IMG/VR virus record: IMGVR_UViG_3300023174_000038
Span: 1 to 64,000 of that record
Source of the DNA: a virus
Strand: one strand, 5' to 3'
DNA length: 64,000 bases
Numbering within the stretch: position 1 is the stretch's first letter; every line of letters starts with the position of its first letter. The notes beneath the pieces were generated by a model. It did no database searches. It worked only from the letters and a program-made list of their open reading frames with translations, and was not told where the DNA came from. Positions 1 to 64,000 of this stretch are shown here, piece by piece. The position numbers and the translations under genes are program-made.

Positions 1-448
1 CAAAGTATACACATCTTGGCTTAGGACCATCATCAATAGGCACACATAAGAATTGACCATTCTTCAAACGAGGTGCATACCATGTTACATCGTGATAAAT
101 GTCTACAATTTCAATTGGTACAAATGAAGGGCTAAAACTAGTTAGTGGATTAAATTCAAATGCATTGAATCCTCTATCATTAATACTAGTTAGTGGTAAT
201 GTTTCTAAGTCTCCGTGTTCTTGTTCACCAATTAATATCTGCCAATCTACTGGCATTTTAATTGTTTGATTGCCTATTCTTAATACTAATGCAGGGCTGT
301 TAAATGATTCCAAAAAGATTAATGGGATATAATGATAATCTACGTTTTGTGGATTACTGTTATCTAGTATCGCAAAGCGAAGGTCGTCAATCTCTTCAGG
401 CAATGTCTCTAAATTATAAAATTCGTTTTCAAGTGTTAATATACGCAT
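1..448 (-). CDS. Hypothetical phage protein, C-terminus cut by window edge
   Basis: The reading frame opens at ATG 448 and stays open for 149 codons to the left edge, so the C-terminus is missing. The protein begins MRILTLENEFYNLETLPEEI. It is acidic, soluble-looking, and has no signal peptide or membrane segment. I recognise no catalytic motif or family. It lies 20 nt downstream of the uvsW stop and is probably in the same transcript as the recombination genes. Function unknown. Confidence 0.75.
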   Translation of the reverse strand, partial: MRILTLENEFYNLETLPEEIDDLRFAILDNSNPQNVDYHYIPLIFLESFNSPALVLRIGNQTIKMPVDWQILIGEQEHGDLETLPLTSINDRGFNAFEFNPLTSFSPSFVPIEIVDIYHDVTWYAPRLKNGQFLCVPIDDGPKPRCVYF

Positions 449-468
449 GTTTTTATTCTATCACATTC

Positions 469-1926
469 TTATCTATAAGTCAACTTTTCTACATCAAACG
501 GGTAATTAGCCTCTTTATAAAAAGCCTTACGTTGAGTTAAATGTCGTTTGGCAAATTTACAACTACTTGTTATATCGTAGATTTGGACATGGTCTTTATC
601 CTCTGCTTTTCTAATACCTCGCCCGATAGATTGGATAACTCTAACAAAGCTCTTTCCGGGTTCAATCAGAACAAGATTAAAAATACGAGGTATGTTAATA
701 CCAACAGCCGCAACACCATATGTAGCCACGATAATCTTGTTAGTGCTTGTAGCAACTTCATCATATTCTTCTTTCCTTTCATTCATATTAGTAGCACCAC
801 TAACAAACACGCTACCGGGTAATCTACTGACAATCTCTTTTCCTGCATTAACCCTATCAACTAAAATCAATGTATTACCGGTATCATTAATACCACTGAT
901 TAAACTAGCTATCTTATCTAATCTTTCACTATCTTCTAGTAAATGTTTCAATTCGCTTTGATAGTTGGTAAACTCTTTACCATCTTGTAATTGCATGATG
1001 TTAACGTAACAACGTGCTAATACACCTTGGTCCTGCAATTCGCTTGCTGACAGTTTACCAATAACATTACCCAAACTTACATAGATGCTTTGTGATTCAA
1101 ACTTAGCTTTAGGGATAGTTCCTGTTAATCCCCAACGAATGGGTACTTTAGCAAATACACCAGTAAGCAATGTTTTTAGTGCGTCAGCTTTTGCCATATG
1201 CACTTCGTCAACCATCACACATACAACACCTTCAATGAAGTCTCCGATATCCACTTCTGCTTCACCTGCTTTTGTTTTCTTAAGCATATTGTTAAGACTT
1301 TGCCAAGTACAGATAGTATGTGTCTTACCAAACTCTTTACGATCACCAAAGTATACACCAACATCTAATCCTAGATTGATATAATCTGCTTCTGTTTGTG
1401 TTACTAATGATTTGTTTGGAACAATAACAATACTACGACCATACTTCTCAACGCTATTAGATAATGCCGCAGTCATCAGTGTTTTACCTGCCCCTGTAGC
1501 AATTTCTTGTAATGATTGGGGGTTTTCTAGGAAGTTGTTTACAATTTCAATTTGATAGTCACGTAATACTACTGGCTCACCTTCTTTAGGATGACCTTTA
1601 GGCCAGTTCTTATTTTTGAACGTATCCTCGGACACTTTGTCAAATGTAAAGGTTGTAGTGTAATCTCTTAAATCTTCTAGTTCAATATCATATCCTGCAT
1701 TGTCTAGGTAAGGAAGTATTTCAGGTAACAAGTTAATGTATGTACTACCCGCCAAACTGAAATAGCTTACCTTACCATTCCATCTACCTAGTCTTACTGC
1801 AGGTAGATAACGTGCTCCGGGTATTTCATACTCAAACATTTTCATCAGTGCTTTTCGCTCTGCTAGTTCAAGTCCCTCTATCTTTACATTCACTTCGTCT
1901 TTGACGATTATTTTACATTGTTTCAT
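469..1926 (-). CDS. uvsW: UvsW-type DNA/RNA helicase (superfamily 2)
   Basis: Predicted ATP-dependent SF2 helicase of the T4 UvsW type, which in T4 unwinds R-loops and branched DNA, promotes branch migration and switches off origin-dependent replication late in infection. At 485 aa it is close to the T4 length. Visible motifs are a Q-motif-like region near residue 122 (RDYQ), Walker A ATGAGKT at 143-149, DEVH at 240-243, motif III LTGT, and motif VI QSIGRGIRK in the C-terminal lobe. The N-terminal 110 residues match the position of the UvsW DNA-binding domain. It overlaps the upstream gene by 14 nt, suggesting coupling. UvsX, UvsY-like and gp32-like genes nearby support the assignment. Confidence 0.93.
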   Translation of the reverse strand: MKQCKIIVKDEVNVKIEGLELAERKALMKMFEYEIPGARYLPAVRLGRWNGKVSYFSLAGSTYINLLPEILPYLDNAGYDIELEDLRDYTTTFTFDKVSEDTFKNKNWPKGHPKEGEPVVLRDYQIEIVNNFLENPQSLQEIATGAGKTLMTAALSNSVEKYGRSIVIVPNKSLVTQTEADYINLGLDVGVYFGDRKEFGKTHTICTWQSLNNMLKKTKAGEAEVDIGDFIEGVVCVMVDEVHMAKADALKTLLTGVFAKVPIRWGLTGTIPKAKFESQSIYVSLGNVIGKLSASELQDQGVLARCYVNIMQLQDGKEFTNYQSELKHLLEDSERLDKIASLISGINDTGNTLILVDRVNAGKEIVSRLPGSVFVSGATNMNERKEEYDEVATSTNKIIVATYGVAAVGINIPRIFNLVLIEPGKSFVRVIQSIGRGIRKAEDKDHVQIYDITSSCKFAKRHLTQRKAFYKEANYPFDVEKLTYR

Positions 1927-2941
1927 TCTTTTCCAAGTTAACTGGTTGACTATTTACCACGTTGATTACTTTTGCTGTGTTAGCATGATCGGTATCACTT
2001 ATCAATTTGAATTTGATTACTACCGGGAACTTATACTTACTCATATTATCGTGTAGCATAAATCCCGGAGTATCATTATAACGTATCCCGGCAATTTCTA
2101 ATGCCATCTTTAAATCGTTTTTAAACTTTACATTAGTTGACAATGCTACACCCGATACAGAGACATAATCACATTTGATATTTTTTAACCAAGGCACAAT
2201 GTCACATATGTTTGTTAATTCTACTTTGGGATTATATGAGCCGGCAAATCGTTCTTCATCAGTTAATAAGATATTGTTATCAATATCTATTCCATATCGC
2301 ACTAGTTCTGCTAATGTAGATAATTCTGTATTTAAAGTAATATGTTTGATAGCTTCATTTAATGCAGAGTTAGTAGATGCTATCATATAATTTCCATTAA
2401 TACAAACTAATGTGGGTGTCCAATATTTTACATCTTTGTAATAGTCTTGTTGGTTTAATATTTTCTTAACATTATCGCTATATCTAATTTCATTGAAGAA
2501 AATTGCAGTCATACGTAATGCTAATTTTAGTGAGAAGGTACTCAAATCAGCAATATAGTATTTATTTGTATTATCCCATACAAAACTAGATTGACTAAGA
2601 TTCCTAAATGCTGTAATAAATGCTTTATTGTAAGGTGTCTTTAGAATGATATTATCATCTACAATACCTATATGAGCGGATGTATATTCATCAGTAGTTT
2701 CTACTACAAGTGTTTTCCAAGGAAGGTTTGATAAATCCTTAATGAACATTTGATTTTTTACAAATTGTCGTTCATATTTTTCAATAAGTTTATCCACTAA
2801 ATTTGATTGATTGCTAGTGATACGTTTTTTAATTAATATAATTTTCTCAAGATTTTGAAGGAATCTAATGTCATACCTACTTAATCTTAAGTTGGCAGCC
2901 ATATAATATATCAATTGTTCTTTATTATTCAATTCAATCAT
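1913..2941 (-). CDS. Hypothetical protein overlapping uvsW, HARP-like segment
   Basis: Protein of 342 aa with no signal peptide or membrane segment. Residues about 95-145 (ILKTPYNKAFITAFRNL, then WDNTNKYYIADL) resemble the pattern of HARP domains in SMARCAL1-type annealing helicases: a basic/hydrophobic strand, a helix, then a WDxxxKxW/Y-like strand. This is a visual resemblance only. The stop codon lies inside the uvsW start region (14-nt overlap), so the two are probably translated together. It could be a DNA-binding accessory of the UvsW helicase or an unrelated conserved phage protein. Confidence 0.8.
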   Translation of the reverse strand: MIELNNKEQLIYYMAANLRLSRYDIRFLQNLEKIILIKKRITSNQSNLVDKLIEKYERQFVKNQMFIKDLSNLPWKTLVVETTDEYTSAHIGIVDDNIILKTPYNKAFITAFRNLSQSSFVWDNTNKYYIADLSTFSLKLALRMTAIFFNEIRYSDNVKKILNQQDYYKDVKYWTPTLVCINGNYMIASTNSALNEAIKHITLNTELSTLAELVRYGIDIDNNILLTDEERFAGSYNPKVELTNICDIVPWLKNIKCDYVSVSGVALSTNVKFKNDLKMALEIAGIRYNDTPGFMLHDNMSKYKFPVVIKFKLISDTDHANTAKVINVVNSQPVNLEKNETM

Positions 2942-2970
2942 TCACTAATTATACAACAAATAAAACAAAA

Positions 2971-3005
2971 AATCAATAAAAAAGGAGAGACCAAAGTCTC
3001 TCAAA
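2971..3005 (-). terminator. Rho-independent terminator after the AAA ATPase gene
   Basis: A 7-bp stem GAGAGAC/GTCTCTC (2985-2991 with 2996-3002) closes a CAAA loop. On the minus strand it is followed by CCTTTTTTATTG. It lies 80 nt downstream of the AAA ATPase stop and separates that transcript from the uvsW pair. Confidence 0.85.
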
Positions 3006-3082
3006 AGTAATTAACAAAGGAACTAACGAAAAATATTAACGAAACGGGCTTATTGACATTGCCGTTACGCACACTGCAGGGG

Positions 3083-4111
3083 TTATGCTTTCATGCAAGT
3101 TGTCTTAGCAAGATTCTGCCAGTTACTGGGACTGATCTTAACTAAGTCTGCAATCTTTAAACACATACGCAAGGACACTTCACGCAATTTAGTATGATTG
3201 TCCCACATGAAGTTAATAACAGTTTGTGACTGTTCTTCATTGAAATCATAATCTTTAAACAAGCCACCATCAGCATCACGATGTACTTGCTTGATACGCA
3301 ACATCTTGTCACGATCACCGTCAATTGTCAAGTCAAGAAAGTGACAACGTGACTGCAATGCTTCTAAGTGGTCCTGCAATTTCTTAGACTTCAGATTGCC
3401 AAATTTCAAGTTAGTGATAAAGATAGCACTACCATTGAAGTTGAAAGTATTCGGGATACCTTCTTCACGCAACAAACGTGAATCACTATTCCAGCAAATT
3501 CTACGTGTCTTGCCTGAATCTAATGCTGCCTTGAGAATGTTCAAACTCAAGTCATCAGTAAAAACTGAATCACAATCATCAAAAATTAACACATTCTTTG
3601 TGTCAGAATACTTGTACAGTTGAGTATACAAACCCAATGCTGTCATAGCACCTTTAACAATTTGAAAACGCACACGTTTGCCTGCAAGTTTGTCAAACAT
3701 ACTTGCTTTTTCCATTTGTGTCTCAACACCATAACTTTTGCCGACACCGGGCGGGCCTGAAACAATCATAGCACGAATATCACCATTGATACAAGCACGT
3801 GACATTTCATCAAGAACCTCAAAACGTGTAGCAATACGGTCCATTGCTTCTTGTTCTGATTCTTTAGTTACTTCTTTCTTAAACTCTACTACAGCATTAG
3901 CCATAACTTTATCTCCATTTAAAAATTCAATATTATCAATCGTATCTACTAAGATTTTAATCTCAGCACTACGACCTGGGAACTGACCATCATTTTTAAC
4001 AGTCACATAACTACCTTTTTTACCTGTCTGAAAACCCTTAACAAGTGTGAACACTTCACCTTTAACTGCTTCATTGCGATATGAACCTGACAAAATACGA
4101 ACTGTAGACAT
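3083..4111 (-). CDS. AAA+ ATPase
   Basis: Protein of 342 aa. Walker A GPPGVGKS is at 119-126, Walker B VLIFDDCD at 174-181, and a sensor-like FITN lies further on. The first ~70 residues (motifs VFTLVKGFQTGKKGSYVTV and FLNGDKV) look like a small beta-barrel, possibly for nucleic-acid or partner binding. Such ATPases are common in T4-like phages near replication genes. No helicase, protease or clamp-loader signature is clear, so the substrate is unknown. It is the first gene behind an early promoter (4146-4174), has a strong Shine-Dalgarno (CAGGAG), and is followed by a terminator, so it is a single-gene early unit. Confidence 0.85.
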   Translation of the reverse strand: MSTVRILSGSYRNEAVKGEVFTLVKGFQTGKKGSYVTVKNDGQFPGRSAEIKILVDTIDNIEFLNGDKVMANAVVEFKKEVTKESEQEAMDRIATRFEVLDEMSRACINGDIRAMIVSGPPGVGKSYGVETQMEKASMFDKLAGKRVRFQIVKGAMTALGLYTQLYKYSDTKNVLIFDDCDSVFTDDLSLNILKAALDSGKTRRICWNSDSRLLREEGIPNTFNFNGSAIFITNLKFGNLKSKKLQDHLEALQSRCHFLDLTIDGDRDKMLRIKQVHRDADGGLFKDYDFNEEQSQTVINFMWDNHTKLREVSLRMCLKIADLVKISPSNWQNLAKTTCMKA

Positions 4112-4134
4112 AGCTTCTCCTGTGTGTTAATCAA

Positions 4135-4177
4135 TCAATACAAGTATTGTATCACGGATACCATTTATTGTCAAATT
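4135..4177 (-). promoter_or_regulatory. Early sigma70-like promoter P1 with overlapping operator-like repeat
   Basis: On the minus strand TTGACA (4169-4174), a 17-nt spacer, then TACAAT (4146-4151). The inverted repeat ATACAA-TAC-TTGTAT covers the -10 box and start site. The 43 bp are identical to 4576-4618. It drives the AAA ATPase. Confidence 0.85.
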
Positions 4178-4553
4178 AAGCTACCTTACGAAAATACATA
4201 TAGGGCAAGCCCAATGTATAGCAGAGGTACTCATCATCACCTTGAGTGTCCTCAGCTTCGTGGATCCAACGCATTGCTGTTGCACGGTCCTTGGCACCTG
4301 ACAAGATCAGGGCATCCACTCTTTTCTCAAAAGAGAAAACAGCGTTTTGTTGTGCCTGAACACGGATCTTTTCTTCACGGTCAATAACCTCACCCAACTC
4401 CTTGAACTCAGCTAGGAAGTCTGTTTCAGTCCATGCAGAAGTATCAATACCTCGGGGACGAATGCCAAAAGCATCTTTATACATATCCCAGTAGATACCA
4501 GCATATTGCTCTAAAGTTGTCAACTCTTCCCAAGACTTGAATTCTGTAGTCAT
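4176..4553 (-). CDS. Hypothetical acidic protein, 125 aa
   Basis: Soluble 125-aa protein starting MTTEFKSWEELTTLEQYAGI. It is helical and rich in Trp, Glu and Asp, with no signal peptide or membrane segment. No family recognised. It has a good Shine-Dalgarno (AGAGGA) and its own early promoter (P2), so it is likely an early host-takeover or regulatory protein. Its stop codon lies next to the -35 box of P1, a very compact arrangement seen for three successive genes here. Confidence 0.8.
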   Translation of the reverse strand: MTTEFKSWEELTTLEQYAGIYWDMYKDAFGIRPRGIDTSAWTETDFLAEFKELGEVIDREEKIRVQAQQNAVFSFEKRVDALILSGAKDRATAMRWIHEAEDTQGDDEYLCYTLGLPYMYFRKVA

Positions 4554-4575
4554 TTCGTAGTCCTCTTTATCAGTT

Positions 4576-4618
4576 TCAATACAAGTATTGTATCACGGAT
4601 ACCATTTATTGTCAAATT
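4576..4618 (-). promoter_or_regulatory. Early sigma70-like promoter P2 (exact copy of P1)
   Basis: Minus strand TTGACA (4610-4615), 17-nt spacer, TACAAT (4587-4592). It has the same ATACAA/TTGTAT inverted repeat as P1. All 43 bp match 4135-4177. The -35 box overlaps the end of the upstream 70-aa gene. It drives the 125-aa gene. Confidence 0.85.
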
Positions 4619-4824
4619 TTGGCTATCAAATTAGCGTGAATTTCATTCATTTCCGACTGTTCTACGTAGAAATCGGATCTAGGATCATAATATTGGCCCT
4701 CTTTGTTGTCATAATACAACACTCTACCGGAGAAATTGAACGGACCTTCTAGGCCATTACGTGGACCATACTTTGTACGCATTTCGTCCATCAGATACTT
4801 GTCAGCAACAACTTTGTAACTCAT
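4612..4824 (-). CDS. Hypothetical small protein, 70 aa
   Basis: A 70-aa protein (MSYKVVADKYLMDEMRTKYG...) with no recognised domain. It is soluble and Tyr/Asp-rich. A strong Shine-Dalgarno (AAAGGG) precedes the ATG, and early promoter P3 lies 28 nt upstream. The stop codon overlaps the -35 hexamer of P2. Probably an early accessory protein; function unknown. Confidence 0.75.
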   Translation of the reverse strand: MSYKVVADKYLMDEMRTKYGPRNGLEGPFNFSGRVLYYDNKEGQYYDPRSDFYVEQSEMNEIHANLIAKI

Positions 4825-4851
4825 AAGGCCCTTTCAACTGAATAAGACTCT

Positions 4852-4880
4852 ATTGTATAGCAAAATCCATTTATTGTCAA
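4852..4880 (-). promoter_or_regulatory. Early sigma70-like promoter P3
   Basis: Minus strand TTGACA (4875-4880), 17-nt spacer, TACAAT (4852-4857). It shares the AATAAATGG sequence after the -35 box with P1 and P2. It drives the 70-aa gene. The -35 box overlaps the stop codon of the methyltransferase gene upstream. Confidence 0.82.
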
Positions 4881-5875
4881 ATTTTGTACACTATGGTATC
4901 ATCGCTACTTTTAGCGTTTTTTACTATGTTCTGATTACTTTGTCGTTTGCTACTTTGAACTGTCAATACATCAATTTTGTTATATCCAAACTCAGTATGA
5001 TATTTTAATACATCATCGGCCATATCTCTATTACGAACCTTACCTACATTCCAGCAACTGACACCATTTGGATTTAGATGTTCTATACCCAATTTAATAA
5101 TCTCACGTAAGAATCCATCAGCCCAATCCTGATATGTAGGTTTAGTAGTAATTGATTGAGTTGGTTCATGTGTATATACTTCTAAATCAAAGTAAGGTGG
5201 ACTAGTCAATACTAAATCAGCTTTAGGTAATTTGTATTGTTTCATATTCAATGCATCATCACATATCAATGTGACTTTGTTTTGTATACCTAAAAAGTTT
5301 ACAATACTCATTAAATTATTATATGTTTGTGTGTTAGGTTCAAAAGCGATGTAATGTGCTCCATAACTTACTGCACCTAACATACGACCTCCCCAACCTG
5401 CACAAGGATCTAGTACTACTTCTGGCTTATATTTAATACAAGCTAGTTTCATCATTTGCGGCCTATACATTGTATTTTTAGTAAGACTACAGCAGAAGTA
5501 TATACCACGTTTTAATTCACTAAGATACGGTGTGCTATGACATTTACGATTCCATTTGAGGACTTTTTCTAAATTAGTTTGAGTCCACAAACTTCTAAAA
5601 CTTGTACCTGTACTGCTTTCAATATCATAGAAGTTAGGGCAATAGTGTTCGCTTAGTTTCATACCTAAACGTGATGTACTACTAATTGTTGTATCAGTAG
5701 TAGTCCACTTGCATAGTTGTTGCCAATCTTTTTTTAGTACATCGTCAGTGTATTGTGGTAAGAAGTTATATTGTTCTAGTTCCTTAGCCAGATTGGGAAC
5801 GGCGGCATCAAAGTCTGCGTCTGATAGATTACGTGTTGAGTAACGTACATTTAGAATATCAGCTAATGTTACCAT
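4877..5875 (-). CDS. DNA methyltransferase with TSPPY motif (probably N4-cytosine type)
   Basis: Predicted SAM-dependent DNA methyltransferase of 332 aa. The SAM-binding motif I is DPCAGWGGR (156-164) and the catalytic motif IV is TSPPY (224-228). SPPY is the form typical of N4-cytosine enzymes, though some N6-adenine enzymes have related motifs. The N-terminal 150 residues may hold target recognition. Its start overlaps by 7 nt the end of the PD-(D/E)XK-like gene immediately upstream, which is how many restriction-modification pairs are arranged. It could modify phage DNA to evade host restriction, with or without a working partner nuclease. Confidence 0.85.
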   Translation of the reverse strand: MVTLADILNVRYSTRNLSDADFDAAVPNLAKELEQYNFLPQYTDDVLKKDWQQLCKWTTTDTTISSTSRLGMKLSEHYCPNFYDIESSTGTSFRSLWTQTNLEKVLKWNRKCHSTPYLSELKRGIYFCCSLTKNTMYRPQMMKLACIKYKPEVVLDPCAGWGGRMLGAVSYGAHYIAFEPNTQTYNNLMSIVNFLGIQNKVTLICDDALNMKQYKLPKADLVLTSPPYFDLEVYTHEPTQSITTKPTYQDWADGFLREIIKLGIEHLNPNGVSCWNVGKVRNRDMADDVLKYHTEFGYNKIDVLTVQSSKRQSNQNIVKNAKSSDDTIVYKI

Positions 5876-6411
5876 TCTTCAAAACTTTTAACCCAAGGCA
5901 ATTTCAAAAAGTTTTCCCAAGCATTAGCCTTACTCCTGGTGGTATTATACATCCAATCATCATTACCGCCACCTTCTCCTCCTTGTTGCCGACTAAAAAA
6001 ATTATAAGTATCTTGTAAATGTGTTGTAAAGTCGGCTTTGGTAAACCATATTATGGTACTGTCCTCTACAGTATGAGCTACTAGTATAGCTCGTTCCCAA
6101 TCTTTCCCCACACCAAAATGATTAAAAATAAAACCGTTACTAGCATTTAATGCGCTAAATTTAATTTCAACTTTAATTTCACCCACAAATCTATCATGAC
6201 CGGGATTTTCTTTACCTCTTACGATATGCCCAAGTGAGGTCAAAATGTCTGTTAACATTGCTTCCCCGAATGCTCCTTTTGCACCCGGCTGAAGATAGGG
6301 TAATCCAGCTAATGGGGTGTTAGCCCATTTATCATTAAGTGATTTTGATATAAGACTGATTGTCTCTGGTGAAATATTAGTGTATACTGTTTCACTATTT
6401 ATTAATTTCAT
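5869..6411 (-). CDS. Putative PD-(D/E)XK restriction-endonuclease-like protein
   Basis: Protein of 180 aa from ATG 6411 (MKLINSETVY); an upstream TTG would add six residues but lacks a better ribosome site. Motifs seen are GEAML (an upstream glutamate), then GHDRF and GEIKVEIKFS, which fit the E...D...ExK layout of PD-(D/E)XK nucleases. Size fits small Type II restriction enzymes. It overlaps the SPPY methyltransferase by 7 nt and shares its transcript. The function is inferred from motif and context. Alternatives are a Vsr/Holliday-type nuclease or a non-catalytic member. The C-terminal stretch RQQGGEGGGNDDW is an unusual Gly-rich linker. Confidence 0.6.
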   Translation of the reverse strand: MKLINSETVYTNISPETISLISKSLNDKWANTPLAGLPYLQPGAKGAFGEAMLTDILTSLGHIVRGKENPGHDRFVGEIKVEIKFSALNASNGFIFNHFGVGKDWERAILVAHTVEDSTIIWFTKADFTTHLQDTYNFFSRQQGGEGGGNDDWMYNTTRSKANAWENFLKLPWVKSFEEW

Positions 6412-6413
6412 AT

Positions 6414-7235
6414 TTAAACTAAACTCCAATGTAATATTTGATAGTATTGTAACTCATCATACTTTTTAGGATAATATGTTCCTTCAATACGCAAATGTTC
6501 ATTAGTAAACATCTTATCCCAAATATGTTTTAACGGGTTTTTAGGCTCAACAGAAATCATATGTGCATTTCCGTTACTATTCTTTAGCCAGTATTCATGT
6601 TGTTTTACACGTTTGTTGCTTTTATAAAAACTTGTAATAGGTGTCAACGTAGTAATTTGTTTAAGAGGGGGTGAATCAAAAGTAGGTAATTCTAATTTAA
6701 TATCTCTTTTAAATATATCAAATTTAACATCATAATCATAGAATTCGGGCAATCTAAAAATAATAGGTAACAATTCTTCTGTAACTTTTTTATCATTGCC
6801 GTGAATAAACGTATTTAGGTCTTGTCTATATTTTGATAGTTTAACACCCTTAAGAGACCATAGCATAATTTTCTTACTAAAGTAATCTCTAATTTCAGTA
6901 GCACGAACTCTATCAGATTCTTCTACCCGCCTAAATAAGTTATCATCTAATAGACTAGTAATACCAATATAGTGTGAGCTTTTATCTTTACTATCACGTA
7001 AACGTTTCCAAGCCACACTTAATGCCAGCACATCTTCGGTAGTTTCAATAACTTCATATCGTTTTACGTAGTCACTTCTATTAATATTTTTGAATAGGTT
7101 ATTAAGATAGCTATCATCTAATGAAATAGATGACTGCGGTGATATTGAACCGATACTTATTGGGCTGATAGAATTCATTCCACTAGCTCCACCACCAGTT
7201 ATTGTTATTGTATTACTACTATTTGTATTAGTCAA
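6414..7235 (-). CDS. Hypothetical protein with Ser/Gly/Ile-rich N-terminus
   Basis: Protein of 273 aa. The first 45 residues are low complexity (repeated SISPISIGSISPQS-type pattern) and probably disordered. The rest is charged and helical with no signal peptide. I recognise no domain. It overlaps the uvsY-like gene by 8 nt and sits 2 nt from the nuclease-like gene, so it is co-transcribed with recombination genes. It might be a recombination or DNA-processing accessory. Confidence 0.78.
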   Translation of the reverse strand: MTNTNSSNTITITGGGASGMNSISPISIGSISPQSSISLDDSYLNNLFKNINRSDYVKRYEVIETTEDVLALSVAWKRLRDSKDKSSHYIGITSLLDDNLFRRVEESDRVRATEIRDYFSKKIMLWSLKGVKLSKYRQDLNTFIHGNDKKVTEELLPIIFRLPEFYDYDVKFDIFKRDIKLELPTFDSPPLKQITTLTPITSFYKSNKRVKQHEYWLKNSNGNAHMISVEPKNPLKHIWDKMFTNEHLRIEGTYYPKKYDELQYYQILHWSLV

Positions 7236-7689
7236 TTCGTATATCCTCCATGCCTGCTGTACGTAAACGTACTATATGTCCCATCTGCCATTGTTTAGCT
7301 TCAAGACCCTTCATTATACCTAACCAACGATTTCTTAGTAATGCTACTTCATTGATAAGTGTTTCAAAGTCAACTACTTCATCTTCACCATCAACATACT
7401 TTTCAGCGTCACGGCTTGTTAATGCTCTATTATACGCTTCTAAATATTTTTGAAAATGTTTTCGGCGAATTTTCCGTAATTGAATATTAAGATAGTTCAG
7501 TACTGCTTCTATCTCTTGTAGTTGATTAAATCTATGTTCTGTGATTCCGGGTAATGCGGCAATGTTTTTTTCAACATTGCCGTATACCTTTACATCACTC
7601 TTTGCCGAAATTATTTCGTTATCATAATGACTAATAAAATCGGGTATCACAGCTAAATTAGTTGTGATCCGTGTATACCAATTTGACAT
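7228..7689 (-). CDS. uvsY: UvsY-like recombination mediator
   Basis: A 153-aa, highly helical protein. The central part (LNIQLRKIRRKHFQKYLEAY) and the C-terminal helix (ALLRNRWLGIMKGLEAKQW, then MGHIVRLRTAGMEDIRI) have the length, helical layout and ending expected of T4 UvsY, which loads UvsX onto gp32-coated ssDNA. The position two genes downstream of uvsX and in the same operon as uvsW supports this. Sequence identity to T4 is low by eye, so the call rests on pattern plus synteny. The neighbouring 83-aa acidic gene abuts it with no gap. Confidence 0.6.
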   Translation of the reverse strand: MSNWYTRITTNLAVIPDFISHYDNEIISAKSDVKVYGNVEKNIAALPGITEHRFNQLQEIEAVLNYLNIQLRKIRRKHFQKYLEAYNRALTSRDAEKYVDGEDEVVDFETLINEVALLRNRWLGIMKGLEAKQWQMGHIVRLRTAGMEDIRID

Positions 7690-7941
7690 TTAGTTCCAAT
7701 CGTCTTGGTCTTCGTCTTCTTCGTATTCTTCGTAGTCATCTTCAATATCATGTTGTTCAGCGTAACCTTTCAATGCACTAAGCATTTCCTTGTCACCTTT
7801 AAACGCATCTTTGATATCGTCAGTTTCGTAGTTGTTGTCAATCAATAAATTGATTAATGTATCTGCGGCATCACCACGGTCATTGAAATCAATGTGTGTT
7901 CGTAGTGCATCCCAAACTTCAGCAACAAAATCTAAACTCAT
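7690..7941 (-). CDS. Small acidic protein between uvsX and uvsY-like genes
   Basis: An 83-aa protein with a strongly acidic tail (YEEYEEDEDQDDWN). It overlaps the uvsX stop by 4 nt (ATGA-type) and directly abuts the uvsY-like gene, so it is translationally coupled to the recombinase. Acidic tails of this kind often contact ssDNA-binding or DNA-mimic partners; no family is recognised. It could be a recombination regulator. Confidence 0.8.
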   Translation of the reverse strand: MSLDFVAEVWDALRTHIDFNDRGDAADTLINLLIDNNYETDDIKDAFKGDKEMLSALKGYAEQHDIEDDYEEYEEDEDQDDWN

Positions 7942-9005
7942 TCTGTACCCTCCTCCTCAGGTGTTACAGTACTTATCTTTGTAGATGCTTTTTGACTATA
8001 CTCAGTCATAACTTTGTCTAAGCAACTGTCAGTATTTGCTTCCCAGCCTTTACGAAACTTCTTAATGATTTCACCATCAAGTGTTGTGTAGACAAGTGAG
8101 TTACCTTCTTTTTTAACAAGTTCAGCCTTCTCAATCATATCTAGTAAACCTGAATAAGGGCTCATACCTGTTTCATAAGGAATCTTAACTTGTACTGATT
8201 CAAATGGTTTTGCATAACGTGTTTTCATAATCTTACATGCCGCACGAATACCTCGCACGTCACTAATCTTATTACCATCTTCATCTTCTTTAAGTTTCAA
8301 TTTCTTCATAGCAACAACAATACTTGATGCGTAAACAAAACCTTGACCACCACTAATTTTATCATCTGGATCAAACATATCTTGACTAGCATATGTGTGA
8401 TTAGTAGCAACCAAACCAATGTTCAATGAACCAAACATATTAACACAGTTACGAACAAGTGCTGTTAGTGCTTTAGGCTTACGACCCATATCACCTTTCA
8501 TATCACCTGCTTCAAACTGATTAACGTCAGTTGGTGTTAGTAGCATACCAAGACTGTCAAGTACGAATAGTACCTTTGGTCTATCTGTTTCTGCAAGACC
8601 TTTATAGTCTTTAACGAATGTTGATATAGTTTTACCCACATCGTCAATCATGGCCATGTTAAGTTTAAGCAACTTGCTTTCGTCAGTTGATACACCTAAG
8701 GCATGAAGCCATGCTTCGTCCAGTGCGTTCTCGGAGTCAATAAGAACTACAAAAATTCCTTGTTCTTGTGCGTGTCTAACAAGGTTTCCTGAGCAGATGA
8801 ATGATTTTCCTGCTCCTGACTCTCCGGCAAAGACAGTAACTTTACCAAGAGGAACGCCTTTATTAAAATCGCCGCTAATAAGATAATTGAGTGCATAGTT
8901 ACCAGTTGAGATCCAATCAGTAGGATCATTAAATCCTATTGATAGACCTTCAATACTTTTTGTTATGTCGCGGCGAAATTTGCTGATATCAAAAGGTTTT
9001 GCCAT
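7938..9005 (-). CDS. uvsX: UvsX/RecA-family recombinase
   Basis: A 355-aa ATP-dependent strand-exchange protein. Walker A GESGAGKS is at 61-68, Walker B PKVLFVLDSLGML lies near 145-155, and the ATPase lobe has the NHTY and SGGQGF loop motifs typical of phage UvsX/RecA proteins. It forms filaments on ssDNA and drives recombination-dependent replication and repair in T4-type phages. Length is slightly below T4 UvsX (about 390). The ATG has no upstream gap problem: it starts 1 nt after the stop of the 63-aa gene. Neighbours gp32-like, uvsY-like and uvsW complete the pathway. Confidence 0.95.
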   Translation of the reverse strand: MAKPFDISKFRRDITKSIEGLSIGFNDPTDWISTGNYALNYLISGDFNKGVPLGKVTVFAGESGAGKSFICSGNLVRHAQEQGIFVVLIDSENALDEAWLHALGVSTDESKLLKLNMAMIDDVGKTISTFVKDYKGLAETDRPKVLFVLDSLGMLLTPTDVNQFEAGDMKGDMGRKPKALTALVRNCVNMFGSLNIGLVATNHTYASQDMFDPDDKISGGQGFVYASSIVVAMKKLKLKEDEDGNKISDVRGIRAACKIMKTRYAKPFESVQVKIPYETGMSPYSGLLDMIEKAELVKKEGNSLVYTTLDGEIIKKFRKGWEANTDSCLDKVMTEYSQKASTKISTVTPEEEGTE

Positions 9006-9006
9006 A

Positions 9007-9198
9007 TTAATTATCCAATTCTAGTGCTAATGCTTCTTTGATTACCTCAAAGAGTTCTTCATCAGTAGTACAAAGAAATTTGTAATTCTTCCAATCATTC
9101 TCCGAATCTCTTCCACCTACTTCAATCATATAACCGTTAGTATAACGATTGATTGTAAATGATTCATTTACTTTGTTTAGTTTTTCTAGGTATTTCAT
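9007..9198 (-). CDS. Hypothetical small protein, 63 aa
   Basis: A 63-aa acidic protein (MKYLEKLNKVNESFTINRYT...) with an alternating strand/helix pattern. No family recognised. It has a reasonable Shine-Dalgarno (AAGGAATAT) and ends next to uvsX, so it belongs to the uvsX operon. Function unknown. Confidence 0.75.
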   Translation of the reverse strand: MKYLEKLNKVNESFTINRYTNGYMIEVGGRDSENDWKNYKFLCTTDEELFEVIKEALALELDN

Positions 9199-9210
9199 TT
9201 TATATTCCTT

Positions 9211-9444
9211 TTATTTTGCGTGTACACCATTAGTATACACACTGAACGTTTGTTTGTCTAGTATATCTGGACATTTTTCTGCGATAGATTCTAATTCCCA
9301 ATCATTTGGATAATGACGTAATGCTGTTCTTGCACGATCTCTAATTAAGCTAGGAACACGTGGTGTTTTACCTGGATCGCATAATTCTTCCAATAGTTTT
9401 TTACCTTGCTTAATGGCGCGGTATCTTTCGTCACTTGTTGTCAT
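9211..9444 (-). CDS. BPSL0761-like small protein
   Basis: A 77-aa protein. The pattern MTTSDERYRAIKQGKKLLEE, then DPGKTPRVPSLIRDRARTALRHYP strongly recalls the BPSL0761 family of small proteins in Burkholderia and relatives (from memory, not searched). That family has no known biochemical function. Its presence in a phage recombination operon hints at gene exchange with a betaproteobacterial host. A strong Shine-Dalgarno (AAGGAGA) precedes the ATG. It lies downstream of the gp32-like gene on the same transcript. Confidence 0.7.
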   Translation of the reverse strand: MTTSDERYRAIKQGKKLLEELCDPGKTPRVPSLIRDRARTALRHYPNDWELESIAEKCPDILDKQTFSVYTNGVHAK

Positions 9445-9486
9445 GGAGTTCTCCTTAGGTAGGGAGCAATTGCTCCCTATTACCTT

Positions 9487-10491
9487 TTAAGACTTGTTTT
9501 GTCTAGCACGAATCATTGCTAGAATGTCTTGTGCTTTGTCACTTGATGGTTGTGCTGTTGGAACCTTAATAGATTCGGCTGCAGCCATTGCATCTTCTTC
9601 CCATGGTGCTGAAGTTTCTGCTACGGGGGCGGTTGCGGGTGCTCTAGTTTCAGTAGTAGCTGTTTGTTTTTCCGCGGTTGCTCCTGCAGGTGCTTCTAGT
9701 CCCCAAGGACGATAGTAACTACCCCAACGCTCTAAGTCATATGGTTGACCATCTACACTTGCATCAAACATTTCTTTGATTACACGCAACTCTGCTTCGC
9801 CAGGGCGCTTTGGCAAGAACTCTGCCAAATTGTACAAACCATGTGCTTCAATAGCGGCTTGTTCTGCCTCAGTCAATGCTGACTCTTTACGTGCCCAATT
9901 ACTTGTTGAGTAATCAGCATAGCCACCTTTACTTGTTTTCTTAATGTTCAAATCAAGACCACGCATAAAATCTGTTGGCAATTCTTCCATCTCAGGATCC
10001 ATCAAACTTGCTTTAATGATTGTAAAGATTTGTGGACTGATAATGAATCTACGAATCGGATTAGCCGGTGTCTTATCATCACCAATTGGGTTCTGACGAA
10101 CAAAACCTTGAAACAAATAACTGCGTTTCTTCCAGTATTTGTTTGCTAACTCTTTTAATGTTTCATCTTTATACCAAGGACGAACTTCTGTTAAGATTGG
10201 GCACTGTGCTTTTGGGTCATACATCTCAACGCAAGGTACTTGTACTTCAATACGCTTAACGTTAGGATCACCCTTAACTCCATTGAATGGGAGTTTAATA
10301 ATTTGTCGTTCTACCCAGAAGTATGGGTTATTACTATCTGCATCAGGCAATAGACGTAATGTGGCTGTCGTGCCTTCGTCCATATTCCAGTGGGGGTAGA
10401 TAGAGTTATCTGATTGTTTCTGTGTTGAACCAGAAGTTGATTTGTTTTCTTGTGCCGCAATACGGGCACGAATCTCTGCTAATGATGCCAT
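9487..10491 (-). CDS. 32: gp32-type single-stranded DNA-binding protein
   Basis: A 334-aa protein matching the three-part layout of T4 gp32. The basic N-terminus (MASLAEIRARIAAQ) resembles the gp32 cooperativity segment; a core OB-fold contains many Trp/Tyr/Phe; and the C-terminal tail (from about residue 275) is Ala/Pro/Glu-rich and acidic. A Cys pair (CVEMYDPKAQC) may be part of a zinc site like the one in gp32. It coats ssDNA and organises replication and recombination with UvsX/UvsY. It has its own early promoter and a structured 5' leader (see separate entries), consistent with autoregulation as known for T4 gene 32. Confidence 0.85.
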   Translation of the reverse strand: MASLAEIRARIAAQENKSTSGSTQKQSDNSIYPHWNMDEGTTATLRLLPDADSNNPYFWVERQIIKLPFNGVKGDPNVKRIEVQVPCVEMYDPKAQCPILTEVRPWYKDETLKELANKYWKKRSYLFQGFVRQNPIGDDKTPANPIRRFIISPQIFTIIKASLMDPEMEELPTDFMRGLDLNIKKTSKGGYADYSTSNWARKESALTEAEQAAIEAHGLYNLAEFLPKRPGEAELRVIKEMFDASVDGQPYDLERWGSYYRPWGLEAPAGATAEKQTATTETRAPATAPVAETSAPWEEDAMAAAESIKVPTAQPSSDKAQDILAMIRARQNKS

Positions 10492-10537
10492 GATAAATTT
10501 CCTTATAAATTGAGATGGTCTCGTTTTTAATATTCGC

Positions 10538-10554
10538 CGCTTCCCTATGAAGCG
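10538..10554 (-). promoter_or_regulatory. Hairpin in the 5' leader of the ssDNA-binding-protein mRNA
   Basis: CGCTTC/GAAGCG stem (10538-10543 with 10549-10554) lies just after the predicted start of a ~72-nt leader. An A/U-rich unstructured stretch follows, then a Shine-Dalgarno AAGGA. The layout resembles the T4 gene 32 autoregulatory leader (structure followed by AU-rich ssRNA); the function is inferred. Confidence 0.5.
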
Positions 10555-10563
10555 ACTAACACA

Positions 10564-10598
10564 AGAGTTAGTATAGCATGTCTAACTCTCAATGTCAA
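10564..10598 (-). promoter_or_regulatory. Early promoter P4 with 8-bp operator-like inverted repeat
   Basis: Minus strand TTGACA (10593-10598), 17-nt spacer, TATACT (10570-10575). A perfect inverted repeat AGAGTTAG/CTAACTCT with a 10-nt centre (10564-10589) brackets the -10 box. A late-type ATAAATAC motif (10601-10608) lies just upstream, so the gene may be expressed in two phases. Confidence 0.75.
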
Positions 10599-10654
10599 TA
10601 GTATTTATCCCTATTGTGGGTAAACACATTTTTTTGTATAGGTTTTTAACCCTT

Positions 10655-12091
10655 TTAGATGTAGGGTAATCCAATGATTTTGTCCAGCATACGTGAATAT
10701 GTTTTATCCAAACTTTCAGTAAACAAGTCAAGTTGATTTTGTACTGGCTGTTCCCACAATTTATGTTTAACAACTGTTAGCCAATTTTCTACTTGTTCTT
10801 TTTTCAATGGAGTATTTTCGTCACCTAAATTATATAACATAGGTGTATATTTTTCTATCATATAATGTATTTGTTCATCTGTATACTGGGTTTCAGGGTT
10901 TTCCAAATCTCTCCAATATGTATTTTTAAATACTTGAATTAATGCAGGTAAATGTTTAGTTATCCATTCATTGTATTTGGGATTACTATACTTTTGTAAA
11001 GGTTTAAATGTTTTACCTTCGGCTAGTTTTCTACCAATCATTTGTTCTGCACCTTTAGTAATATTCTTTTCATCTGCTGGACCTTTAGCCATTTTACTTA
11101 ATATGTCGGCTTGTGGACCTGCACCAGCTGGCTCTTGCATAGTAGAATCGTTTTGTGCTTGCCCTGTCATTTTACTAGTCATTGCAGTAATTAAATTAAG
11201 CTGATCCTCAATTTTATCTTTCATATCAGAAACTGTCTGTGCATCTTGTTGTGCACCGGCTCTTAATTGATAGGTAATGTCTTTTTCTTTTTGTACAGCC
11301 GCTAACTGTTTTTTTACATTATTCATTTCATTACCAAAATCTTTAATTTGATTTTCATAACCTTTAACTATTTCAGAATATTTTTGAATTTCTCCGGCGT
11401 GTGTTTTTTGCAGGTTACCCAATTGACCTGCTTTCTTGTTAATATATTTTACAAATCTACCTTCTTTTGCATTCAAATCGTCCTGAGTTTTTTGTAACTG
11501 GTTTTCCAATCTCTGATATAACTCATCTCCGATATTTTTTTGTTTGTTTAATGTGACTATTAAAGTATTTACTTTTGCCAAATCTTTATCGTCAATAGAA
11601 GGATTGTTGGAAATTTGTTTAATTTGTGCTTCTATATTTCTAAACTTTTCTGGATCCATTCCAGGTTTATTTTTTAATATTTCTAAATCTTTTTGCAATT
11701 TTTCTAAATCATCGGCACTTACTTTTGCTTTTTGTTGTGTTTTAGCACCGCCGGTTGTTAATGTACCACTCAGTTGTTTTAATCTAGCAACTTCACGATC
11801 CGTTTCAATAGATTGTCTTTCAAAATCTTGTAACTCTTGATCCAAATCATCCACTGCACCTCTTAAACGTTCATTCTCACGTTTTTGAGTATCAATTAAT
11901 TTATTTTGAGTTGAATCAGTTTTTTCCTGAGTAGACATTTGGTCAGCAATATACAATGTCAATGCTTGTTGGCTATCATAACCAGGATATTTATTTCTAG
12001 CTCTGTATATTAAATCTTTATCAACCGGCAAACCTCTAACAGTACCTGTATTGGTTTCACGGTCTTCATTTAATAATGATGAAATTTTCAT
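10655..12091 (-). CDS. Coiled-coil protein, probable virion or scaffold component
   Basis: A 478-aa protein. Residues about 50-300 form long charged heptad-like coiled coils (repeats of DDLDQELQDFERQ-type sequence), followed by a more compact C-terminal domain rich in Tyr and Trp. The N-terminus MKISSLLNED resembles the short M-K/R-x-x-x-F/L-I/L-x-E leader of T4 internal capsid proteins. It overlaps by 4 nt the 631-aa gene upstream, which lies next to terminase. No family recognised. It could be an internal head protein or a scaffold, but no direct motif proves this. Confidence 0.75.
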   Translation of the reverse strand: MKISSLLNEDRETNTGTVRGLPVDKDLIYRARNKYPGYDSQQALTLYIADQMSTQEKTDSTQNKLIDTQKRENERLRGAVDDLDQELQDFERQSIETDREVARLKQLSGTLTTGGAKTQQKAKVSADDLEKLQKDLEILKNKPGMDPEKFRNIEAQIKQISNNPSIDDKDLAKVNTLIVTLNKQKNIGDELYQRLENQLQKTQDDLNAKEGRFVKYINKKAGQLGNLQKTHAGEIQKYSEIVKGYENQIKDFGNEMNNVKKQLAAVQKEKDITYQLRAGAQQDAQTVSDMKDKIEDQLNLITAMTSKMTGQAQNDSTMQEPAGAGPQADILSKMAKGPADEKNITKGAEQMIGRKLAEGKTFKPLQKYSNPKYNEWITKHLPALIQVFKNTYWRDLENPETQYTDEQIHYMIEKYTPMLYNLGDENTPLKKEQVENWLTVVKHKLWEQPVQNQLDLFTESLDKTYSRMLDKIIGLPYI

Positions 12092-13983
12092 TTTTTAATT
12101 CCAGCAATGTTTAATATTCTTGCTAAGTCATCGGAACCTTCGGCTACAGTCTCATTAGTTAACGGTGTATCTAATTTCTTAACAGGAGGTTTTGGAGTAG
12201 GATAGTATGCAGATTTAGCACGTTTATCAGTACCTTTGATTTTAGGATTGTCTACTCTAGGATTTACATGTTTCCATGGGTCAAGAGCATCATTATCTTT
12301 CTCTTCACCTTCACCAACTAGATCACCAATTGTTGCTGGCTTGTTAGCTTTAGGACCTTTATTACGCCATTGTCCTGCTTCCCCTGTAGCATAGTCACCC
12401 GCAAACTCACCATCTTCTGTTACAGGTTCTTCTTTACTGCTATACTTGGCACGAATATTTTGCATTGTTTTCTCACTAGCATCTTCTTGTCCGGCTTTAC
12501 GTAGTGCATCCATACCATCTTTACCATACTTCTTGTCACCCAAGTATGCCTGCAATGCACTTTCTTCAACTTCATCTTCTTCTATGGTACTCATACGTTT
12601 TTTCAACGCTGCCATACCGGCTGGACTTGTCATATTTTTTTCATCAGCTTTGGCTAAATCTTGTTTAGTAACTTTCCAATCACCACCTGGTTGCTTGCGT
12701 TGTACAGCCGGTGTGTTGATTTTTTGGTCAGCTTGATGTGCGGCGTCTAAAGCCTCATCAACTGGTTTATCTTTAGGTTCAGGTTTTTTACCAGTTTGTG
12801 GTACGCCGGCTGATTTTTGTAATTTTTTAATTAGGTCTTCTTCACTACCACCACCTAATTTGTCAAATACTTTACTTCCGACTTTCTTAACTGTATCTAA
12901 TATACCTTCATCTAAATCTTCCTCTTCAGGAATACCAGCTGGATTAAGAGCCTGTTGACCACCGTCACCTTCTTCTAAAGCAACTTCAGTTAAACTATCA
13001 GCCCATTCACTTAACTCATTAACTTCTTTCATCTCAGCTACTTTCTTGTGTAGCTTATTCAATATTGGCATTACACTTTCAATACGTGGATCTAATGTTT
13101 CTTGTACAAACAACTCATTCAAGTTATTTTCTTCACTTTCATCTTCCATTAATGGCGGAGTATATGATTCAAAGTACGCATTGTACCCACGTGCACCACG
13201 CATCTTGCTTAACGATTCTCTTAAACTTTGATAGTGGTTAATGCCTTCATTAACTAACTGTTGTGCTGATTCGTTAAACTGATTATTACGTGTAGCACGA
13301 ACAAATGCACCCATCTTATTGTATTCTTCACATAGACCGATAATATGATTCCAACGGTCATCATGTGGCATACCGCCTTCAGCTAAATGTCGGGCATATA
13401 CCTGAGCAACTCCGGGCTTAGTTGTAGGAGCAAGAATTCTTTCACCTTGTGTGTTCTCTAAGAAGATACGGTTTACATTACGATAACGTTGTTCACCCTC
13501 TTCAATTTGACGACTATGTTCAATAACAATCTTAACTGTTGGAATATTGTCATTATAACTGGCTTTCTTACCCATTGGATAGTAACCTTCTGATATTCTT
13601 TCTTGCTTTTTCATATGTTCCCTTTTTGCCATATCATATTTTAAATGGTCTCTGTTTTTAACTTCAAAACTTAATTGATGTTGCTGTGCAAAACGCTTTA
13701 GATGATTCAATAGTTTGTACCATGAGTCATCACCACCATTATCTTCTTTTTCACTATTGGCAACATCATCACCAAAGTAAATTATCAACTTATGTAATCC
13801 ATCAATAGATGCTGTTACTGTGCCATATTCTTCCCCGTCTTTAGTAAACTTAAACTGAAAGACTTCTGCTTCTTCTGGAACTGGAATTTCCTTACCAGAA
13901 GTATCTAATAGAGTCGGGGCATACCCTCTACTACGTAATAGCTCAAATAATGAGCGGTTAATTGATTCTTGATTTTTAGCCAT
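12088..13983 (-). CDS. Large hydrophilic protein of unknown function, probable structural/internal protein
   Basis: A 631-aa protein with no signal peptide or membrane segment. The N-terminal 250 residues look globular. The remainder is low complexity and charged, with many short linear segments (EEDLDEGILDTVKKVGSKVF, EEDEVEESALQAYLG, ETVAEGSDDLARIL) of repeated acidic helix-turn type. Such disordered tails with xxE sites would suit prohead-protease processing. It is preceded by a late motif GATAAATAC only 3 nt before the ATG and lies between terminase and the coiled-coil gene. Role inferred from position only. Confidence 0.72.
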   Translation of the reverse strand: MAKNQESINRSLFELLRSRGYAPTLLDTSGKEIPVPEEAEVFQFKFTKDGEEYGTVTASIDGLHKLIIYFGDDVANSEKEDNGGDDSWYKLLNHLKRFAQQHQLSFEVKNRDHLKYDMAKREHMKKQERISEGYYPMGKKASYNDNIPTVKIVIEHSRQIEEGEQRYRNVNRIFLENTQGERILAPTTKPGVAQVYARHLAEGGMPHDDRWNHIIGLCEEYNKMGAFVRATRNNQFNESAQQLVNEGINHYQSLRESLSKMRGARGYNAYFESYTPPLMEDESEENNLNELFVQETLDPRIESVMPILNKLHKKVAEMKEVNELSEWADSLTEVALEEGDGGQQALNPAGIPEEEDLDEGILDTVKKVGSKVFDKLGGGSEEDLIKKLQKSAGVPQTGKKPEPKDKPVDEALDAAHQADQKINTPAVQRKQPGGDWKVTKQDLAKADEKNMTSPAGMAALKKRMSTIEEDEVEESALQAYLGDKKYGKDGMDALRKAGQEDASEKTMQNIRAKYSSKEEPVTEDGEFAGDYATGEAGQWRNKGPKANKPATIGDLVGEGEEKDNDALDPWKHVNPRVDNPKIKGTDKRAKSAYYPTPKPPVKKLDTPLTNETVAEGSDDLARILNIAGIKK

Positions 13984-13995
13984 ATTGTATTTATC
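13981..13995 (-). promoter_or_regulatory. Late-type promoter abutting the start codon
   Basis: The minus-strand sequence GATAAATACAATATG puts the T4-late-like motif 3 nt from the ATG of the 631-aa gene, with no Shine-Dalgarno between. Confidence 0.55.
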
Positions 13996-14004
13996 TTTTT
14001 TGTC

Positions 14005-15552
14005 TTAGCTTATGACCGCAAAGAAGGGTAAAGGAGCTATATACTCATCATGGTCACGTATCTGTGTCTCTAAATTCACATGATAATCACTTAAATGCTG
14101 TAACATACGTGTTACTAATAAGCTAGCCATAATCAAATCGTCGGTATCACCTATTTTAGCAGCATAACTACCACCATGTGCTACAAATGCTTTTAGTTCA
14201 CTTATAAGACTACGACTATTTACAGTCATTTTCTTGCTCTCAACCAATGTTTTGAACTTAGCACAACTTGCTAGTTTACTTTTATTAGTTGTGTTAAATC
14301 CTCTACGTCCTTTGCCTGCTTCACTAATAAAGATGCCCGGGATATTGCTTTCGCCGTATTCGTTTAATGATATGATAGCGGCTTCCCCTATACCATTACA
14401 TTCTATACTGTAATAGATGTTATTGGGTTCATTTGTACATTCTGCTATGTATTTGCTTATTTGTGCTAAGAGTTTAATCTGACTAGGGATATCTGTTTTA
14501 TTATGTTTCCATTCACCAACTTGGGTAGTAGTGTTTGCTTCAAAAATTTGTATTGCTGACGGATCACCGCCTGTACCAAGACTTGGATCTAATCCTATAC
14601 AATAGATATTACCTTTCTTTGGCTTTTCATACCACCGAACTTGTCCTATACGACTAACAGGTTCTATACCTTCCATAGCTATCAATGTGTTAGGATTAAT
14701 CAATGTCTCATCGGCAATAATAAATTCGCACCCAATTTCTCGGTTGAAACGATCCTCGCCGAGCTGTGCTTTCATTTCGTCAGCCCACTTTTGGTCTCGT
14801 CCTGGTTGCTCACTCCAATGCGCTCTATATGCTCTAAATCCGTTAACACCAATCTCAGTGGTATTGCCAAAATCATCTTCAGTCTTGTTAGCACCTTTCC
14901 AAATATAAGCAAATTGATCCTCATCACTATTTGGTGTGCTTGTGATAATAGCTTTACCACCAGTACTTAGTGTTGGTGTAATAGCTGTCCAGAATTCTTT
15001 AGCGATACTTGGGCGAACGAACGCAAACTCATCCAAGTATAATAGAGTAATAGACATACCACGACCTGTATTTTCAGTTGTTGTAGCTGAAACTATACGA
15101 GATCCATTCTCAAAGTCTAATGACCCTTTATTGTATGTTGTTACACCTGCTTTAATGTAATCAGGACAGTTTTCATATGCATATCGTATCCGTTGCATAA
15201 TCTCCTGTGCACCTGTATATTTGTGTGCCGCAACTAAGATAGTAGAGTCCGGAACAAACATTGCATACCAAAGTAGGTAACCGGCTGCACTTGTTGATTT
15301 ACCTGATTGTCGTGGCATCAAACTAATTGAAAATCTATAGTTATGATAGGTTTCAATTAATCGTGTTTGATAAGCCCAAGGGTGATAGACCATACTACCT
15401 TTAGTAGGATGCTGTATTATAAAAAAGTTATCCATGAAGTATAGATAACCTGTAACAGGATCACAACATTTGATAAAATCCTGTAGTTCTTTATCAGTTT
15501 TGAAAACTGTTTTAGTATAAGGATTTTTTACTAGTGAAGGGGCATTACTCAT
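14005..15552 (-). CDS. terL: Terminase large subunit (gp17/TerL)
   Basis: A 515-aa DNA-packaging motor. The ATPase domain has Walker A MPRQSGKST (79-87) and Walker B LLYLDEF (170-176) followed by a coupling-type motif ITSTPN. The nuclease domain carries GLDPSLGTGGDPS near 322 and a late DTDDLIMASLL motif, the acidic residues expected for an RNase-H-like fold. Length is shorter than T4 gp17 (610) but normal for related myoviruses. It cuts concatemeric DNA and pumps it into the prohead. The ATG follows a TATAAATAC late motif by 5 nt with no Shine-Dalgarno, which suggests a leaderless transcript. Confidence 0.96.
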   Translation of the reverse strand: MSNAPSLVKNPYTKTVFKTDKELQDFIKCCDPVTGYLYFMDNFFIIQHPTKGSMVYHPWAYQTRLIETYHNYRFSISLMPRQSGKSTSAAGYLLWYAMFVPDSTILVAAHKYTGAQEIMQRIRYAYENCPDYIKAGVTTYNKGSLDFENGSRIVSATTTENTGRGMSITLLYLDEFAFVRPSIAKEFWTAITPTLSTGGKAIITSTPNSDEDQFAYIWKGANKTEDDFGNTTEIGVNGFRAYRAHWSEQPGRDQKWADEMKAQLGEDRFNREIGCEFIIADETLINPNTLIAMEGIEPVSRIGQVRWYEKPKKGNIYCIGLDPSLGTGGDPSAIQIFEANTTTQVGEWKHNKTDIPSQIKLLAQISKYIAECTNEPNNIYYSIECNGIGEAAIISLNEYGESNIPGIFISEAGKGRRGFNTTNKSKLASCAKFKTLVESKKMTVNSRSLISELKAFVAHGGSYAAKIGDTDDLIMASLLVTRMLQHLSDYHVNLETQIRDHDEYIAPLPFFAVIS

Positions 15553-15566
15553 AACAAGTATTTATA
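15550..15566 (-). promoter_or_regulatory. Late promoter TATAAATAC in front of terminase
   Basis: The minus strand reads TATAAATACTTGTTATG. It is a full match to the T4 late consensus TATAAATA. By T4 geometry, transcription would start at or beside the A of the ATG. Confidence 0.65.
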
Positions 15567-15591
15567 TGAGCAACTTAGGAATAGTATTAAA

Positions 15592-15611
15592 AAGCACTCC
15601 TAAGAGTGCTT
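15592..15611 (-). terminator. Rho-independent terminator after the SAM methyltransferase
   Basis: An 8-bp stem AAGCACTC/GAGTGCTT with a TTAG tetraloop (minus strand) is followed by TTTAATAC. It lies 5 nt after the methyltransferase stop. Confidence 0.85.
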
Positions 15612-15615
15612 GATG

Positions 15616-16332
15616 TTATTTGATATCTAAAGGTCTTTGTTTAGTAGCAACAAGACAATAAAACTTCTCATTCATTGTAGTAAATGAACTAGGATTATTG
15701 TTATCTATAGCAACAGACTGCTCTGTTGGTACATTAATTTCAAATTCAAAATTATCAAATTGATTGATAACAAATCCACAACGATCCAATAGTGCGGCTA
15801 ATTGCTGTTCTCCAAAAATACTATAATGATTCAAATTCCATTCATGTTTACGCTCACTATCGGGAGCAGGGACTTCAATATATAATTTACCAAATTGCTT
15901 AAGAACACGATTATATTCCATTAAACTGAATATAGGATATGGACTATGCTCTAATGCTTGACGTAAAAAGATGAAGTCTACACTTTCGTCATAATATCCA
16001 TCTTTTTGTGGTAAAAAACTTAAATCATATTTTTTAATTGTATGACCTTTATCTTCACAAATTTTAATATCACCTGGACTTAATGTAACCCCAGTAAGAT
16101 CGGTGTACCCGCGTTCTTTCATTTCATCCAAGAAATAACCAGGACCACAACCTAAATCAAGAATTTTTGCATCTTTTTTTATTTCAAGGGGGTCAATATA
16201 TTTTTCAACAACAGATTTGGTAAGTGCTGAATGCATTTGGCTATCACCCTCATCATATATATGAGCTGTGTATAGCCATTCGTTGTAAAATTTAAGCTTA
16301 ACTAAGTCTAGTGTATTATTAATATCAATCAT
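15616..16332 (-). CDS. Class I SAM-dependent methyltransferase
   Basis: A 238-aa protein with the Rossmann-fold SAM motif AKILDLGCGPGYFL (motif at 59-65), an acidic loop and a motif-IV-like DFIFLRQALEHSP typical of Methyltransf_11/23 small-molecule or sugar methyltransferases. The C-terminal half (EVPAPDSERKHEWNLNHYS) resembles enzymes acting on glycans or polyketide-like sugars. The substrate is unknown; sugar genes 3-5 kb away make a glycan substrate plausible. It is the last gene of its unit, with a clear terminator. It has a Shine-Dalgarno (AGGGA). Confidence 0.85.
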   Translation of the reverse strand: MIDINNTLDLVKLKFYNEWLYTAHIYDEGDSQMHSALTKSVVEKYIDPLEIKKDAKILDLGCGPGYFLDEMKERGYTDLTGVTLSPGDIKICEDKGHTIKKYDLSFLPQKDGYYDESVDFIFLRQALEHSPYPIFSLMEYNRVLKQFGKLYIEVPAPDSERKHEWNLNHYSIFGEQQLAALLDRCGFVINQFDNFEFEINVPTEQSVAIDNNNPSSFTTMNEKFYCLVATKQRPLDIK

Positions 16333-16384
16333 TTAAATCCCTGTAATTTGATATAATTACTTATACTGATTGATATAGCTCAAA

Positions 16385-16762
16385 TTATTTTCTTTTATAG
16401 CCTTTAAAAGCCTTGTGCGGACTTACTTTATTAGTATCTTCTGGTTCCATACTTCTATGGTCACGTACTAGTGTAGTAGCATCGCTAGGAGATACTGTAT
16501 TAAACGCTTGTTTCATCATTGTATGCTCTGCTTCTGTATATGGGTATGCCATATTATTTTTACCAGCAAAACTCTCATGATCCATATCTAATGATTTGGT
16601 ACTTTTGCCGTCAGCCATTGCAGCTGCCTTCATTATTTGATTTAAATGATATATTCTATCAGTACCATCATCACGAAATTTATAGGCGCCTTGTGTAGCG
16701 GATGCATGATGAGAATGCATCTTACCGCTCTTACCTTCAGTTACAAATTCAATCGCTCTCAT
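16385..16762 (-). CDS. Phage protein with capsid-targeting-like N-terminus and FKGYKRK tail (A)
   Basis: A 125-aa protein starting MRAIEFVTEG and ending VSPHKAFKGYKRK. The N-terminal pattern resembles the T4 internal-protein leader MKTYQEFIAEA, which targets proteins into the prohead and is cut after a Glu by the gp21 protease. The central region is rich in Met, His and Ser (GKMHSHHASATQG, MAYPYTEAEHTMMKQAF). The next gene upstream shares both the N-terminal and C-terminal motifs but not the middle. It overlaps that gene by 4 nt. A virion-internal role is inferred, not demonstrated. Confidence 0.75.
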   Translation of the reverse strand: MRAIEFVTEGKSGKMHSHHASATQGAYKFRDDGTDRIYHLNQIMKAAAMADGKSTKSLDMDHESFAGKNNMAYPYTEAEHTMMKQAFNTVSPSDATTLVRDHRSMEPEDTNKVSPHKAFKGYKRK

Positions 16763-17154
16763 TTTCTTTTATATCCTTTAAAGGGATTTATTGGACTAGA
16801 TTTAACAACATCAACTGCTTCTTCACTCTTATTAGTGCTGATTAATTTTTTACCACCGACTACACCTGTTTCACGCATAGCATAGTCAATATCTTTATCA
16901 ATATCTCCATCCATATATGATGAAACAATCATATTCTCTCCCCATGGAGTTTCTTTTTCAAAGTTATAAGGTGGAATACTATCTTGTTCTCTGTCTATTT
17001 GACCACGAGCTCCAGCCATTGCCACACCAAACCGATATTGTTTATAAAAATCACTATTAGGTAATCCAGGAATAATGTATGTTCCTGGCAAGGCTCTAGA
17101 CACATCAACTGACAATGCCGCTCTTTGCTCTGTAATAAATTCTTTTGCTCGCAT
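16759..17154 (-). CDS. Phage protein with capsid-targeting-like N-terminus and FKGYKRK tail (B)
   Basis: A 131-aa protein starting MRAKEFITEQ and ending SSPINPFKGYKRK. Both ends match the neighbouring 125-aa protein, while the core (AALSVDVSRALPGTYIIPG, ETPWGENMIVSSYMDGDID) is unrelated. This suggests short addressing or processing signals fitted to different cargo. Start and stop codons overlap those of its neighbours by 1-4 nt. The function of the core is unknown. Confidence 0.75.
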   Translation of the reverse strand: MRAKEFITEQRAALSVDVSRALPGTYIIPGLPNSDFYKQYRFGVAMAGARGQIDREQDSIPPYNFEKETPWGENMIVSSYMDGDIDKDIDYAMRETGVVGGKKLISTNKSEEAVDVVKSSPINPFKGYKRK

Positions 17155-18032
17155 TAGCTTTCCGTTGTTAGTATTAAATTATCTTCAGTTCCCATTAGAT
17201 AATTATTAGCATATCCGTCTAATGCAATCTCAGCACCCTGTATATCAACTGGTATAGGATATGTCACAAATGCTGATATAAAATGTTCTATACCTATATC
17301 TGCTAAAGGATTAATTAAAATTCGTACATTACCATTGGCAACATCCATGTCATATCTACAAATAGCATTACCCTCAAACAACGTTGAATGTCCACTAAAT
17401 CTTACACCAGCAAGATTATTAGTAATACTTGCAGTAAGAGTAATATCTTGCATGTCAGGTGTACCACCGTCACTTGAACGAATTTGAAAATCACCTTGAT
17501 AAAAACGTACTATAGGAACTTCAAATATAACTTGATTTGCAGCTGGACCCAATGTGTACGCAGTAGCAGTGGTCGTAGTAGTAAGAAATAGATTACTAAA
17601 GTTATTGTTAATCTTATAGAAAGCTGTTCTTAATGGATCACCGTTACCGTCGTTAGGACTTTCACCAATATTAATGTATTCTTGGTTACCGTACGGACCA
17701 AATGTTAATGAATTAGTATCAACTACGTCACCTAACGTAAGTGTAGTAGGCCCTGCTGGTTTTGTAACTCTTTGTTTTTGTCTAATTAGTACCGGATTAT
17801 TTGCCCTACTATCAAATCTATTAGTAATATAAACATTACCAATGTTAAGATTGTTGGTATTACCCGTATTAGATTGAGTTGTAGGATTGATTACTTCAAC
17901 TACTGTAGGTGAATTTGTATCGGTGGTTGGAAAAGAAAACAAATTATTAGCTACATTAGCAAAAGCCGTACTTAATGGATCTGCGTTACCATCGTTTGGT
18001 TGACTACCTGTATTAATAAATTCTTGTGACAT
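17154..18032 (-). CDS. Tail or fibre structural protein with duplicated INxGxxPNDG motif
   Basis: A 292-aa protein. I chose ATG 18032 (MSQEFINTGSQPNDG) over the longer frame because a GATAAATAC late motif and AGG sit upstream of it. Two copies of a module, INTGSQPNDGNADPLSTAF at the start and INIGESPNDGNGDPLRTAF near residue 130, are seen in many T4-like tail and fibre proteins. The rest is beta-rich with many Thr, Asn and Val. Likely a virion surface or tail component. It abuts the FKGYKRK protein B at a single shared base. Confidence 0.75.
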   Translation of the reverse strand: MSQEFINTGSQPNDGNADPLSTAFANVANNLFSFPTTDTNSPTVVEVINPTTQSNTGNTNNLNIGNVYITNRFDSRANNPVLIRQKQRVTKPAGPTTLTLGDVVDTNSLTFGPYGNQEYINIGESPNDGNGDPLRTAFYKINNNFSNLFLTTTTTATAYTLGPAANQVIFEVPIVRFYQGDFQIRSSDGGTPDMQDITLTASITNNLAGVRFSGHSTLFEGNAICRYDMDVANGNVRILINPLADIGIEHFISAFVTYPIPVDIQGAEIALDGYANNYLMGTEDNLILTTES

Positions 18033-18052
18033 GTAAAATCCTAGACCTATAT

Positions 18053-18061
18053 AGTATTTAT
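18053..18061 (-). promoter_or_regulatory. Late-type promoter GATAAATAC
   Basis: The motif lies 21 nt upstream of ATG 18032 with a short leader containing AGG, closer to the classic T4 late layout than the abutting copies elsewhere in the window. Confidence 0.55.
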
Positions 18062-18321
18062 CAAAAGCCGAACCAATTCTTCTTTGGGGCTTCAATAACT
18101 ATAGGGGTTTTACTACGTTGAATCTCTTGTAATGCTCTAATTGCTTCCATTTTAACTTGGTTGTCTGAACTCTTTGTCATTTCAATCAATACTGAAATCC
18201 TTGCGGCTTCACTCATAGTGGCGTCTCTACTTATGGATTTTTGTGCTTCTAAATATAACTCAAAGTCATTATTGGTGGCACAGCCGGCTAACAATACACT
18301 CAATAATATCAAATACTTCAT
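18061..18321 (-). CDS. Small lipoprotein
   Basis: An 86-aa protein with a signal peptide ending in the lipobox LLAGC (MKYLILLSVLLAGCATNN), so Cys would be lipidated and the protein anchored to a membrane. The mature part is charged and helical, ending in KKNWFGF. It lies 9 nt after the o-spanin-like gene. It may belong to the lysis cassette or act in superinfection exclusion. No homologue recognised. Confidence 0.78.
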   Translation of the reverse strand: MKYLILLSVLLAGCATNNDFELYLEAQKSISRDATMSEAARISVLIEMTKSSDNQVKMEAIRALQEIQRSKTPIVIEAPKKNWFGF

Positions 18322-18330
18322 AATATGCTA

Positions 18331-18591
18331 TTATTTTACGTTATCAAATATCTTTTTCTGTTCGTTATACCAATCTTGCCATCCATCTACTTTAGTTGAA
18401 CATTCATAGTAAAGTGAATAGTTATGTACAATAACTTTAAGCATTTCCGTAATAGCTACTTTATCACCTTCAATTTTTTTAAGACTTTCGCATTTCTTCA
18501 TTAATTCAGGGGTAGCATTGGGGAATTTTTGTTTAACAGGAACTACGGTTGAGCATCCGGCTAATAATAGAAGTATTAATAGATATTTCAT
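18331..18591 (-). CDS. Probable o-spanin (Rz1-like lipoprotein)
   Basis: An 86-aa protein with a short signal and lipobox LLLLAGC (MKYLLILLLLAGCSTV), followed by a periplasmic domain ending WQDWYNEQKKIFDNVK. It overlaps by 4 nt the membrane protein upstream, whose long periplasmic helix fits an i-spanin. Outer-membrane o-spanin plus inner-membrane i-spanin pairs fuse the two membranes at the end of lysis. Size and gene order fit; sequence is too diverged for a family call by eye. Two later Cys residues could form disulphides. Confidence 0.65.
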   Translation of the reverse strand: MKYLLILLLLAGCSTVVPVKQKFPNATPELMKKCESLKKIEGDKVAITEMLKVIVHNYSLYYECSTKVDGWQDWYNEQKKIFDNVK

Positions 18592-19046
18592 TTTGTAGCC
18601 GCCTTATTCAACTCAGTAGCTTGGTTATGCAAATCTATGATTTCTTTAGGAACGGGACAATTTTCAATATACTTGATAACTTCCTCTTTCTTAACTACTT
18701 CTTTATCAATATACTTGATAACATCACGACCTTTTTCACGGATAACTTTAGTCTTTTCTACAATCTTTTCTTGGATTTCAATGTTCTTATTAGCAGATTG
18801 TACTTCAGCTTGAGCCATTTTAGCTTCCATCTCTTTGACTTTAAGTTCCCACTCTTTATAGTCGGCTAATCCGCCCTCAAGATAAACGCCAAAGACAAGT
18901 ACAATAATGCTACATATTTGTATAGCAAATTGATATGTTTTGACAAAAGGAATGAATCCTAGGACGAATCCTGCTATTGTGCCCAAAATACCTAATCCAA
19001 AGATTATATGTATTGCGGCGTCGGGTAGTAATGATAGTATCCACAT
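18588..19046 (-). CDS. Probable i-spanin / membrane lysis protein
   Basis: A 152-aa protein with two N-terminal membrane segments (about 10-35 and 38-59) followed by a 90-residue charged coiled coil (KEWELKVKEMEAKMAQAEVQ and onward). Rz-type i-spanins have one N-terminal segment and a periplasmic coiled coil; the extra segment is unusual and could give holin-like properties. The stop overlaps the o-spanin start by 4 nt, as in many spanin pairs. No endolysin is seen in this window. Confidence 0.6.
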   Translation of the reverse strand: MWILSLLPDAAIHIIFGLGILGTIAGFVLGFIPFVKTYQFAIQICSIIVLVFGVYLEGGLADYKEWELKVKEMEAKMAQAEVQSANKNIEIQEKIVEKTKVIREKGRDVIKYIDKEVVKKEEVIKYIENCPVPKEIIDLHNQATELNKAATK

Positions 19047-19064
19047 AGTACCCTTATTTATGCT

Positions 19065-20129
19065 TTAAAAGAATGATTTTACTTTATCCGCTATATATTG
19101 TACTTCTTGGTCATTTAACTCTGGATACATTGGGAGACTTAATACACCCCTAGATAGTAACACACTATTACTTAATAAGTCAGGTTTGCCTAACTCTTTG
19201 CCAATTGGTAAATCACCCAACACATACTCATAATGAATTTTACTATCAATTCCGTCACTAAGCAAATGAGCTTGTAGTGAATTTCTATCGGCTAGGTACA
19301 TTACAAACTTTTGATGTGCATGAGGATCTTTAGTATCTGATAAACAATTTATAGGTAAATCCTTAAATTTATCACACCAATATTTTGCTATATCACTTCT
19401 ACGCTTCTGCCAAGCATCTATATACTTTGTTCTAACAAGAATTTGAGCACAATCTTGCTCACTCATTTTACTATTAGTACCTGCATCATAGAAATAAGGT
19501 TTGTTGTTATCTCTGTAACTTGAAGCATATAGGTATAACTTCTCATCATTAGTTACAATAGCACCACCGTTACCCGAGCTAGGTAAATTCTTTGTGGGAT
19601 CAAAACTTATTGACATACCACTACCTACCTCACCTTCACATACTAACCAGTGTTGTGCACCATCAACTATTACTCCATACGCAGTTGAATAACCTGCATT
19701 TGGCCAAGGTTTACGCCCAGCAAAACCCATCACACAATCATATATTCCACCTCTACTAGCATCAATGTGAATAACACCATTTTTATCAGTATCAGCTAAT
19801 TCAACATCCCATCCTGCTGTCAGAAAGGCATTCAATGTAGCCGGATAAGTTAAATTAGGAATACGAATGGTTGGATTGCCTTCCATAGTTTCACTATGTT
19901 TAATCTTTTTCCAACGGGCAATAATCTCTAACGCTTGTGTACCTGAATGTACAGTTATAGCATATTTTGTTTTAGTTCTGTGTTTAAGCCATTCTTCAAA
20001 CGAACGTGTATAATGCCCACCAACTAACTTCCCGTCTTTGAGGGCACGGTCTGTAGCATCTAGTAATTCATCTCTTAAATTACTGTACTGTCTTGCTAGA
20101 CCAAAATGTGCTATTACTAAGCCAGGCAT
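19065..20129 (-). CDS. DegT/DnrJ/EryC1-family PLP-dependent sugar aminotransferase
   Basis: A 354-aa enzyme starting MPGLVIAHFGLARQYSNLRD (an upstream TTG is in frame but less likely). Motifs include GTQALEI near the cofactor phosphate site, a DGAQHW strand and SFDPTKNLPSSGNGG, where Lys is the expected Schiff-base residue for pyridoxal phosphate. This family aminates nucleotide-linked keto-sugars. It overlaps the epimerase/dehydratase gene by about 50 nt, suggesting sequential action on an NDP-sugar. It may decorate phage fibres or host surface glycan, or supply sugars to the glycosyltransferases elsewhere in the window. Confidence 0.88.
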   Translation of the reverse strand: MPGLVIAHFGLARQYSNLRDELLDATDRALKDGKLVGGHYTRSFEEWLKHRTKTKYAITVHSGTQALEIIARWKKIKHSETMEGNPTIRIPNLTYPATLNAFLTAGWDVELADTDKNGVIHIDASRGGIYDCVMGFAGRKPWPNAGYSTAYGVIVDGAQHWLVCEGEVGSGMSISFDPTKNLPSSGNGGAIVTNDEKLYLYASSYRDNNKPYFYDAGTNSKMSEQDCAQILVRTKYIDAWQKRRSDIAKYWCDKFKDLPINCLSDTKDPHAHQKFVMYLADRNSLQAHLLSDGIDSKIHYEYVLGDLPIGKELGKPDLLSNSVLLSRGVLSLPMYPELNDQEVQYIADKVKSFF

Positions 20130-21057
20130 AATATCTTTCAAATCCTTCTTCTACATCTACTTTAGGATCATATCCAAAGTCTCTACGAGCGGCATCAATG
20201 TTTAATGCACCGCGACTAGGAAAATCAGCATCTTTATCTTTAACTACTAATGTGCCACCGCCTACTAACTTCAACGCTAGTTGTGCGGCTTCTAACAATG
20301 TACGACTGTGGCTCTTAGTAATATTGTATGTCTTGTTCTCTGTGTTATCACTCAATGAGGCTGCAACAATACCATCTGCGGCATCATCAACATATGTAAA
20401 GTCTAATGTTTCATTAGCACCATTGACGTTCAATATTCCACCGCGCATAGCAGTAAGCATGAACTTAGCAATCACACGATCCTCAACATCTAATGGACCA
20501 TATACAGCACTAGGACGAATGATAGTGTGGACAAGATTAGACTTACGTGTGTAATCTTTGACTAACCATTCACCTGCAAGTTTTAATATACCGTATTGAC
20601 CTTGTGGCTTACAGATTGCATCCTCGGTTACATCATCGGTGAAATCACCGTATACCATTGAACTGCTGATATAGATAAATTTACGTACATCATACTTATC
20701 ACTAGCTTCCAGCAAGTTGAGCAACCCTTCACTCATAACACGACTTCCCCATGCGGGATTTGCGTTAACTACTTTTTGTCTTGGGAAGCTAGCCATATGT
20801 ATAACAATTTCTGGCTGCTCTACATTGAATACGTGGTCAACTGATTTAGCATCACTAATATCTCGGTCGTAGATATAACTATCTACTGCTATTTTCTTTC
20901 TACGTTCAGTCATCAAATAATCAATTTCATCTTGTGGGATGATGCCATAGTTTGTTTTAGTATCCATGATAGATACTAGATGACCCTTGTCTTGCAATCG
21001 TTTAACTACATTGTGTCCTATAAGGCCAAGACCTCCTGTAACCAATATATTACTCAT
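20080..21057 (-). CDS. NAD-dependent epimerase/dehydratase (extended SDR)
   Basis: A 325-aa protein with an N-terminal NAD-binding TGGLGLIG, an active-site Ser near ISSSMVYG and YxxxK as YGILK, the hallmarks of nucleotide-sugar epimerases and dehydratases of the GalE/RmlB type. The product is probably a keto- or epimerised NDP-sugar for the adjacent aminotransferase. The stop lies inside the aminotransferase coding region (about 50 nt overlap), a strong sign of coupling. Exact sugar unknown. Confidence 0.9.
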   Translation of the reverse strand: MSNILVTGGLGLIGHNVVKRLQDKGHLVSIMDTKTNYGIIPQDEIDYLMTERRKKIAVDSYIYDRDISDAKSVDHVFNVEQPEIVIHMASFPRQKVVNANPAWGSRVMSEGLLNLLEASDKYDVRKFIYISSSMVYGDFTDDVTEDAICKPQGQYGILKLAGEWLVKDYTRKSNLVHTIIRPSAVYGPLDVEDRVIAKFMLTAMRGGILNVNGANETLDFTYVDDAADGIVAASLSDNTENKTYNITKSHSRTLLEAAQLALKLVGGGTLVVKDKDADFPSRGALNIDAARRDFGYDPKVDVEEGFERYYAWLSNSTFWSSKTVQ

Positions 21058-21382
21058 ATTTTAATTTCCAAAATGTTAATTGTTTATGTGTTAGATATGC
21101 TCTAATTTGATAGACGTGACCATAACTATATAAATCATGGTTACGATGCCAACTAGGTGCAGGATTAGAGTTTTCCATTATCCACTTACCTTGTTCTGTT
21201 TGTTGCCATTCATATATAGGTTGTGCAACCATAAGATCGGGATCTTCAACATCACCCATTCTAATAGTATGAACTAATTGAGTAATGGATATGGTTTCTT
21301 CCCCGTCATCAGACACTTGTATCTGATATTTAGGTCTAGTGAATTCGTCTTTAGACTGCCATTGTTGCTTTGATTGGGCCAT
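21050..21382 (-). CDS. Hypothetical protein, 110 aa
   Basis: A 110-aa soluble protein (MAQSKQQWQSKDEFTRPKYQ...) rich in Gln, Trp and Tyr, with a run of beta-type segments ending HKQLTFWKLKYE. It overlaps the thymidylate synthase stop by 32 nt and the epimerase start by 8 nt. I recognise no domain. It is likely a conserved phage protein translated with thyA. Confidence 0.78.
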   Translation of the reverse strand: MAQSKQQWQSKDEFTRPKYQIQVSDDGEETISITQLVHTIRMGDVEDPDLMVAQPIYEWQQTEQGKWIMENSNPAPSWHRNHDLYSYGHVYQIRAYLTHKQLTFWKLKYE

Positions 21383-22250
21383 GACTTTGATAGTTCTCTA
21401 AATGTATATCTTCCATTGTCATCTCAAAAATATTATTCTTTGTTGCATTTAACATCAATGTAGGCAATGGATATGGTTCACGTGTTAATTGTTCTTTAAC
21501 TTGTTCAATATGGTCTTTATAGATGTGTGTATCTCCTGTACTGATGACAAGTTCACCTACTTTTAGACCACAGTGATGTGCCAATAGATGTGTAAGTAGT
21601 GCATAACTAGCAATGTTAAAAGGTAAACCCAAGAACACATCAACACTACGCTGATACATATGGCAAGATAGTTCACAATTTTTGTTGACATAGAATTGGC
21701 TCATAACGTGACAAGGGGGCAATGCCATTTCATCTAACTCGCTCACGTTCCAAGAACTTAATATGTGTCTGCGCCCATTAGGATCTTCAGTTAATCCTTT
21801 AATGAGATTTGACAATTGGTCAACTTCAATCTTGTCAACTGCAAGGCGTGTGCCACCTTTGTGTGCCGAGCCCATGTCTTTTTCGGTACGGTACTTGTTC
21901 CAATGGCGCCATTGTACTCCGTATATACGTCCGAGATCGCCTTCAAATTTTGCTTTGTGTTTCCAATACGGTGCAAGCGCATTTGGCGTCCATATCGTAA
22001 CGGTACCATCTCTACTACCATGGGTAATCTCAGCCAATCTACGTTCATCACTAGAGCCTTCAATAAACCAAAGTAGTTCACCGACACAAGCTTTCCAAGC
22101 AAGTTTTTTAGTTGTAACGGCTGGAAAACCTCTACGCAAATCAAACCTTAACTGTCTAGCAAATAAAGAAATTGTACCGATTCCAGTTCTGTCATCTTTA
22201 ATTTCCCCGTTGTCTAAAATATCTTGTAATAGTTCTAAATATTGTTTCAT
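21351..22250 (-). CDS. thyA: Thymidylate synthase (ThyA family)
   Basis: A 299-aa enzyme converting dUMP to dTMP with methylene-tetrahydrofolate. The catalytic Cys is at about 180 in ALPPCHVMSQFYV; RRHILSSWN supplies the phosphate-binding arginines; the C-terminal GDTHIYKDH and the ending PIKATMAV match ThyA. Folate- and dUMP-binding segments are all present and length is normal (264-320). No intron is seen, unlike T4 td. It supplies thymidine nucleotides for phage DNA. A TGATATAAT extended -10 lies just upstream. Confidence 0.96.
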   Translation of the reverse strand: MKQYLELLQDILDNGEIKDDRTGIGTISLFARQLRFDLRRGFPAVTTKKLAWKACVGELLWFIEGSSDERRLAEITHGSRDGTVTIWTPNALAPYWKHKAKFEGDLGRIYGVQWRHWNKYRTEKDMGSAHKGGTRLAVDKIEVDQLSNLIKGLTEDPNGRRHILSSWNVSELDEMALPPCHVMSQFYVNKNCELSCHMYQRSVDVFLGLPFNIASYALLTHLLAHHCGLKVGELVISTGDTHIYKDHIEQVKEQLTREPYPLPTLMLNATKNNIFEMTMEDIHLENYQSHGPIKATMAV

Positions 22251-22252
22251 AA

Positions 22253-22265
22253 ATTATTATATCAT
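22253..22265 (-). promoter_or_regulatory. Possible extended -10 promoter for thyA
   Basis: On the minus strand ATGATATAAT lies between the upstream terminator and the thyA ATG. It has TGnTATAAT, but there is no good -35 box. Confidence 0.4.
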
Positions 22266-22274
22266 GTTAATAAG

Positions 22275-22300
22275 AAAAGCCCCGACTTATCAGGGCTTTT
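22275..22300 (-). terminator. Rho-independent terminator upstream of thyA
   Basis: Stem AAAAGCCC/GGGCTTTT around a 10-nt loop. On the minus strand it is followed by CTTATTAAC. It ends the transcript of the 98-aa and 236-aa genes. Confidence 0.75.
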
Positions 22301-22308
22301 TGATTGAA

Positions 22309-22605
22309 TTAAAGTTTACCCAAAAGTCTATCAGTTTCGGGTTGAACAGTTTCAGCAATACTTTGCACATTAAGTACAAACTCTACACTTACAATAGAAT
22401 CTTCCAACTCATTTAATTTACGACTAACAGCATCTTCTACTTGATCTGGATCTAAACCTTGTTGAAGTAACTTCTGAATGTTAATCGTTTGTTGCTTCTT
22501 ACCGGTTAGTTTAATAATTAATTTTTTAATAAACTCTACTGGTATTTTGTTCTTCTCCACATCTTCAAGGATATGCTCCCATTTATCAATAAAATCAGGC
22601 GACAT
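22309..22605 (-). CDS. Hypothetical protein, 98 aa
   Basis: A 98-aa helical, charged protein (MSPDFIDKWEHILEDVEKNK...). The central QTINIQKLLQQGLDPDQVED segment looks like a helix-turn-helix-type stretch, but no DNA-binding family is clear. It overlaps the 236-aa gene by 11 nt and is followed by a terminator. Possibly a small phage regulator or assembly factor. Confidence 0.75.
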   Translation of the reverse strand: MSPDFIDKWEHILEDVEKNKIPVEFIKKLIIKLTGKKQQTINIQKLLQQGLDPDQVEDAVSRKLNELEDSIVSVEFVLNVQSIAETVQPETDRLLGKL

Positions 22606-23305
22606 TAGTTACTTTTTTTGTATATTTTCTTTTTGCTGGAGCAGCCACTTCTGTGATAACCTCTGCCTTTTTAGTTTTAGCTTTAGTTGCCTTAGGTGCT
22701 AATGAAGGATCCAATGTTTGAGCCTCAGTAGTTAGACGTTGTGCTTCAGCTAATAAGCCTTTAGCTTCACGTTCCATTTTTTGTGCTTGTTCAATACGTT
22801 GTTTAGCTAATGACGCATCACCCAATGCATCGCCTGATGAAGCGACTACTGGTGATTGACCTTTTTGTCCACGCATTCTACGTGCTACATCAGCTGGATC
22901 TTGTAATCCACGACTCTGGTCTAATTCAGCCATACGTTTAACTGCATCTTCACCCAATTTCATTTCATCTAAAATTTTATTAAGTTCATTCAACTTGATA
23001 CGTGTGTTTGGTGCAGGTGTCATTACAATCACTTCTGTATTGACTTTCTTTAGTTGACTTTCAGCATGTAAAACTTGCAGTATTGGTCTTCCGTCTTGTG
23101 TATAACTTCTATTTAATGCATCAGCCAAATTTTCACTACTTTGTCCAATATCACTTTCAATACAACGAATTAATGAATCATGTATGTTCTTATTGATTGT
23201 TTCTGTATATGTTACCAAGCACATATGAGGCTCGCCTGGTACTTCTCGGAAAATTACAGCTACTTTTCTATCCCCGTGTTTCCCTACGTGTCTTGTAAAA
23301 CTCAT
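22595..23305 (-). CDS. Conserved-looking phage protein of unknown function, 236 aa
   Basis: A 236-aa protein. The first 110 residues (MSFTRHVGKHGDRKVAVIFR) form an alpha/beta domain. A helical middle contains LGEDAVKRMAELDQSRGLQD, then Gly/Ser linker and a coiled coil of KxExEAKGLLAEAQRL type, and finally a Lys/Ala-rich basic tail (KAKTKKAEVITEVAAPAKRK). The basic tail suggests nucleic-acid or membrane contact. I have a sense of having seen this N-terminal pattern in other freshwater and marine myoviruses but cannot name a function. Good Shine-Dalgarno (AAGGAGAA). Confidence 0.75.
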   Translation of the reverse strand: MSFTRHVGKHGDRKVAVIFREVPGEPHMCLVTYTETINKNIHDSLIRCIESDIGQSSENLADALNRSYTQDGRPILQVLHAESQLKKVNTEVIVMTPAPNTRIKLNELNKILDEMKLGEDAVKRMAELDQSRGLQDPADVARRMRGQKGQSPVVASSGDALGDASLAKQRIEQAQKMEREAKGLLAEAQRLTTEAQTLDPSLAPKATKAKTKKAEVITEVAAPAKRKYTKKVTNVA

Positions 23306-23380
23306 ATTATGTTCTCCTTGTAATATGCTTAAAGTTATTTAATAAGAAATTTGTTGTTTACAAAATTTCCATATGCCCAT

Positions 23381-23638
23381 TTATGACCATTTTAGTTCGT
23401 AAAATACTGCTTCTTGTGGATCTTCAAATGCAATACAACTAGGAGAAACTAGTTCAAGTAACCTACTACTATTACTAATAGTAGGATATGTAATACTAAA
23501 TCTACCACTCAATTTATCTAAAACCCATTGTTTAGATTCAGGTGTGCATGGGTGTGAGGTTACTATAAAATGTTTAGGAGTATGTGTCAATTCTCTTTCA
23601 CTAAACCATGTAATAGGATCCAATTGATATTCAATCAT
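23381..23638 (-). CDS. Hypothetical protein, 85 aa
   Basis: An 85-aa protein (MIEYQLDPITWFSERELTHT...). One Cys-containing turn (TSHPCTPESKQWVLDKL) is visible; no family recognised. It overlaps the 143-aa gene by 4 nt. Function unknown. Confidence 0.7.
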   Translation of the reverse strand: MIEYQLDPITWFSERELTHTPKHFIVTSHPCTPESKQWVLDKLSGRFSITYPTISNSSRLLELVSPSCIAFEDPQEAVFYELKWS

Positions 23639-24066
23639 TTTGTTAAATTATCCAACATCTTATATTTCTCCCAAGCTTCTACTACTACAGGTGTACTGTT
23701 ATCATTAGTGGGAACAACTTGCATCCACAATCCGTGACCTAACTTTGCCGGATGGTTGTATGGATAATAATGTCCGGCTGTTCTGCCTTCACTATCAAAT
23801 ACTCTAGGTTGGTGTATTCTGCCTGAATAATACAATCTAGTTGCTAATTCTGTTACTTTAGTTAAATCATAGTCATCTAATCCATAACTTGCAGGGTTAC
23901 TGGCATGAGGATTACCTTCTAGATAATATTGCTGTACTACCTGAATGTATTTTTCATGATCAGGGCATAACGTGCGTGTTACTATAAACATAACATCATC
24001 CTCGGACACTTCACCTGCCATCAAACTAAGTAAGCAACCGCCGAGGCTTGTACCAATGTACATCAT
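23635..24066 (-). CDS. Hypothetical protein, 143 aa
   Basis: A 143-aa soluble protein. Segments MFIVTRTLCPDHEKYIQVVQ and GHYYPYNHPAKLGHGLWMQV are rich in Tyr and His, giving several possible metal ligands, but no catalytic signature is recognised. It overlaps both neighbours by 4 nt and so belongs to a tightly packed run of small genes. Function unknown. Confidence 0.75.
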   Translation of the reverse strand: MMYIGTSLGGCLLSLMAGEVSEDDVMFIVTRTLCPDHEKYIQVVQQYYLEGNPHASNPASYGLDDYDLTKVTELATRLYYSGRIHQPRVFDSEGRTAGHYYPYNHPAKLGHGLWMQVVPTNDNSTPVVVEAWEKYKMLDNLTK

Positions 24067-24419
24067 ACAATCAATTTTCTTTCTTGCTTAACATAATCAC
24101 TATAAACTTTCTTCCCATTCTTTCTAATCCATTCTACAATAGGTTGTGGATCATCATTAAATGCTTCTGTAAGTTCTTTATACTTTAAAGTGCTAGTGAA
24201 TTCATAAATCTCATACGCACGTTGGCTATTAAATTTAGCACGAAGGATCAGCATTTGTAATGGAATGCCTGTAGGTTTTGCTGGAATTTGTTCTTCTTTA
24301 AGAATAGCAACAACCTTTTGCTTCTCCCATTGATTGTATCTATCCATATGATAGCCAACATCATGTAGGCTTTCAAGACCGTTACAGTCCCAAACTGCTA
24401 AGTAGTGTTTAGTCATCAT
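24063..24419 (-). CDS. Hypothetical protein, 118 aa
   Basis: A 118-aa helical, basic protein (MMTKHYLAVWDCNGLESLHD...). The ending YVKQERKLIV overlaps the next gene by 4 nt. Its ATG lies inside the 38-aa membrane protein gene upstream. No family recognised; probably a small phage accessory. Confidence 0.75.
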   Translation of the reverse strand: MMTKHYLAVWDCNGLESLHDVGYHMDRYNQWEKQKVVAILKEEQIPAKPTGIPLQMLILRAKFNSQRAYEIYEFTSTLKYKELTEAFNDDPQPIVEWIRKNGKKVYSDYVKQERKLIV

Positions 24420-24525
24420 GCTTTGATAAGGTATCTAATGCTCCGGTGAGTAGTCTAATAAAAATATAAAAGATTACTCCTAGTACTAATACTATAAATC
24501 CATAGCCAAGTATATCTAATATCAT
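24409..24525 (-). CDS. Small single-span membrane protein, 38 aa
   Basis: A 38-codon frame (MILDILGYGFIVLVLGVIFY then IFIRLLTGALDTLSKHDD) with one long hydrophobic helix of about 20 residues and a charged tail. Its ATG overlaps the stop of the VWA gene as ATGA, and its end overlaps the next ATG by 11 nt, so it is likely translated by coupling. Such micro-proteins may be holin-like, exclusion or regulatory. Coding status rests on the clean overlaps and hydrophobic profile. Confidence 0.55.
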   Translation of the reverse strand: MILDILGYGFIVLVLGVIFYIFIRLLTGALDTLSKHDD

Positions 24526-25808
24526 GCTGTTACTGGCTCATCATAGATTGCATATGTACCGAATGGGGGATTGGGATTCTTATCACCATGAATGACCCAT
24601 GTCGTATCACAATAATCTGCATCACCCCAACTACCAAAAGGATAGCCATCAGTAAAACAAATCAATCGTTTAGGTACATTGCCGATATCTTTCAAGTACT
24701 TAAAGATACAATCAAAGTCAGTACCGCCACCGCCCATTGGCTCATATTCATCAATGAGGTCCATGTTCTCACTACTGAAGTCTTTGGGGTTGTATGTCTC
24801 AGTATCAAAACAGAATACATGGACCTTATAACCATCAAAACTATTCATCATGCCACCGATTTCACCTAAGAATGCCTGTGCTTGACTATTGCTAATACTA
24901 CCTGACATATCAATTGCAATAACAACATCAATTTCTTCACCGGGATTCATGCCGGGCATGATAGCATCCATGTGCCAACCTCTACGTGAGGGACGCATCC
25001 AACTATAATCTGTACGAATAGCACTTGTCAAATTAGTTTGAATCAGTTCACGCCAAGGCATAACTGGGTTAGTATGCTGTTTAATCAAACGCTCAACACC
25101 TAAGGGTAATGAACCTGCTTCAGCACTACTTGCGGCATTGATAATAGCTTGCTTAACTTCCTGACGTACACGTTCACGTTCTTCAGGACTCATTGAAGGA
25201 CGCTTACCTTTTTTATTACCTTCACCTTCTTGATCACCGTCACTATCACCGTCACCATCCATGTGATCGTCAATCATCTGGTCAACTAAATCATCAATAG
25301 AGATTTTCTGAACATTCTTCATTAAATCATCATAGATTTCTTCTGCGGCTTTACCATCATACTTTTGCTCATATAAGCAAGGTACTGTCTTAATAAACTC
25401 ACCTACTTTGTGACGTTTCAAATCAGCATTAACAGCATAGTCATCAGCAATGTTCCAGATCTCAGGATCACGATTACCTCTACGACCCATGTGGTCATAT
25501 ACAACGTGTAACACTTCATGTCCAACTAAGAATTCAACTTCTTTGGGCTTCAACATCATAATGAAACGACTATTGTAGTAGAATTTCAAGCCATCAGTTG
25601 CCGCTGTACTACACCATTCATCAGCATTAATCAATTGCATACGTGTAGCAAGATTGCCAAAAAAACTATGACGTAACAATAGACCAATACGTGCGGTAAC
25701 TAATTTCTCACGTGCTTGATAGTCAATCTTACTATCTGTAGGTCCTACAAGATTCTCAAATTTCTTACTACGACTACGTTTCTTACTGGGATTAATTACT
25801 TCACTCAT
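24522..25808 (-). CDS. VWA-domain protein with metallopeptidase-like N-terminus
   Basis: A 428-aa protein. The N-terminal half carries a zincin-like GHEVLHVVYDH (H97, E98, H101), as in DUF2201-type putative metallopeptidase domains. An acidic linker (DGDGDSDGDQEGEG) follows. The C-terminal half is a von Willebrand A domain with a MIDAS DMSGSIS near 295 and a GGGGTDF loop. VWA proteins of this kind work with MoxR AAA ATPases as chaperone or assembly pairs; a MoxR-type gene lies one gene upstream on the same strand. It has early promoter P5 and a Shine-Dalgarno AAAGGA. The phage role is unknown. Confidence 0.88.
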   Translation of the reverse strand: MSEVINPSKKRSRSKKFENLVGPTDSKIDYQAREKLVTARIGLLLRHSFFGNLATRMQLINADEWCSTAATDGLKFYYNSRFIMMLKPKEVEFLVGHEVLHVVYDHMGRRGNRDPEIWNIADDYAVNADLKRHKVGEFIKTVPCLYEQKYDGKAAEEIYDDLMKNVQKISIDDLVDQMIDDHMDGDGDSDGDQEGEGNKKGKRPSMSPEERERVRQEVKQAIINAASSAEAGSLPLGVERLIKQHTNPVMPWRELIQTNLTSAIRTDYSWMRPSRRGWHMDAIMPGMNPGEEIDVVIAIDMSGSISNSQAQAFLGEIGGMMNSFDGYKVHVFCFDTETYNPKDFSSENMDLIDEYEPMGGGGTDFDCIFKYLKDIGNVPKRLICFTDGYPFGSWGDADYCDTTWVIHGDKNPNPPFGTYAIYDEPVTA

Positions 25809-25834
25809 ATTGGTCCTTTGTTATTTAAGTATCT

Positions 25835-25863
25835 ATTGTAACAGAGATTGTATTAATTGTCAA
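25835..25863 (-). promoter_or_regulatory. Early sigma70-like promoter P5
   Basis: Minus strand TTGACA (25858-25863), 17-nt spacer, TACAAT (25835-25840). It lies directly before the VWA gene. Confidence 0.8.
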
Positions 25864-25865
25864 AA

Positions 25866-26030
25866 TTACATTGACAGTTTGCGATAGCCTTTATCAAAGT
25901 AAATCCTTGCGTAAGGATCCGCACCTTTAGTGTACAGTTCCTCCGCTTCACTTTTGTTCAATCCACGATCTCGGGCACTTTGACCCATTGCGTAGAAATA
26001 CTTCTTGCCAGTTAAAATCTTTGTTGCCAT
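25866..26030 (-). CDS. Small hypothetical protein, 54 aa
   Basis: A 54-aa frame starting MATKILTGKKYFYAMGQSAR and ending FDKGYRKLSM. It is basic and soluble, with regular helix periodicity (SEAEELYTKGADPYARIYF). It sits 1 nt after the MoxR gene stop, has CAGG as a possible ribosome site, and ends just before promoter P5. No family recognised. Small-gene status is supported by position and codon pattern. Confidence 0.6.
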   Translation of the reverse strand: MATKILTGKKYFYAMGQSARDRGLNKSEAEELYTKGADPYARIYFDKGYRKLSM

Positions 26031-26031
26031 A

Positions 26032-27132
26032 TTAATTACCTGCGTCTACAATGTACTTGCCGTATTTCTTGTGAAAGTCATCAAAGTTCTTCAACTGACT
26101 AGGTTCAATCGGTAACTTGTATGTCTTAAGCGCAATCTTAGCACCCATAACAACTAGTTCAGTCTCAAAGTTTGCCATAATGTAACTGAAGAAATTATCA
26201 GCCATTGTGTGAAACTCTTTACTAGAAACTTTCTTTGTTTCAAGTGCATCACGCAATTCATAGCACATTGAAATTGTCAATGAGTACATAGCAGAAATTT
26301 CTTTAACTGCAAGGTCCTTAACTTTACCTGACAAAATATCTGAGGGTTCGGGCATACGACCTGCTACTTTACGATGTGCCGCAAACTTAACAGCAAGACC
26401 TTCACCGACAGCACCTGAAATCAAATTGAACAATGTATCACTATCTGTATCATCTTCATCATTCAACAAGTCACTTACAAAACACCATGTACGAGGTGTA
26501 GCAAATGCTCTGCTTGATGATTTAGCATCAAAGTCATACAAATCTTGTTTAGCGAAACTCAAGTAACCCACAACGTCTTTGTGAATACCTTTGTTTACTG
26601 CCCAGTTCTGCCAAGAAGTAAAATCTGCTCTCATTTCTAAGTGTAAGAAACGATTAGCGAGGGGCATCGGCATACGATATGTAACACCTTTGTCACTATC
26701 ACGATTACCTGCCGCAACAATCACAACGTTATCGGGAAGTACATACTTACCAACTCTGCGATTCAAAATCAACTGATAGCCGGCCGCTTGTACTGCGGGA
26801 CTTGCTGAATTCATTTCATCTAAGAATAGAACAACGATAGGGTACTTGCTTGCTAGTTCATCATCAGGCAAGTCAACTGGTGCCGCCCAATCCATCTTAT
26901 TAATATCTTTATTAAAGAATGGGATACCACGAATGTCAGTAGGCTCCATTTGTGCCATACGCAAGTCAATCATGTAGCCACCGAGTTCTTCAGTAACTTC
27001 TGCTACAACTTCTGATTTACCGATGCCGGGAGGGCCCCACAAGAAAAGCGGGCGTTTTGCTTTAAATGCTTTAAGCATTGCTTTGCGAGTTTGTACACTA
27101 GTGATAGTGAGATTATCTGATACTGATGCCAT
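26032..27132 (-). CDS. MoxR-type AAA+ ATPase
   Basis: A 366-aa protein with Walker A WGPPGIGKS (32-40), Walker B VVLFLDEMNSA (100-110), sensor VIVAAGNRDSD and an arginine-finger region near MPMPLANRF. The order and spacing match MoxR/dynein-like AAA ATPases that remodel proteins together with VWA partners. The VWA gene lies about 220 nt downstream, with a 54-aa gene and a separate promoter between. Possible roles include virion assembly chaperoning or host-protein remodelling. It has early promoter P6 and a CAGGAG ribosome site. Confidence 0.88.
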   Translation of the reverse strand: MASVSDNLTITSVQTRKAMLKAFKAKRPLFLWGPPGIGKSEVVAEVTEELGGYMIDLRMAQMEPTDIRGIPFFNKDINKMDWAAPVDLPDDELASKYPIVVLFLDEMNSASPAVQAAGYQLILNRRVGKYVLPDNVVIVAAGNRDSDKGVTYRMPMPLANRFLHLEMRADFTSWQNWAVNKGIHKDVVGYLSFAKQDLYDFDAKSSSRAFATPRTWCFVSDLLNDEDDTDSDTLFNLISGAVGEGLAVKFAAHRKVAGRMPEPSDILSGKVKDLAVKEISAMYSLTISMCYELRDALETKKVSSKEFHTMADNFFSYIMANFETELVVMGAKIALKTYKLPIEPSQLKNFDDFHKKYGKYIVDAGN

Positions 27133-27165
27133 TAAGTGCTCCTGTTGAAAATTTAATATGTATGA

Positions 27166-27194
27166 AGTATAGTATAAAACTGATTTATTGTCAA
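27166..27194 (-). promoter_or_regulatory. Early sigma70-like promoter P6 (proximal, MoxR gene)
   Basis: Minus strand TTGACA (27189-27194), 17-nt spacer, TATACT (27166-27171). Confidence 0.78.
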
Positions 27195-27203
27195 ATTTTG
27201 TGT

Positions 27204-27240
27204 TGTTGTTTATTTACAACAGTTTGGGTGTTGATAAACT
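27204..27240 (-). promoter_or_regulatory. Paired hairpins between two tandem promoters
   Basis: TGTTGT-TTATTT-ACAACA and ACAGTTT-N10-AAACTGT sit side by side between promoters P6 and P7. They would form the leader of the P7 transcript. There is no U-run, so a terminator is unlikely. They could be an operator or mRNA leader element. Confidence 0.4.
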
Positions 27241-27266
27241 GTCAGTTTTCTAGCTTCAATATGAGT

Positions 27267-27295
27267 ATTGTATCACTGATTGGATTTATTGTCAA
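27267..27295 (-). promoter_or_regulatory. Early sigma70-like promoter P7 (distal, MoxR gene)
   Basis: Minus strand TTGACA (27290-27295), 17-nt spacer, TACAAT (27267-27272). The region is similar to P1/P2 around the -10 box (GTGATACAATACT-like). The -35 box lies next to the end of the 98-aa gene. Confidence 0.78.
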
Positions 27296-27297
27296 AT

Positions 27298-27594
27298 TTA
27301 AGCAATACACTTGTATGCTCTACTTAGCATAGCTTGTAAGAGAGTACTGGCCCTACTAACATCAAAGTTTTCTTGACGATAGTGCCATTTTTTCTTACGT
27401 TCTGCAATTTCTAGTAGGTCCATTAGTTTATACTTGTCTTTTAGATCATTTGTACCCATAAGCATTTTCTGCATATCTACAATATCTAAACTGTACTCTA
27501 CCCATTTCATTGTACTATCAATCTTTTTCTTAGGGATCATTAGTGGCCCATCAATTGATTTTGTATACTTCAATACATAATTTGCTATCTTCAT
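27298..27594 (-). CDS. Hypothetical protein, 98 aa
   Basis: A 98-aa basic, helical protein (MKIANYVLKYTKSIDGPLMI...). It has no recognised domain. It has its own early promoter (P8) and Shine-Dalgarno AAGGA, and its stop abuts the -35 box of P7. Probably an early accessory protein. Confidence 0.78.
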   Translation of the reverse strand: MKIANYVLKYTKSIDGPLMIPKKKIDSTMKWVEYSLDIVDMQKMLMGTNDLKDKYKLMDLLEIAERKKKWHYRQENFDVSRASTLLQAMLSRAYKCIA

Positions 27595-27621
27595 AATAGG
27601 TCCTTAATTAAGTAAAAGTCA

Positions 27622-27650
27622 ATTATAGACCCAAAACGATTTATTGTCAA
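27622..27650 (-). promoter_or_regulatory. Early sigma70-like promoter P8
   Basis: Minus strand TTGACA (27645-27650), 17-nt spacer, perfect TATAAT (27622-27627). It drives the 98-aa gene. Confidence 0.85.
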
Positions 27651-27651
27651 A

Positions 27652-27906
27652 TTACTTCATTAAATTAGCCATTAATACTAACTTTTCTAAGTGATTGATA
27701 GCATTATTGATATCGGCTACTTTGTCATCAAGCATTGAGAACTTACCCGTTCTACGAATAGCTACCTCAAGCTTGCTTAATTCTGTAACCATTTTGTCTA
27801 TGTTTTTGTGCATACGATGTAAGTCTGGATTATAGCCAATGCCATTCATTTGACTACTTAAGTAACTACTAACTTGATTCCAATCTAATGCACGTTCTAT
27901 TTTCAT
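27652..27906 (-). CDS. Hypothetical helical protein, 84 aa
   Basis: An 84-aa mostly helical protein (MKIERALDWNQVSSYLSSQM...) with a heptad-like C-terminal half. No family recognised. The ATG is only 6 nt after the TATAAT of promoter P9 and has no Shine-Dalgarno, which suggests a leaderless mRNA or a start at a downstream codon. Confidence 0.72.
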   Translation of the reverse strand: MKIERALDWNQVSSYLSSQMNGIGYNPDLHRMHKNIDKMVTELSKLEVAIRRTGKFSMLDDKVADINNAINHLEKLVLMANLMK

Positions 27907-27912
27907 AAGAGT

Positions 27913-27941
27913 ATTATAACATGTTATGGTATTTATGTCAA
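27913..27941 (-). promoter_or_regulatory. Early sigma70-like promoter P9 overlapping a late-type motif
   Basis: Minus strand TTGACA (27936-27941), 17-nt spacer, perfect TATAAT (27913-27918). The late-type ATAAATAC (27929-27936) overlaps the -35 box. The terminator of the porin gene ends directly against the -35 box. Confidence 0.8.
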
Positions 27942-27944
27942 CAA

Positions 27945-27966
27945 AAAAGGCTCCTAAGAGCCTTTT
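27945..27966 (-). terminator. Rho-independent terminator after the porin gene
   Basis: A 9-bp stem AAAAGGCTC/GAGCCTTTT with TTAG loop (minus strand), followed by TTGTTG. Nearly identical to the hairpin after the tmRNA. Confidence 0.9.
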
Positions 27967-27985
27967 GTATAATCTTAACTAAAGA

Positions 27986-28891
27986 TTAAAAGCTATGAGA
28001 TAAACCAATACCAACTTGTTTAACATCATTTGTTTTACCACCAGCATCAACATTGCGATAAGCAACTAATACATTGGTACGCTTACTGAAAGCATAATTA
28101 ACACCTACGTTATATGCTTTAACTTCTCCTGCGGCTAAACCAGTTTTAGTAGCATAGCTACCTTTAACACTAACTTCATTAGTTACCGGAGCTGTTACAC
28201 CATAAAAATGACCTTTAGTTTTAACTAGACCTGCTTTATCATCACTTTGAATTGTAGACAATTCAAAACCAGCTAGTTTTCCACTAGCAGTTACTACATT
28301 GGTATAATCTGTACCAGATTCAAAACGTGCAACTGCGGCTGCAACAGGACCTAATTTTCCACCAATACTCCATGATGTTGCTTCTAACGTAGCAGGTGCT
28401 GTGTACATACTACGGTCATACGTAGCAAATACAGGACCAAAATTTGCGGCTAAGTAAGCACCATCACCAATACGCTTGTCACGTACATTAACTACATCAA
28501 CCGAAACGGATGAATAAAGCGCACCGCCAAATGGATCAGCGTTCTTCATAGTAATGTATTCACTGTGTTCTTTACGACCTAAATCAATACTACCAAATTT
28601 ATTAGAAAGACCAATTGTACTTTGACGATCACCTAATTGTGTTGTAGCCCCAGCTTTTGGATCATCGGCTACTACAGAAGTTTCAACAACTACTCTAGCT
28701 GTTAATCCATGTCCTAATTTTTCTTCAGCTTTGATGCCAAAACGACTTGAATCATTAACAAGAGAGTTAATTTTTACAGTACCTGTTTTAGTGCTATCAG
28801 CAAATTCACTGATTTTACCATATACTGATACTTGTGCTGTTGCAACCATTGTTGTTGCAGCCAATAATGTCGCTAATGCGATTTTTTTCAT
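27986..28891 (-). CDS. Outer-membrane general porin (Burkholderiales type)
   Basis: A 301-aa precursor with a Sec signal peptide (MKKIALATLLAATTMVATAQ) and mature start VSVYGKI, as in Gram-negative general porins. The SRFGIK, GSIDLGRKEHSEY and YNVGVNYAFSKRT segments are classic of the Burkholderia/Neisseria-type porin family. It ends HSF, the C-terminal Phe needed for outer-membrane assembly by BAM. Length is slightly short for a 16-strand barrel (340-380 is usual), so some loops are trimmed. It has a late promoter TATAAATA and a strong Shine-Dalgarno AAGGA. It probably adds or changes outer-membrane permeability, or hides receptors. Confidence 0.88.
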   Translation of the reverse strand: MKKIALATLLAATTMVATAQVSVYGKISEFADSTKTGTVKINSLVNDSSRFGIKAEEKLGHGLTARVVVETSVVADDPKAGATTQLGDRQSTIGLSNKFGSIDLGRKEHSEYITMKNADPFGGALYSSVSVDVVNVRDKRIGDGAYLAANFGPVFATYDRSMYTAPATLEATSWSIGGKLGPVAAAVARFESGTDYTNVVTASGKLAGFELSTIQSDDKAGLVKTKGHFYGVTAPVTNEVSVKGSYATKTGLAAGEVKAYNVGVNYAFSKRTNVLVAYRNVDAGGKTNDVKQVGIGLSHSF

Positions 28892-28913
28892 AAAATTTCC
28901 TTTTAAAAATAAA

Positions 28914-28927
28914 CCTGATTAATCAGG
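28914..28927 (-). promoter_or_regulatory. 14-bp palindrome in the porin leader
   Basis: CCTGATTAATCAGG followed on the minus strand by TTTATTTTT. It is placed between the late promoter and the porin ribosome site, so it might attenuate, stabilise the mRNA or bind a protein dimer. Confidence 0.5.
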
Positions 28928-28936
28928 CTAGACTAA

Positions 28937-28944
28937 TATTTATA
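28937..28944 (-). promoter_or_regulatory. T4-type late promoter for the porin gene
   Basis: Perfect TATAAATA on the minus strand, 46 nt upstream of the porin ATG. Confidence 0.6.
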
Positions 28945-28975
28945 GTAATTTTTTCTACCCATATAAAATAGTTGT

Positions 28976-29668
28976 TTACGTAATAACGTCTGCTTTAACA
29001 TGAAAAATAGCTCTTTTTACCAAACTATCTATACTATTAACTAAGGGAATGCCGTTTTTTTCTACTTCTCTAACGGCTAATGGTAATTCTGTACAACCTA
29101 ATACTACTGCACTTGCTCCACGACTAATCAAACTGTCTACTACAGGCATTAACATATTATGTGATACAACCATATCCCCTGCCTTAATTAAATCTATAGC
29201 AGGTTGTACTATGTTGTTCATTTCTTCTTGACTGGGGACAATACAATCCCAATCAATTAAACGATTTTGATATAAGCCTAATTCAATTGTAGCTTGTGTT
29301 CCCATTATACCTATTGTACCCGTAACATTTATATCACGTAATACATCAGCTACACTATCTACAATATGTAAAATAGGAACTTTAAATTTAACTAATTCAT
29401 CATACCAGTAATGCGCTGTATTACAAGGGATAACAATCGTAGTACATCCAACTGCTTTCAATACTTGCATACCTTGTAGTAAATATGGTAGTGGTCTATC
29501 ATCACCATTACGTATACTTGTGCTACGATCAGGTACACGTGGCTCATTCCATAATACAAATGGAATATGTTCTTGGTCACAAGTTGCGGGGGTTTGTTGT
29601 ATAAGTCGTGTTATATATTCCGCACTTGCTGCCGGACCCATACCGCCTAGTATACCTAGACGTTTCAT
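28976..29668 (-). CDS. Aspartate/glutamate racemase family enzyme
   Basis: A 230-aa cofactor-independent amino-acid racemase. Two catalytic cysteines are in place: Cys82 in IPCNTAH and Cys192 in LGCTELPL. The start MKRLGILGGMGPAASAEY is diagnostic for the Asp/Glu racemase superfamily (YgeA/RacX-like; the substrate can be Asp, Glu or broader). It interconverts L- and D-amino acids. It overlaps the membrane-anchored gene as ATGA and sits between a transporter and a porin, so it probably acts on imported amino acids. Alternatively it could make D-Asp/D-Glu for cell-wall interference. Confidence 0.9.
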   Translation of the reverse strand: MKRLGILGGMGPAASAEYITRLIQQTPATCDQEHIPFVLWNEPRVPDRSTSIRNGDDRPLPYLLQGMQVLKAVGCTTIVIPCNTAHYWYDELVKFKVPILHIVDSVADVLRDINVTGTIGIMGTQATIELGLYQNRLIDWDCIVPSQEEMNNIVQPAIDLIKAGDMVVSHNMLMPVVDSLISRGASAVVLGCTELPLAVREVEKNGIPLVNSIDSLVKRAIFHVKADVIT

Positions 29669-30270
29669 TTTTTGTTAAACAATAAACTAGATGCAATAAC
29701 CATAGCAGTTTGTGCGGCTTCTACATCTGTGGGTTGTTCTTTCCAACCTACACTAATCTGCCCAATGAAGACTCCGGGCTCTGCTGGTACACTGATACGA
29801 CACATATAGTTTACTCCGTATTCTTTATATACAAATCCAATAAGACTTTGTGGCTTTGTATATGGGCTACAGGGAATCTTACCTGACATCAATCCAATAA
29901 CATCGTTATTATTGTCATAGTTTTTACTAAACAACCCAACTTCTAATCCGTCATTTCTTTTATCTCTACCACCATTGCGTGTAGCTAAGTAAACAACTTT
30001 TCGTGTGTTAAGCAATGTATTGACTTCAAGAAAGGCAACCATTTCTACTTCAGTATTTTTTAATAAGAAATTATATGCGTCATCATACTTACCGTTCATC
30101 TTTGGTAATGCCTGTTGAGCACGGTAACTTGCTAAGAAGGCATCTTTTTCTGTATAAACTATCCAACCACCAAATCCTAGTACACAGAGAAACACAACGG
30201 TGAATAGGCGAAATGGACTTTCGCCTATATAGGTTAATAAACTAAAGAGAAAATCTTTAAGTTTGTCCAC
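29665..30270 (-). CDS. Membrane-anchored protein with extracytoplasmic sensor-like domain
   Basis: A 201-aa protein with one N-terminal membrane segment (about 20-37, LFTVVFLCVLGFGGWIVY) and a periplasmic domain of about 160 residues. The ending VNYMCRISVPAEPGVFIGQI, then VGWKE, has a GAF-like look (three-strand sheet core and helix), but this is uncertain. It overlaps the transporter by 14 nt and the racemase by 4 nt, so its function is tied to that block. It could be an accessory or regulator of the transporter. Not recognised as any named family. Confidence 0.75.
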   Translation of the reverse strand: MDKLKDFLFSLLTYIGESPFRLFTVVFLCVLGFGGWIVYTEKDAFLASYRAQQALPKMNGKYDDAYNFLLKNTEVEMVAFLEVNTLLNTRKVVYLATRNGGRDKRNDGLEVGLFSKNYDNNNDVIGLMSGKIPCSPYTKPQSLIGFVYKEYGVNYMCRISVPAEPGVFIGQISVGWKEQPTDVEAAQTAMVIASSLLFNKK

Positions 30271-31534
30271 CAGTAGCTACCTCTTTGTCGCAGACAAATG
30301 CTGTTACTGCAACATTGCCGTGTACGTGACTTGCTGTACGAATCATATCCATTAATGGATCAACGGCAATTAACAATACTAACACAGCTTCACTTGGTAG
30401 TTTTAATAAGTCACACACAACTGCTACTGTAGCAACTGTAAGAATACCTGTTGTACCTGCACTTGCTAATCCTGCCAAAATACTACCAAATAACACAACT
30501 GCTAGTCCCGTTAAGCCTAATGGAGCATCATAGATATTAGCAATGAATACTGTAGCAATAGCATAGTAAACAATACTACCAATACGATTGACTGTAAAAC
30601 TTAGTGGAACTGTTAGTTCAACACCACCTTTATCAAAGTGTAGTCTGTGTAATGATTCTTGTGCGTATGGAATACAAGCTAAACTACTACGTGAACTAAT
30701 AGCAACAATCAATGTTTCTTTAGTTTCACGGATAACAGTCATTAGACTTAATCCACTACGATACCAGATCATAGCAGTACCTGCGGCTACAACTAATAGT
30801 CCACCAACAAACTGTTGGAATACAAAGTCAAACATTGTTAAGAATATACCTACCCCTACCTTACCAACTTGGGCAGCAATCATTGCTAATAGAGCGATTG
30901 GTAAAAAGTAATTTAAGAATTTAAAGATACTGATACTTGCTTGTTGAATGCTTTTAAGTACTTCAACTAGCATCTTTTGACCTTCTGTTTTAAGATGTCC
31001 AAGAGCAACACCAAATATTAAACAGAAGATAACAATCTTCAAACTTTCACCATTGTTTAACGTGTTGAAAATGTTTTCTGGAATAAACTTCTCTGCCATC
31101 TTACCTGCACTTACTGCCGGTGCTACTGGCATTGGTTCTTTAAGAGTAATGTTTAAATCAGTACCACTGTCTTTGTTATTAACCAATACACCAAGTTGTG
31201 TTTTCTTTTCAGGAGTCATTTCAGTTCCTGTGACTAAAACTGTACCTACGCCAATTATTGCGGCTAAGAACATGCTACCAACAAAGCCTACAATGATTTT
31301 GCGTATTAATTGTTGGCTGCCTTCTTTTTGTAGTAAGCCAATGATACCAACTAGTATAGTTGCTAACAAGAATGGTAGTACAACAACTTTAAGTAAACTT
31401 ATATAGATACTACCAATACTATCAAAGTTAATGCTGAACTCGGGTGCGTAAACACCACTCAATATACCCACGATAATAGAACCAAGTATGGTCCACGGGC
31501 TTGTTAAAAACGTTTTTAAATGTGCGGTTGTCAT
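30257..31534 (-). CDS. SLC1/DAACS-family amino-acid or dicarboxylate transporter (divergent)
   Basis: A 425-aa integral membrane protein with the DAACS (GltP/DctA) plan: eight helices and two re-entrant hairpins. HP1 tip SSRSSLACIP corresponds to RSSSGTLP of GltPh. TM7 has NRIGS in place of NMDGT. TM8 reads DMIRTASHVHGN, keeping the substrate-binding Asp and Arg but replacing the sodium-site residues N401 and D405 by His and Asn. This suggests altered or absent sodium coupling. It lies between a periplasmic binding protein (9 nt away) and a membrane-anchored protein. Substrate probably an acidic amino acid. Confidence 0.85.
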   Translation of the reverse strand: MTTAHLKTFLTSPWTILGSIIVGILSGVYAPEFSINFDSIGSIYISLLKVVVLPFLLATILVGIIGLLQKEGSQQLIRKIIVGFVGSMFLAAIIGVGTVLVTGTEMTPEKKTQLGVLVNNKDSGTDLNITLKEPMPVAPAVSAGKMAEKFIPENIFNTLNNGESLKIVIFCLIFGVALGHLKTEGQKMLVEVLKSIQQASISIFKFLNYFLPIALLAMIAAQVGKVGVGIFLTMFDFVFQQFVGGLLVVAAGTAMIWYRSGLSLMTVIRETKETLIVAISSRSSLACIPYAQESLHRLHFDKGGVELTVPLSFTVNRIGSIVYYAIATVFIANIYDAPLGLTGLAVVLFGSILAGLASAGTTGILTVATVAVVCDLLKLPSEAVLVLLIAVDPLMDMIRTASHVHGNVAVTAFVCDKEVATGGQT

Positions 31535-31543
31535 ACTGAGTCC

Positions 31544-32362
31544 TTATTTCTTTTCAGCTTTGTAGCGATCCATTAACTTTTTAGTGTCAATATTACTGTA
31601 TTCATTTTTAATAACGTAATTAATAATGCTTAACAGTTGTAGTGATTTAGGATTTACTGCTACAGCAATATTATCTACGCTATCACTTATTGTAATTGTC
31701 TTAGTACTAATTGCGGCGTCTGGTTTCTCAAAAGCAATTTTCTTAATTTCAAACTCATCACGGTACGCAGCCGCAATATCACCCCTTGTAACTTTATCAA
31801 TGATTACATCCCATTTATCTTCTGGTAGAAATACAGCATTAGGGAAATTGATACGGGCAAATGTGTCATAGCTTGAGTTACGAATAAAACTTATTTTACC
31901 GTTAAAATCTCTAATTACTTGATATGTTTCTTTGCCTTGACTATTTTGACTTAGCCATAAACGATTAACAACTAAACTTTGTCTTAGCTTAATATAAGGA
32001 TCACTGAACCTAACAACCTGTAATCTAGGGCCGGTTACTGACAATTTGCTAACAGCAATATCGGCACGTCCGTCTCGTACTTGTTCAACAACTTCAGCAA
32101 AACTTTCTGCATCTCGTCTAAATTGTACTGGAACTCCGAGTAATACTCCAATTCTTCGTGCAATTTCAACGTCAAGACCATGGATATCATCCTCACCGCC
32201 ACTGAAGAAGGGAGGGTTATCTTTTTTGGTCATAGCCACAATAAGAACGTTTGCTTTCTTAATTGCGGCTATATCAGGGGGTAGTGGTACCGTAGAAGTT
32301 GGTAATTGTGCGTGGACAACTGAACTAATCAGTACAAATAATAATAGTAGTAGTTTTTTCAT
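31544..32362 (-). CDS. Periplasmic amino-acid-binding protein (SBP family 3)
   Basis: A 272-aa protein from ATG 32362; an upstream in-frame TTG is ignored because the signal peptide starts here (MKKLLLLLFVLISSVVHAQ). The mature protein has the SBP_bac_3 pattern: GLDVEIARRIGVLLG, RDAESFAEVVEQVRDGRADIA, and LSVTGPRLQVVRFSDPY with the conserved Arg that binds amino-acid carboxylate. Such proteins normally serve ABC importers, but no ABC gene is present; instead an SLC1 transporter follows at once. It probably captures amino acids in the periplasm for that transporter. A late-type CATAAATAC lies 6 nt before the ATG. Confidence 0.85.
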   Translation of the reverse strand: MKKLLLLLFVLISSVVHAQLPTSTVPLPPDIAAIKKANVLIVAMTKKDNPPFFSGGEDDIHGLDVEIARRIGVLLGVPVQFRRDAESFAEVVEQVRDGRADIAVSKLSVTGPRLQVVRFSDPYIKLRQSLVVNRLWLSQNSQGKETYQVIRDFNGKISFIRNSSYDTFARINFPNAVFLPEDKWDVIIDKVTRGDIAAAYRDEFEIKKIAFEKPDAAISTKTITISDSVDNIAVAVNPKSLQLLSIINYVIKNEYSNIDTKKLMDRYKAEKK

Positions 32363-32375
32363 AGTGTTGTATTTA
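32360..32375 (-). promoter_or_regulatory. Late-type promoter abutting the binding-protein start
   Basis: CATAAATAC followed after 6 nt by ATG; a TTGACA lies 13 nt further up (32388-32393) but with poor -10 spacing. There is no Shine-Dalgarno. Confidence 0.45.
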
Positions 32376-32432
32376 TGCAAGGTTATATGTCAATTGTTTT
32401 ACTAATAAAAAAGAGCCCCACAGAGCCCTTAG

Positions 32433-32511
32433 TACTGGTTACGCAAATCCAGCGACACGCTATTTTGTGTCCGATTTAAATATAGCTAAAAACCAGCGTT
32501 TAACGCCAGTA
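32433..32511 (-). other. Structured intergenic element bounded by an inverted repeat
   Basis: TACTGG (32433-32438) pairs with CCAGTA (32506-32511) at the two ends. Inside are GACAC/GTGTC and GCG/CGC hairpins. It is not a recognised tRNA: no T-loop and no anticodon arm. It could be a terminator-like or small structured RNA. Confidence 0.3.
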
Positions 32512-32512
32512 A

Positions 32513-33160
32513 TTACTTTCCCAATAAGCTGTCAACCTTAGCCTCAGCAACATCTAAACGTGCTTCAATAGCGTCCAATATTGGATCTGCTGGAGTAGAA
32601 ACTGCTTCAACAATTTGTTGTGTTACTTCAGGAGAAACTTCTTCAACACCTGTAGCTGTAGCAATTACTTCAGCAACTGCGGCTGCTACTTCTTGTGCTA
32701 CTTCTGGGGCCGGAGTTGGCATATCAGCAACTGCTTGCATAATAGCTTCTGTAATTGCTACTGGATCAACTACAACTTCTGGCTCTGCTGTTACAACTGC
32801 CATAACTGCGGCTGCAACGATTTCAGCAACTTCCTCATGAGCAACGGCTGCTGCTTCAGTTTGTGCTATAACAACGTCAGCAACAATGTCAGCGGCTTCT
32901 GCATGGTCAGCACTTGGTGATAGTGCAACTACTTCTTCAACTTCTATCGGTGCATCTGCGGCTGGGGCAGAAATAATAGCATCAATATGTTCTTGAGTTT
33001 GAACAGCAATCAAGTGGTCAACTTGTACTTCAACTACGGATAATCTTGCGTCTAGTTCTTCAATGCTTATGGCACTGTCTGTGTTAACTGTTGTTCCAGT
33101 TAGGTTGGCTAATTTGGCTTCTACAGCTACTAATCTTGCGGCTAAATCTTCAAATCTCAT
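32513..33160 (-). CDS. Ala/Val/Glu-rich low-complexity protein
   Basis: A 215-aa very acidic protein composed largely of Ala, Val, Glu and Ile. N-terminal ARLVAVEAKLANL and C-terminal ARLDVAEAKVDSLLG are similar short coiled-coil motifs that could each trimerise. The middle is a chain of amphipathic helices (AEAADIVADVVIAQTEAA type). It has a strong Shine-Dalgarno (AAGGAGA) and a GTGCCA/TGGCAC hairpin in its leader. Possibly a virion, fibre-associated or membrane-contact protein; function unknown. Confidence 0.7.
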   Translation of the reverse strand: MRFEDLAARLVAVEAKLANLTGTTVNTDSAISIEELDARLSVVEVQVDHLIAVQTQEHIDAIISAPAADAPIEVEEVVALSPSADHAEAADIVADVVIAQTEAAAVAHEEVAEIVAAAVMAVVTAEPEVVVDPVAITEAIMQAVADMPTPAPEVAQEVAAAVAEVIATATGVEEVSPEVTQQIVEAVSTPADPILDAIEARLDVAEAKVDSLLGK

Positions 33161-33242
33161 GAGTTTCTCCTTGTGGGGTTAATTGTGTGCCACCATGGCA
33201 CATAATTATTTAACAAGTATTGTGTGACAATGATGTGACAAA

Positions 33243-33953
33243 TCACGACCAATATTTAGATCCGTCTAAATTGTCCCAATATTTTTTATTGTTCCGATTA
33301 ACAAAATTCTTAACCAAATATTTACCCATACCAAGATATCCCATCTTTTTAAATCTACGACTATCCTGTCCAAAGTGATGCTTAATGATTCTAAATTTTT
33401 TTGGACTGTACTTTTTAGACAAGAAATAATCCTCAGATGTTACAAACTGTTCAGGGAATCCTCCATATTCAATAAACTTATCTCTACGGGTTAGCATAAA
33501 TGCCCCAACAGCAAATGGACTAAAGAATTTCAATGTATGATTTATTGTATTAAAAAGCGTAAATCCAATCATAGCTCTTGGGTCTTTATCATAAGATTTG
33601 ATGTTTAACCCAACAAGATCCAATTGTTTAGATTCCATAATATCTACTGCATCTTTTATTACATTATTCTTAAAGAAACGAACATCAGCATCAATGAATA
33701 AAATGTACGGCGTTGTGGCTAATTTAGCACCGTTATTTTTAGCAATAGAAACAGGGCCGCCACCAATAATTTCAACATTCAATGAATAACTATTATCTTT
33801 AATGACCTTTCTAGTATTATCAGTGGAACAGTCAGCAATGATAACTCTAGTATCACCAATATCTTGACTACGCAACGAATCTAACAAATGATGAATATAA
33901 TTTTCTTCATTCTTGCAAGGTACAACAATAGTAATTTTATCACTGAGTTTCAT
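33243..33953 (-). CDS. Glycosyltransferase family 2
   Basis: A 236-aa protein starting MKLSDKITIVVPCKNEENY; a GTG four codons upstream is possible but crowds its AAGGA. ITIVVPCKNEENYI and LFIDADVRF (the DxD metal/nucleotide-sugar site) are diagnostic of GT2 enzymes. The C-terminal part has GGFPEQFVTSEDYFLSKK, the usual ED catalytic-base motif. It transfers a sugar from an NDP-sugar, probably to a glycan or lipid. It might modify host surface LPS to exclude other phages, possibly together with the LpxH-like enzyme upstream. Confidence 0.88.
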   Translation of the reverse strand: MKLSDKITIVVPCKNEENYIHHLLDSLRSQDIGDTRVIIADCSTDNTRKVIKDNSYSLNVEIIGGGPVSIAKNNGAKLATTPYILFIDADVRFFKNNVIKDAVDIMESKQLDLVGLNIKSYDKDPRAMIGFTLFNTINHTLKFFSPFAVGAFMLTRRDKFIEYGGFPEQFVTSEDYFLSKKYSPKKFRIIKHHFGQDSRRFKKMGYLGMGKYLVKNFVNRNNKKYWDNLDGSKYWS

Positions 33954-34025
33954 TTTTTTATACACTTTCCTTCAATTTTAAATTGATTAAACTTTAACCA
34001 ATATGTCATACTTTGTAAACTTTGT

Positions 34026-34868
34026 TCACATGAGGATCGGTCCTGAAATGTCAGTTCTACCCGTCCCGGTATGTCCTTTGGGTCGTTCATATGAACTGCT
34101 AATATTAGTAATACCCACATTGTCCTTCTCCTTAGTCCAAGTAACTATTTCCCAACGTCCATCATGATGTTCTACTAATGCTGTACAACTTTCAACCCAG
34201 TCGCCATCATTCATATAGATAACACCATCTATAGTTTTTATTTCAGCATGGTGTATATGACCACATATCACACCATCAAAGCCACGCTTTTTACAATAGC
34301 CAGCAAGATTCTTTTCAAACTGAAACATAAAATCTATAGCTTTTTTTACTTTGTGTTTAAGGTATTTGCTAATACTAAAGTACCCAAAACCAAAACGATG
34401 ACGTATCCAATTGAACTTACTATTGAGCGATAAAATGAAATCATATGCTTTGTCTCCTAAAAATGCTAACCAAGGTGCTAGTCGTGTTATGCCATCAAAC
34501 AAATCACCATGTGTAACTAAATAATGCTTACCATCTATACCTATATGTTCTATTTGATTATGAATTTCTATAAGACCAAAACTAAAATCATATGGAATCA
34601 TAGGTCTTAAAAACTCATCGTGATTGCCAGCAATATAAACAACTCTAGTACCACGTTTAGCATGGCCTAACACTCTACGTACTACATTGGTATGGCTTTG
34701 TTTCCAGCGCCATTTGTTTTGCTGTATACGCCATGCATCAATAATATCACCTACTAGATAAAGTGTATCACATGTATTGTGCTTTAAAAAGTTATTTAAC
34801 CTATCAGCCTGACTATCTTTGGTACCTAAATGTACATCACTCACAAAAATAGAACGATATGTTTTCAT
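34026..34868 (-). CDS. LpxH-like calcineurin-family metallophosphoesterase
   Basis: A 280-aa enzyme from ATG 34868 (MKTYRSIFVSDVHLGTKD). Metal-binding motifs DVH (11-13), GDIIDAW (40-46), GNHDE (81-85) and GHIHHAE match the UDP-2,3-diacylglucosamine pyrophosphatase-like branch of metallophosphoesterases. Bacterial LpxH is an essential lipid A enzyme; the paralogous group includes exported-glycan enzymes, so the exact reaction is uncertain. It is next to a glycosyltransferase and may act in surface-glycan or lipid A change. A late-type AATAAATAC lies 3 nt before the ATG. Confidence 0.85.
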   Translation of the reverse strand: MKTYRSIFVSDVHLGTKDSQADRLNNFLKHNTCDTLYLVGDIIDAWRIQQNKWRWKQSHTNVVRRVLGHAKRGTRVVYIAGNHDEFLRPMIPYDFSFGLIEIHNQIEHIGIDGKHYLVTHGDLFDGITRLAPWLAFLGDKAYDFILSLNSKFNWIRHRFGFGYFSISKYLKHKVKKAIDFMFQFEKNLAGYCKKRGFDGVICGHIHHAEIKTIDGVIYMNDGDWVESCTALVEHHDGRWEIVTWTKEKDNVGITNISSSYERPKGHTGTGRTDISGPILM

Positions 34869-34880
34869 ATAGTATTTATT
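34866..34880 (-). promoter_or_regulatory. Late-type promoter abutting the phosphoesterase start
   Basis: The minus strand reads AATAAATACTATATG with no Shine-Dalgarno. Confidence 0.5.
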
Positions 34881-34909
34881 GAGAGATATGTGACAAATTA
34901 GTGACAATC

Positions 34910-35530
34910 TTATTTGTTAGCTAAAGGATTGTCCATAGCTTTTTGTATTTTGCTATCAACTTCTCTCTTTAGCGTCTCTACTTCACGGTTGATTTCTCTA
35001 CGTGCCGCAGTAAATTCACTGTTAATTTCTTTACGGGTTGATTCCATATCTTTGCGAATTTGATTAGCTTCGTTCCTTGCTCTCTCCAAGTCTTCTCGCA
35101 CAGCTTTACGCATATCACGCATTTCTGATTCTGTTTCACGTTGTGCATTCTTAACACTACGTTCTACTTGTTCAGTTACAGTTTCATTACGGCGAATATC
35201 GTTCTTTAAATCGGTTTTGATATCACGTGTGTAATCAGCACCCTTTTGACTATTTTCTTCAATAACTGCTAAACGCTTATCAAATCCAGATAAGTCTGGC
35301 GCAGAGTATTCAGCTATCTTTTTCTTCATACCCACATAGTCTTTATAGACTTCAAATGTTCCATAAAGTCCACCTAATATAGATGATACGATAGTAAACG
35401 CTACCATTAGTTTAGCTGGAGTAAACTCATACCCACCAATACTAATTACAGTATCTTTACTTGCGTATTTCTTAGCGGCGGCTTCAAGTTCATCAACTTT
35501 AGCATTTACGTTTTTAATTTCTTCACTCAT
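34910..35530 (-). CDS. Membrane protein with long cytoplasmic/periplasmic coiled coil
   Basis: A 206-aa protein with one membrane segment (about 33-62, TPAKLMVAFTIVSSILGG then LYGTFEVYKDY) and about 130 residues of heptad coiled coil rich in Arg/Glu (RDMRKAVREDLERARNEANQ). It resembles phage membrane or tail-length coiled-coil proteins, but no family is recognised. It sits 11 nt after a secreted Pro-rich protein; the coiled coil could contact it or host envelope proteins. Confidence 0.75.
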   Translation of the reverse strand: MSEEIKNVNAKVDELEAAAKKYASKDTVISIGGYEFTPAKLMVAFTIVSSILGGLYGTFEVYKDYVGMKKKIAEYSAPDLSGFDKRLAVIEENSQKGADYTRDIKTDLKNDIRRNETVTEQVERSVKNAQRETESEMRDMRKAVREDLERARNEANQIRKDMESTRKEINSEFTAARREINREVETLKREVDSKIQKAMDNPLANK

Positions 35531-35541
35531 TTTATTTTCCT

Positions 35542-37209
35542 TTATTTATATTGTAGATTCACCAAATCTTGGTGTAGTTTATCGCTAGACAATTGACGCA
35601 AAACTCTTGCGTTGTCTACATTTACTTGATTTTTGTAAATCTCTTTTGGTGCATAGAACGGTGCATCTGCTAATGCAAATGAATATGCTTGATAGCCTGC
35701 AGGTTGTGTTGCCATTCTTGCTATATCAACACCGCCGGCTAATTCATTTGGCTGAACATTTCTATTCACTGTTTCTGTCTTTTGTTCTTGTGTATTTGTA
35801 TTTTGTACAATTGGTCTTTCTTCAATTGCATCATTCAATACTGAACGTGAACCCATTTTAATACCTTCATTCTGAGGTACTTCTATTTCAGGAGTAGTAG
35901 CATTACGACCCTGCGGTGATTGTAAACTATACATTTCAGTTGATCCAAATGAAACATTATTACTCATTGTATTATTAGGATCAGAAAATATAGTTTGAGT
36001 TGGTGAACGTAGTCCTCCAAGATTGATTACACTAGTCTGTGTAGTATTTACAATAGCAACAATAGATGATTGTGAGGATGTATTTATTTGTGTAGTTGAT
36101 GATCCAGTAGTTGTCATACTGCTAGTAACACTTTGTGCAGTTAGTGAACCAGCAACTGATTCTGCTTGTTCTCGTGCTTGCTGTGCATCTTTTGCGGCGG
36201 CTGACTCTGCTGCCTGAACAACTGCCTTAGCTTCATTGCCTATTCTAGTTTGGTTACTACTAATCATACTTAATACATTACCTAGACTAGGACCGGCTTT
36301 ACTATCATCTTTAGCAGATTTATTTTCACTAGGACGAGGCTGAGATCCTGCAGGAGGAGGATTTCCTGGCGGGGGAAGGGGCCCTGCTTGTTGAGAACCA
36401 TTAGGTGGGGGAGGACTACCTGGGGGAGGAGGTGGAGGTGCGCCATCTTCTGGTGGAGGTGGGGGAGGTGCATCCGCTACTGCTACTGGAGTAGGTGCTA
36501 ATTTAGCAAGAGCATCTGAGTAACCTCTACAACTAGGTGAGTATAATGGGTTAGTAGCACAAGGGTCAACACTATACTTCAAACTAAAATTTACATTAAT
36601 AATTTCAGGACCATATGGTCCAACCCAGTAGTTGTTGTCTCTTCCCACAAATCCATACTGAGCATTACCTAAATCAGGAGTAGCATATGCTGACTTAAAT
36701 GTTTCTGACCAATAGAACTGAGTCCAACCATATCTACGATTTACATCATAGTTGTATGCTTCTACTACCTTTGTGTTTGTGTTGTTGTATATGTTTACAT
36801 AAGCCTTTAGATAATCTTGTCTGCCATCATCCCATCCATTACCGTTCTTAGCAGTAAAGCCAAAGTTAAAACCATTCACTTGTAATCCTGTGCCACTATT
36901 AGGTAGCGCATTTTTAATAGCAACAGTTTGATTTAAGTCTGTTAGTCCATATGAAAAATTAATGACATTAGACCCTGCGCCCCAGGCGGCAACTCTGGGC
37001 AATGGACCACAATAACCAGGGCCGCCCGGCTCCCAACATGTAAGCTGTTGACCAATAGTACCGGCATTTTGCCATGTACTTGTAGTAGCTGTGGCATTAC
37101 TGGTAAAATTGACCAAATTACCAGTTGTTGTTACATCCTGACTATTAGAATATCTTATTGACAATAAGACCAAGAACAGCCCCAATGCCAATTTTCTTAT
37201 AAGTGTCAT
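35542..37209 (-). CDS. Secreted proline-rich protein, 555 aa
   Basis: Signal peptide (about 1-23, MTLIRKLALGLFLVLLSIRY then SNS) and a globular N-terminal domain rich in aromatic residues and Gly (GYGLTDLNQTV-type beta segments, YGWTQFYWSE). A poly-Pro/Gly linker follows at about 250-300, then an Ala/Ser/Thr/Gln-rich helix region with Asn and Thr repeats. The poly-Pro spacer suggests it crosses the periplasm or peptidoglycan. It overlaps the next secreted protein's frame by 65 nt. It may be an envelope-spanning structure or an adhesin; unrecognised. Confidence 0.75.
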   Translation of the reverse strand: MTLIRKLALGLFLVLLSIRYSNSQDVTTTGNLVNFTSNATATTSTWQNAGTIGQQLTCWEPGGPGYCGPLPRVAAWGAGSNVINFSYGLTDLNQTVAIKNALPNSGTGLQVNGFNFGFTAKNGNGWDDGRQDYLKAYVNIYNNTNTKVVEAYNYDVNRRYGWTQFYWSETFKSAYATPDLGNAQYGFVGRDNNYWVGPYGPEIINVNFSLKYSVDPCATNPLYSPSCRGYSDALAKLAPTPVAVADAPPPPPPEDGAPPPPPPGSPPPPNGSQQAGPLPPPGNPPPAGSQPRPSENKSAKDDSKAGPSLGNVLSMISSNQTRIGNEAKAVVQAAESAAAKDAQQAREQAESVAGSLTAQSVTSSMTTTGSSTTQINTSSQSSIVAIVNTTQTSVINLGGLRSPTQTIFSDPNNTMSNNVSFGSTEMYSLQSPQGRNATTPEIEVPQNEGIKMGSRSVLNDAIEERPIVQNTNTQEQKTETVNRNVQPNELAGGVDIARMATQPAGYQAYSFALADAPFYAPKEIYKNQVNVDNARVLRQLSSDKLHQDLVNLQYK

Positions 37210-38275
37210 CTATCTTTTCCTCATCCATTTTTGGAATCTTGTCTGGATTAGCTTCCCACTGTGCTTTAGCTTGCTCACCAATCTTACCTTCATATGGACA
37301 AGGTGTGCCGGCTGCTAACATAGCATCAAATACACGACGGTCTTGACACATAGTAGCAACAGCGGCTACTTTCATACCCATATCATATAGTGTCTTAGAT
37401 AACTTTAATCGTTCACAATTCATATCACGTATTGTTCCACCTGAACTTACACCAAACACTTGTGTTTGTACACTACCTGAACTTCCTGTTGAACAAAGGT
37501 CAGCATTACCACCTGATAACATAGAAGGAGCTACAGCAGTAGGTGGAGGTTGAATCACACGTTGGGTAATTTCAGTCTGATTAATATTCTTGTTAGTTAA
37601 TTCACCTTGTTGAATATTTGTATTAACTGAATTGTTTTGATTTATATTATTATTAGTGGAAGTACTAGTACTAGTTGATGTGTTAATATTACGGTTAGTC
37701 ATATCACCCGTATTAACATTGTTATTAGTAGCTGTACTTGTACTAACATTGTTATTGTTATTAGTAGCCGTACTTGCACTAACATTGTTGTTATTGTATG
37801 TCATCGTACCAGTATTTTCGTTCTTATTAATATTGGTATTATTACTTGTACTCGTACTAACATTGTTATTGTTATAAGTCATAGTACCAGTATTGACATT
37901 GTTATTATTATATGTCATTGTACCAGTATTTTCATTTTTATTAATATTTGTAACAGTTCCACTCTGAATATTATTGTTTGTGTTTACACTAGTGCTAGAA
38001 CTATTGTTATTATTAGTATTTGTACTAGTACTATTAACAGCACTGGTACTATTGCTATTGCTGTTACTGACTGTATTACTGTTTGAAGTAACCGTACTAG
38101 TGCTATTACTTGTACTGTTTGTATCAACTAAACTTTTGGAATCATACCCGCCTTGATTGATTAATGTACTTGTACCTGTGGTTGTACCACCGCTGGAACT
38201 TGATGTGGTAGTAGTTTGTGCTTGTGTAGTGAATGCCATACCCAGCAAGGCAACTATAGCGAGAATCTTTTTCAT
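37145..38275 (-). CDS. Secreted Asn/Thr/Ser-repeat protein
   Basis: A 376-aa precursor. I chose ATG 38275 (MKKILAIVALLGMAFTTQAQ), which is preceded by AGAGG about 12 nt upstream. Residues about 30-260 are repeats of TMTYNNNN, VSTSTATNNNN and NINKNENTG type, Asn-rich like curli or beta-solenoid amyloid repeats. The C-terminal 100 residues form a folded domain with Cys residues (MNCERLKLSKTLYDMGMKVA and MCQDRR) and end in a short hydrophobic helix (GAVLGLIVNKIF). It may be an exported surface or biofilm-like protein. A late motif AATAAATAC lies upstream. Confidence 0.7.
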   Translation of the reverse strand: MKKILAIVALLGMAFTTQAQTTTTSSSSGGTTTGTSTLINQGGYDSKSLVDTNSTSNSTSTVTSNSNTVSNSNSNSTSAVNSTSTNTNNNNSSSTSVNTNNNIQSGTVTNINKNENTGTMTYNNNNVNTGTMTYNNNNVSTSTSNNTNINKNENTGTMTYNNNNVSASTATNNNNNVSTSTATNNNVNTGDMTNRNINTSTSTSTSTNNNINQNNSVNTNIQQGELTNKNINQTEITQRVIQPPPTAVAPSMLSGGNADLCSTGSSGSVQTQVFGVSSGGTIRDMNCERLKLSKTLYDMGMKVAAVATMCQDRRVFDAMLAAGTPCPYEGKIGEQAKAQWEANPDKIPKMDEEKIDDTYKKIGIGAVLGLIVNKIF

Positions 38276-38347
38276 TTTTATTATCATCCTCTAGAGATAG
38301 TATTTATTTGCTTATTAGTTGAGAAATATCACACTTTATTAAATAGG

Positions 38348-38367
38348 AAAGGCTCCTAAGAGCCTTT
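38348..38367 (-). terminator. Rho-independent terminator after the tmRNA coding piece
   Basis: An 8-bp stem AAAGGCTC/GAGCCTTT with TTAG loop (minus), followed by CCTATTT. It is nearly identical to the hairpin at 27945-27966. Confidence 0.88.
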
Positions 38368-38564
38368 ACTGAGTTTCTGTTACGAGGTATGTCTTACCCT
38401 AGGCTGCGTTTAGGCTGCCAATGCGAACTGTGAGTCGTTTGCGTTTACTTTTTTTGCTTCTACGGCCGAGTTCCCCCAACCCTAACGGCTTCTGCTTTGC
38501 CGAGCGCCTAATCTTAACTACTATCCTGTCGGTCGATCCCAAGTCACCCCCATCATAAAAACAC

Positions 38565-38605
38565 AATACCAAAGTAAATTTACACGGAATACCAAAGTAA
38601 ATTTA
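38565..38605 (-). repeat. 18-bp direct repeat inside the tmRNA intervening segment
   Basis: AATACCAAAGTAAATTTA occurs at 38565-38582 and again at 38588-38605, 23 bp apart. It lies wholly in the segment removed during processing. It is A/T-rich and may be a processing signal or a homing footprint. Confidence 0.85.
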
Positions 38606-38681
38606 TGCTCTTATGGTGGAGGTGGGGAGAATTGAACTCCCGTGTCGCCAGTGTTTCCTAAGCAGGTTTACGCTGTTCTTA

Positions 38682-39314
38682 CTATTTAGTCAACCTACCC
38701 CTAGATAGATTGAATAAAGTAATTTTATCATCATCTGGTTTTAAATAAAAGTTAATTTGGGAATTATTATACCAATGTTTACCGTATGCATTACTATTCT
38801 TATTCTTTCTGTTGTCTCTCCATTCCGATGTAGGTATCCATCCGGATGGAATTTCATTTTTGTAGTACATTTTACGATTAACTAATTCAACTGACGATTT
38901 TTCTACACACCAAACTTTTCCAAAATTAGAGTTATTTTCTTTTTGTTGGTGCTTTCTTTCTTTAAAAGTTTTATTTCTCTTTTCCATTGCAGATTGGGTT
39001 TTTGACAACTTACTTGCTCGGGCTTGTTGTTCTTGATTTATCGCAAAATTAGTTTTAGTTTGAACATTTTTAAATGGATTAGGATGTAATTGTCTGCATT
39101 TTTTACCAGCTTCACTTTGTCTAATTTTTACTAATTCTTCTTTAGGACTTAATTTTGCTAAACCCTGCCATGCAACATAATCTTGCCAACGACCATATTC
39201 TTCGTATAACTTGCGATGTGCCTCTGCATGTTCATCAATAGATAATTCTATAAGGTTCCTAGGATCATCTGTCCCGCCTGCGTGTTTAGGAATAATATGG
39301 TGTTTATGGCTCAT
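38682..39314 (-). CDS. HNH homing-type endonuclease
   Basis: A 210-aa protein from ATG 39314 (MSHKHHIIPKHAGGTDDP). The HHIIPKHxGGxDDxxNL...HAEAH pattern is the HNH beta-beta-alpha-metal fold with its catalytic His and metal ligands. The Lys/Asn-rich C-terminal half ends in a DNA-binding-like region (WIPTSEWR, NAYGKHWYNN) reminiscent of phage homing endonucleases with NUMOD-type motifs. Its stop codon directly precedes the tmRNA acceptor piece. A late-type CATAAATAC lies 4 nt before the ATG. It probably spreads itself between phage genomes and may carry the tmRNA along. Confidence 0.85.
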   Translation of the reverse strand: MSHKHHIIPKHAGGTDDPRNLIELSIDEHAEAHRKLYEEYGRWQDYVAWQGLAKLSPKEELVKIRQSEAGKKCRQLHPNPFKNVQTKTNFAINQEQQARASKLSKTQSAMEKRNKTFKERKHQQKENNSNFGKVWCVEKSSVELVNRKMYYKNEIPSGWIPTSEWRDNRKNKNSNAYGKHWYNNSQINFYLKPDDDKITLFNLSRGRLTK

Positions 39315-39327
39315 GCAAGTATTTATG
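39312..39327 (-). promoter_or_regulatory. Late-type promoter abutting the HNH gene start
   Basis: The minus strand reads CATAAATACTTGCATG; no Shine-Dalgarno. Confidence 0.5.
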
Positions 39328-39381
39328 CCTGCCGCACCCCCGTCCAAGACACTTTTCTCTTTGCTTCATACAGCAATAACT

Positions 39382-42300
39382 TCAATTGTATTTAGTATTA
39401 AAATACTCTTTTAACCAAGGCCAATCATAACTTAGTCGTAATTTATCTAACTCACCATTGACTGATTCATAGTATTCTACAGCATGTTGAGCACCTTGTA
39501 TACTATATTGGGCATAGTCTCCTTCACCAACTGTTGTCCATACTTTCAATCTGTGTCTACTAATAGCACTATCATCTAATCGTAACTTAATAGCTTCACG
39601 GAAACTAGTGCGCCATGTACTAAACTCATCTGTATTATATTTTGCTACACCTGAATTAATCTCAACAACTTCATGCTCACTATCCAATGTAAAGTCTAGA
39701 CCTTTACCCATATTACCTAATGTAATCTGTTTATTGTATGCAATCATGGCTTGGTGACCATATACTAATCCATTAACAGGGTTACTTGCATAGAAGATAT
39801 AATGTTTAGGTACTTGTAATCTATCAGGTTGCCATGAGAAATCAAACTTACTATTGACTTTTAACTTAGCAAATACAGTAAACATCCAAGATGTTTGACT
39901 AGCAATTGCGGTTGCATGATAGGCAGCAACACGACCATTGACCCCATCAACTCTAACAACACGATTTTTCAGCCCTTTAGTCACGTTCAGTAAGTGTTCG
40001 TAGTTCTCGTCAGCTATGGCTTCACCGTTACTTAGGAAGACTATATCCAGCGGCTTTGACTGTCCCATCTTTGTTGATTTAGCAATATATGGATAATCAT
40101 ACAATTCTTTCTCAACATGATCGTTAGCTTCTTTGGGTACAACAATACGTGTGCCTCCCATATTCGTAATCAATATATTCTTAGATTCAATAGACCACAT
40201 ACTGATTGGTTCATCATTAATGTCTGGTGCGATTAAATTATCACTTGTAGTAAACACAGCATAAGGGAAGTTATAACTATGTTTTTTGAAATTCAAATGT
40301 GTATCAGCATCAGTAACAAAACTAGGGGCAGGCAAACGTTTTACTTTTTGATGCTGATTAAAGTTAATCTTCTCTATATTTTCTAGCTTATCCAAATCTT
40401 CTACAAGAATACGTAATTTGTTTACATTAATAAAGAATGTATCTCCAAACTTCTGTTTATCACTAGGGAATACATGTAACTGCTCCAATGAGAATGGATC
40501 ACATATATAAGTAAAGTCAAAGTTAGTGTAATCACATATTGAACTGCATACCCAAATGTAATGGTCCTTTTTAATGCCCAACTCATATAGCATATTCTTC
40601 AATGTAGTTAAGTAATCAGTTTCATACTTAATTGTATAAACGTTTTCACGTTTAGTCTTGCTTTCAATTAATGAAACAATATCATTAACTCCGTCATTAC
40701 CATAATCAATTAAGTAAACATCATACAAACAGTTACTAGCAACGGCACGTTTTGTTTTTACAAAGTTTAAGTTACTTAGGTGTTCAATAATTTTCACATA
40801 CTTTGTATCTTCCGCAAAGGTTTCTTTATTGACCATAAACGTACTACCCCAATGACTCCATTGTGTTCCAAACACATGAACCATTGTCATTTGCCACGGG
40901 TTAGGATAATAGTTAAAATCAAAGTTAGTGTAATCTAATTCGCTATTCAGTATCCAGCATAGTTCTGTAGTAGATTTATTGATACAGCGATTGATTGTGT
41001 CTACCCAACTGTGTAGATAACGTGTCTTTTGTAATGTAGGGAATTGTAACTTAAGCTGTTCAAATCTATTAGCTGATTCTTTATTACCTTTATCCACAAA
41101 GAAAGTATCAACTTGTTTGAATAACTTAGATAGATATTCTTCATCTAATTTTGTATTCTCAATAAAACTAATATCTCTATAACCTTTTTGCCACATCTTA
41201 CCGTTAACTAAGTAGGTTTGTGTTAACTCACTGTCAGGACTACCAAACGTATTAATATTAAATGCTTGTTCTTTAGTAGGTTTCCAACTAAAATCAAATT
41301 TAGTATAATTAATATTTTTACGTAATGCCCAAAATATTTCATTGCTATGTTGTTCTATTAATGCATCAAGTGTAGTTTCAATGTAATATTGAGGGTATTG
41401 AATAATACTATCTTCTGATAATAGTATATTTTCTAATAATACTATTTCTCCATCATTACCCGGTGTTATAAATTTAGGACCATCTTGCAAGTGAATATCT
41501 TCTAATATTGTACCAAATTGATAGATATAAGGAGGACTATATGGATCTGGGTGCCAACTAAAATCAAATATAGTTTTATCAAAACCTGCAGGTATGATCC
41601 AATTAGTAAAATTTTGTTTAAGTTTTGCTATAGGATAATCCATATATTTGACCTCAGTTGCGCCATTTGCAATATATCTTGGGCCACCTATCTTATCCCA
41701 TGTGTTAGGGAACTGATAGATATATGCAGGCTCAGTACTATCTGGATGCCAACTATAATCAAATTCTTCTATATTATCAGGTATATCCCAATTAGTTTTA
41801 TTAGGCAAATACTTTGATTTAATGATATCCATGTACTTTATGTTTGTATTTTCTGTACAGCCGGGAGCAGTAAACATAGGTCCATTTGTTTTTTGCCATT
41901 GTGTTCCAAATTGATAGAATAAAGGCTCATCATCTATATTTGGATGCCAGCTAAAATCAAACTCACTAGTATCTAGCCCTGCAGGTATAGACCAATGTGT
42001 CATATCTTGTTTAACTTTTGCTATAGGATAGTCTAAGTATTTTGTTTCTGTAGCACCCTCTACTGTAAATTTAGGTCCACCTGTTTGACTCCACGTACTA
42101 GGGAACTGATAGATATATGCAGGTTCTGTATCATCGGGGTGCCAACTCCAATCAAATGACGTTTGGTCTACATTACGTGGGATCAACCAATTTGTAAATC
42201 TCCATGCTACTACTTCTGCTTTAACAGCATCAATATATTTTAATTCTGTTGCACCAGGAACTATATAGCGAGGTCCCCCTGTCTTTTGATGTATAGTACC

Positions 42301-43524
42301 AAATTGATATATGTAAGGTGGGTCATGTGGATTAGGTTCCCAACTAAAATCAAAACTATTCTTTATAACATAAGGGGGTATTTCCCAATTGTCCGTGCAT
42401 GGTTTACGTGTAGCACGTTCTTCCATGTATTTGTATTCAGTTGCTCCTTCAACAACATATTGTATAGATATTTTATCTTCTGGCTTATTCCATTGATTGC
42501 CCCATGCATAGATATAGGGAGGACTCCACGGGTCAGGAACCCATGAATAATTTATCCCATCACTATTTTCTAAATGTTCAAATCGTGTACTGTTAGGTAA
42601 CAGTTTAGCTTTCATTGATTCATCATCAATAAACTTATATTCTGTTGCTCCTGGTACATGATATTCAACAGTTGGCATAATCTCTGCTGGATATTGCGTA
42701 TTACCAAATACATAAATAAATGCAGGTTCACGCGGATCAGGTCTCCAACTAAAATCAAAATTAAACTTATCTATAGAGTTCCATATTACCCACCTATCCC
42801 ATTCAGGTAATACAGCAACTGAGTTATCCATATACTTTCGGTCAGTAGCTCCTACACAATGATACTCTACTGTGGGTTTTAACTCAGCGGATATATATTT
42901 ATTACCCCAAGTATAGATATATGCGGGTTCACGTGGGTCAGGTCTCCAACTAAAATCAAAACTTGATTTATCTACCGCTTGTATTTCTATCCAGTTATCC
43001 CATTCAGGTATTAATTCTACTACCTCAGGCATGTATTTTACATTAGTTGCATCCTTGACATGATATTCTACATAATGTTTAATTTCAGTTGGATAGAATT
43101 TGCAACCCCATTTATATATGTAGGGCGGGTCATGTGGGTTTGGCTCCCAACTAAAATCAAACTTTAATTCATCAATTTTATCTAGCACCACCCAATTAGC
43201 ATTTTTTAAATTCTTTCTGAGTATAGGCTCAACATCAGCACGATATATAATTATGTCGCTATATCGGTGTGAGCATAGCCAAGTGCCACTATCTTTATTT
43301 TGTTTATTAGGCCATACATTGTTATGTTCACTTGTCCAAACTTCGTCATCGGGTAAAAAGTCAAAGTCCCAATCCCAATCAAAATTTGTATAATCACAAT
43401 ATTCATTGATTATCCAAAAATGGTCGGTGGTACATTGTTGTCTAGCATCGGCTAAATCAATTGCATGTTTTTCTCTGGGGTGGGCGTTGGGTTTACTACC
43501 GTAATAAAATACATCTCTAAGCAT
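39382..43524 (-). CDS. Repeat protein with about 14 FDFSW modules and C-terminal glycosyltransferase-like domain
   Basis: A 1380-aa protein. About 14 tandem modules of 60-90 residues carry the core FDFSW-x-PDP-x-x-P-x-YIY-x-FG, then a GATEyKYmD-like end. Early and late copies are more diverged (YTNFDWDWDFDF first; FDFNYYPNPW and FDFTYICDPF late). The last 230 residues (PLDIVFLSNGEAIADENYEH, RVDGVNGRVAAYHAT) resemble the fold start of the glycosyltransferase-like protein encoded at 50931-51884, and contain one more FDFSW copy. The repeats therefore look derived from a piece of that domain. It stands next to radical SAM enzymes. Function unknown; a glycan- or peptide-processing role is inferred. 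Confidence 0.75.
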   Translation of the reverse strand: MLRDVFYYGSKPNAHPREKHAIDLADARQQCTTDHFWIINEYCDYTNFDWDWDFDFLPDDEVWTSEHNNVWPNKQNKDSGTWLCSHRYSDIIIYRADVEPILRKNLKNANWVVLDKIDELKFDFSWEPNPHDPPYIYKWGCKFYPTEIKHYVEYHVKDATNVKYMPEVVELIPEWDNWIEIQAVDKSSFDFSWRPDPREPAYIYTWGNKYISAELKPTVEYHCVGATDRKYMDNSVAVLPEWDRWVIWNSIDKFNFDFSWRPDPREPAFIYVFGNTQYPAEIMPTVEYHVPGATEYKFIDDESMKAKLLPNSTRFEHLENSDGINYSWVPDPWSPPYIYAWGNQWNKPEDKISIQYVVEGATEYKYMEERATRKPCTDNWEIPPYVIKNSFDFSWEPNPHDPPYIYQFGTIHQKTGGPRYIVPGATELKYIDAVKAEVVAWRFTNWLIPRNVDQTSFDWSWHPDDTEPAYIYQFPSTWSQTGGPKFTVEGATETKYLDYPIAKVKQDMTHWSIPAGLDTSEFDFSWHPNIDDEPLFYQFGTQWQKTNGPMFTAPGCTENTNIKYMDIIKSKYLPNKTNWDIPDNIEEFDYSWHPDSTEPAYIYQFPNTWDKIGGPRYIANGATEVKYMDYPIAKLKQNFTNWIIPAGFDKTIFDFSWHPDPYSPPYIYQFGTILEDIHLQDGPKFITPGNDGEIVLLENILLSEDSIIQYPQYYIETTLDALIEQHSNEIFWALRKNINYTKFDFSWKPTKEQAFNINTFGSPDSELTQTYLVNGKMWQKGYRDISFIENTKLDEEYLSKLFKQVDTFFVDKGNKESANRFEQLKLQFPTLQKTRYLHSWVDTINRCINKSTTELCWILNSELDYTNFDFNYYPNPWQMTMVHVFGTQWSHWGSTFMVNKETFAEDTKYVKIIEHLSNLNFVKTKRAVASNCLYDVYLIDYGNDGVNDIVSLIESKTKRENVYTIKYETDYLTTLKNMLYELGIKKDHYIWVCSSICDYTNFDFTYICDPFSLEQLHVFPSDKQKFGDTFFINVNKLRILVEDLDKLENIEKINFNQHQKVKRLPAPSFVTDADTHLNFKKHSYNFPYAVFTTSDNLIAPDINDEPISMWSIESKNILITNMGGTRIVVPKEANDHVEKELYDYPYIAKSTKMGQSKPLDIVFLSNGEAIADENYEHLLNVTKGLKNRVVRVDGVNGRVAAYHATAIASQTSWMFTVFAKLKVNSKFDFSWQPDRLQVPKHYIFYASNPVNGLVYGHQAMIAYNKQITLGNMGKGLDFTLDSEHEVVEINSGVAKYNTDEFSTWRTSFREAIKLRLDDSAISRHRLKVWTTVGEGDYAQYSIQGAQHAVEYYESVNGELDKLRLSYDWPWLKEYFNTKYN

Positions 43525-43542
43525 TATATTACTTAGCTGGAT

Positions 43543-45096
43543 TTATTTGTTATAATTATTTAATATATCAGATAGCCATGGTATATAATTTTCTAATTTA
43601 TGACCTCTAATGTCATCTAACCTACGGGTATCGTCAGCTAGCTTTGGTAACAGATGGCTATTATCTTTAGCAAACATATAGTTGATTAAACCACTATAGC
43701 TATGCCTAAATATATTACCCATTTCTAGTCCATATTTTTCATCTATTTCTTTGTAAAAAAATTCATATGCTTCTCGTATTTGATTTTTTACATTAACGGG
43801 TAGTACTTGTATACTCATGGGAGACGGGCCCTCTAGTACGTGATAGCTAGGCGTTTTTCTAATTCTTTTATAATTTTTTTCTATTAACCATTTAGAAATT
43901 TCTAAAAAATGATATACATTGAATATACTTATAGTAGTAGATATTGTACCATAAATAGATTTAGTTGGATTATTACCTAACACATCTAAATTTTGTTCTA
44001 GTGCATCCCAAGTACTTGGATATCTTAGATAGTATGCCAAATCCTCAATTGCATCTATACTGCATCCTATTCCTACGGATCTGAACTCTTCCCATAAGTT
44101 ATATAGCTTATTTGGTATAGCAAACATATTTGAATTGTAATCCAAATGAACACGATTGCTATGACCCATATCTATAATTTTTTGTAATAATTTAAAATGT
44201 ATTTTATTAATTGTAGGTTCGCCGCCGGTAAAATAATATCGGTCAATATAGGGAATTAGTTTTTCAATTTGATTCCAGAATTCATCCGATTCATACCATT
44301 CAAAATCCGAAGAATCAATGGTATAATTATTATTTTTTTTGATTACATTATACGTTTTTCCCCCATAAAAAGACATAGGAGCTGAGGAAGGCTTTTCTCC
44401 CTCGTATGACATGAAAACAAAATCGTCATACCACAGACTGCTATCGGTCGGGCCGCAATATCTACATTTTAAATTGCATAAATTTCCAAAACGAATATCA
44501 ATATATTTTATTGGAAACTTTTCTATATCTATACTTCCATCATTAGCAGTGTTATCAATGAATCCTGTATGTCCGTATGTATTAATACTGTGTAATCTTT
44601 TACTAGATAAACCGGTGTCTTCTTCTTTCCAACATAAATTACATGACGGATGTTTTTCTCCGCGCAACATACTTGCACGTAATTCTTTAAATACTGTGTT
44701 ATTTCGTGATTGATTTATATCAGTATTTTTAACGTTTAACATTTCTCCGTTCTCTATTAGTTTACCGTACGGGTAGTATATCTGTTGACAACAAATTCTT
44801 AAATCTCCATTTTGTTGTATGCCAGTAGAGACCCATGGTATTGGGCAAAACGTTGAATTTTTTGGAAGGTCCTGCATTTGAGGATTTATTTGATTCAGTC
44901 TTGTTTTTGCTAGCTCAATTGAAGCTTCTGAGCAATGAGGATTTTTCATACCTGCTACTATAACTTCTGATTCAACATCATGTGTTATCATAGCTGTTAT
45001 TAATTCAGGAAAATCTGTAATTGTAATAAGTTCAACTCGTTCATTAGAATCAAAACAGTTGTGAAGTTTATTAAACCAATATTCACTGGTATTCAT
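43543..45096 (-). CDS. Radical SAM enzyme with N-terminal twitch/SPASM-like domain (1)
   Basis: A 517-aa protein. Residues 1-75 are a helical N-terminal segment (ELITAMITHDVESEVIVAGM) similar in plan to that of the 774-aa enzyme. A Cys-rich twitch/SPASM-like domain follows (FCPIPWVSTGIQQNGDLRIC at 83-102, CNLCW near 152). The radical SAM core starts with CNLKCRYC (207-214), the [4Fe-4S] ligand motif. The N-terminal twitch order matches the family NCBI names N-terminal twitch rSAM. It cleaves SAM to a 5'-deoxyadenosyl radical; the substrate is unknown. It overlaps the next gene by 4 nt. Confidence 0.88.
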   Translation of the reverse strand: MNTSEYWFNKLHNCFDSNERVELITITDFPELITAMITHDVESEVIVAGMKNPHCSEASIELAKTRLNQINPQMQDLPKNSTFCPIPWVSTGIQQNGDLRICCQQIYYPYGKLIENGEMLNVKNTDINQSRNNTVFKELRASMLRGEKHPSCNLCWKEEDTGLSSKRLHSINTYGHTGFIDNTANDGSIDIEKFPIKYIDIRFGNLCNLKCRYCGPTDSSLWYDDFVFMSYEGEKPSSAPMSFYGGKTYNVIKKNNNYTIDSSDFEWYESDEFWNQIEKLIPYIDRYYFTGGEPTINKIHFKLLQKIIDMGHSNRVHLDYNSNMFAIPNKLYNLWEEFRSVGIGCSIDAIEDLAYYLRYPSTWDALEQNLDVLGNNPTKSIYGTISTTISIFNVYHFLEISKWLIEKNYKRIRKTPSYHVLEGPSPMSIQVLPVNVKNQIREAYEFFYKEIDEKYGLEMGNIFRHSYSGLINYMFAKDNSHLLPKLADDTRRLDDIRGHKLENYIPWLSDILNNYNK

Positions 45097-46403
45097 AGCC
45101 GTTCTCCTGTATGATGTTGTAACTCAGGAAAGGTTTTTTTGAAATCAGTATTTCTTTCTTTATCTAGTTTAATCAAATAACCCATATACCAGTTAACATC
45201 AAAGTCAACAGTTTCTTCTAATGCATTTTTAATTATACTTAACCTGTTATCAAATACATTTTTACAATCTTCCTGTAATTTTTGTGAAGATTTTAATGGT
45301 AATAATGTATTGTAATACCATTGCTCATACTCGGAAATTTTAATACGTAAATGTTCTTTCCATTCTTTACTAGCGGACCTTATTGAAAAGTACTCAGGAT
45401 ATAGTAAAACAATATTATGATAATCAGATTCCCAAATACTAGTGTTGTAAAACGTATGCGGGAAGAGGTCATTTACTAAAAAATATTCTAGTATATCTTT
45501 TATCCGATGTATATTCATCAGACTCCAGGTTGGAGTAATTACCCAATGACGATTACTTCCTGTTAAATTATCTTTTAATAGTTTAATATTTTTCAATATT
45601 TTATTTGCATCAGCTGGATAGCGTATGTAAAATAATCTATCCACATCAACTTCATCTAAACTTACTAATACACGTAATTTTTCCATGTGTTTCCAGTAAT
45701 CTAAAACGTCTGTTGATTTATAAGTCATTGTGGTTAAGTTAGTACTGTACACAAATTCTATTTCTCCTAATCTGTTTGATTCTTTAATATATTCTAGTAT
45801 TTCATAATGTTCAGGATGAAGTAAAGGTTCTCCACCAGCAAAATATATTTCTTCAACATTGTTTACTTGCGATTTTATAGTTTCAATGAAGCTTTCTTTA
45901 TGATTTTTACTGTTATTAAATTGATCCTCAGTATAATTAGGATCAATTGCCTTCATAATAGGTACCCATGAACTACTATACGTAGGATGGCACACTGTAC
46001 ATGCTAGATTACATAAATTGTTAAATCTGAAATCCCATTTCAAAAATTTCATACTACTCATTGTTCCATCTATAGCAGTATTATCTTCAATCAGTTCTTC
46101 ATAAAAATCTTTAAACCTATCATTAAAGCTTCGGCGTATTGTTGACGTACTTCCCCATTCTTCTTCTTTGTAGCATCTTGTACAATGTTTTGATTTTGTA
46201 TCGTTTAATATATCTCGTCTTAATTCTTTATAATTTTCATTGTTCCAAATATCTTGTATATTTTCTTTATACAAATTCCCCATACTGCCACCTAAACTGA
46301 TACAGCAGGGAAGTATATCTCCTGTTGGAACATTATGTATATGCATAAACGGAGCCATGCAAAATACTTTGCTTTCTTTAATGTGAAATGTTTTTTTAGT
46401 CAT
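45093..46403 (-). CDS. Radical SAM enzyme with N-terminal twitch/SPASM-like domain (2)
   Basis: A 436-aa protein from ATG 46403 (MTKKTFHIKESKVFCMAPFM); an earlier start would lie deep in the upstream gene. Twitch-type cysteines FCMAPF and ILPCC lie near 15-34, with GNLYKENIQDIWNNENYKEL, the classic SPASM linker, and CTRCYKEEEW at 74-83. The radical SAM core motif is CNLACTVC (131-138), with GGEP following (YFAGGEPLLH). It overlaps both neighbours by 4-8 nt. Substrate unknown; probably works in series with the four other rSAM enzymes. Confidence 0.88.
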   Translation of the reverse strand: MTKKTFHIKESKVFCMAPFMHIHNVPTGDILPCCISLGGSMGNLYKENIQDIWNNENYKELRRDILNDTKSKHCTRCYKEEEWGSTSTIRRSFNDRFKDFYEELIEDNTAIDGTMSSMKFLKWDFRFNNLCNLACTVCHPTYSSSWVPIMKAIDPNYTEDQFNNSKNHKESFIETIKSQVNNVEEIYFAGGEPLLHPEHYEILEYIKESNRLGEIEFVYSTNLTTMTYKSTDVLDYWKHMEKLRVLVSLDEVDVDRLFYIRYPADANKILKNIKLLKDNLTGSNRHWVITPTWSLMNIHRIKDILEYFLVNDLFPHTFYNTSIWESDYHNIVLLYPEYFSIRSASKEWKEHLRIKISEYEQWYYNTLLPLKSSQKLQEDCKNVFDNRLSIIKNALEETVDFDVNWYMGYLIKLDKERNTDFKKTFPELQHHTGERL

Positions 46404-48720
46404 TTGAAATTTTAAAAACTTTTTTTGATTTATTTCTATACTGTTCGTGTACCGTTTCTTTTGTTTGAATTTCAGATGATATCCAATCTTTAATATTACC
46501 TGTTTCTTCAAAAACACCATCAAAACTATAATTAACCTTTTCTCTTTCCAATCGGTATGTTTCTTTTAAGTGCGGAGTTACTGTATCATGTACAAATTTA
46601 TGTGTCAACTTTATATTATAGTTGCCATTAGAGTCTATCTCAAACGTTAGATCAGAGTCGTACATTCTAGAAATATAATCACCAAACGTATTAAAGTCAG
46701 TTTCTGCATTGCACTTAAATGTAAATTTAAAAGCTCCAAAGTACGTGTGTATAACATATAGCAAAGCAAAATATTCGTTAGTTATACTAGCAAAAAACGT
46801 GTTATCTGTGTTTCTATTCAAGTTAACATATTGGTCATATGTTATATAGTCTGTTACATTTTTAGTACCAGTAAAAGTATAAAAATCTTGTATATTGTGA
46901 TATCGTTGAGCATTAATCATAGCAGAATCAGAATAATAATTGATTATATCTAACCACACATGGTTTAATTTTATTCTTAAAAATCTATGCATAGCAGTAT
47001 TATTATCAGTATGCCATGAGTTAAATAAATTGTTATCGTAGGGTTTCTCAATCCAATTCATTCCATAATCTTTCCAATTAGTATCCCAGTGTGCAATACT
47101 TTGGGGCGGTGATGCTCCAAAGCCTGGACTTATATTATCAATCCAATTTCTACAATTGAATAGTAATTGAAAACTATGTAAGCAGTCGATTGGTTCTTCT
47201 GTGGGGAATCCTACCATCCAATTTATGTGAACAAACATCCCCGACGCTTTAGAATCTTTAAGATTATTTTCTACTTCCCATATGTCAATCTTCTTACGCA
47301 TATCATTAAGAACTTTTTGACTTCCTGATTCTACCCCATAGCTCAGACATGTGCATCCACTATCTGTAACCTTTTGTAAGAATTCAGCAGTCATTCTTCC
47401 ATCACATCTTGCGTAAGAGTTCCAATGTATTTTAATATTTCTTTCTAATATTAGATCAACCAGTTTTTGGAAATTTTTTAAATTTCCATTAACTAAACTA
47501 TCAACAAACCAAAATCTACTAACACCTAAATTATTTTGTTGGTATTCTATTTCATCTACTACTCTTTCCGGAGTCATTGATCTAAATTTCCAGAAATGTG
47601 TTTCAGCGCAAAAACTACAGTCTGCTACACACCCTCTAGACGTTTCAATGCTAACCCCGTAGCTGTGTTCGTAGTTGCTAAAATTGTAATCAGAATAGTC
47701 CGGATACGGGTATACGTCTAAATCTAATTTACTATTTACCGTCCCTATAGTTTGACTGCTACCAATATCGGTATCATCAGTTAACTCTTCCAAAAATTTT
47801 ACAAAATTTTCTTCAGCCTCTCCTATAAATTTGTAATTTATAAGAGTTGTTAATAAATGTCCGTTGCTAATAGCACCGGGACCTCCTACCACGATACATA
47901 CATCGGGCATCATATATCTTAATTCCCGTATTAGATATAGACTAGCATGGATGTTTGTATCATATAAACTAAATCCAACGACCTTGGGATTAGATTGAAG
48001 AATATTAAATAATGTTCTATCAAATACGTCCTTCAAGTCGGGCAATATAAATTCACTAAAACTTTCCGAGCTATTCCAATAAAAATATCTATTTGATGCC
48101 CAGTAGTCAATTCCGGTGGTATCATGAAGATGATGGAAAGATTCTATATTAAGATCGTACACTCTAACACTATAATCTAAATGTCTCAATAATCCTGTTA
48201 GTTTGGCGAGGTTGTAAGGTGGAAATAGTTTTCCCCAAGCTGGCGCTACTACAAGTCCAATTCTAAATTTAGAAGTGTCTGCCCATTCAACTTCTTTATG
48301 GATATATCCGGAATCTACGGTAGGTTGTTCATCTCCTAAATGTGATATTGCATGACTTAGATTTGAATCTTTTTTAAGTATATGATTTAGGATAATTTGA
48401 TCCCGATCACCGACAACCATCTTTGTTGCCTCTTCCTCTTGTTTTGCAATATCATCCGACATTAGTGTTATTCTTTGTCGTCTGTCTCTTTCACTCCAAA
48501 ATCTAGGATTATCAATTTCGGGAAATCTTAATATTGCAATTTCAATAAATGCTTTATCAATTTTAGAACTAACCGCGGCAGCCTCTACGACAGACGCCAT
48601 TGTGTCCCATTTGATCATATTTTCTAATATATAAGTTGGGCATCCTCGTGTGGATGCAACATTAATTCTTTCTAAATGATCCGCATCTTTTAGTCTTTCT
48701 TCAAAGTTTATTTTTTTCAT
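46396..48720 (-). CDS. B12-binding radical SAM enzyme
   Basis: A 774-aa protein with three parts. A helical N-terminal region (1-130, LENMIKWDTMASVVEAAAVS) may be protein-binding. A Rossmann-like cobalamin-binding-type domain follows at about 150-320 (LVVAPAWGKLFPPYNLAKL, then VVGFSLYDTNIHASLYL and IVVGGPGAIS), lacking the DxHxxG base-off motif. A radical SAM core begins ETSRGCVADCSFC (364-371) and includes NWMVGFPTEEP. Such BchE-type enzymes perform C-methylation, ring closure or other radical chemistry. The last 200 residues are unique. It overlaps the next rSAM gene. Confidence 0.88.
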   Translation of the reverse strand: MKKINFEERLKDADHLERINVASTRGCPTYILENMIKWDTMASVVEAAAVSSKIDKAFIEIAILRFPEIDNPRFWSERDRRQRITLMSDDIAKQEEEATKMVVGDRDQIILNHILKKDSNLSHAISHLGDEQPTVDSGYIHKEVEWADTSKFRIGLVVAPAWGKLFPPYNLAKLTGLLRHLDYSVRVYDLNIESFHHLHDTTGIDYWASNRYFYWNSSESFSEFILPDLKDVFDRTLFNILQSNPKVVGFSLYDTNIHASLYLIRELRYMMPDVCIVVGGPGAISNGHLLTTLINYKFIGEAEENFVKFLEELTDDTDIGSSQTIGTVNSKLDLDVYPYPDYSDYNFSNYEHSYGVSIETSRGCVADCSFCAETHFWKFRSMTPERVVDEIEYQQNNLGVSRFWFVDSLVNGNLKNFQKLVDLILERNIKIHWNSYARCDGRMTAEFLQKVTDSGCTCLSYGVESGSQKVLNDMRKKIDIWEVENNLKDSKASGMFVHINWMVGFPTEEPIDCLHSFQLLFNCRNWIDNISPGFGASPPQSIAHWDTNWKDYGMNWIEKPYDNNLFNSWHTDNNTAMHRFLRIKLNHVWLDIINYYSDSAMINAQRYHNIQDFYTFTGTKNVTDYITYDQYVNLNRNTDNTFFASITNEYFALLYVIHTYFGAFKFTFKCNAETDFNTFGDYISRMYDSDLTFEIDSNGNYNIKLTHKFVHDTVTPHLKETYRLEREKVNYSFDGVFEETGNIKDWISSEIQTKETVHEQYRNKSKKVFKISND

Positions 48721-49973
48721 TATGTTTGATTTTTAAATAATTCAAGTTGTTGCTCAGTATACTGAACTACTTCTCCTGGATTTTGCATCCCTCGTATTGG
48801 AACAAGACTTACAACACCTTTAACTCTTCCATTTGCACCCGGTCTGTTTAATAAATCTAAATTTAATATTTTCTCTTTTAATTTTAATGCTCTATCTATA
48901 TATTTAGGAGGAGCCATTAATTTTACTTCTAACCAATGGTCATCGTCATGTTCATCAAAATGTTCGCATATTACTTTAATATTTTTAACAAATCTATCTT
49001 CATCATTGTATTCTGTTAAGCCGTCAAAATGAGCACTTAATAATATGCTATTCATATATTTTGCTAGTTCCCCCCAGTATTTATGATCTCTGGTTCCATT
49101 ACTAGTTACCATAGTCCATTGGTTTTTACCTTTAAGATACTTAATAAAATCTAAAAAGTTAGGATGTAACGTAGGCTCACCGCCGCCAAAGTTCCATCTG
49201 ATGGTTTTATTATGGGCCCATTCTTCAATAATCTTATCAGCAGTGCTTATCAATAAGTCATAATCTTTATGGGTATCAGTTTTATTATGCACTCCTGGCC
49301 AGCAATAGGAACAATCATAATTACATTTTCTGCTAAGATCCCATAAAATTTGATAGGGCATAGAATAATTCAATTCAACTGCAACTGGATCACTTATATT
49401 ATCAACATAATCATTTTCAGTACGGTCTCGCCCTTGCCATCCTTCATTGTTAACAGCAAGCGTTGTCCTATGCATTTTAGTTTTGACTTTGCTTAATACA
49501 ACATCAGCACCGCAGCTACATGAATTCCACGGACATACAAACCACTCTTTAGACAAAGAAAAACTTTCATTTATATTGCCCAAAAACCCAGGTATATTAT
49601 TTTTATTTTCTTCTGTTACTGGGATTATTTTTTTATATGCCTTGCCATTCTTTTTAAATTCTGATTCTAATTTTAAAAATTCTTCGCCTGTATGCCACCA
49701 CTCAGATGGAATATTTTTTCCAAATTTATCAATCTTAGAGAATAACAATTCTTTCCAATTGTCATGATTAAAACGGTCTATGAATGAACTAGCTGTATTA
49801 CATACCCAAATGTTGCCGTCAAAGTCAATATATAAATTTTGAACTCCGGCGCTACATTTCCAATTTTGCCAATAATTATATCTGTTTGCAATTGCTTCGT
49901 CAACCGAAACTCTTATAAATTTTCCATCATCATCATATATTCTTAATTGCTTGTTGTTGTTAATATTATCCAT
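48720..49973 (-). CDS. Radical SAM enzyme with twitch-like cysteines before the core (3)
   Basis: A 417-aa protein. Near the N-terminus NWKCSAGVQNLYIDFDGNIW (residues 38-57) and later FLGNINESF, CPWN and CSCGAD (130-156) match the C-terminal auxiliary domain of the neighbouring 319-aa enzyme. The radical SAM core follows with CNYDCSYC (217-224), and GGGEPTLHP is the SAM-binding motif. The auxiliary domain is thus before the core here and after it in the neighbour. It overlaps the 774-aa gene at a single base. Substrate unknown. Confidence 0.88.
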   Translation of the reverse strand: MDNINNNKQLRIYDDDGKFIRVSVDEAIANRYNYWQNWKCSAGVQNLYIDFDGNIWVCNTASSFIDRFNHDNWKELLFSKIDKFGKNIPSEWWHTGEEFLKLESEFKKNGKAYKKIIPVTEENKNNIPGFLGNINESFSLSKEWFVCPWNSCSCGADVVLSKVKTKMHRTTLAVNNEGWQGRDRTENDYVDNISDPVAVELNYSMPYQILWDLSRKCNYDCSYCWPGVHNKTDTHKDYDLLISTADKIIEEWAHNKTIRWNFGGGEPTLHPNFLDFIKYLKGKNQWTMVTSNGTRDHKYWGELAKYMNSILLSAHFDGLTEYNDEDRFVKNIKVICEHFDEHDDDHWLEVKLMAPPKYIDRALKLKEKILNLDLLNRPGANGRVKGVVSLVPIRGMQNPGEVVQYTEQQLELFKNQT

Positions 49974-49977
49974 TATG

Positions 49978-50937
49978 TTACTTTATATCTAATTCTTTGG
50001 TGCTCATTATGTCAAAATTACAATGACACATAGTTTTATTACATAATACAGGTGTTTTTGGTACTTCAAAGGCTTCAAATATATTACCAATCTTTCCACC
50101 TACTCTACACCAACCACGATATATGTCGCCACCTAAGTCTACAATAATCTGCTCTGCACCGGCATAACAATTCCACCCACTCCAATCATTAGTCTTTTGA
50201 CTGATAAATCTATGTGCGCTAGAAACAACTTCTGTATTATCTTCTTTAATCATCTTCATGGCACCACGATAGTAATCAAATGATTTGGTATACTTAATGT
50301 GTTTAACAATCAACTCATGTTGTTTATCAAATATCTTCTTTTGAAACTCATCATAATCATACAATGTATCACCAAAATCATGTATCAACGGCTGTAATGC
50401 CATACTGATATTGCCTATACCCTTAACTTTATTAGCTACAGCATAGCAAAAATCAAACTTATCTGGACTCATCATAATGTTTACATGTGTACGTACATCA
50501 TCATGCAACAACTTTACTACTTCTACAAAGTGGTCAGCTTCTGCAAACTCAGGGTGAAAGCTTAAACATACATGGTCAAAGTATTGTTTATTATCTTCCC
50601 ACCAACGTAATGTTCTACTGCCGTTACTAATCAATCCTACTTTAGCACCTAATTCGGTGCAATGTTTACATATCTCTACAAAATGTTTGTATAGTGTTAC
50701 TTCACCACCGGTTAGTTCAAAGTAAACTTTACGCGGAGCAACTTGTTCTACTACACGTGTGATAAATTCTTTAACTTTATCTAGTTCAGGCCATTTAATA
50801 TCACCTGAATGAAGATTCTCTGGACAATAACTACATTCAAAGTTACAAGTATTACCCATACACCAATTGACTACAAACCATTCTTCATGTACAGGGTTAC
50901 TGTGTACTAACTTAATATAATTGTGTTCCATTACCAT
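49978..50937 (-). CDS. Radical SAM enzyme with C-terminal auxiliary cysteine domain (4)
   Basis: A 319-aa protein. The core motif CNFECSYC is at 31-38, followed by ELTGGEVTLYKHF. The C-terminal auxiliary domain (WNCYAGAEQIIVDLGGDIY, then GKIGNIFEAF and CNKTMCHC) likely binds a second iron-sulphur cluster. It overlaps the glycosyltransferase-like gene upstream by 7 nt. The adjacent enzyme carries the same auxiliary domain at the other end. Substrate unknown; it belongs to the rSAM/glycosyltransferase block. Confidence 0.88.
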   Translation of the reverse strand: MVMEHNYIKLVHSNPVHEEWFVVNWCMGNTCNFECSYCPENLHSGDIKWPELDKVKEFITRVVEQVAPRKVYFELTGGEVTLYKHFVEICKHCTELGAKVGLISNGSRTLRWWEDNKQYFDHVCLSFHPEFAEADHFVEVVKLLHDDVRTHVNIMMSPDKFDFCYAVANKVKGIGNISMALQPLIHDFGDTLYDYDEFQKKIFDKQHELIVKHIKYTKSFDYYRGAMKMIKEDNTEVVSSAHRFISQKTNDWSGWNCYAGAEQIIVDLGGDIYRGWCRVGGKIGNIFEAFEVPKTPVLCNKTMCHCNFDIMSTKELDIK

Positions 50938-51884
50938 CCTTCTATTTTTCTAATAACATCCATCTCTTTAACTAACGGTCCGAGATTATATTTATCAGAG
51001 CTATAGTGACGCTTGAAGAACTTGCTTTGTCCCCCGTCAAAGTGATGCATTGGCAAATCAAGTTTATCAGTTAATGCCGCACCTAATAATGCTGATTCAC
51101 GATCAGGATCTCTATGTAAATGTTCTTCCCATAATACAGTATAGTTATCAAACCATTGTACATTAGCAGGATCCCACTCAGTAAGCATAGTCATATATGT
51201 TCCAAGGCGGGCTCCATAGATAGCCCACTCACCGTTCTCTATATCACGACCGATGTTGTGCCAAATAGTTAAATTGTTTAAGTTACGACTAGCAACAGTT
51301 TCTTTTAGTGCATCAACTGTAGGTTTTGATCCACGGTCAAGAACCATTTTTACTCCTTCACGGAATCCAGCTCGCCACGCTTGAAACGGAGTATAATTAG
51401 GATAAGTAGTAGAGTAGCAGTCATACATTGTCCAATATAAGTTGTCTTTGCTGTCTAAACAAAAGTCAGCAATTCGTGAAACATCACCTTCAGTTTGATG
51501 CTCGTGTGTTTTCATTTCACGCACATAAGTTTTTGTCCAACTACTCATTCCACCATTGCCATAGCGTAGTCCATTGATGTTATTAATGGCTTTCCAACGA
51601 TATTGTGCTATCTTGTAGTTAGGATCTTTGTCAGTGAAGTCTAATTGTAGGTTGAAGAAACTTTCATCTGGCATGTTGTCACCGTCAATCAAAATGAAAC
51701 GTTCTGTGTCGCTTGCTTCACCTGCGGCTTTATGTGCGGCATCAGATCCCTTAACACTATCAACACGTTTGGCCCAAGGCACCATGTTTTTAATTTTGAG
51801 CCAAAATTCTTCTTTTTGTGGTTCATCATAACTGAGATAGATGCAGTCTAAGTCTGCTACATCAATAATATCATCAGAGTTCAT
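50931..51884 (-). CDS. Glycosyltransferase-like protein
   Basis: A 317-aa protein. IYLSYDEPQKEEFWLKIKNM, VDSVKGSDAAHKAAGEA and LIDGDNMPD (a DxD-like metal site) give the outline of a GT-A fold. The C-terminal half has WRAGFREGVKMVL, also seen at the end of the 1380-aa protein (WRTSFREAIKL). I recall similar proteins in cyanophages, usually annotated as hypothetical or glycosyltransferase. It may glycosylate a virion protein, DNA or a small molecule processed by the rSAM enzymes. Confidence 0.72.
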   Translation of the reverse strand: MNSDDIIDVADLDCIYLSYDEPQKEEFWLKIKNMVPWAKRVDSVKGSDAAHKAAGEASDTERFILIDGDNMPDESFFNLQLDFTDKDPNYKIAQYRWKAINNINGLRYGNGGMSSWTKTYVREMKTHEHQTEGDVSRIADFCLDSKDNLYWTMYDCYSTTYPNYTPFQAWRAGFREGVKMVLDRGSKPTVDALKETVASRNLNNLTIWHNIGRDIENGEWAIYGARLGTYMTMLTEWDPANVQWFDNYTVLWEEHLHRDPDRESALLGAALTDKLDLPMHHFDGGQSKFFKRHYSSDKYNLGPLVKEMDVIRKIEGW

Positions 51885-52203
51885 ATGTTTTTAATTTCCA
51901 TTTAGTTATATTATTGTAAGAGCTATCTACAACGATGCTCAAATCTTCATTAGCACAACTTGTACCTTCATCATCATGTATTAACTTAGATACAACGGAA
52001 CCGGCTATAGCGCCTGCTACTTTACCATCTACTACTCTAAGATCAGGACGACCTTGAGCATAGGTACTTGAGTCTATTACAACATAATTACCTTCTGGTT
52101 TTTCACATGTATAAAATAATACATTACCACGTTCATCATAATACAATCTGAACTCAGGCTTAATGATGGGAGGTGCTTCCCAAATTACAAATTCTTCCAT
52201 CAA
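51874..52203 (-). CDS. Hypothetical phage protein, 109 aa
   Basis: A 109-aa protein (MMEEFVIWEAPPIIKPEFRL) with beta-type segments (LRVVDGKVAGAIAG, WKLKTYEL). No catalytic motif or family named; I associate the pattern with cyanophage-like myoviruses but cannot confirm it. It overlaps the glycosyltransferase-like genes on both sides by 4-11 nt. Confidence 0.75.
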   Translation of the reverse strand: MMEEFVIWEAPPIIKPEFRLYYDERGNVLFYTCEKPEGNYVVIDSSTYAQGRPDLRVVDGKVAGAIAGSVVSKLIHDDEGTSCANEDLSIVVDSSYNNITKWKLKTYEL

Positions 52204-52946
52204 TAACTTTCTAATATTTTATCACTAAACGATTTAATGTGATAGTGAAACGGGTAAAGTTGTGGGTAAGTATTTACTCTAATCATTTTAGGTAATACTT
52301 CGTATACTAACGTGTTAGTCCAATCTTCACTGGGTATACCATTAACATATTGTTTCATATGAATCATACTCATTTCATTAAAATCAGGCAATGTAGTTTT
52401 TTCTACACCTACTATATGACATGCTATAGCATATACCCAATCAGTTGATACTTCTTCGTTTGGGTTACATTTTAATATGGCTTTATATTCTTCCCAATTT
52501 TCAAAAATATCTCTTACTACTGTATAAAACAGCTTAGCCGTTTCTGACTTTTTAAAGTATGTTATGCTATTATAAGTATCTGGTAGCATATTCTCATCAA
52601 TAAACTTTCTATATACTCTGCAATCAGATAGTTCACCTTTAAAATTTCTAATAGTAGTGGATACTACTACATCATTTATACTTAGTATATCCCACCAATG
52701 TTCTATGCTTCGGGGGATAATCATATCTGCTTCTAGTTTGATGGTTTCATCGTACGGGCTTGCTTCATATACTTGCCAATCATTTGTATAACCACCCGTA
52801 TCACCATGTGGCAACATGTCACTGGTGATAATAGTTACATTAGCATTGGGCATAACTTTTTTAATGCTTAACTCTAATGCTTTTGCACAATTAGTATAAC
52901 TAACTTTCTCAGTATCTTGTGCCATAATTACAAAACCTCTAGTCAT
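52200..52946 (-). CDS. Glycosyltransferase-like protein (GT-A type)
   Basis: A 248-aa protein. ASPYDETIKLEADMIIPR corresponds to the strand holding the nucleotide-sugar DxD motif, here changed to EAD. Neighbour 52943-53746 has DFSPYDETILLDTDYM with a proper DTD, so the two are paralogues and this one may have altered metal binding. VYRKFIDENMLPDTYNSITY is the acceptor side. Substrate unknown. Overlaps both neighbours by 4 nt. Confidence 0.7.
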   Translation of the reverse strand: MTRGFVIMAQDTEKVSYTNCAKALELSIKKVMPNANVTIITSDMLPHGDTGGYTNDWQVYEASPYDETIKLEADMIIPRSIEHWWDILSINDVVVSTTIRNFKGELSDCRVYRKFIDENMLPDTYNSITYFKKSETAKLFYTVVRDIFENWEEYKAILKCNPNEEVSTDWVYAIACHIVGVEKTTLPDFNEMSMIHMKQYVNGIPSEDWTNTLVYEVLPKMIRVNTYPQLYPFHYHIKSFSDKILESY

Positions 52947-53746
52947 GCTATTAGCTCCATAAAGTTTTCTTTATTCATAACATGAAAATCCATATTTTTA
53001 ATTGTTATATACTCTTTTCGTATTTTACCACGTTGCCAGTTGTCATACATAACAGTATATTCTGTGTTAAACACACTATCATTATCTCTATATATTGATG
53101 TGTTTTTACCAACATGTACTAAATTCCAGGGTATAATATCACGAGGACTATCACTATGCCCATTTGCTATACGTAAGGCAAGTGTTAGTGCGTAATCATT
53201 ACGATATACTCCACCAACAAAGCTATGTATATCACAGTAGTGGTCATAGTTATTTTGTACCATTTCTAAACATTCAAATATTTGTTTAGCACGATTGGAT
53301 TTTTTAAATGTAACAACGGTAGCCCACAAAGTTTTAAAACTATATGAACTTAATACTTCCTGTGCTACTCCTGGTTGCATTAAGTAACTAGTAGTATCAT
53401 GGCAACAGAAGTCATCATATATATTAAAAATTCTTAATAATTTATCTGAGTTAACCATATAATCTGTGTCTAGCAGAATCGTTTCATCATACGGGCTAAA
53501 GTCATATGCTTGATAACGTCCCTTGTTAATCCAAATATTATGTTCACGTATGTTGTTTTTATCAGCAGTGGTAACTATAACTTTGTCAAAGGTATATGAT
53601 TCTGTTGTTGGTAATGATTCTTCATCTGTAACTAATGTAACTGGAAGATTTAAGAAATGGTTAATGCGTTTAGCAGTGGCTACTGCCATGTCATAGTAAT
53701 TAAACTTGGGAGAGTTAAACGCAAATAATATTGCACCTTTGCTCAT
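52943..53746 (-). CDS. Glycosyltransferase-like protein with DTD motif
   Basis: A 267-aa protein of the GT-A type. The N-terminus (GAILFAFNSPKFNYYDMAV) is the first Rossmann-like strand. DFSPYDETILLDTDYM carries the DxD metal-binding motif. The C-terminal region VYRNDYALTLALRIANGHS includes a catalytic-base-type Asp. It is a paralogue of the 248-aa protein. Target unknown; likely modifies a phage structure or host glycan. Confidence 0.75.
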   Translation of the reverse strand: MSKGAILFAFNSPKFNYYDMAVATAKRINHFLNLPVTLVTDEESLPTTESYTFDKVIVTTADKNNIREHNIWINKGRYQAYDFSPYDETILLDTDYMVNSDKLLRIFNIYDDFCCHDTTSYLMQPGVAQEVLSSYSFKTLWATVVTFKKSNRAKQIFECLEMVQNNYDHYCDIHSFVGGVYRNDYALTLALRIANGHSDSPRDIIPWNLVHVGKNTSIYRDNDSVFNTEYTVMYDNWQRGKIRKEYITIKNMDFHVMNKENFMELIA

Positions 53747-54048
53747 CGTACAATCTCAATCTCTTTCCATTCTTTATACCAGTCAAGCATAACTTTACTA
53801 TATGTTTCTTTTAATACGTTTAGCAATTGTGCGCGGTTGACCTGTACAGGGTTATTAAAGTTATCAATTAATACAACAAAATTATCATCTAATGCATTTA
53901 AAAATGCAATAAGTTCAGGACTAGCTTTCCATAGTCCACCTTGTTCGGCAATAATAAATTTGCCATCGTATTTGTCTTTTAGTTGCGCTTTTGCGCTATT
54001 GTGATTGAAGCGGGCTTTAGCCTCGCTAATTAAGGTTTTGGTATCCAT
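53743..54048 (-). CDS. Conserved T4-type small phage protein, 101 aa
   Basis: A 101-aa protein (MDTKTLISEAKARFNHNSAK). SEAKARFNHNSAKAQLKDKY and WKASPELIAFLNALDDNFVV are patterns I recognise from many T4-like aquatic myoviruses, but its function is unknown. It overlaps the glycosyltransferase gene by 4 nt. An AAATAC late-type motif and an AGGAG ribosome site lie upstream. Confidence 0.75.
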   Translation of the reverse strand: MDTKTLISEAKARFNHNSAKAQLKDKYDGKFIIAEQGGLWKASPELIAFLNALDDNFVVLIDNFNNPVQVNRAQLLNVLKETYSKVMLDWYKEWKEIEIVR

Positions 54049-54094
54049 TAAACACTCCTAAAAGTATTTAGATAGATACTGTGCTGTTGAAAAA

Positions 54095-55045
54095 TTAACT
54101 ACCTGTTACAGTACCAGTAATACTAGGTGTTCCCCACGTGTTGGCAATATATGTAACTTCGGGTGGGCGTATAGTTACTGTAGTAGCTGAACCGGTTGCT
54201 ACAGTAAGACCATTTGGGATTTCATCCCAAACTGTGTATATAGTAACAATACTACCTACGTCACCATTACTACCTTGAGTACCATTTGTTTTAACAAAGA
54301 TATTAATGTTAGTTGATAAGTAACCAGAAGGGCCTGTACTAGCAGTTTGATAGAATACATTAGCATTAGCAGTTGACCAATTATAATATCCACTATTAGT
54401 TGATATAGTAGGGCTAGATCCTCCGCCACCTACTCTAGTTACTCCGTTATAGCTTGTACCAGCAATACTTGCAGCACCCGAAGTAGGTGAGCTTAGAACC
54501 ACAGTACCCACATTGCTTGCTAAGTTATTTAATAGCAAATTAATTCCTGAACCAGCAGGATGCGAACATGTAATTGCTAATTGTCCACCTGAGTTAAAGA
54601 AATAACGTGCGGCATCACCGTTAGCAAACGATACAGTATGAGTAAATGTGATTGCGTTAAGCCATGTTGCACCATAAGTTGCGGTATTTGCACTTGTTCC
54701 GCTTTGCGATACAGCATTTAATCTATTTGTGTAAATTGTTTGTAAATTAGTAACAACATTAGCATTATATGTAATTGTATTTCCAGAGGCCGGGGCTGTT
54801 ACACTAGTAATACTTGAACTTTGATGACTAGCTGAGTTGGATGTTCTATTAATTAAATTAGCCCAACTAGTAGCAGTAACTGTGTCACCCGTAGCTACAT
54901 TTGCTAACGCTGTTTGACCATAACCTGCACCACCACTACCTGTAGCCCATACTGTGTTTAATACATTAGCTGTGCTGCCTGCGGCTGCACCCACTAAATT
55001 ATTATAATCACTAGCTTGAATTGTTCCGTATTGTGCGTAGCTCAT
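54095..55045 (-). CDS. Tail/fibre-type structural protein, 316 aa
   Basis: A 316-aa beta-rich protein starting MSYAQYGTIQASDYNNLVGA. The Gly/Ala/Ser/Thr/Asn composition, absence of signal peptide and DYNNLV...WANLIN modules are typical of T4-like tail or baseplate-attached proteins. It lies 3 nt after the next structural gene. Specific role unknown. Confidence 0.75.
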   Translation of the reverse strand: MSYAQYGTIQASDYNNLVGAAAGSTANVLNTVWATGSGGAGYGQTALANVATGDTVTATSWANLINRTSNSASHQSSSITSVTAPASGNTITYNANVVTNLQTIYTNRLNAVSQSGTSANTATYGATWLNAITFTHTVSFANGDAARYFFNSGGQLAITCSHPAGSGINLLLNNLASNVGTVVLSSPTSGAASIAGTSYNGVTRVGGGGSSPTISTNSGYYNWSTANANVFYQTASTGPSGYLSTNINIFVKTNGTQGSNGDVGSIVTIYTVWDEIPNGLTVATGSATTVTIRPPEVTYIANTWGTPSITGTVTGS

Positions 55046-55048
55046 CTT

Positions 55049-56230
55049 TTATCCTTTAATTGAAACAAATGCTTCTACTGTTCCAACACTGTCAGTAGTT
55101 TTGTTTGCTAGAGCACGACCAATTACATTAAATGATGTTGCTTCCCCGGCTTTTGCCGCACGTGCTATGCCGTTACCAGCACTAACTAAACGTTGACCTT
55201 TTTTAACTTTTCCAGTGACTTTAACTTGTACACGACCACCAACTGCTACTGCTGGGTGAGTTGAATCATTGCCGGCACCTGCATTCATTAGATAAGCCGC
55301 AGTATTTGATACAACACCAAATACATCTTCACTTAATTCATGTACTACTGCTGTGATTTCTGCATCACCGCCCAATTCAACTACTGTGCCTGCATCATAT
55401 TGAGAGTCTGCTTCAAACCGTTCAGCCAAGTCAGCGTATGTTGCATTTAATCTTGCTCCAACCCCTAATGTCCAAATACCTGAAATTGTTCCGCCGCCTG
55501 TAATAGCTGTAGTACTTATACTGCTAGGTTGTAATGTGCCAGTATATGTTGGCAAAAATAATGCTACATTAGCATTACCATAAGTACCAGTAGGATTGAA
55601 TGGTGTTCCGTTTGCATAATAATAGTTGTCTGTTTTAATACCTGAGGTGTAAATATTACCATTAGCTACAACCATAGTATTACCACCCAAGCCTCCGTTA
55701 TATGTCCATGTACCGTTCATTGTACCAGGCGTAATATTAGAACCTGTTGTAATATTTGATGTATTTAATGTAGCAACATTACCTACTGTAATGTTGGCAT
55801 TTGCAATTGTTGCATTAGCAGTAACGGTAGCTAAACGAACAGTAATTGTATCTCCAACTAATGCATTTACTGCTGTGATATTATTGGATTGTAGATTTCC
55901 AGTAACTGTAACTGATCCAAATGTTGTTGTACCTGTACCACCTGATTGTGCTAGAGTAATCCAAGAACTTGCAGTAGTAGTTCCGTCAGCAGGACATACA
56001 CATAGTGTATTTGCATTTGTGTTATACCATAATTGACCACGTAATGGATTTGCAGGTGGAGTTGTATCTGCAAAGTTTTCCATTGCATGAACAAAGTTAG
56101 TATCAAGTGATTGACCGTAACCGGCATAATTTCTGCCCGGTAAGCCCAATGATGTACTAGTTGTGTTTATAGTACCGTCAGCAATGGTTGTTAGTACTGT
56201 TCCATCACTCTTTACAATCGTATATGCCAT
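55049..56230 (-). CDS. Tail fibre-like protein, 393 aa
   Basis: A 393-aa protein. The N-terminus MAYTIVKSDGTVLTTIADGT and QSLDTNFVHAMENFADTTPP, then LWYNT, is common in phage tail-fibre adaptors. The centre is a beta-helix-like run of Asn/Thr/Val. The C-terminus (ATYADLAERFEADSQYDAGT, VVELGGDAEI) resembles fibre-tip/peptidase-G2-like domains found in phage receptor-binding proteins. Likely part of the fibre or baseplate. Preceded by GATAAATAA late-type motif. Confidence 0.78.
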   Translation of the reverse strand: MAYTIVKSDGTVLTTIADGTINTTSTSLGLPGRNYAGYGQSLDTNFVHAMENFADTTPPANPLRGQLWYNTNANTLCVCPADGTTTASSWITLAQSGGTGTTTFGSVTVTGNLQSNNITAVNALVGDTITVRLATVTANATIANANITVGNVATLNTSNITTGSNITPGTMNGTWTYNGGLGGNTMVVANGNIYTSGIKTDNYYYANGTPFNPTGTYGNANVALFLPTYTGTLQPSSISTTAITGGGTISGIWTLGVGARLNATYADLAERFEADSQYDAGTVVELGGDAEITAVVHELSEDVFGVVSNTAAYLMNAGAGNDSTHPAVAVGGRVQVKVTGKVKKGQRLVSAGNGIARAAKAGEATSFNVIGRALANKTTDSVGTVEAFVSIKG

Positions 56231-56261
56231 ATTAAATTACCCCGATATTCTGTTATTTATC

Positions 56262-56882
56262 TTAAATTGTCACTAAGTTTGTCAAACTCTGTATTCTTAC
56301 TGTATAGTCTATTTGAATTTGCCTATTTAAACTCTTTTGTACTGGGTGAAAAATCACATGAGTTAATAATCGTGTGAGAACATTCCCGTTACTATCTGTT
56401 CCGTAGTTTGCTAATAAACCCAATTCGTCAAATACATAAGCTGAATCTGTTTGAGTGCTATTATCAAATGCATTTTGTCCTGCAGGTTCACCGTAATCTA
56501 ACAAACATTGTACTAAAATATCAGTATAAACTCTACCGGTTGTATGTGATACTGTCATTTTGTTACGTGTAGGATCTAAATTAAAAACACTTGTATCATC
56601 TACAATTTTAGCGTAAGTTTGATTATATAGGGCTGCATTTTGACCAGTTGTATTTGGGGGTAGATATGTGATTACACCTGTTTCATCTACGCTTGCACCA
56701 CCGTTCCCAAATGCCATCTGATAAATTTCACCGTAACCACGACTGCTTAATGTATCAGCAATGGCTTCAGACATGTTTTCGTAGTTAATGGCATTGTGCT
56801 TATCTACTAGAACTTCTCCGCTAATAGGGTCATAAATCTTTAAAAACCCTTCTACTTTATATGATAGTGTTATTACTGACAT
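56262..56882 (-). CDS. Tail/baseplate-type structural protein, 206 aa
   Basis: A 206-aa protein (MSVITLSYKVEGFLKIYDPI). The pattern KIYDPISGEVLVDKHNAINY, then MAFGNGGASVDETG, is frequent in T4-like baseplate or tail-completion proteins. No enzyme motif. Its ATG overlaps the 50-aa gene stop (TAATG). Role inferred from context. Confidence 0.75.
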   Translation of the reverse strand: MSVITLSYKVEGFLKIYDPISGEVLVDKHNAINYENMSEAIADTLSSRGYGEIYQMAFGNGGASVDETGVITYLPPNTTGQNAALYNQTYAKIVDDTSVFNLDPTRNKMTVSHTTGRVYTDILVQCLLDYGEPAGQNAFDNSTQTDSAYVFDELGLLANYGTDSNGNVLTRLLTHVIFHPVQKSLNRQIQIDYTVRIQSLTNLVTI

Positions 56883-57034
56883 TAGTTATCGCCTCTTGTT
56901 TGAACCAAAACTTCTTTAGTGTTTGGATCAGTTATTTTTAGATGAGATGAGAAGTAAAACCCACCGTGTTCGTCAGGTTTTGGACCATATTCCTGTACAG
57001 GTTTGGTCTTATTTTCTTCACTATTTTCACTCAT
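56882..57034 (-). CDS. Small hypothetical protein, 50 aa
   Basis: A 50-codon frame starting MSENSEENKTKPVQEYGPKP and ending KEVLVQTRGDN. It is acidic, likely disordered at the N-terminus and beta-type at the end (GGFYFSSHLKITDPNTKEVL). Overlap TAATG with the next gene supports translation. It may be a small virion or chaperone-like protein. Confidence 0.6.
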   Translation of the reverse strand: MSENSEENKTKPVQEYGPKPDEHGGFYFSSHLKITDPNTKEVLVQTRGDN

Positions 57035-57049
57035 ATATTTATTTATCAT

Positions 57050-60000
57050 TTAAGACACGTCCGTATTTAAGAAATATGCCGCTACAGTCTCACTAATCTG
57101 TAAAGGATCGCCCTCAGTTACATTGTAAACATTGCTATTCCAAGTCAAATTGTAATTTACGCTAGGTAATAAGTTACTAGACAATATACCAAATACTTCA
57201 GAATATTCTGGGATATAAGCTAATTCTCCAGTACCATTAGTGCCCCGTTGTAATCCGGAAATAGCATTTAATGCCACTGCAGTACCTGTACCCGATCCTA
57301 TTCCAGTTGCAGTAAATTCTAGTCCCGGGGTATTACTACTAGCACCAATAGCTATAAAGTTTGTAGTTCCCACTGACTGTATAACATAATTACGACCTAC
57401 TTTAAAAGTACTAGCCTGTAATACAGGATTTACAATTGTATATCTAATTTGTTCACCATTAATGTACAACAAATTACCCTCAAGGGTAGTAATAGTTAAA
57501 CTATCACCTACAGTAACATCATTGTATATTTCTAGTATTGGTGCTAAATCTATAATAACAATATCATAATTTATAGAATCTATATAACTGCTGGTAGTAT
57601 TATTATATACAACTACTCTAGAAATAATATTTTTGTCTGCATTTAATCCAATACTGATAACACCGTTAACAGCCGCCGGTGCAGTTACGTTTTGTATAAC
57701 AGTATCAGTTACTCTGGTTAAATCATTAATGTACAATGTTGAATCAGTATAGAACAATGGTTCTACTAACCAAGTTTTAGTATTAGTGTTTGCTCTATAT
57801 ACAGAGCCTGCCCCGTTTTTATTAACGTTCTGTAAATATACCAATTCATTTGGTGTAGCACTAGATACCATACTAGTAATGATTATTTCATCAGCCGAAG
57901 TGATTGGAACCAATATACTTAGATTGTTATTAGCATTTAAATATAATGAACTAGATGGGACACGATATCCGTTAATAGTAACCCATAATCTGTCAACATT
58001 ATTTTGTTCCCAATCACTGTCTACTACAAATGATTCATTTTCCCAAATATAACCACCTGATATATATGACGAAGTACCTACAACAGGATCGTTAACAGCA
58101 CTTATACCTGATAGATATGGTGTATTGTATAAATCAACTTGAGTAGTATTAATTACATGCACGTAGTATGTATTATTATTTAACTGAGTGGAACCTATTG
58201 TGCCATCTATTCTAATTAACGCATTTCCTGCTACCGGCGCACTTAATCCATGTGGTATTCCGGTAGTTACACGTACTGCAGGAGATCCACCTACATATGT
58301 AAACATACCACCGGTACCGTTACCTGGATTGAATGTTGCACCACCTAAGGTTTGTGATATAGTGAATGTACCATTATACGGGAACGTTACCGATTTTACA
58401 TAATAAACTGTACCATTTGTTAATACATTACCAAATGCCGTTCCTTTAAAAATAACAGTTTGGTCAACAATAAATTTACTAGTATCACTACATGTTAATA
58501 AATTGCCTGTACTAGACACCACAGTAACATTTGTAGTTACAATAGGGGGAGAAATTTCGTTATCAATATTAACTATATTTGCAACTGTTACACCATTTAA
58601 ACCATACTGAGTATTAAATGATTGACGATCTGTCAAATTATAACTGGTAACTGCAACAACGTCATTTACCGTAGCTCCGGTAGTCAATGTTAATGTAGTA
58701 GTTAAAGAATTAATTGAATATTCACTATTAGTTAAACGAATTCCATTTACTTCTACTATTGCATTCGTTGGATTATCTCCGCTTACATAGTTAGTTAAAT
58801 CAAACTCAGTTTGTCCTGTTGTGGCAATAAACGTTTCAAGTTCAGGAATAGTGTACCCATATTGAGCCGGGAATGTTTCCCCAAATACAGTATACGTCAA
58901 GTAATCTACTTTATCATCATATTGTGATGTGAATATCATTATTGCTGATATACCATTTGGCGATATACCAAATGTATAATCATTTGTAATAGCTATTGCA
59001 CCACCAACAGCATCCGTTAACGGTACTATGCTTCCTCCCGGTGTTGTTGAAATAGTAAATTGATTACTATCAATAATTGATTTGATATAATATGTTGTTT
59101 GAGGAATTATTACACCACCAAACATTGTATTACTGAATATTATTGATTCATTTACTGACATTCCTTCAGTAGAGTTACAGGTAATACTATCAGTGGCACT
59201 TTCGGTTTCAGTTATGCGAGTTGAATTTCCCATTACCATTTTAGTACCATTATGATAAACAATAGGATTACTCCATGTTGTTCCGCTACCCGTTTGTATT
59301 ACTATATCCATTGATCCAGTGTCACTGGTTAACTGAAATGTAGGGCCTGCTACGCCACTTACTGTAGTGTCAGAAATTGTAATTTTATTTGTTATTGTAC
59401 TAATAGTTTTTATGTAGTACTGAGTATTTACCACAACTCCACCAAATACTCCACCTTGAAATATGATTGGAGAATTTAATGTTAGACTATGTACGGTGTT
59501 ACATAATATTGTGTCCGTTACGCTATTAGTTTCAGTAGCAACAATATTAATAGGTTCAGAACCTGGTCTAATAACACCCGAACCTGCAGTACGTGTTGCT
59601 GAATAATTACAATTTAAATATATTTCATTAAATCCAGTTGTATTATTAGTTCTAATAGGGTCAGACTGACTATTAGATTTCTCTAATTGATCTCCGTTAC
59701 CTACTTCATATACTTCTAACATTAATGTATCATTTAATGGCAATGCACTATATAAACTAATTGTTTTTGTTATCCAATCAGTCGTAAAAGAATCATCATA
59801 TAAACGTATAGCCAATCCAGTTGAACTATCAACTTGAAATACTGATAACTGTGCTGGAATTTGCACTAGACCAAAGAAGCTAAAAGTTACTTGGCCAACA
59901 GTTGGGGTGATTTGAGTAGATACTACATTATACCCAACATGTTGATAAGTTTCTACATCCCAATTTGTACCAGGACGAGTTGTAACTACCATAGTTAAAT

Positions 60001-63000
60001 TATCAGATACTACCCCAGGCACTAATTCTTCTGGTCCATAACCCGCAGTAAATGCATCTCCTTGTACATCATATACCGTAGGAGATGTTATGAATAACCC
60101 TGTGTTTACCCATACAACACCGTCTTCACTTTGTAGTACAACATTGTTGTTACCTACTATTGTTAGTAGACTGTCCGTACTATTCCAAATAATAGCATTC
60201 AAATTATATGTTGTACCCGAAGATTGGCTTGTCCATGTTACACCGTTGTCCGATGATGTTAATATAGTACCCAATTCTCCAATCGCTACAAACAATCCTA
60301 AATCATCTGCGTATATAATATTAGTTAGATTATCGCTGCCGGTGCTTACGTTTACCCAATTAGCTCCATTAATAGATGTGTAGATAGTTCCATTATTACC
60401 TACTATAACTATAATATTATTACCACTAGTTACACCATTAATGTTTTCTGTAGATCCTGTCGGAGTAACATTCGTCCATGTTACTCCATTCACGCTTCTT
60501 AATACAACACTTTTCGTAATTGTCGGTATCACGCTATAATCCGGTCCATATCCTACTGCTATGAATCCAGTGAAGTTGTTAATATTAATGCCAGCTACTC
60601 CATATAATTCAGAACCAGTAACTCGGTATCTTTCAACCCAATTATAAGCATCGGTACTGGATACAATATTATCTCCTACTGCAACGTAAATATCATTTAA
60701 ATATGATACACTATTTAAACTAGTACTGGCTATAGATACTGAACTAGTTGTTAAACCAGTAGTAGTCCAAACTAAACCATCATTACTAACAAAGATAGGG
60801 GTTGCACCATTAGTAGAAGTCATTACATAGGTACCATTAAAGTAACCAATATCACTTAACCCTAAAGGTTGATTTGATAATTTATCTGAAACCCATGTAG
60901 AATTATTTTTATATATTACATCTGAATATGCGGGTGTGTTAGCTGATGCCAAATAAGTTACACCGTTAAATATAATTCCAGTAGTATCTACTTCTGTAGG
61001 ACTAAACGGTTGGTCTTGTAATTCAGTATCTAATGTATATTCTTCTGCCGGCGGAAATGCATTATCCATATATGTACTATTTGGATATGTTATACCATCT
61101 ACTAATTGTGTTAGGTCTAGTCCCGGCATATTAGCAGTGGGTTGATAATAACCAACTATCCTGTCTAATGCATTAAGTTTTCTATTATCACTTTGTAATA
61201 ATTCCCATTTACCAAATATAAATTCAGTGTCATTATTACTTACAATACATTGGTATACTCTGTTGTTATACTTAACAATACTTTGATTGAAGTAGAACGG
61301 TTCTGGCAGTAATGCATAATCTCCTGCAGTATAAGGGAAAGCTATACCGCTTACAGGGATTTGCATTAGAGGATCGCTATAAACTTCACATTCTGTTGCA
61401 GAAATAACTTTTAAATAATATTGCTCTGTAACTTCATTTGGGGTGCCTGCGCCAATAACAGATAATATTGTTCCGTCTGATTCTAACGGTAAGAATTCAT
61501 TATCTGGGTTAGCAGTAATAGTATCAATGGTGTTAACTGTCATAACCAAATCATTAGCAGGAGTTGTTCCACCTAATAGATTTCCAGGTATAGTTATAGT
61601 ATTAGTTACTGTATAACCTTCACCTGGATCAGTAATAATTACTCTATATCCACCTAATATCCAACTTACAGTAAATTCAGGCACTGCTGTAGGTGTTTGC
61701 GTTAATGTTACATTAGTAGATGTATCTGATAACGGGAATACTGATCCGCCAGGAGTAGTTGATATTTTGATATATGGTTGACCGGTTACTGTCATAATTG
61801 CACCACTATCACTAGTTAAATCTATTTCGCTACCGTTAGGTAGTTGTGATATTTTAAACTGTGTACTAGTAATTGAAGCGCCAATAACATAGTATGCAGT
61901 ATCTAACACAGTACCACCTAATGCAGTGCCAGTAAATAGTATTTGCATGTTATTATAAAAACCTGCAGTGCTAGTACATATTAACACATTTCCTGCAGTA
62001 GTAGATGTTACATCAGTTTGCACTACACCGTTGTCCACAACATAATATGTTGTACCACCAATTAAAGTACTATAATTAGTAGGGACTGTGATTGGCATAT
62101 TATTGTAAATATTATTCAATCCGCCACTAGCTGACGTTATGCTTAAATAATCGCCTGCTGCCAATGCATTATCTATTTCACGTTCTACTAGGTTACCATC
62201 AGTACCAGTTAGTCCAATATATGTTGACGTAGAACTTGTTGGATAGAATGTAAATTGTTGTCCAGTTATTTGTCCTGGGCTAACAGGTAAACCAACATTA
62301 CAAGTCATTGTTCCTGTTGCAGTAGTTAATTTAACGGTGTTTGTTTGATCCGTTGCCATACAAGTGCCAGTGGCATCAGCTAATGCAAATGTTCCACCAT
62401 TAATTACAGTAGAGATTTGAAAATTATTACTATTAATTACGTTACTTACATAATAAGTAGTTCCTTGAACTATGTTACCAAATGTTAACACAGACGAACC
62501 ACTGATAGACATATTATTAAATATTATTGGATCATTAACAGATAAGCCCAATGTTCCTTCACATGTAATATAATCGGTGCTAGCAGTAGTGTTAGTAACA
62601 TTAATAATTAATGGATCTTCGGTCGTAGATATAGTAAAGTTTTCATCATCTATTACCGTTGTAACATAATATCTTTCATTTTCAATGATGCCGCCAAATA
62701 CATTACCAGTAAAGAATACCGGTAAGTTAGTATAAAATCCACTTGTTCCGCCTAAGTTACCGGCTGTTAAAGGACTAGTTATTGTATTAATTGTACCAGT
62801 AGTATTTGTAACATTTAGTATGCCGGAATAGAATAATGTAACTACGGCTGTATTGGTAACTTCACCTACATATAATAGTAGACCGGCTGAGCTAATAGTA
62901 GCATCACCTAAAGCAAACGTCCCGCCACCTACAGTAGTTGATATAGTAATATCAGTATCATTTAAAATTTCTTTTATATAATATATAGTGTTGTTAACTA

Positions 63001-64000
63001 TATTACTTGCTCCAACCGCACCTTGAAACTTGATTGGCATATTAACATAGAAACCAACTGTTGCACCAACAGTTCCCTGATCAGGTGCACCGCCTATTGA
63101 TGGTTGAATTGTAATTATATCTGTAGCTGCTACGGTTGATATAACATTTCTTGTACGTGAACTCCAAGACAAGATTTGGTCATTAGTAACACCTTCTATT
63201 TCAAATACTGCACCTGCCGCACTGGCTAAGATAGTGTCAATATTGGGTTGTGTTGATTCTAAACTAATACTTGAACTAGATATTCTTACTGAATTATTGT
63301 ATAATCCTGCATAAAAACTGCCATAGAATTGACCAGCTTGCCAATCTATCAATTGTGAATTGTATGTTGTTCTATCAAATCTTAAAGCAATTTGATTTTC
63401 TCTTATAGGAATTGATGTTGAAACACAGCTTGCTTTTGCGCTAAGGTTTAATATATTATTATCACCTAAGCCTGTACTAAAAAACACAACACGGTCAACA
63501 TCATTAATAGCATCTCTGTAAGTGGTGTACAATCCTACGTTAAATGCAGGAGTAGATTCTAATACGTTTACATAATAATATTGGTCAACATCTAGTCCAC
63601 CAACGGCAGTTGTATTTGCACCTATAGTATATTTTATCAAATCGCCAGTTTGTAACAATGGTGAAGGTAACGTTATTGTATTTGATAACATATCAACATT
63701 ATCAGCAGTAAATGTTATTGATATAGAAGGATCTATTATAATTTCAGGTAATACAGCATAGCCATCACCCGAATCAATTACATCCACACGTAATATTGAA
63801 TCCAAATTCATCACAGCTTGTAATACTGCCGCACGTCTTGGTTCTGGATATATTGTAGTATCAATATATGCAGTTACTCTAGGAGGATTTGTGTACCCAC
63901 GTCCACCGTTTAACATTAATATAGCCGGTAAATCAATTGTAATAATTTCCCCAGGAATATGTACAGTTATAGGAGTACCATCAACACCACGAGTTAATCC
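57050..64000 (-). CDS. Giant tail fibre/baseplate protein, 5' end beyond the window
   Basis: The frame is open to the right edge, giving at least 2316 aa; a full start lies outside. Repeats of YYVxxVxxxxxFxISTTxGG and DxITCxxxxGLSVNxPIIF units fill most of the protein. Residues about 1020-1310 of the visible part contain six S-x-D/N-G-x-x-W Asp-boxes (SNDGLVW, SVNGVTW, SEDGVVW), as in BNR/sialidase-type beta-propellers. Such a propeller in a long fibre could bind or cleave host glycan. It follows late-class structural genes. Very likely a virion surface protein that determines host range. Confidence 0.78.
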   Translation of the reverse strand, partial: GLTRGVDGTPITVHIPGEIITIDLPAILMLNGGRGYTNPPRVTAYIDTTIYPEPRRAAVLQAVMNLDSILRVDVIDSGDGYAVLPEIIIDPSISITFTADNVDMLSNTITLPSPLLQTGDLIKYTIGANTTAVGGLDVDQYYYVNVLESTPAFNVGLYTTYRDAINDVDRVVFFSTGLGDNNILNLSAKASCVSTSIPIRENQIALRFDRTTYNSQLIDWQAGQFYGSFYAGLYNNSVRISSSSISLESTQPNIDTILASAAGAVFEIEGVTNDQILSWSSRTRNVISTVAATDIITIQPSIGGAPDQGTVGATVGFYVNMPIKFQGAVGASNIVNNTIYYIKEILNDTDITISTTVGGGTFALGDATISSAGLLLYVGEVTNTAVVTLFYSGILNVTNTTGTINTITSPLTAGNLGGTSGFYTNLPVFFTGNVFGGIIENERYYVTTVIDDENFTISTTEDPLIINVTNTTASTDYITCEGTLGLSVNDPIIFNNMSISGSSVLTFGNIVQGTTYYVSNVINSNNFQISTVINGGTFALADATGTCMATDQTNTVKLTTATGTMTCNVGLPVSPGQITGQQFTFYPTSSTSTYIGLTGTDGNLVEREIDNALAAGDYLSITSASGGLNNIYNNMPITVPTNYSTLIGGTTYYVVDNGVVQTDVTSTTAGNVLICTSTAGFYNNMQILFTGTALGGTVLDTAYYVIGASITSTQFKISQLPNGSEIDLTSDSGAIMTVTGQPYIKISTTPGGSVFPLSDTSTNVTLTQTPTAVPEFTVSWILGGYRVIITDPGEGYTVTNTITIPGNLLGGTTPANDLVMTVNTIDTITANPDNEFLPLESDGTILSVIGAGTPNEVTEQYYLKVISATECEVYSDPLMQIPVSGIAFPYTAGDYALLPEPFYFNQSIVKYNNRVYQCIVSNNDTEFIFGKWELLQSDNRKLNALDRIVGYYQPTANMPGLDLTQLVDGITYPNSTYMDNAFPPAEEYTLDTELQDQPFSPTEVDTTGIIFNGVTYLASANTPAYSDVIYKNNSTWVSDKLSNQPLGLSDIGYFNGTYVMTSTNGATPIFVSNDGLVWTTTGLTTSSVSIASTSLNSVSYLNDIYVAVGDNIVSSTDAYNWVERYRVTGSELYGVAGININNFTGFIAVGYGPDYSVIPTITKSVVLRSVNGVTWTNVTPTGSTENINGVTSGNNIIVIVGNNGTIYTSINGANWVNVSTGSDNLTNIIYADDLGLFVAIGELGTILTSSDNGVTWTSQSSGTTYNLNAIIWNSTDSLLTIVGNNNVVLQSEDGVVWVNTGLFITSPTVYDVQGDAFTAGYGPEELVPGVVSDNLTMVVTTRPGTNWDVETYQHVGYNVVSTQITPTVGQVTFSFFGLVQIPAQLSVFQVDSSTGLAIRLYDDSFTTDWITKTISLYSALPLNDTLMLEVYEVGNGDQLEKSNSQSDPIRTNNTTGFNEIYLNCNYSATRTAGSGVIRPGSEPINIVATETNSVTDTILCNTVHSLTLNSPIIFQGGVFGGVVVNTQYYIKTISTITNKITISDTTVSGVAGPTFQLTSDTGSMDIVIQTGSGTTWSNPIVYHNGTKMVMGNSTRITETESATDSITCNSTEGMSVNESIIFSNTMFGGVIIPQTTYYIKSIIDSNQFTISTTPGGSIVPLTDAVGGAIAITNDYTFGISPNGISAIMIFTSQYDDKVDYLTYTVFGETFPAQYGYTIPELETFIATTGQTEFDLTNYVSGDNPTNAIVEVNGIRLTNSEYSINSLTTTLTLTTGATVNDVVAVTSYNLTDRQSFNTQYGLNGVTVANIVNIDNEISPPIVTTNVTVVSSTGNLLTCSDTSKFIVDQTVIFKGTAFGNVLTNGTVYYVKSVTFPYNGTFTISQTLGGATFNPGNGTGGMFTYVGGSPAVRVTTGIPHGLSAPVAGNALIRIDGTIGSTQLNNNTYYVHVINTTQVDLYNTPYLSGISAVNDPVVGTSSYISGGYIWENESFVVDSDWEQNNVDRLWVTINGYRVPSSSLYLNANNNLSILVPITSADEIIITSMVSSATPNELVYLQNVNKNGAGSVYRANTNTKTWLVEPLFYTDSTLYINDLTRVTDTVIQNVTAPAAVNGVISIGLNADKNIISRVVVYNNTTSSYIDSINYDIVIIDLAPILEIYNDVTVGDSLTITTLEGNLLYINGEQIRYTIVNPVLQASTFKVGRNYVIQSVGTTNFIAIGASSNTPGLEFTATGIGSGTGTAVALNAISGLQRGTNGTGELAYIPEYSEVFGILSSNLLPSVNYNLTWNSNVYNVTEGDPLQISETVAAYFLNTDVS

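Follow-up and report, generated by a model that had tools for sequence, protein, structure and literature searches.

We analysed the first 64,000 nucleotides (hereafter the window) of a viral record of 348,701 bp. The minus strand of the window carries, within one tight operon, an island in which three glycosyltransferase-like (GT) genes are followed by five intact radical SAM (rSAM) genes at 43543-50937, and which is closed at its 3' end by the FDFSW repeat protein. A fourth, small conserved gene (p109) sits amid the GT-like genes. In the order of the operon, the features are:

54095-55045, minus strand: fib316, a fibre/virion-type protein by sequence character, at the upstream border of the island
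53743-54048, minus strand: p101, a small conserved core gene, its position kept in 74 of 80 related loci
52943-53746, minus strand: GTa, a GT8-like glycosyltransferase by predicted fold and DxD motif
52200-52946, minus strand: GTb, a GTa paralogue (BLASTP 5e-7), with E72-x-D74 invariant in the alignment
51874-52200, minus strand: p109, a small conserved core gene, immediately upstream of GTdxd in 75 of 80 loci
50931-51884, minus strand: GTdxd, the GT-A-like 5' anchor, with D67-G-D69-N70 invariant in the alignment
43535-50931, no strand assigned: the exchangeable cassette, bounded by blastn breaks (lower edge 43535, upper edge 50931 or 49990-49993)
49978-50937, minus strand: rSAM1, C-terminal auxiliary cysteines (Pfam 44.5 bits; CxxxCxxC at 31-38)
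48720-49973, minus strand: rSAM2, N-terminal cysteines (Pfam 50.5 bits; CxxxCxxC at 217-224)
46396-48720, minus strand: rSAM3, a B12-binding rSAM (Pfam Radical_SAM and B12-binding both above cut-off)
45093-46403, minus strand: rSAM4, an N-terminal SPASM/twitch rSAM (NF033640, 307.8 bits)
43543-45096, minus strand: rSAM5, an N-terminal SPASM/twitch rSAM (NF033640, 348.7 bits)
39382-43524, minus strand: FDFSW protein, the 3' anchor, with tandem N-terminal repeats of about 66 amino acids and three C-terminal GT-A-like modules that lack DxD

A sequence-only reading of this DNA had described five consecutive rSAM genes with three GT-like genes, and all five are indeed present and intact. Its statement that all genes overlap by 1-10 nt does not hold, with 4 nt separating rSAM1 from rSAM2 and 18 nt preceding FDFSW. 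No gap within the window operon exceeds 18 nt and no precursor peptide gene fits there, in agreement with the same reading. Promoter and terminator scans returned chance-level results, and the T4-type late promoter TATAAATA occurs three times in the window against 14 expected. Elsewhere, the record encodes a sixth rSAM (182392-183861) and a QueE-like seventh (267498-268346); it also encodes a thymidylate synthase.

All five rSAM reading frames score above the Pfam Radical_SAM cut-off and contain the CxxxCxxC motif. The earlier assignment of auxiliary cysteines to four enzymes and of a B12 type to the remaining one stands: rSAM4 and rSAM5 contain SPASM domains, rSAM1 and rSAM2 have extra cysteines but no SPASM match, and rSAM3 is B12-binding (35.6 bits against a cut-off of 32.1, and 62.8 against 29.5 for Radical_SAM). 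By score, rSAM4 and rSAM5 belong to NCBIfam NF033640 ('twitch domain-containing radical SAM'), far above its curated cut-off of 170 bits; rSAM2 reaches 38.8 bits and falls outside the family, as do rSAM1 and rSAM3, which give nothing above cut-off. In a 30-row alignment of rSAM4 paralogues, which is too diverse to serve as a search query, C22, C41, C81, C84, C138, C142 and C145 are invariant or nearly so. The start of rSAM4 is most likely the ATG at 46403. For rSAM3, no family of known reaction matches above cut-off (best TIGR03975, 118 bits against 281.85), and the nearest PDB sequence is AprD4 (2.7e-6). None of the family matches of the five enzymes names a sugar substrate. Measured against L005, a 97%-identical relative, dN/dS is only 0.02-0.09 for the five genes, and the cluster is therefore not decaying. 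With their motifs intact and under purifying selection, all five enzymes look functional, and their clustering is not due to chance.

Sequence profiles of GTa, GTb and GTdxd found no credible match among PDB sequences; only fold comparison gave one. The AlphaFold2 model of GTa (pLDDT 90.4) superimposes on glycogenin with Z 16.9 (rmsd 3.7 over 206 residues) and on LgtC with Z 15.1, and both aspartates of its DxD motif (D93-T-D95) are invariant in a 24-sequence alignment. On the strength of this model, GTa is a GT8-like glycosyltransferase with a putative role in sugar transfer. GTdxd has a mean column identity of 87% and shares homology (E 2e-11) with the C-terminal, GT-A-like part of FDFSW. 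In the FDFSW model (pLDDT 86.5), this C-terminus resolves into three GT-A-like modules (Z about 10-11.7, rmsd 2.5-3.4 over 123-142 residues). At the strand end where DxD usually lies, the modules instead carry NSELD, SSVCD and FAKLK, each conserved among 42 sequences. The N-terminal repeats are rich in aromatic residues and number 6-30.

GTdxd is encoded by 417 viral stretches, of which we retained 80 (77-97% identity) for comparison. Across these loci the island continues a structural-gene operon, and the fibre-type genes, p101, the three GT genes and p109 form a block that is kept in about 75-78 of the 80; about 75 preserve the order fib316-p101-GTa-GTb-p109-GTdxd. The core gene fib316 lies outside the cassette and, in 72 of 80 loci, immediately precedes p101; neither gene has a PHROG match. 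FDFSW occurs at 74 viral loci and was not found in 50,697 records of isolated phages. A first scan of cellular genomes also returned no FDFSW, although that scan was not exhaustive, since L205, from a second scan, carries the gene. All 27 contigs that contain both anchors agree in anchor order and orientation; their cassettes measure 7.4-25.5 kb and hold 1-12 rSAM genes. At least one rSAM gene follows GTdxd in all 72 loci with at least 2.5 kb of sequence.

What lies between the anchors varies. The cassette of this phage consists of five rSAM enzymes and nothing else; it contains no sugar-biosynthesis gene, and GTs are found only in the flank. Relatives' cassettes hold up to ten consecutive twitch rSAMs, and others contain epimerase, UDP-sugar (nucleotide-sugar) dehydrogenase, DegT, NTP-transferase, GatZ-like, SGNH-like and amidinotransferase-like genes, with a carbamoyltransferase at 63 of the 74 FDFSW loci. 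Clustering at 50% identity divides the 261 twitch rSAMs of the 80 loci into 40 groups. Against relatives with other cassettes, blastn homology ends at 43535 in five of five comparisons; on the upper side it breaks at 50931 in one relative and at 49990-49993 in four, rSAM1 being common to these four as far as that point. The sharp loss of DNA homology at the edges indicates that cassettes are swapped whole. Separate occurrence of the enzymes in relatives would, by the sequence-only reading's own account, refute it, and this is what we see: relatives with near-identical anchors hold other cassettes, and we rejected the idea that this set is a conserved pathway. Rather, the rSAM genes occupy the interchangeable centre of a gene island that is conserved among large aquatic phages and has glycosyltransferase-fold proteins on either side.

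These features together suggest, at what we judge to be even chances, that the phage encodes in this island a polymorphic glycan locus whose sugars are tailored by rSAM enzymes and probably carried on a virion protein. Its likeliest product is an unusual sugar coat that changes fast and probably lies on the virus particle. The link with GTs drawn in the sequence-only reading is real. That reading had left a peptide, a sugar or a nucleobase as the product; of these, sugar fits best, with virion protein, DNA and a host molecule all still candidates for the substrate. The fixed flanks (p101-GTa-GTb-p109-GTdxd on one side, FDFSW on the other) would provide transfer and scaffold functions, and the exchangeable cassette between them the sugar-tailoring enzymes. 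GTa, GTb and GTdxd may assemble a cytoplasmic glycan, drawing on nucleotide sugars from the host or from phage genes elsewhere. The twitch/SPASM rSAMs would then alter glycan carbons by deoxygenation, oxidation, epimerisation or decarboxylation, and the B12-type enzyme could methylate or dehydrate the glycan, while the GT-A-like FDFSW might hold the acceptor or the growing chain. From gene order, the acceptor is most likely a fibre protein or another virion protein encoded just upstream. Recombination within the conserved flanks would swap cassettes and thereby change the glycan. More tentatively, and a little short of an even call, we propose that a battery of 1-12 rSAMs between the GT block and a multi-module GT-A-like scaffold makes a lineage-specific, non-standard virion glycan, swapped whole by recombination, which would be a previously undescribed form of surface variation through radical chemistry.

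The bacterial relatives of the twitch rSAMs lie in gene neighbourhoods too varied for a function to be assigned, one of them beside what looks by eye like a PqqD-like gene; sugar chemistry is therefore not established for the twitch family. The missing DxD of FDFSW, the lack of sugar-biosynthesis genes in the window cassette and the lack of a family match naming a sugar substrate also weigh against a glycan product. Several of the contigs labelled bacterial are the phage island itself.

The product of the same glycan or small-molecule cassette might instead go to the host, yielding an altered surface polysaccharide that blocks rival phages or a secondary metabolite secreted during long infections. 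This is how cyanophage clusters that combine carbamoyltransferases with epimerases and GTs have been interpreted (PMC7824862), polymorphism among close relatives is consistent with surface variation, and carbamoyltransferase and amidinotransferase-like genes are also used in secondary metabolism. We nonetheless regard this as unlikely. None of the 359 cassette proteins reaches the hydropathy threshold for a transmembrane segment (a crude method), so that nothing points to a flippase or polymerase; no lipid-linked transferase was seen either, and the island extends a structural-gene operon. That same location, away from the replication genes, speaks against DNA hypermodification, in which rSAM and GT enzymes would decorate nucleobases and so let the phage escape restriction. 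DNA is a common target of phage GTs, and the record has the thymidylate synthase and the QueE-like rSAM, but the carbamoyltransferase, SGNH and DegT sets are of glycan type and the cassette shows no dedicated pathway to hydroxymethylated bases, leaving this reading decidedly improbable. Least probable of all is that the rSAMs act directly on amino acids, whether in a virion protein or in FDFSW, by RiPP-like backbone or side-chain chemistry, with the GTs acting in a separate step: peptides are often modified by twitch/SPASM rSAMs, which also counts against a glycan, and the FDFSW repeats are aromatic-rich, but the operon has no room for a precursor gene, and FDFSW, GT-A-like in its modules, keeps 96% identity across its final 500 residues in a relative whose cassette holds eight rSAMs instead of five with one shared, and its repeats do not become more numerous as the rSAM genes do (rho -0.31, p 0.17, n 21). 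The earlier suggestion that FDFSW may be the rSAM substrate thus finds no support, as this multi-module protein does not track the rSAM set.

Swap modules of rSAM genes in Campylobacter phages were described in 2010 and their function left unexplained (PMC2853527); none of the papers searched has explained them since. Such modules are now tied to one conserved GT locus across many jumbo phage contigs, making substrate and product testable. The island also offers a wealth of uncharacterised radical enzymes and, if its product coats the virion, would encode a diversifying phage surface trait.

Bacterial capsule and O-antigen loci likewise combine conserved flanks with an exchangeable, polymorphic middle; the island differs from them in being phage-encoded, in a structural operon and without membrane export genes. 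Cyanophages P-SSM2 and S-SSM6a carry LPS/capsular-type and carbamoyltransferase gene clusters (PMC7824862) which, like the island and its relatives, contain epimerases, GTs, cupins and carbamoyltransferases and are polymorphic between relatives. By contrast, the island is rSAM-dominated, has fixed GT and FDFSW anchors and shows no membrane components. Moraphage (PMC12619734), a related-sounding jumbo lineage, has core GTs, with no mention of rSAM. The NF033640 subfamily to which rSAM4 and rSAM5 belong has a model that names no reaction. That large rSAM clusters are unusual in phages was half right: TARA_ERS488813_N000010, a T4-like ocean phage genome that resembles this one in being aquatic, T4-like and rSAM-rich, has 12 such genes, interpreted as Fe-S metabolism (PMC5332604), and Campylobacter phages CP220 and CPt10 have 11-12, including a swapped five-rSAM module (PMC2853527). 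The latter module is the nearest precedent. Only two phages were described there and Firehammervirus genomes are smaller; unlike the island, the 60-100 kb region of CP220 has no match to the p101, GTa, GTb, p109, GTdxd or FDFSW anchors, and twitch (NF033640-like) rSAMs are not the best match in these phages. As in the island, a close relative has a different, unrelated block where the other phage has its tight five-rSAM block, there alongside an amidinotransferase gene and two nucleotide-diphospho-sugar transferase genes. An amidinotransferase is missing from the window cassette and has a homologue in some relatives, and the Campylobacter phage stretch searched holds homologues of the island's amidinotransferase-like and rSAM_c6/c8 families.

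The source record, a 348,701-bp IMG/VR virus, carries on its minus strand an operon of ten overlapping or closely spaced genes followed by the long repeat gene FDFSW. An upstream block (p101, the glycosyltransferase-like GTa and GTb, p109 and GTdxd) precedes five radical SAM genes (rSAM1-5); neighbors overlap by 1-11 nt or leave gaps of at most 18 nt, taking rSAM4 (gene 45093) to start at the ATG at 46403. All five rSAMs contain CxxxCxxC and exceed the Pfam Radical_SAM cut-off. rSAM4 and rSAM5 belong to NCBIfam NF033640 and rSAM3 contains a B12-binding domain; a family-model search assigned rSAM1 and rSAM2 to no characterised family. The PDB sequence nearest to rSAM3 is AprD4 (E 2.7e-6), an aminoglycoside-sugar enzyme, no more than a weak hint. 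In the nearest relative, L005, the B12 enzyme is 97% identical to that of the window, and dN/dS between the two is 0.02-0.09 across rSAM1-5, so these genes are maintained by purifying selection rather than decaying.

With GTdxd as query, we found it encoded in 417 viral stretches (metagenomic contigs, often fragments) and read the best 80 loci, 77-97% identical. Most of these preserve the gene order fib206-fib393-fib316-p101-GTa-GTb-p109-GTdxd, in which the first three are fibre-type genes; GTa, GTb and p109 sit exactly in position in 75 of the 80, and three further loci deviate by one extra predicted ORF. Every locus with at least 2.5 kb downstream of GTdxd (72/72) has at least one rSAM there, directly after GTdxd in 66. 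On 27 contigs GTdxd and FDFSW occur together, without exception in one order and orientation, separated by 7.4-25.5 kb that contain 1-12 rSAM genes (custom-built HMMs gave the rSAM and cassette counts; the contigs include some near-duplicates, and those spans that exceed 20 kb were read in part). The shortest cassette, that of the window and its close relative, consists of five rSAMs and nothing else. Other cassettes add a carbamoyltransferase, present in 63 of 74 FDFSW loci, along with DegT aminotransferase, epimerase, UDP-sugar dehydrogenase, NTP-transferase, GatZ-like, methyltransferase, SGNH-like and amidinotransferase-like genes, the last two labeled by sequence character and by homology to a CP220 gene, respectively, rather than by Pfam hits. 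Two of nine related records have 19-20 rSAM matches. A second dense rSAM cluster lies apart from the island in two related phage records (G006, 284-298 kb; G008, 4-18 kb).

We aligned the window as DNA with six relatives, five of which have other cassettes. Homology runs through the upstream block in all six; in the five it ends at 50931, the GTdxd stop (one relative), or at 49990-49993, the end of rSAM1 (four), and restarts in every case at 43535, 11 nt ahead of FDFSW. The exception is a short 70% stretch within the B12 rSAM of one relative. Contig 027782_002738 is 96% identical to the window in both GTdxd and the FDFSW C-terminus, yet at a threshold of 60% identity it has just one of the window's five rSAMs (rSAM1, per the DNA alignment). 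Close relatives therefore swap whole cassettes, or nearly so.

The GTa model (pLDDT 90.4, high confidence) has a predicted GT8-type fold, matching glycogenin (Z 16.9 over 206 residues) and LgtC (Z 15.1). In the alignments both aspartates of its DTD are invariant, as is DGDN in GTdxd; GTb is a GTa paralogue. FDFSW, present in 74 viral loci and without a match in 50,697 phage records, is homologous to GTdxd in its last part (E 2e-11). Its modeled C-terminus (690 aa, pLDDT 86.5) is predicted to form three GT-A-like modules that lack DxD and whose best fold matches are glycosyltransferases and nucleotidyltransferases (Z about 10-11.7). The N-terminal part is a series of ~66-residue repeats, and because their motif recurs in the C-terminal modules, the repeat may be a duplicated half-module.

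On the evidence of sequence, fold prediction and gene context, the constant genes resemble transferases plus a GT-A-like scaffold, and the variable ones resemble sugar-nucleotide and sugar-tailoring enzymes, mainly rSAMs. Hydropathy found a transmembrane stretch in none of 359 cassette proteins, which speaks against lipid-linked O-antigen export and for a cytoplasmic acceptor, either a virion protein or DNA; the island's place behind fibre-type structural genes favors the former. We rank a virion glycan first and give it an even chance. A product for the host surface, or a metabolite, is unlikely, DNA as the target more doubtful still, and direct peptide chemistry comes last.

Two features lie downstream of the island:
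38319-38717, minus strand: permuted tmRNA encoded by the phage just downstream of FDFSW (Rfam beta_tmRNA, 91 bits; tag ANDSQFALAA)
37145-38287, minus strand: Asn/Thr/Ser-rich secreted-type repeat protein that recurs at 7 of the FDFSW loci

A tmRNA is also predicted behind FDFSW in roughly half of 50 related loci, where the tags differ. The betaproteobacterial type of the window's tmRNA is a lead only as to the host. In two relatives ARAGORN places a tRNA-Pyl (anticodon CTA) beside the tmRNA (L044, 14684-14758; L087, 15094-15168). Elsewhere in the record, a sixth, B12-type rSAM has a fatty-acid desaturase next to it and a cytochrome P450 close by (182392-191016; L012), and a QueE-like rSAM, so called by sequence character, has odd cysteine spacing (267498-268346; L016:14498-15346) and possibly serves deazaguanine DNA chemistry. 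The phage island also appears on seven contigs (L194, L195, L197, L200, L201, L205, L218) filed as Rickettsiales, Rhodobacteraceae, Verrucomicrobia, Pelagibacter and Betaproteobacteria MAGs, which are therefore probably mis-binned phage DNA. The island's rSAM families also form clusters of 8-12 genes on the bacterial contigs L257, L233 and L207 (Elusimicrobia, Bacteriovoracaceae and an unclassified bacterium).

In the Campylobacter phages CP220 and CPt10 an exchanged module comprises, in each phage, five rSAM genes plus an amidinotransferase (PMC2853527); the CP220 record has two nucleotide-diphospho-sugar transferase genes at the module's end. The island's amidinotransferase profile (E about 1e-30) and rSAM_c6/c8 profiles (about 1e-18) match this module, whereas its anchors found no match in the CP220 stretch searched: the style of working is the same, the flanks are different. 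Cyanophage polysaccharide clusters, which contain carbamoyltransferases (PMC7824862), have enzyme types in common with the island, and 12 rSAM genes are known from a T4-like ocean genome (PMC5332604). New here are the fixed GT/FDFSW anchors, the GT-A-like nature predicted for FDFSW, the very high rSAM counts and the breadth, with hundreds of GTdxd loci, dozens of them read.
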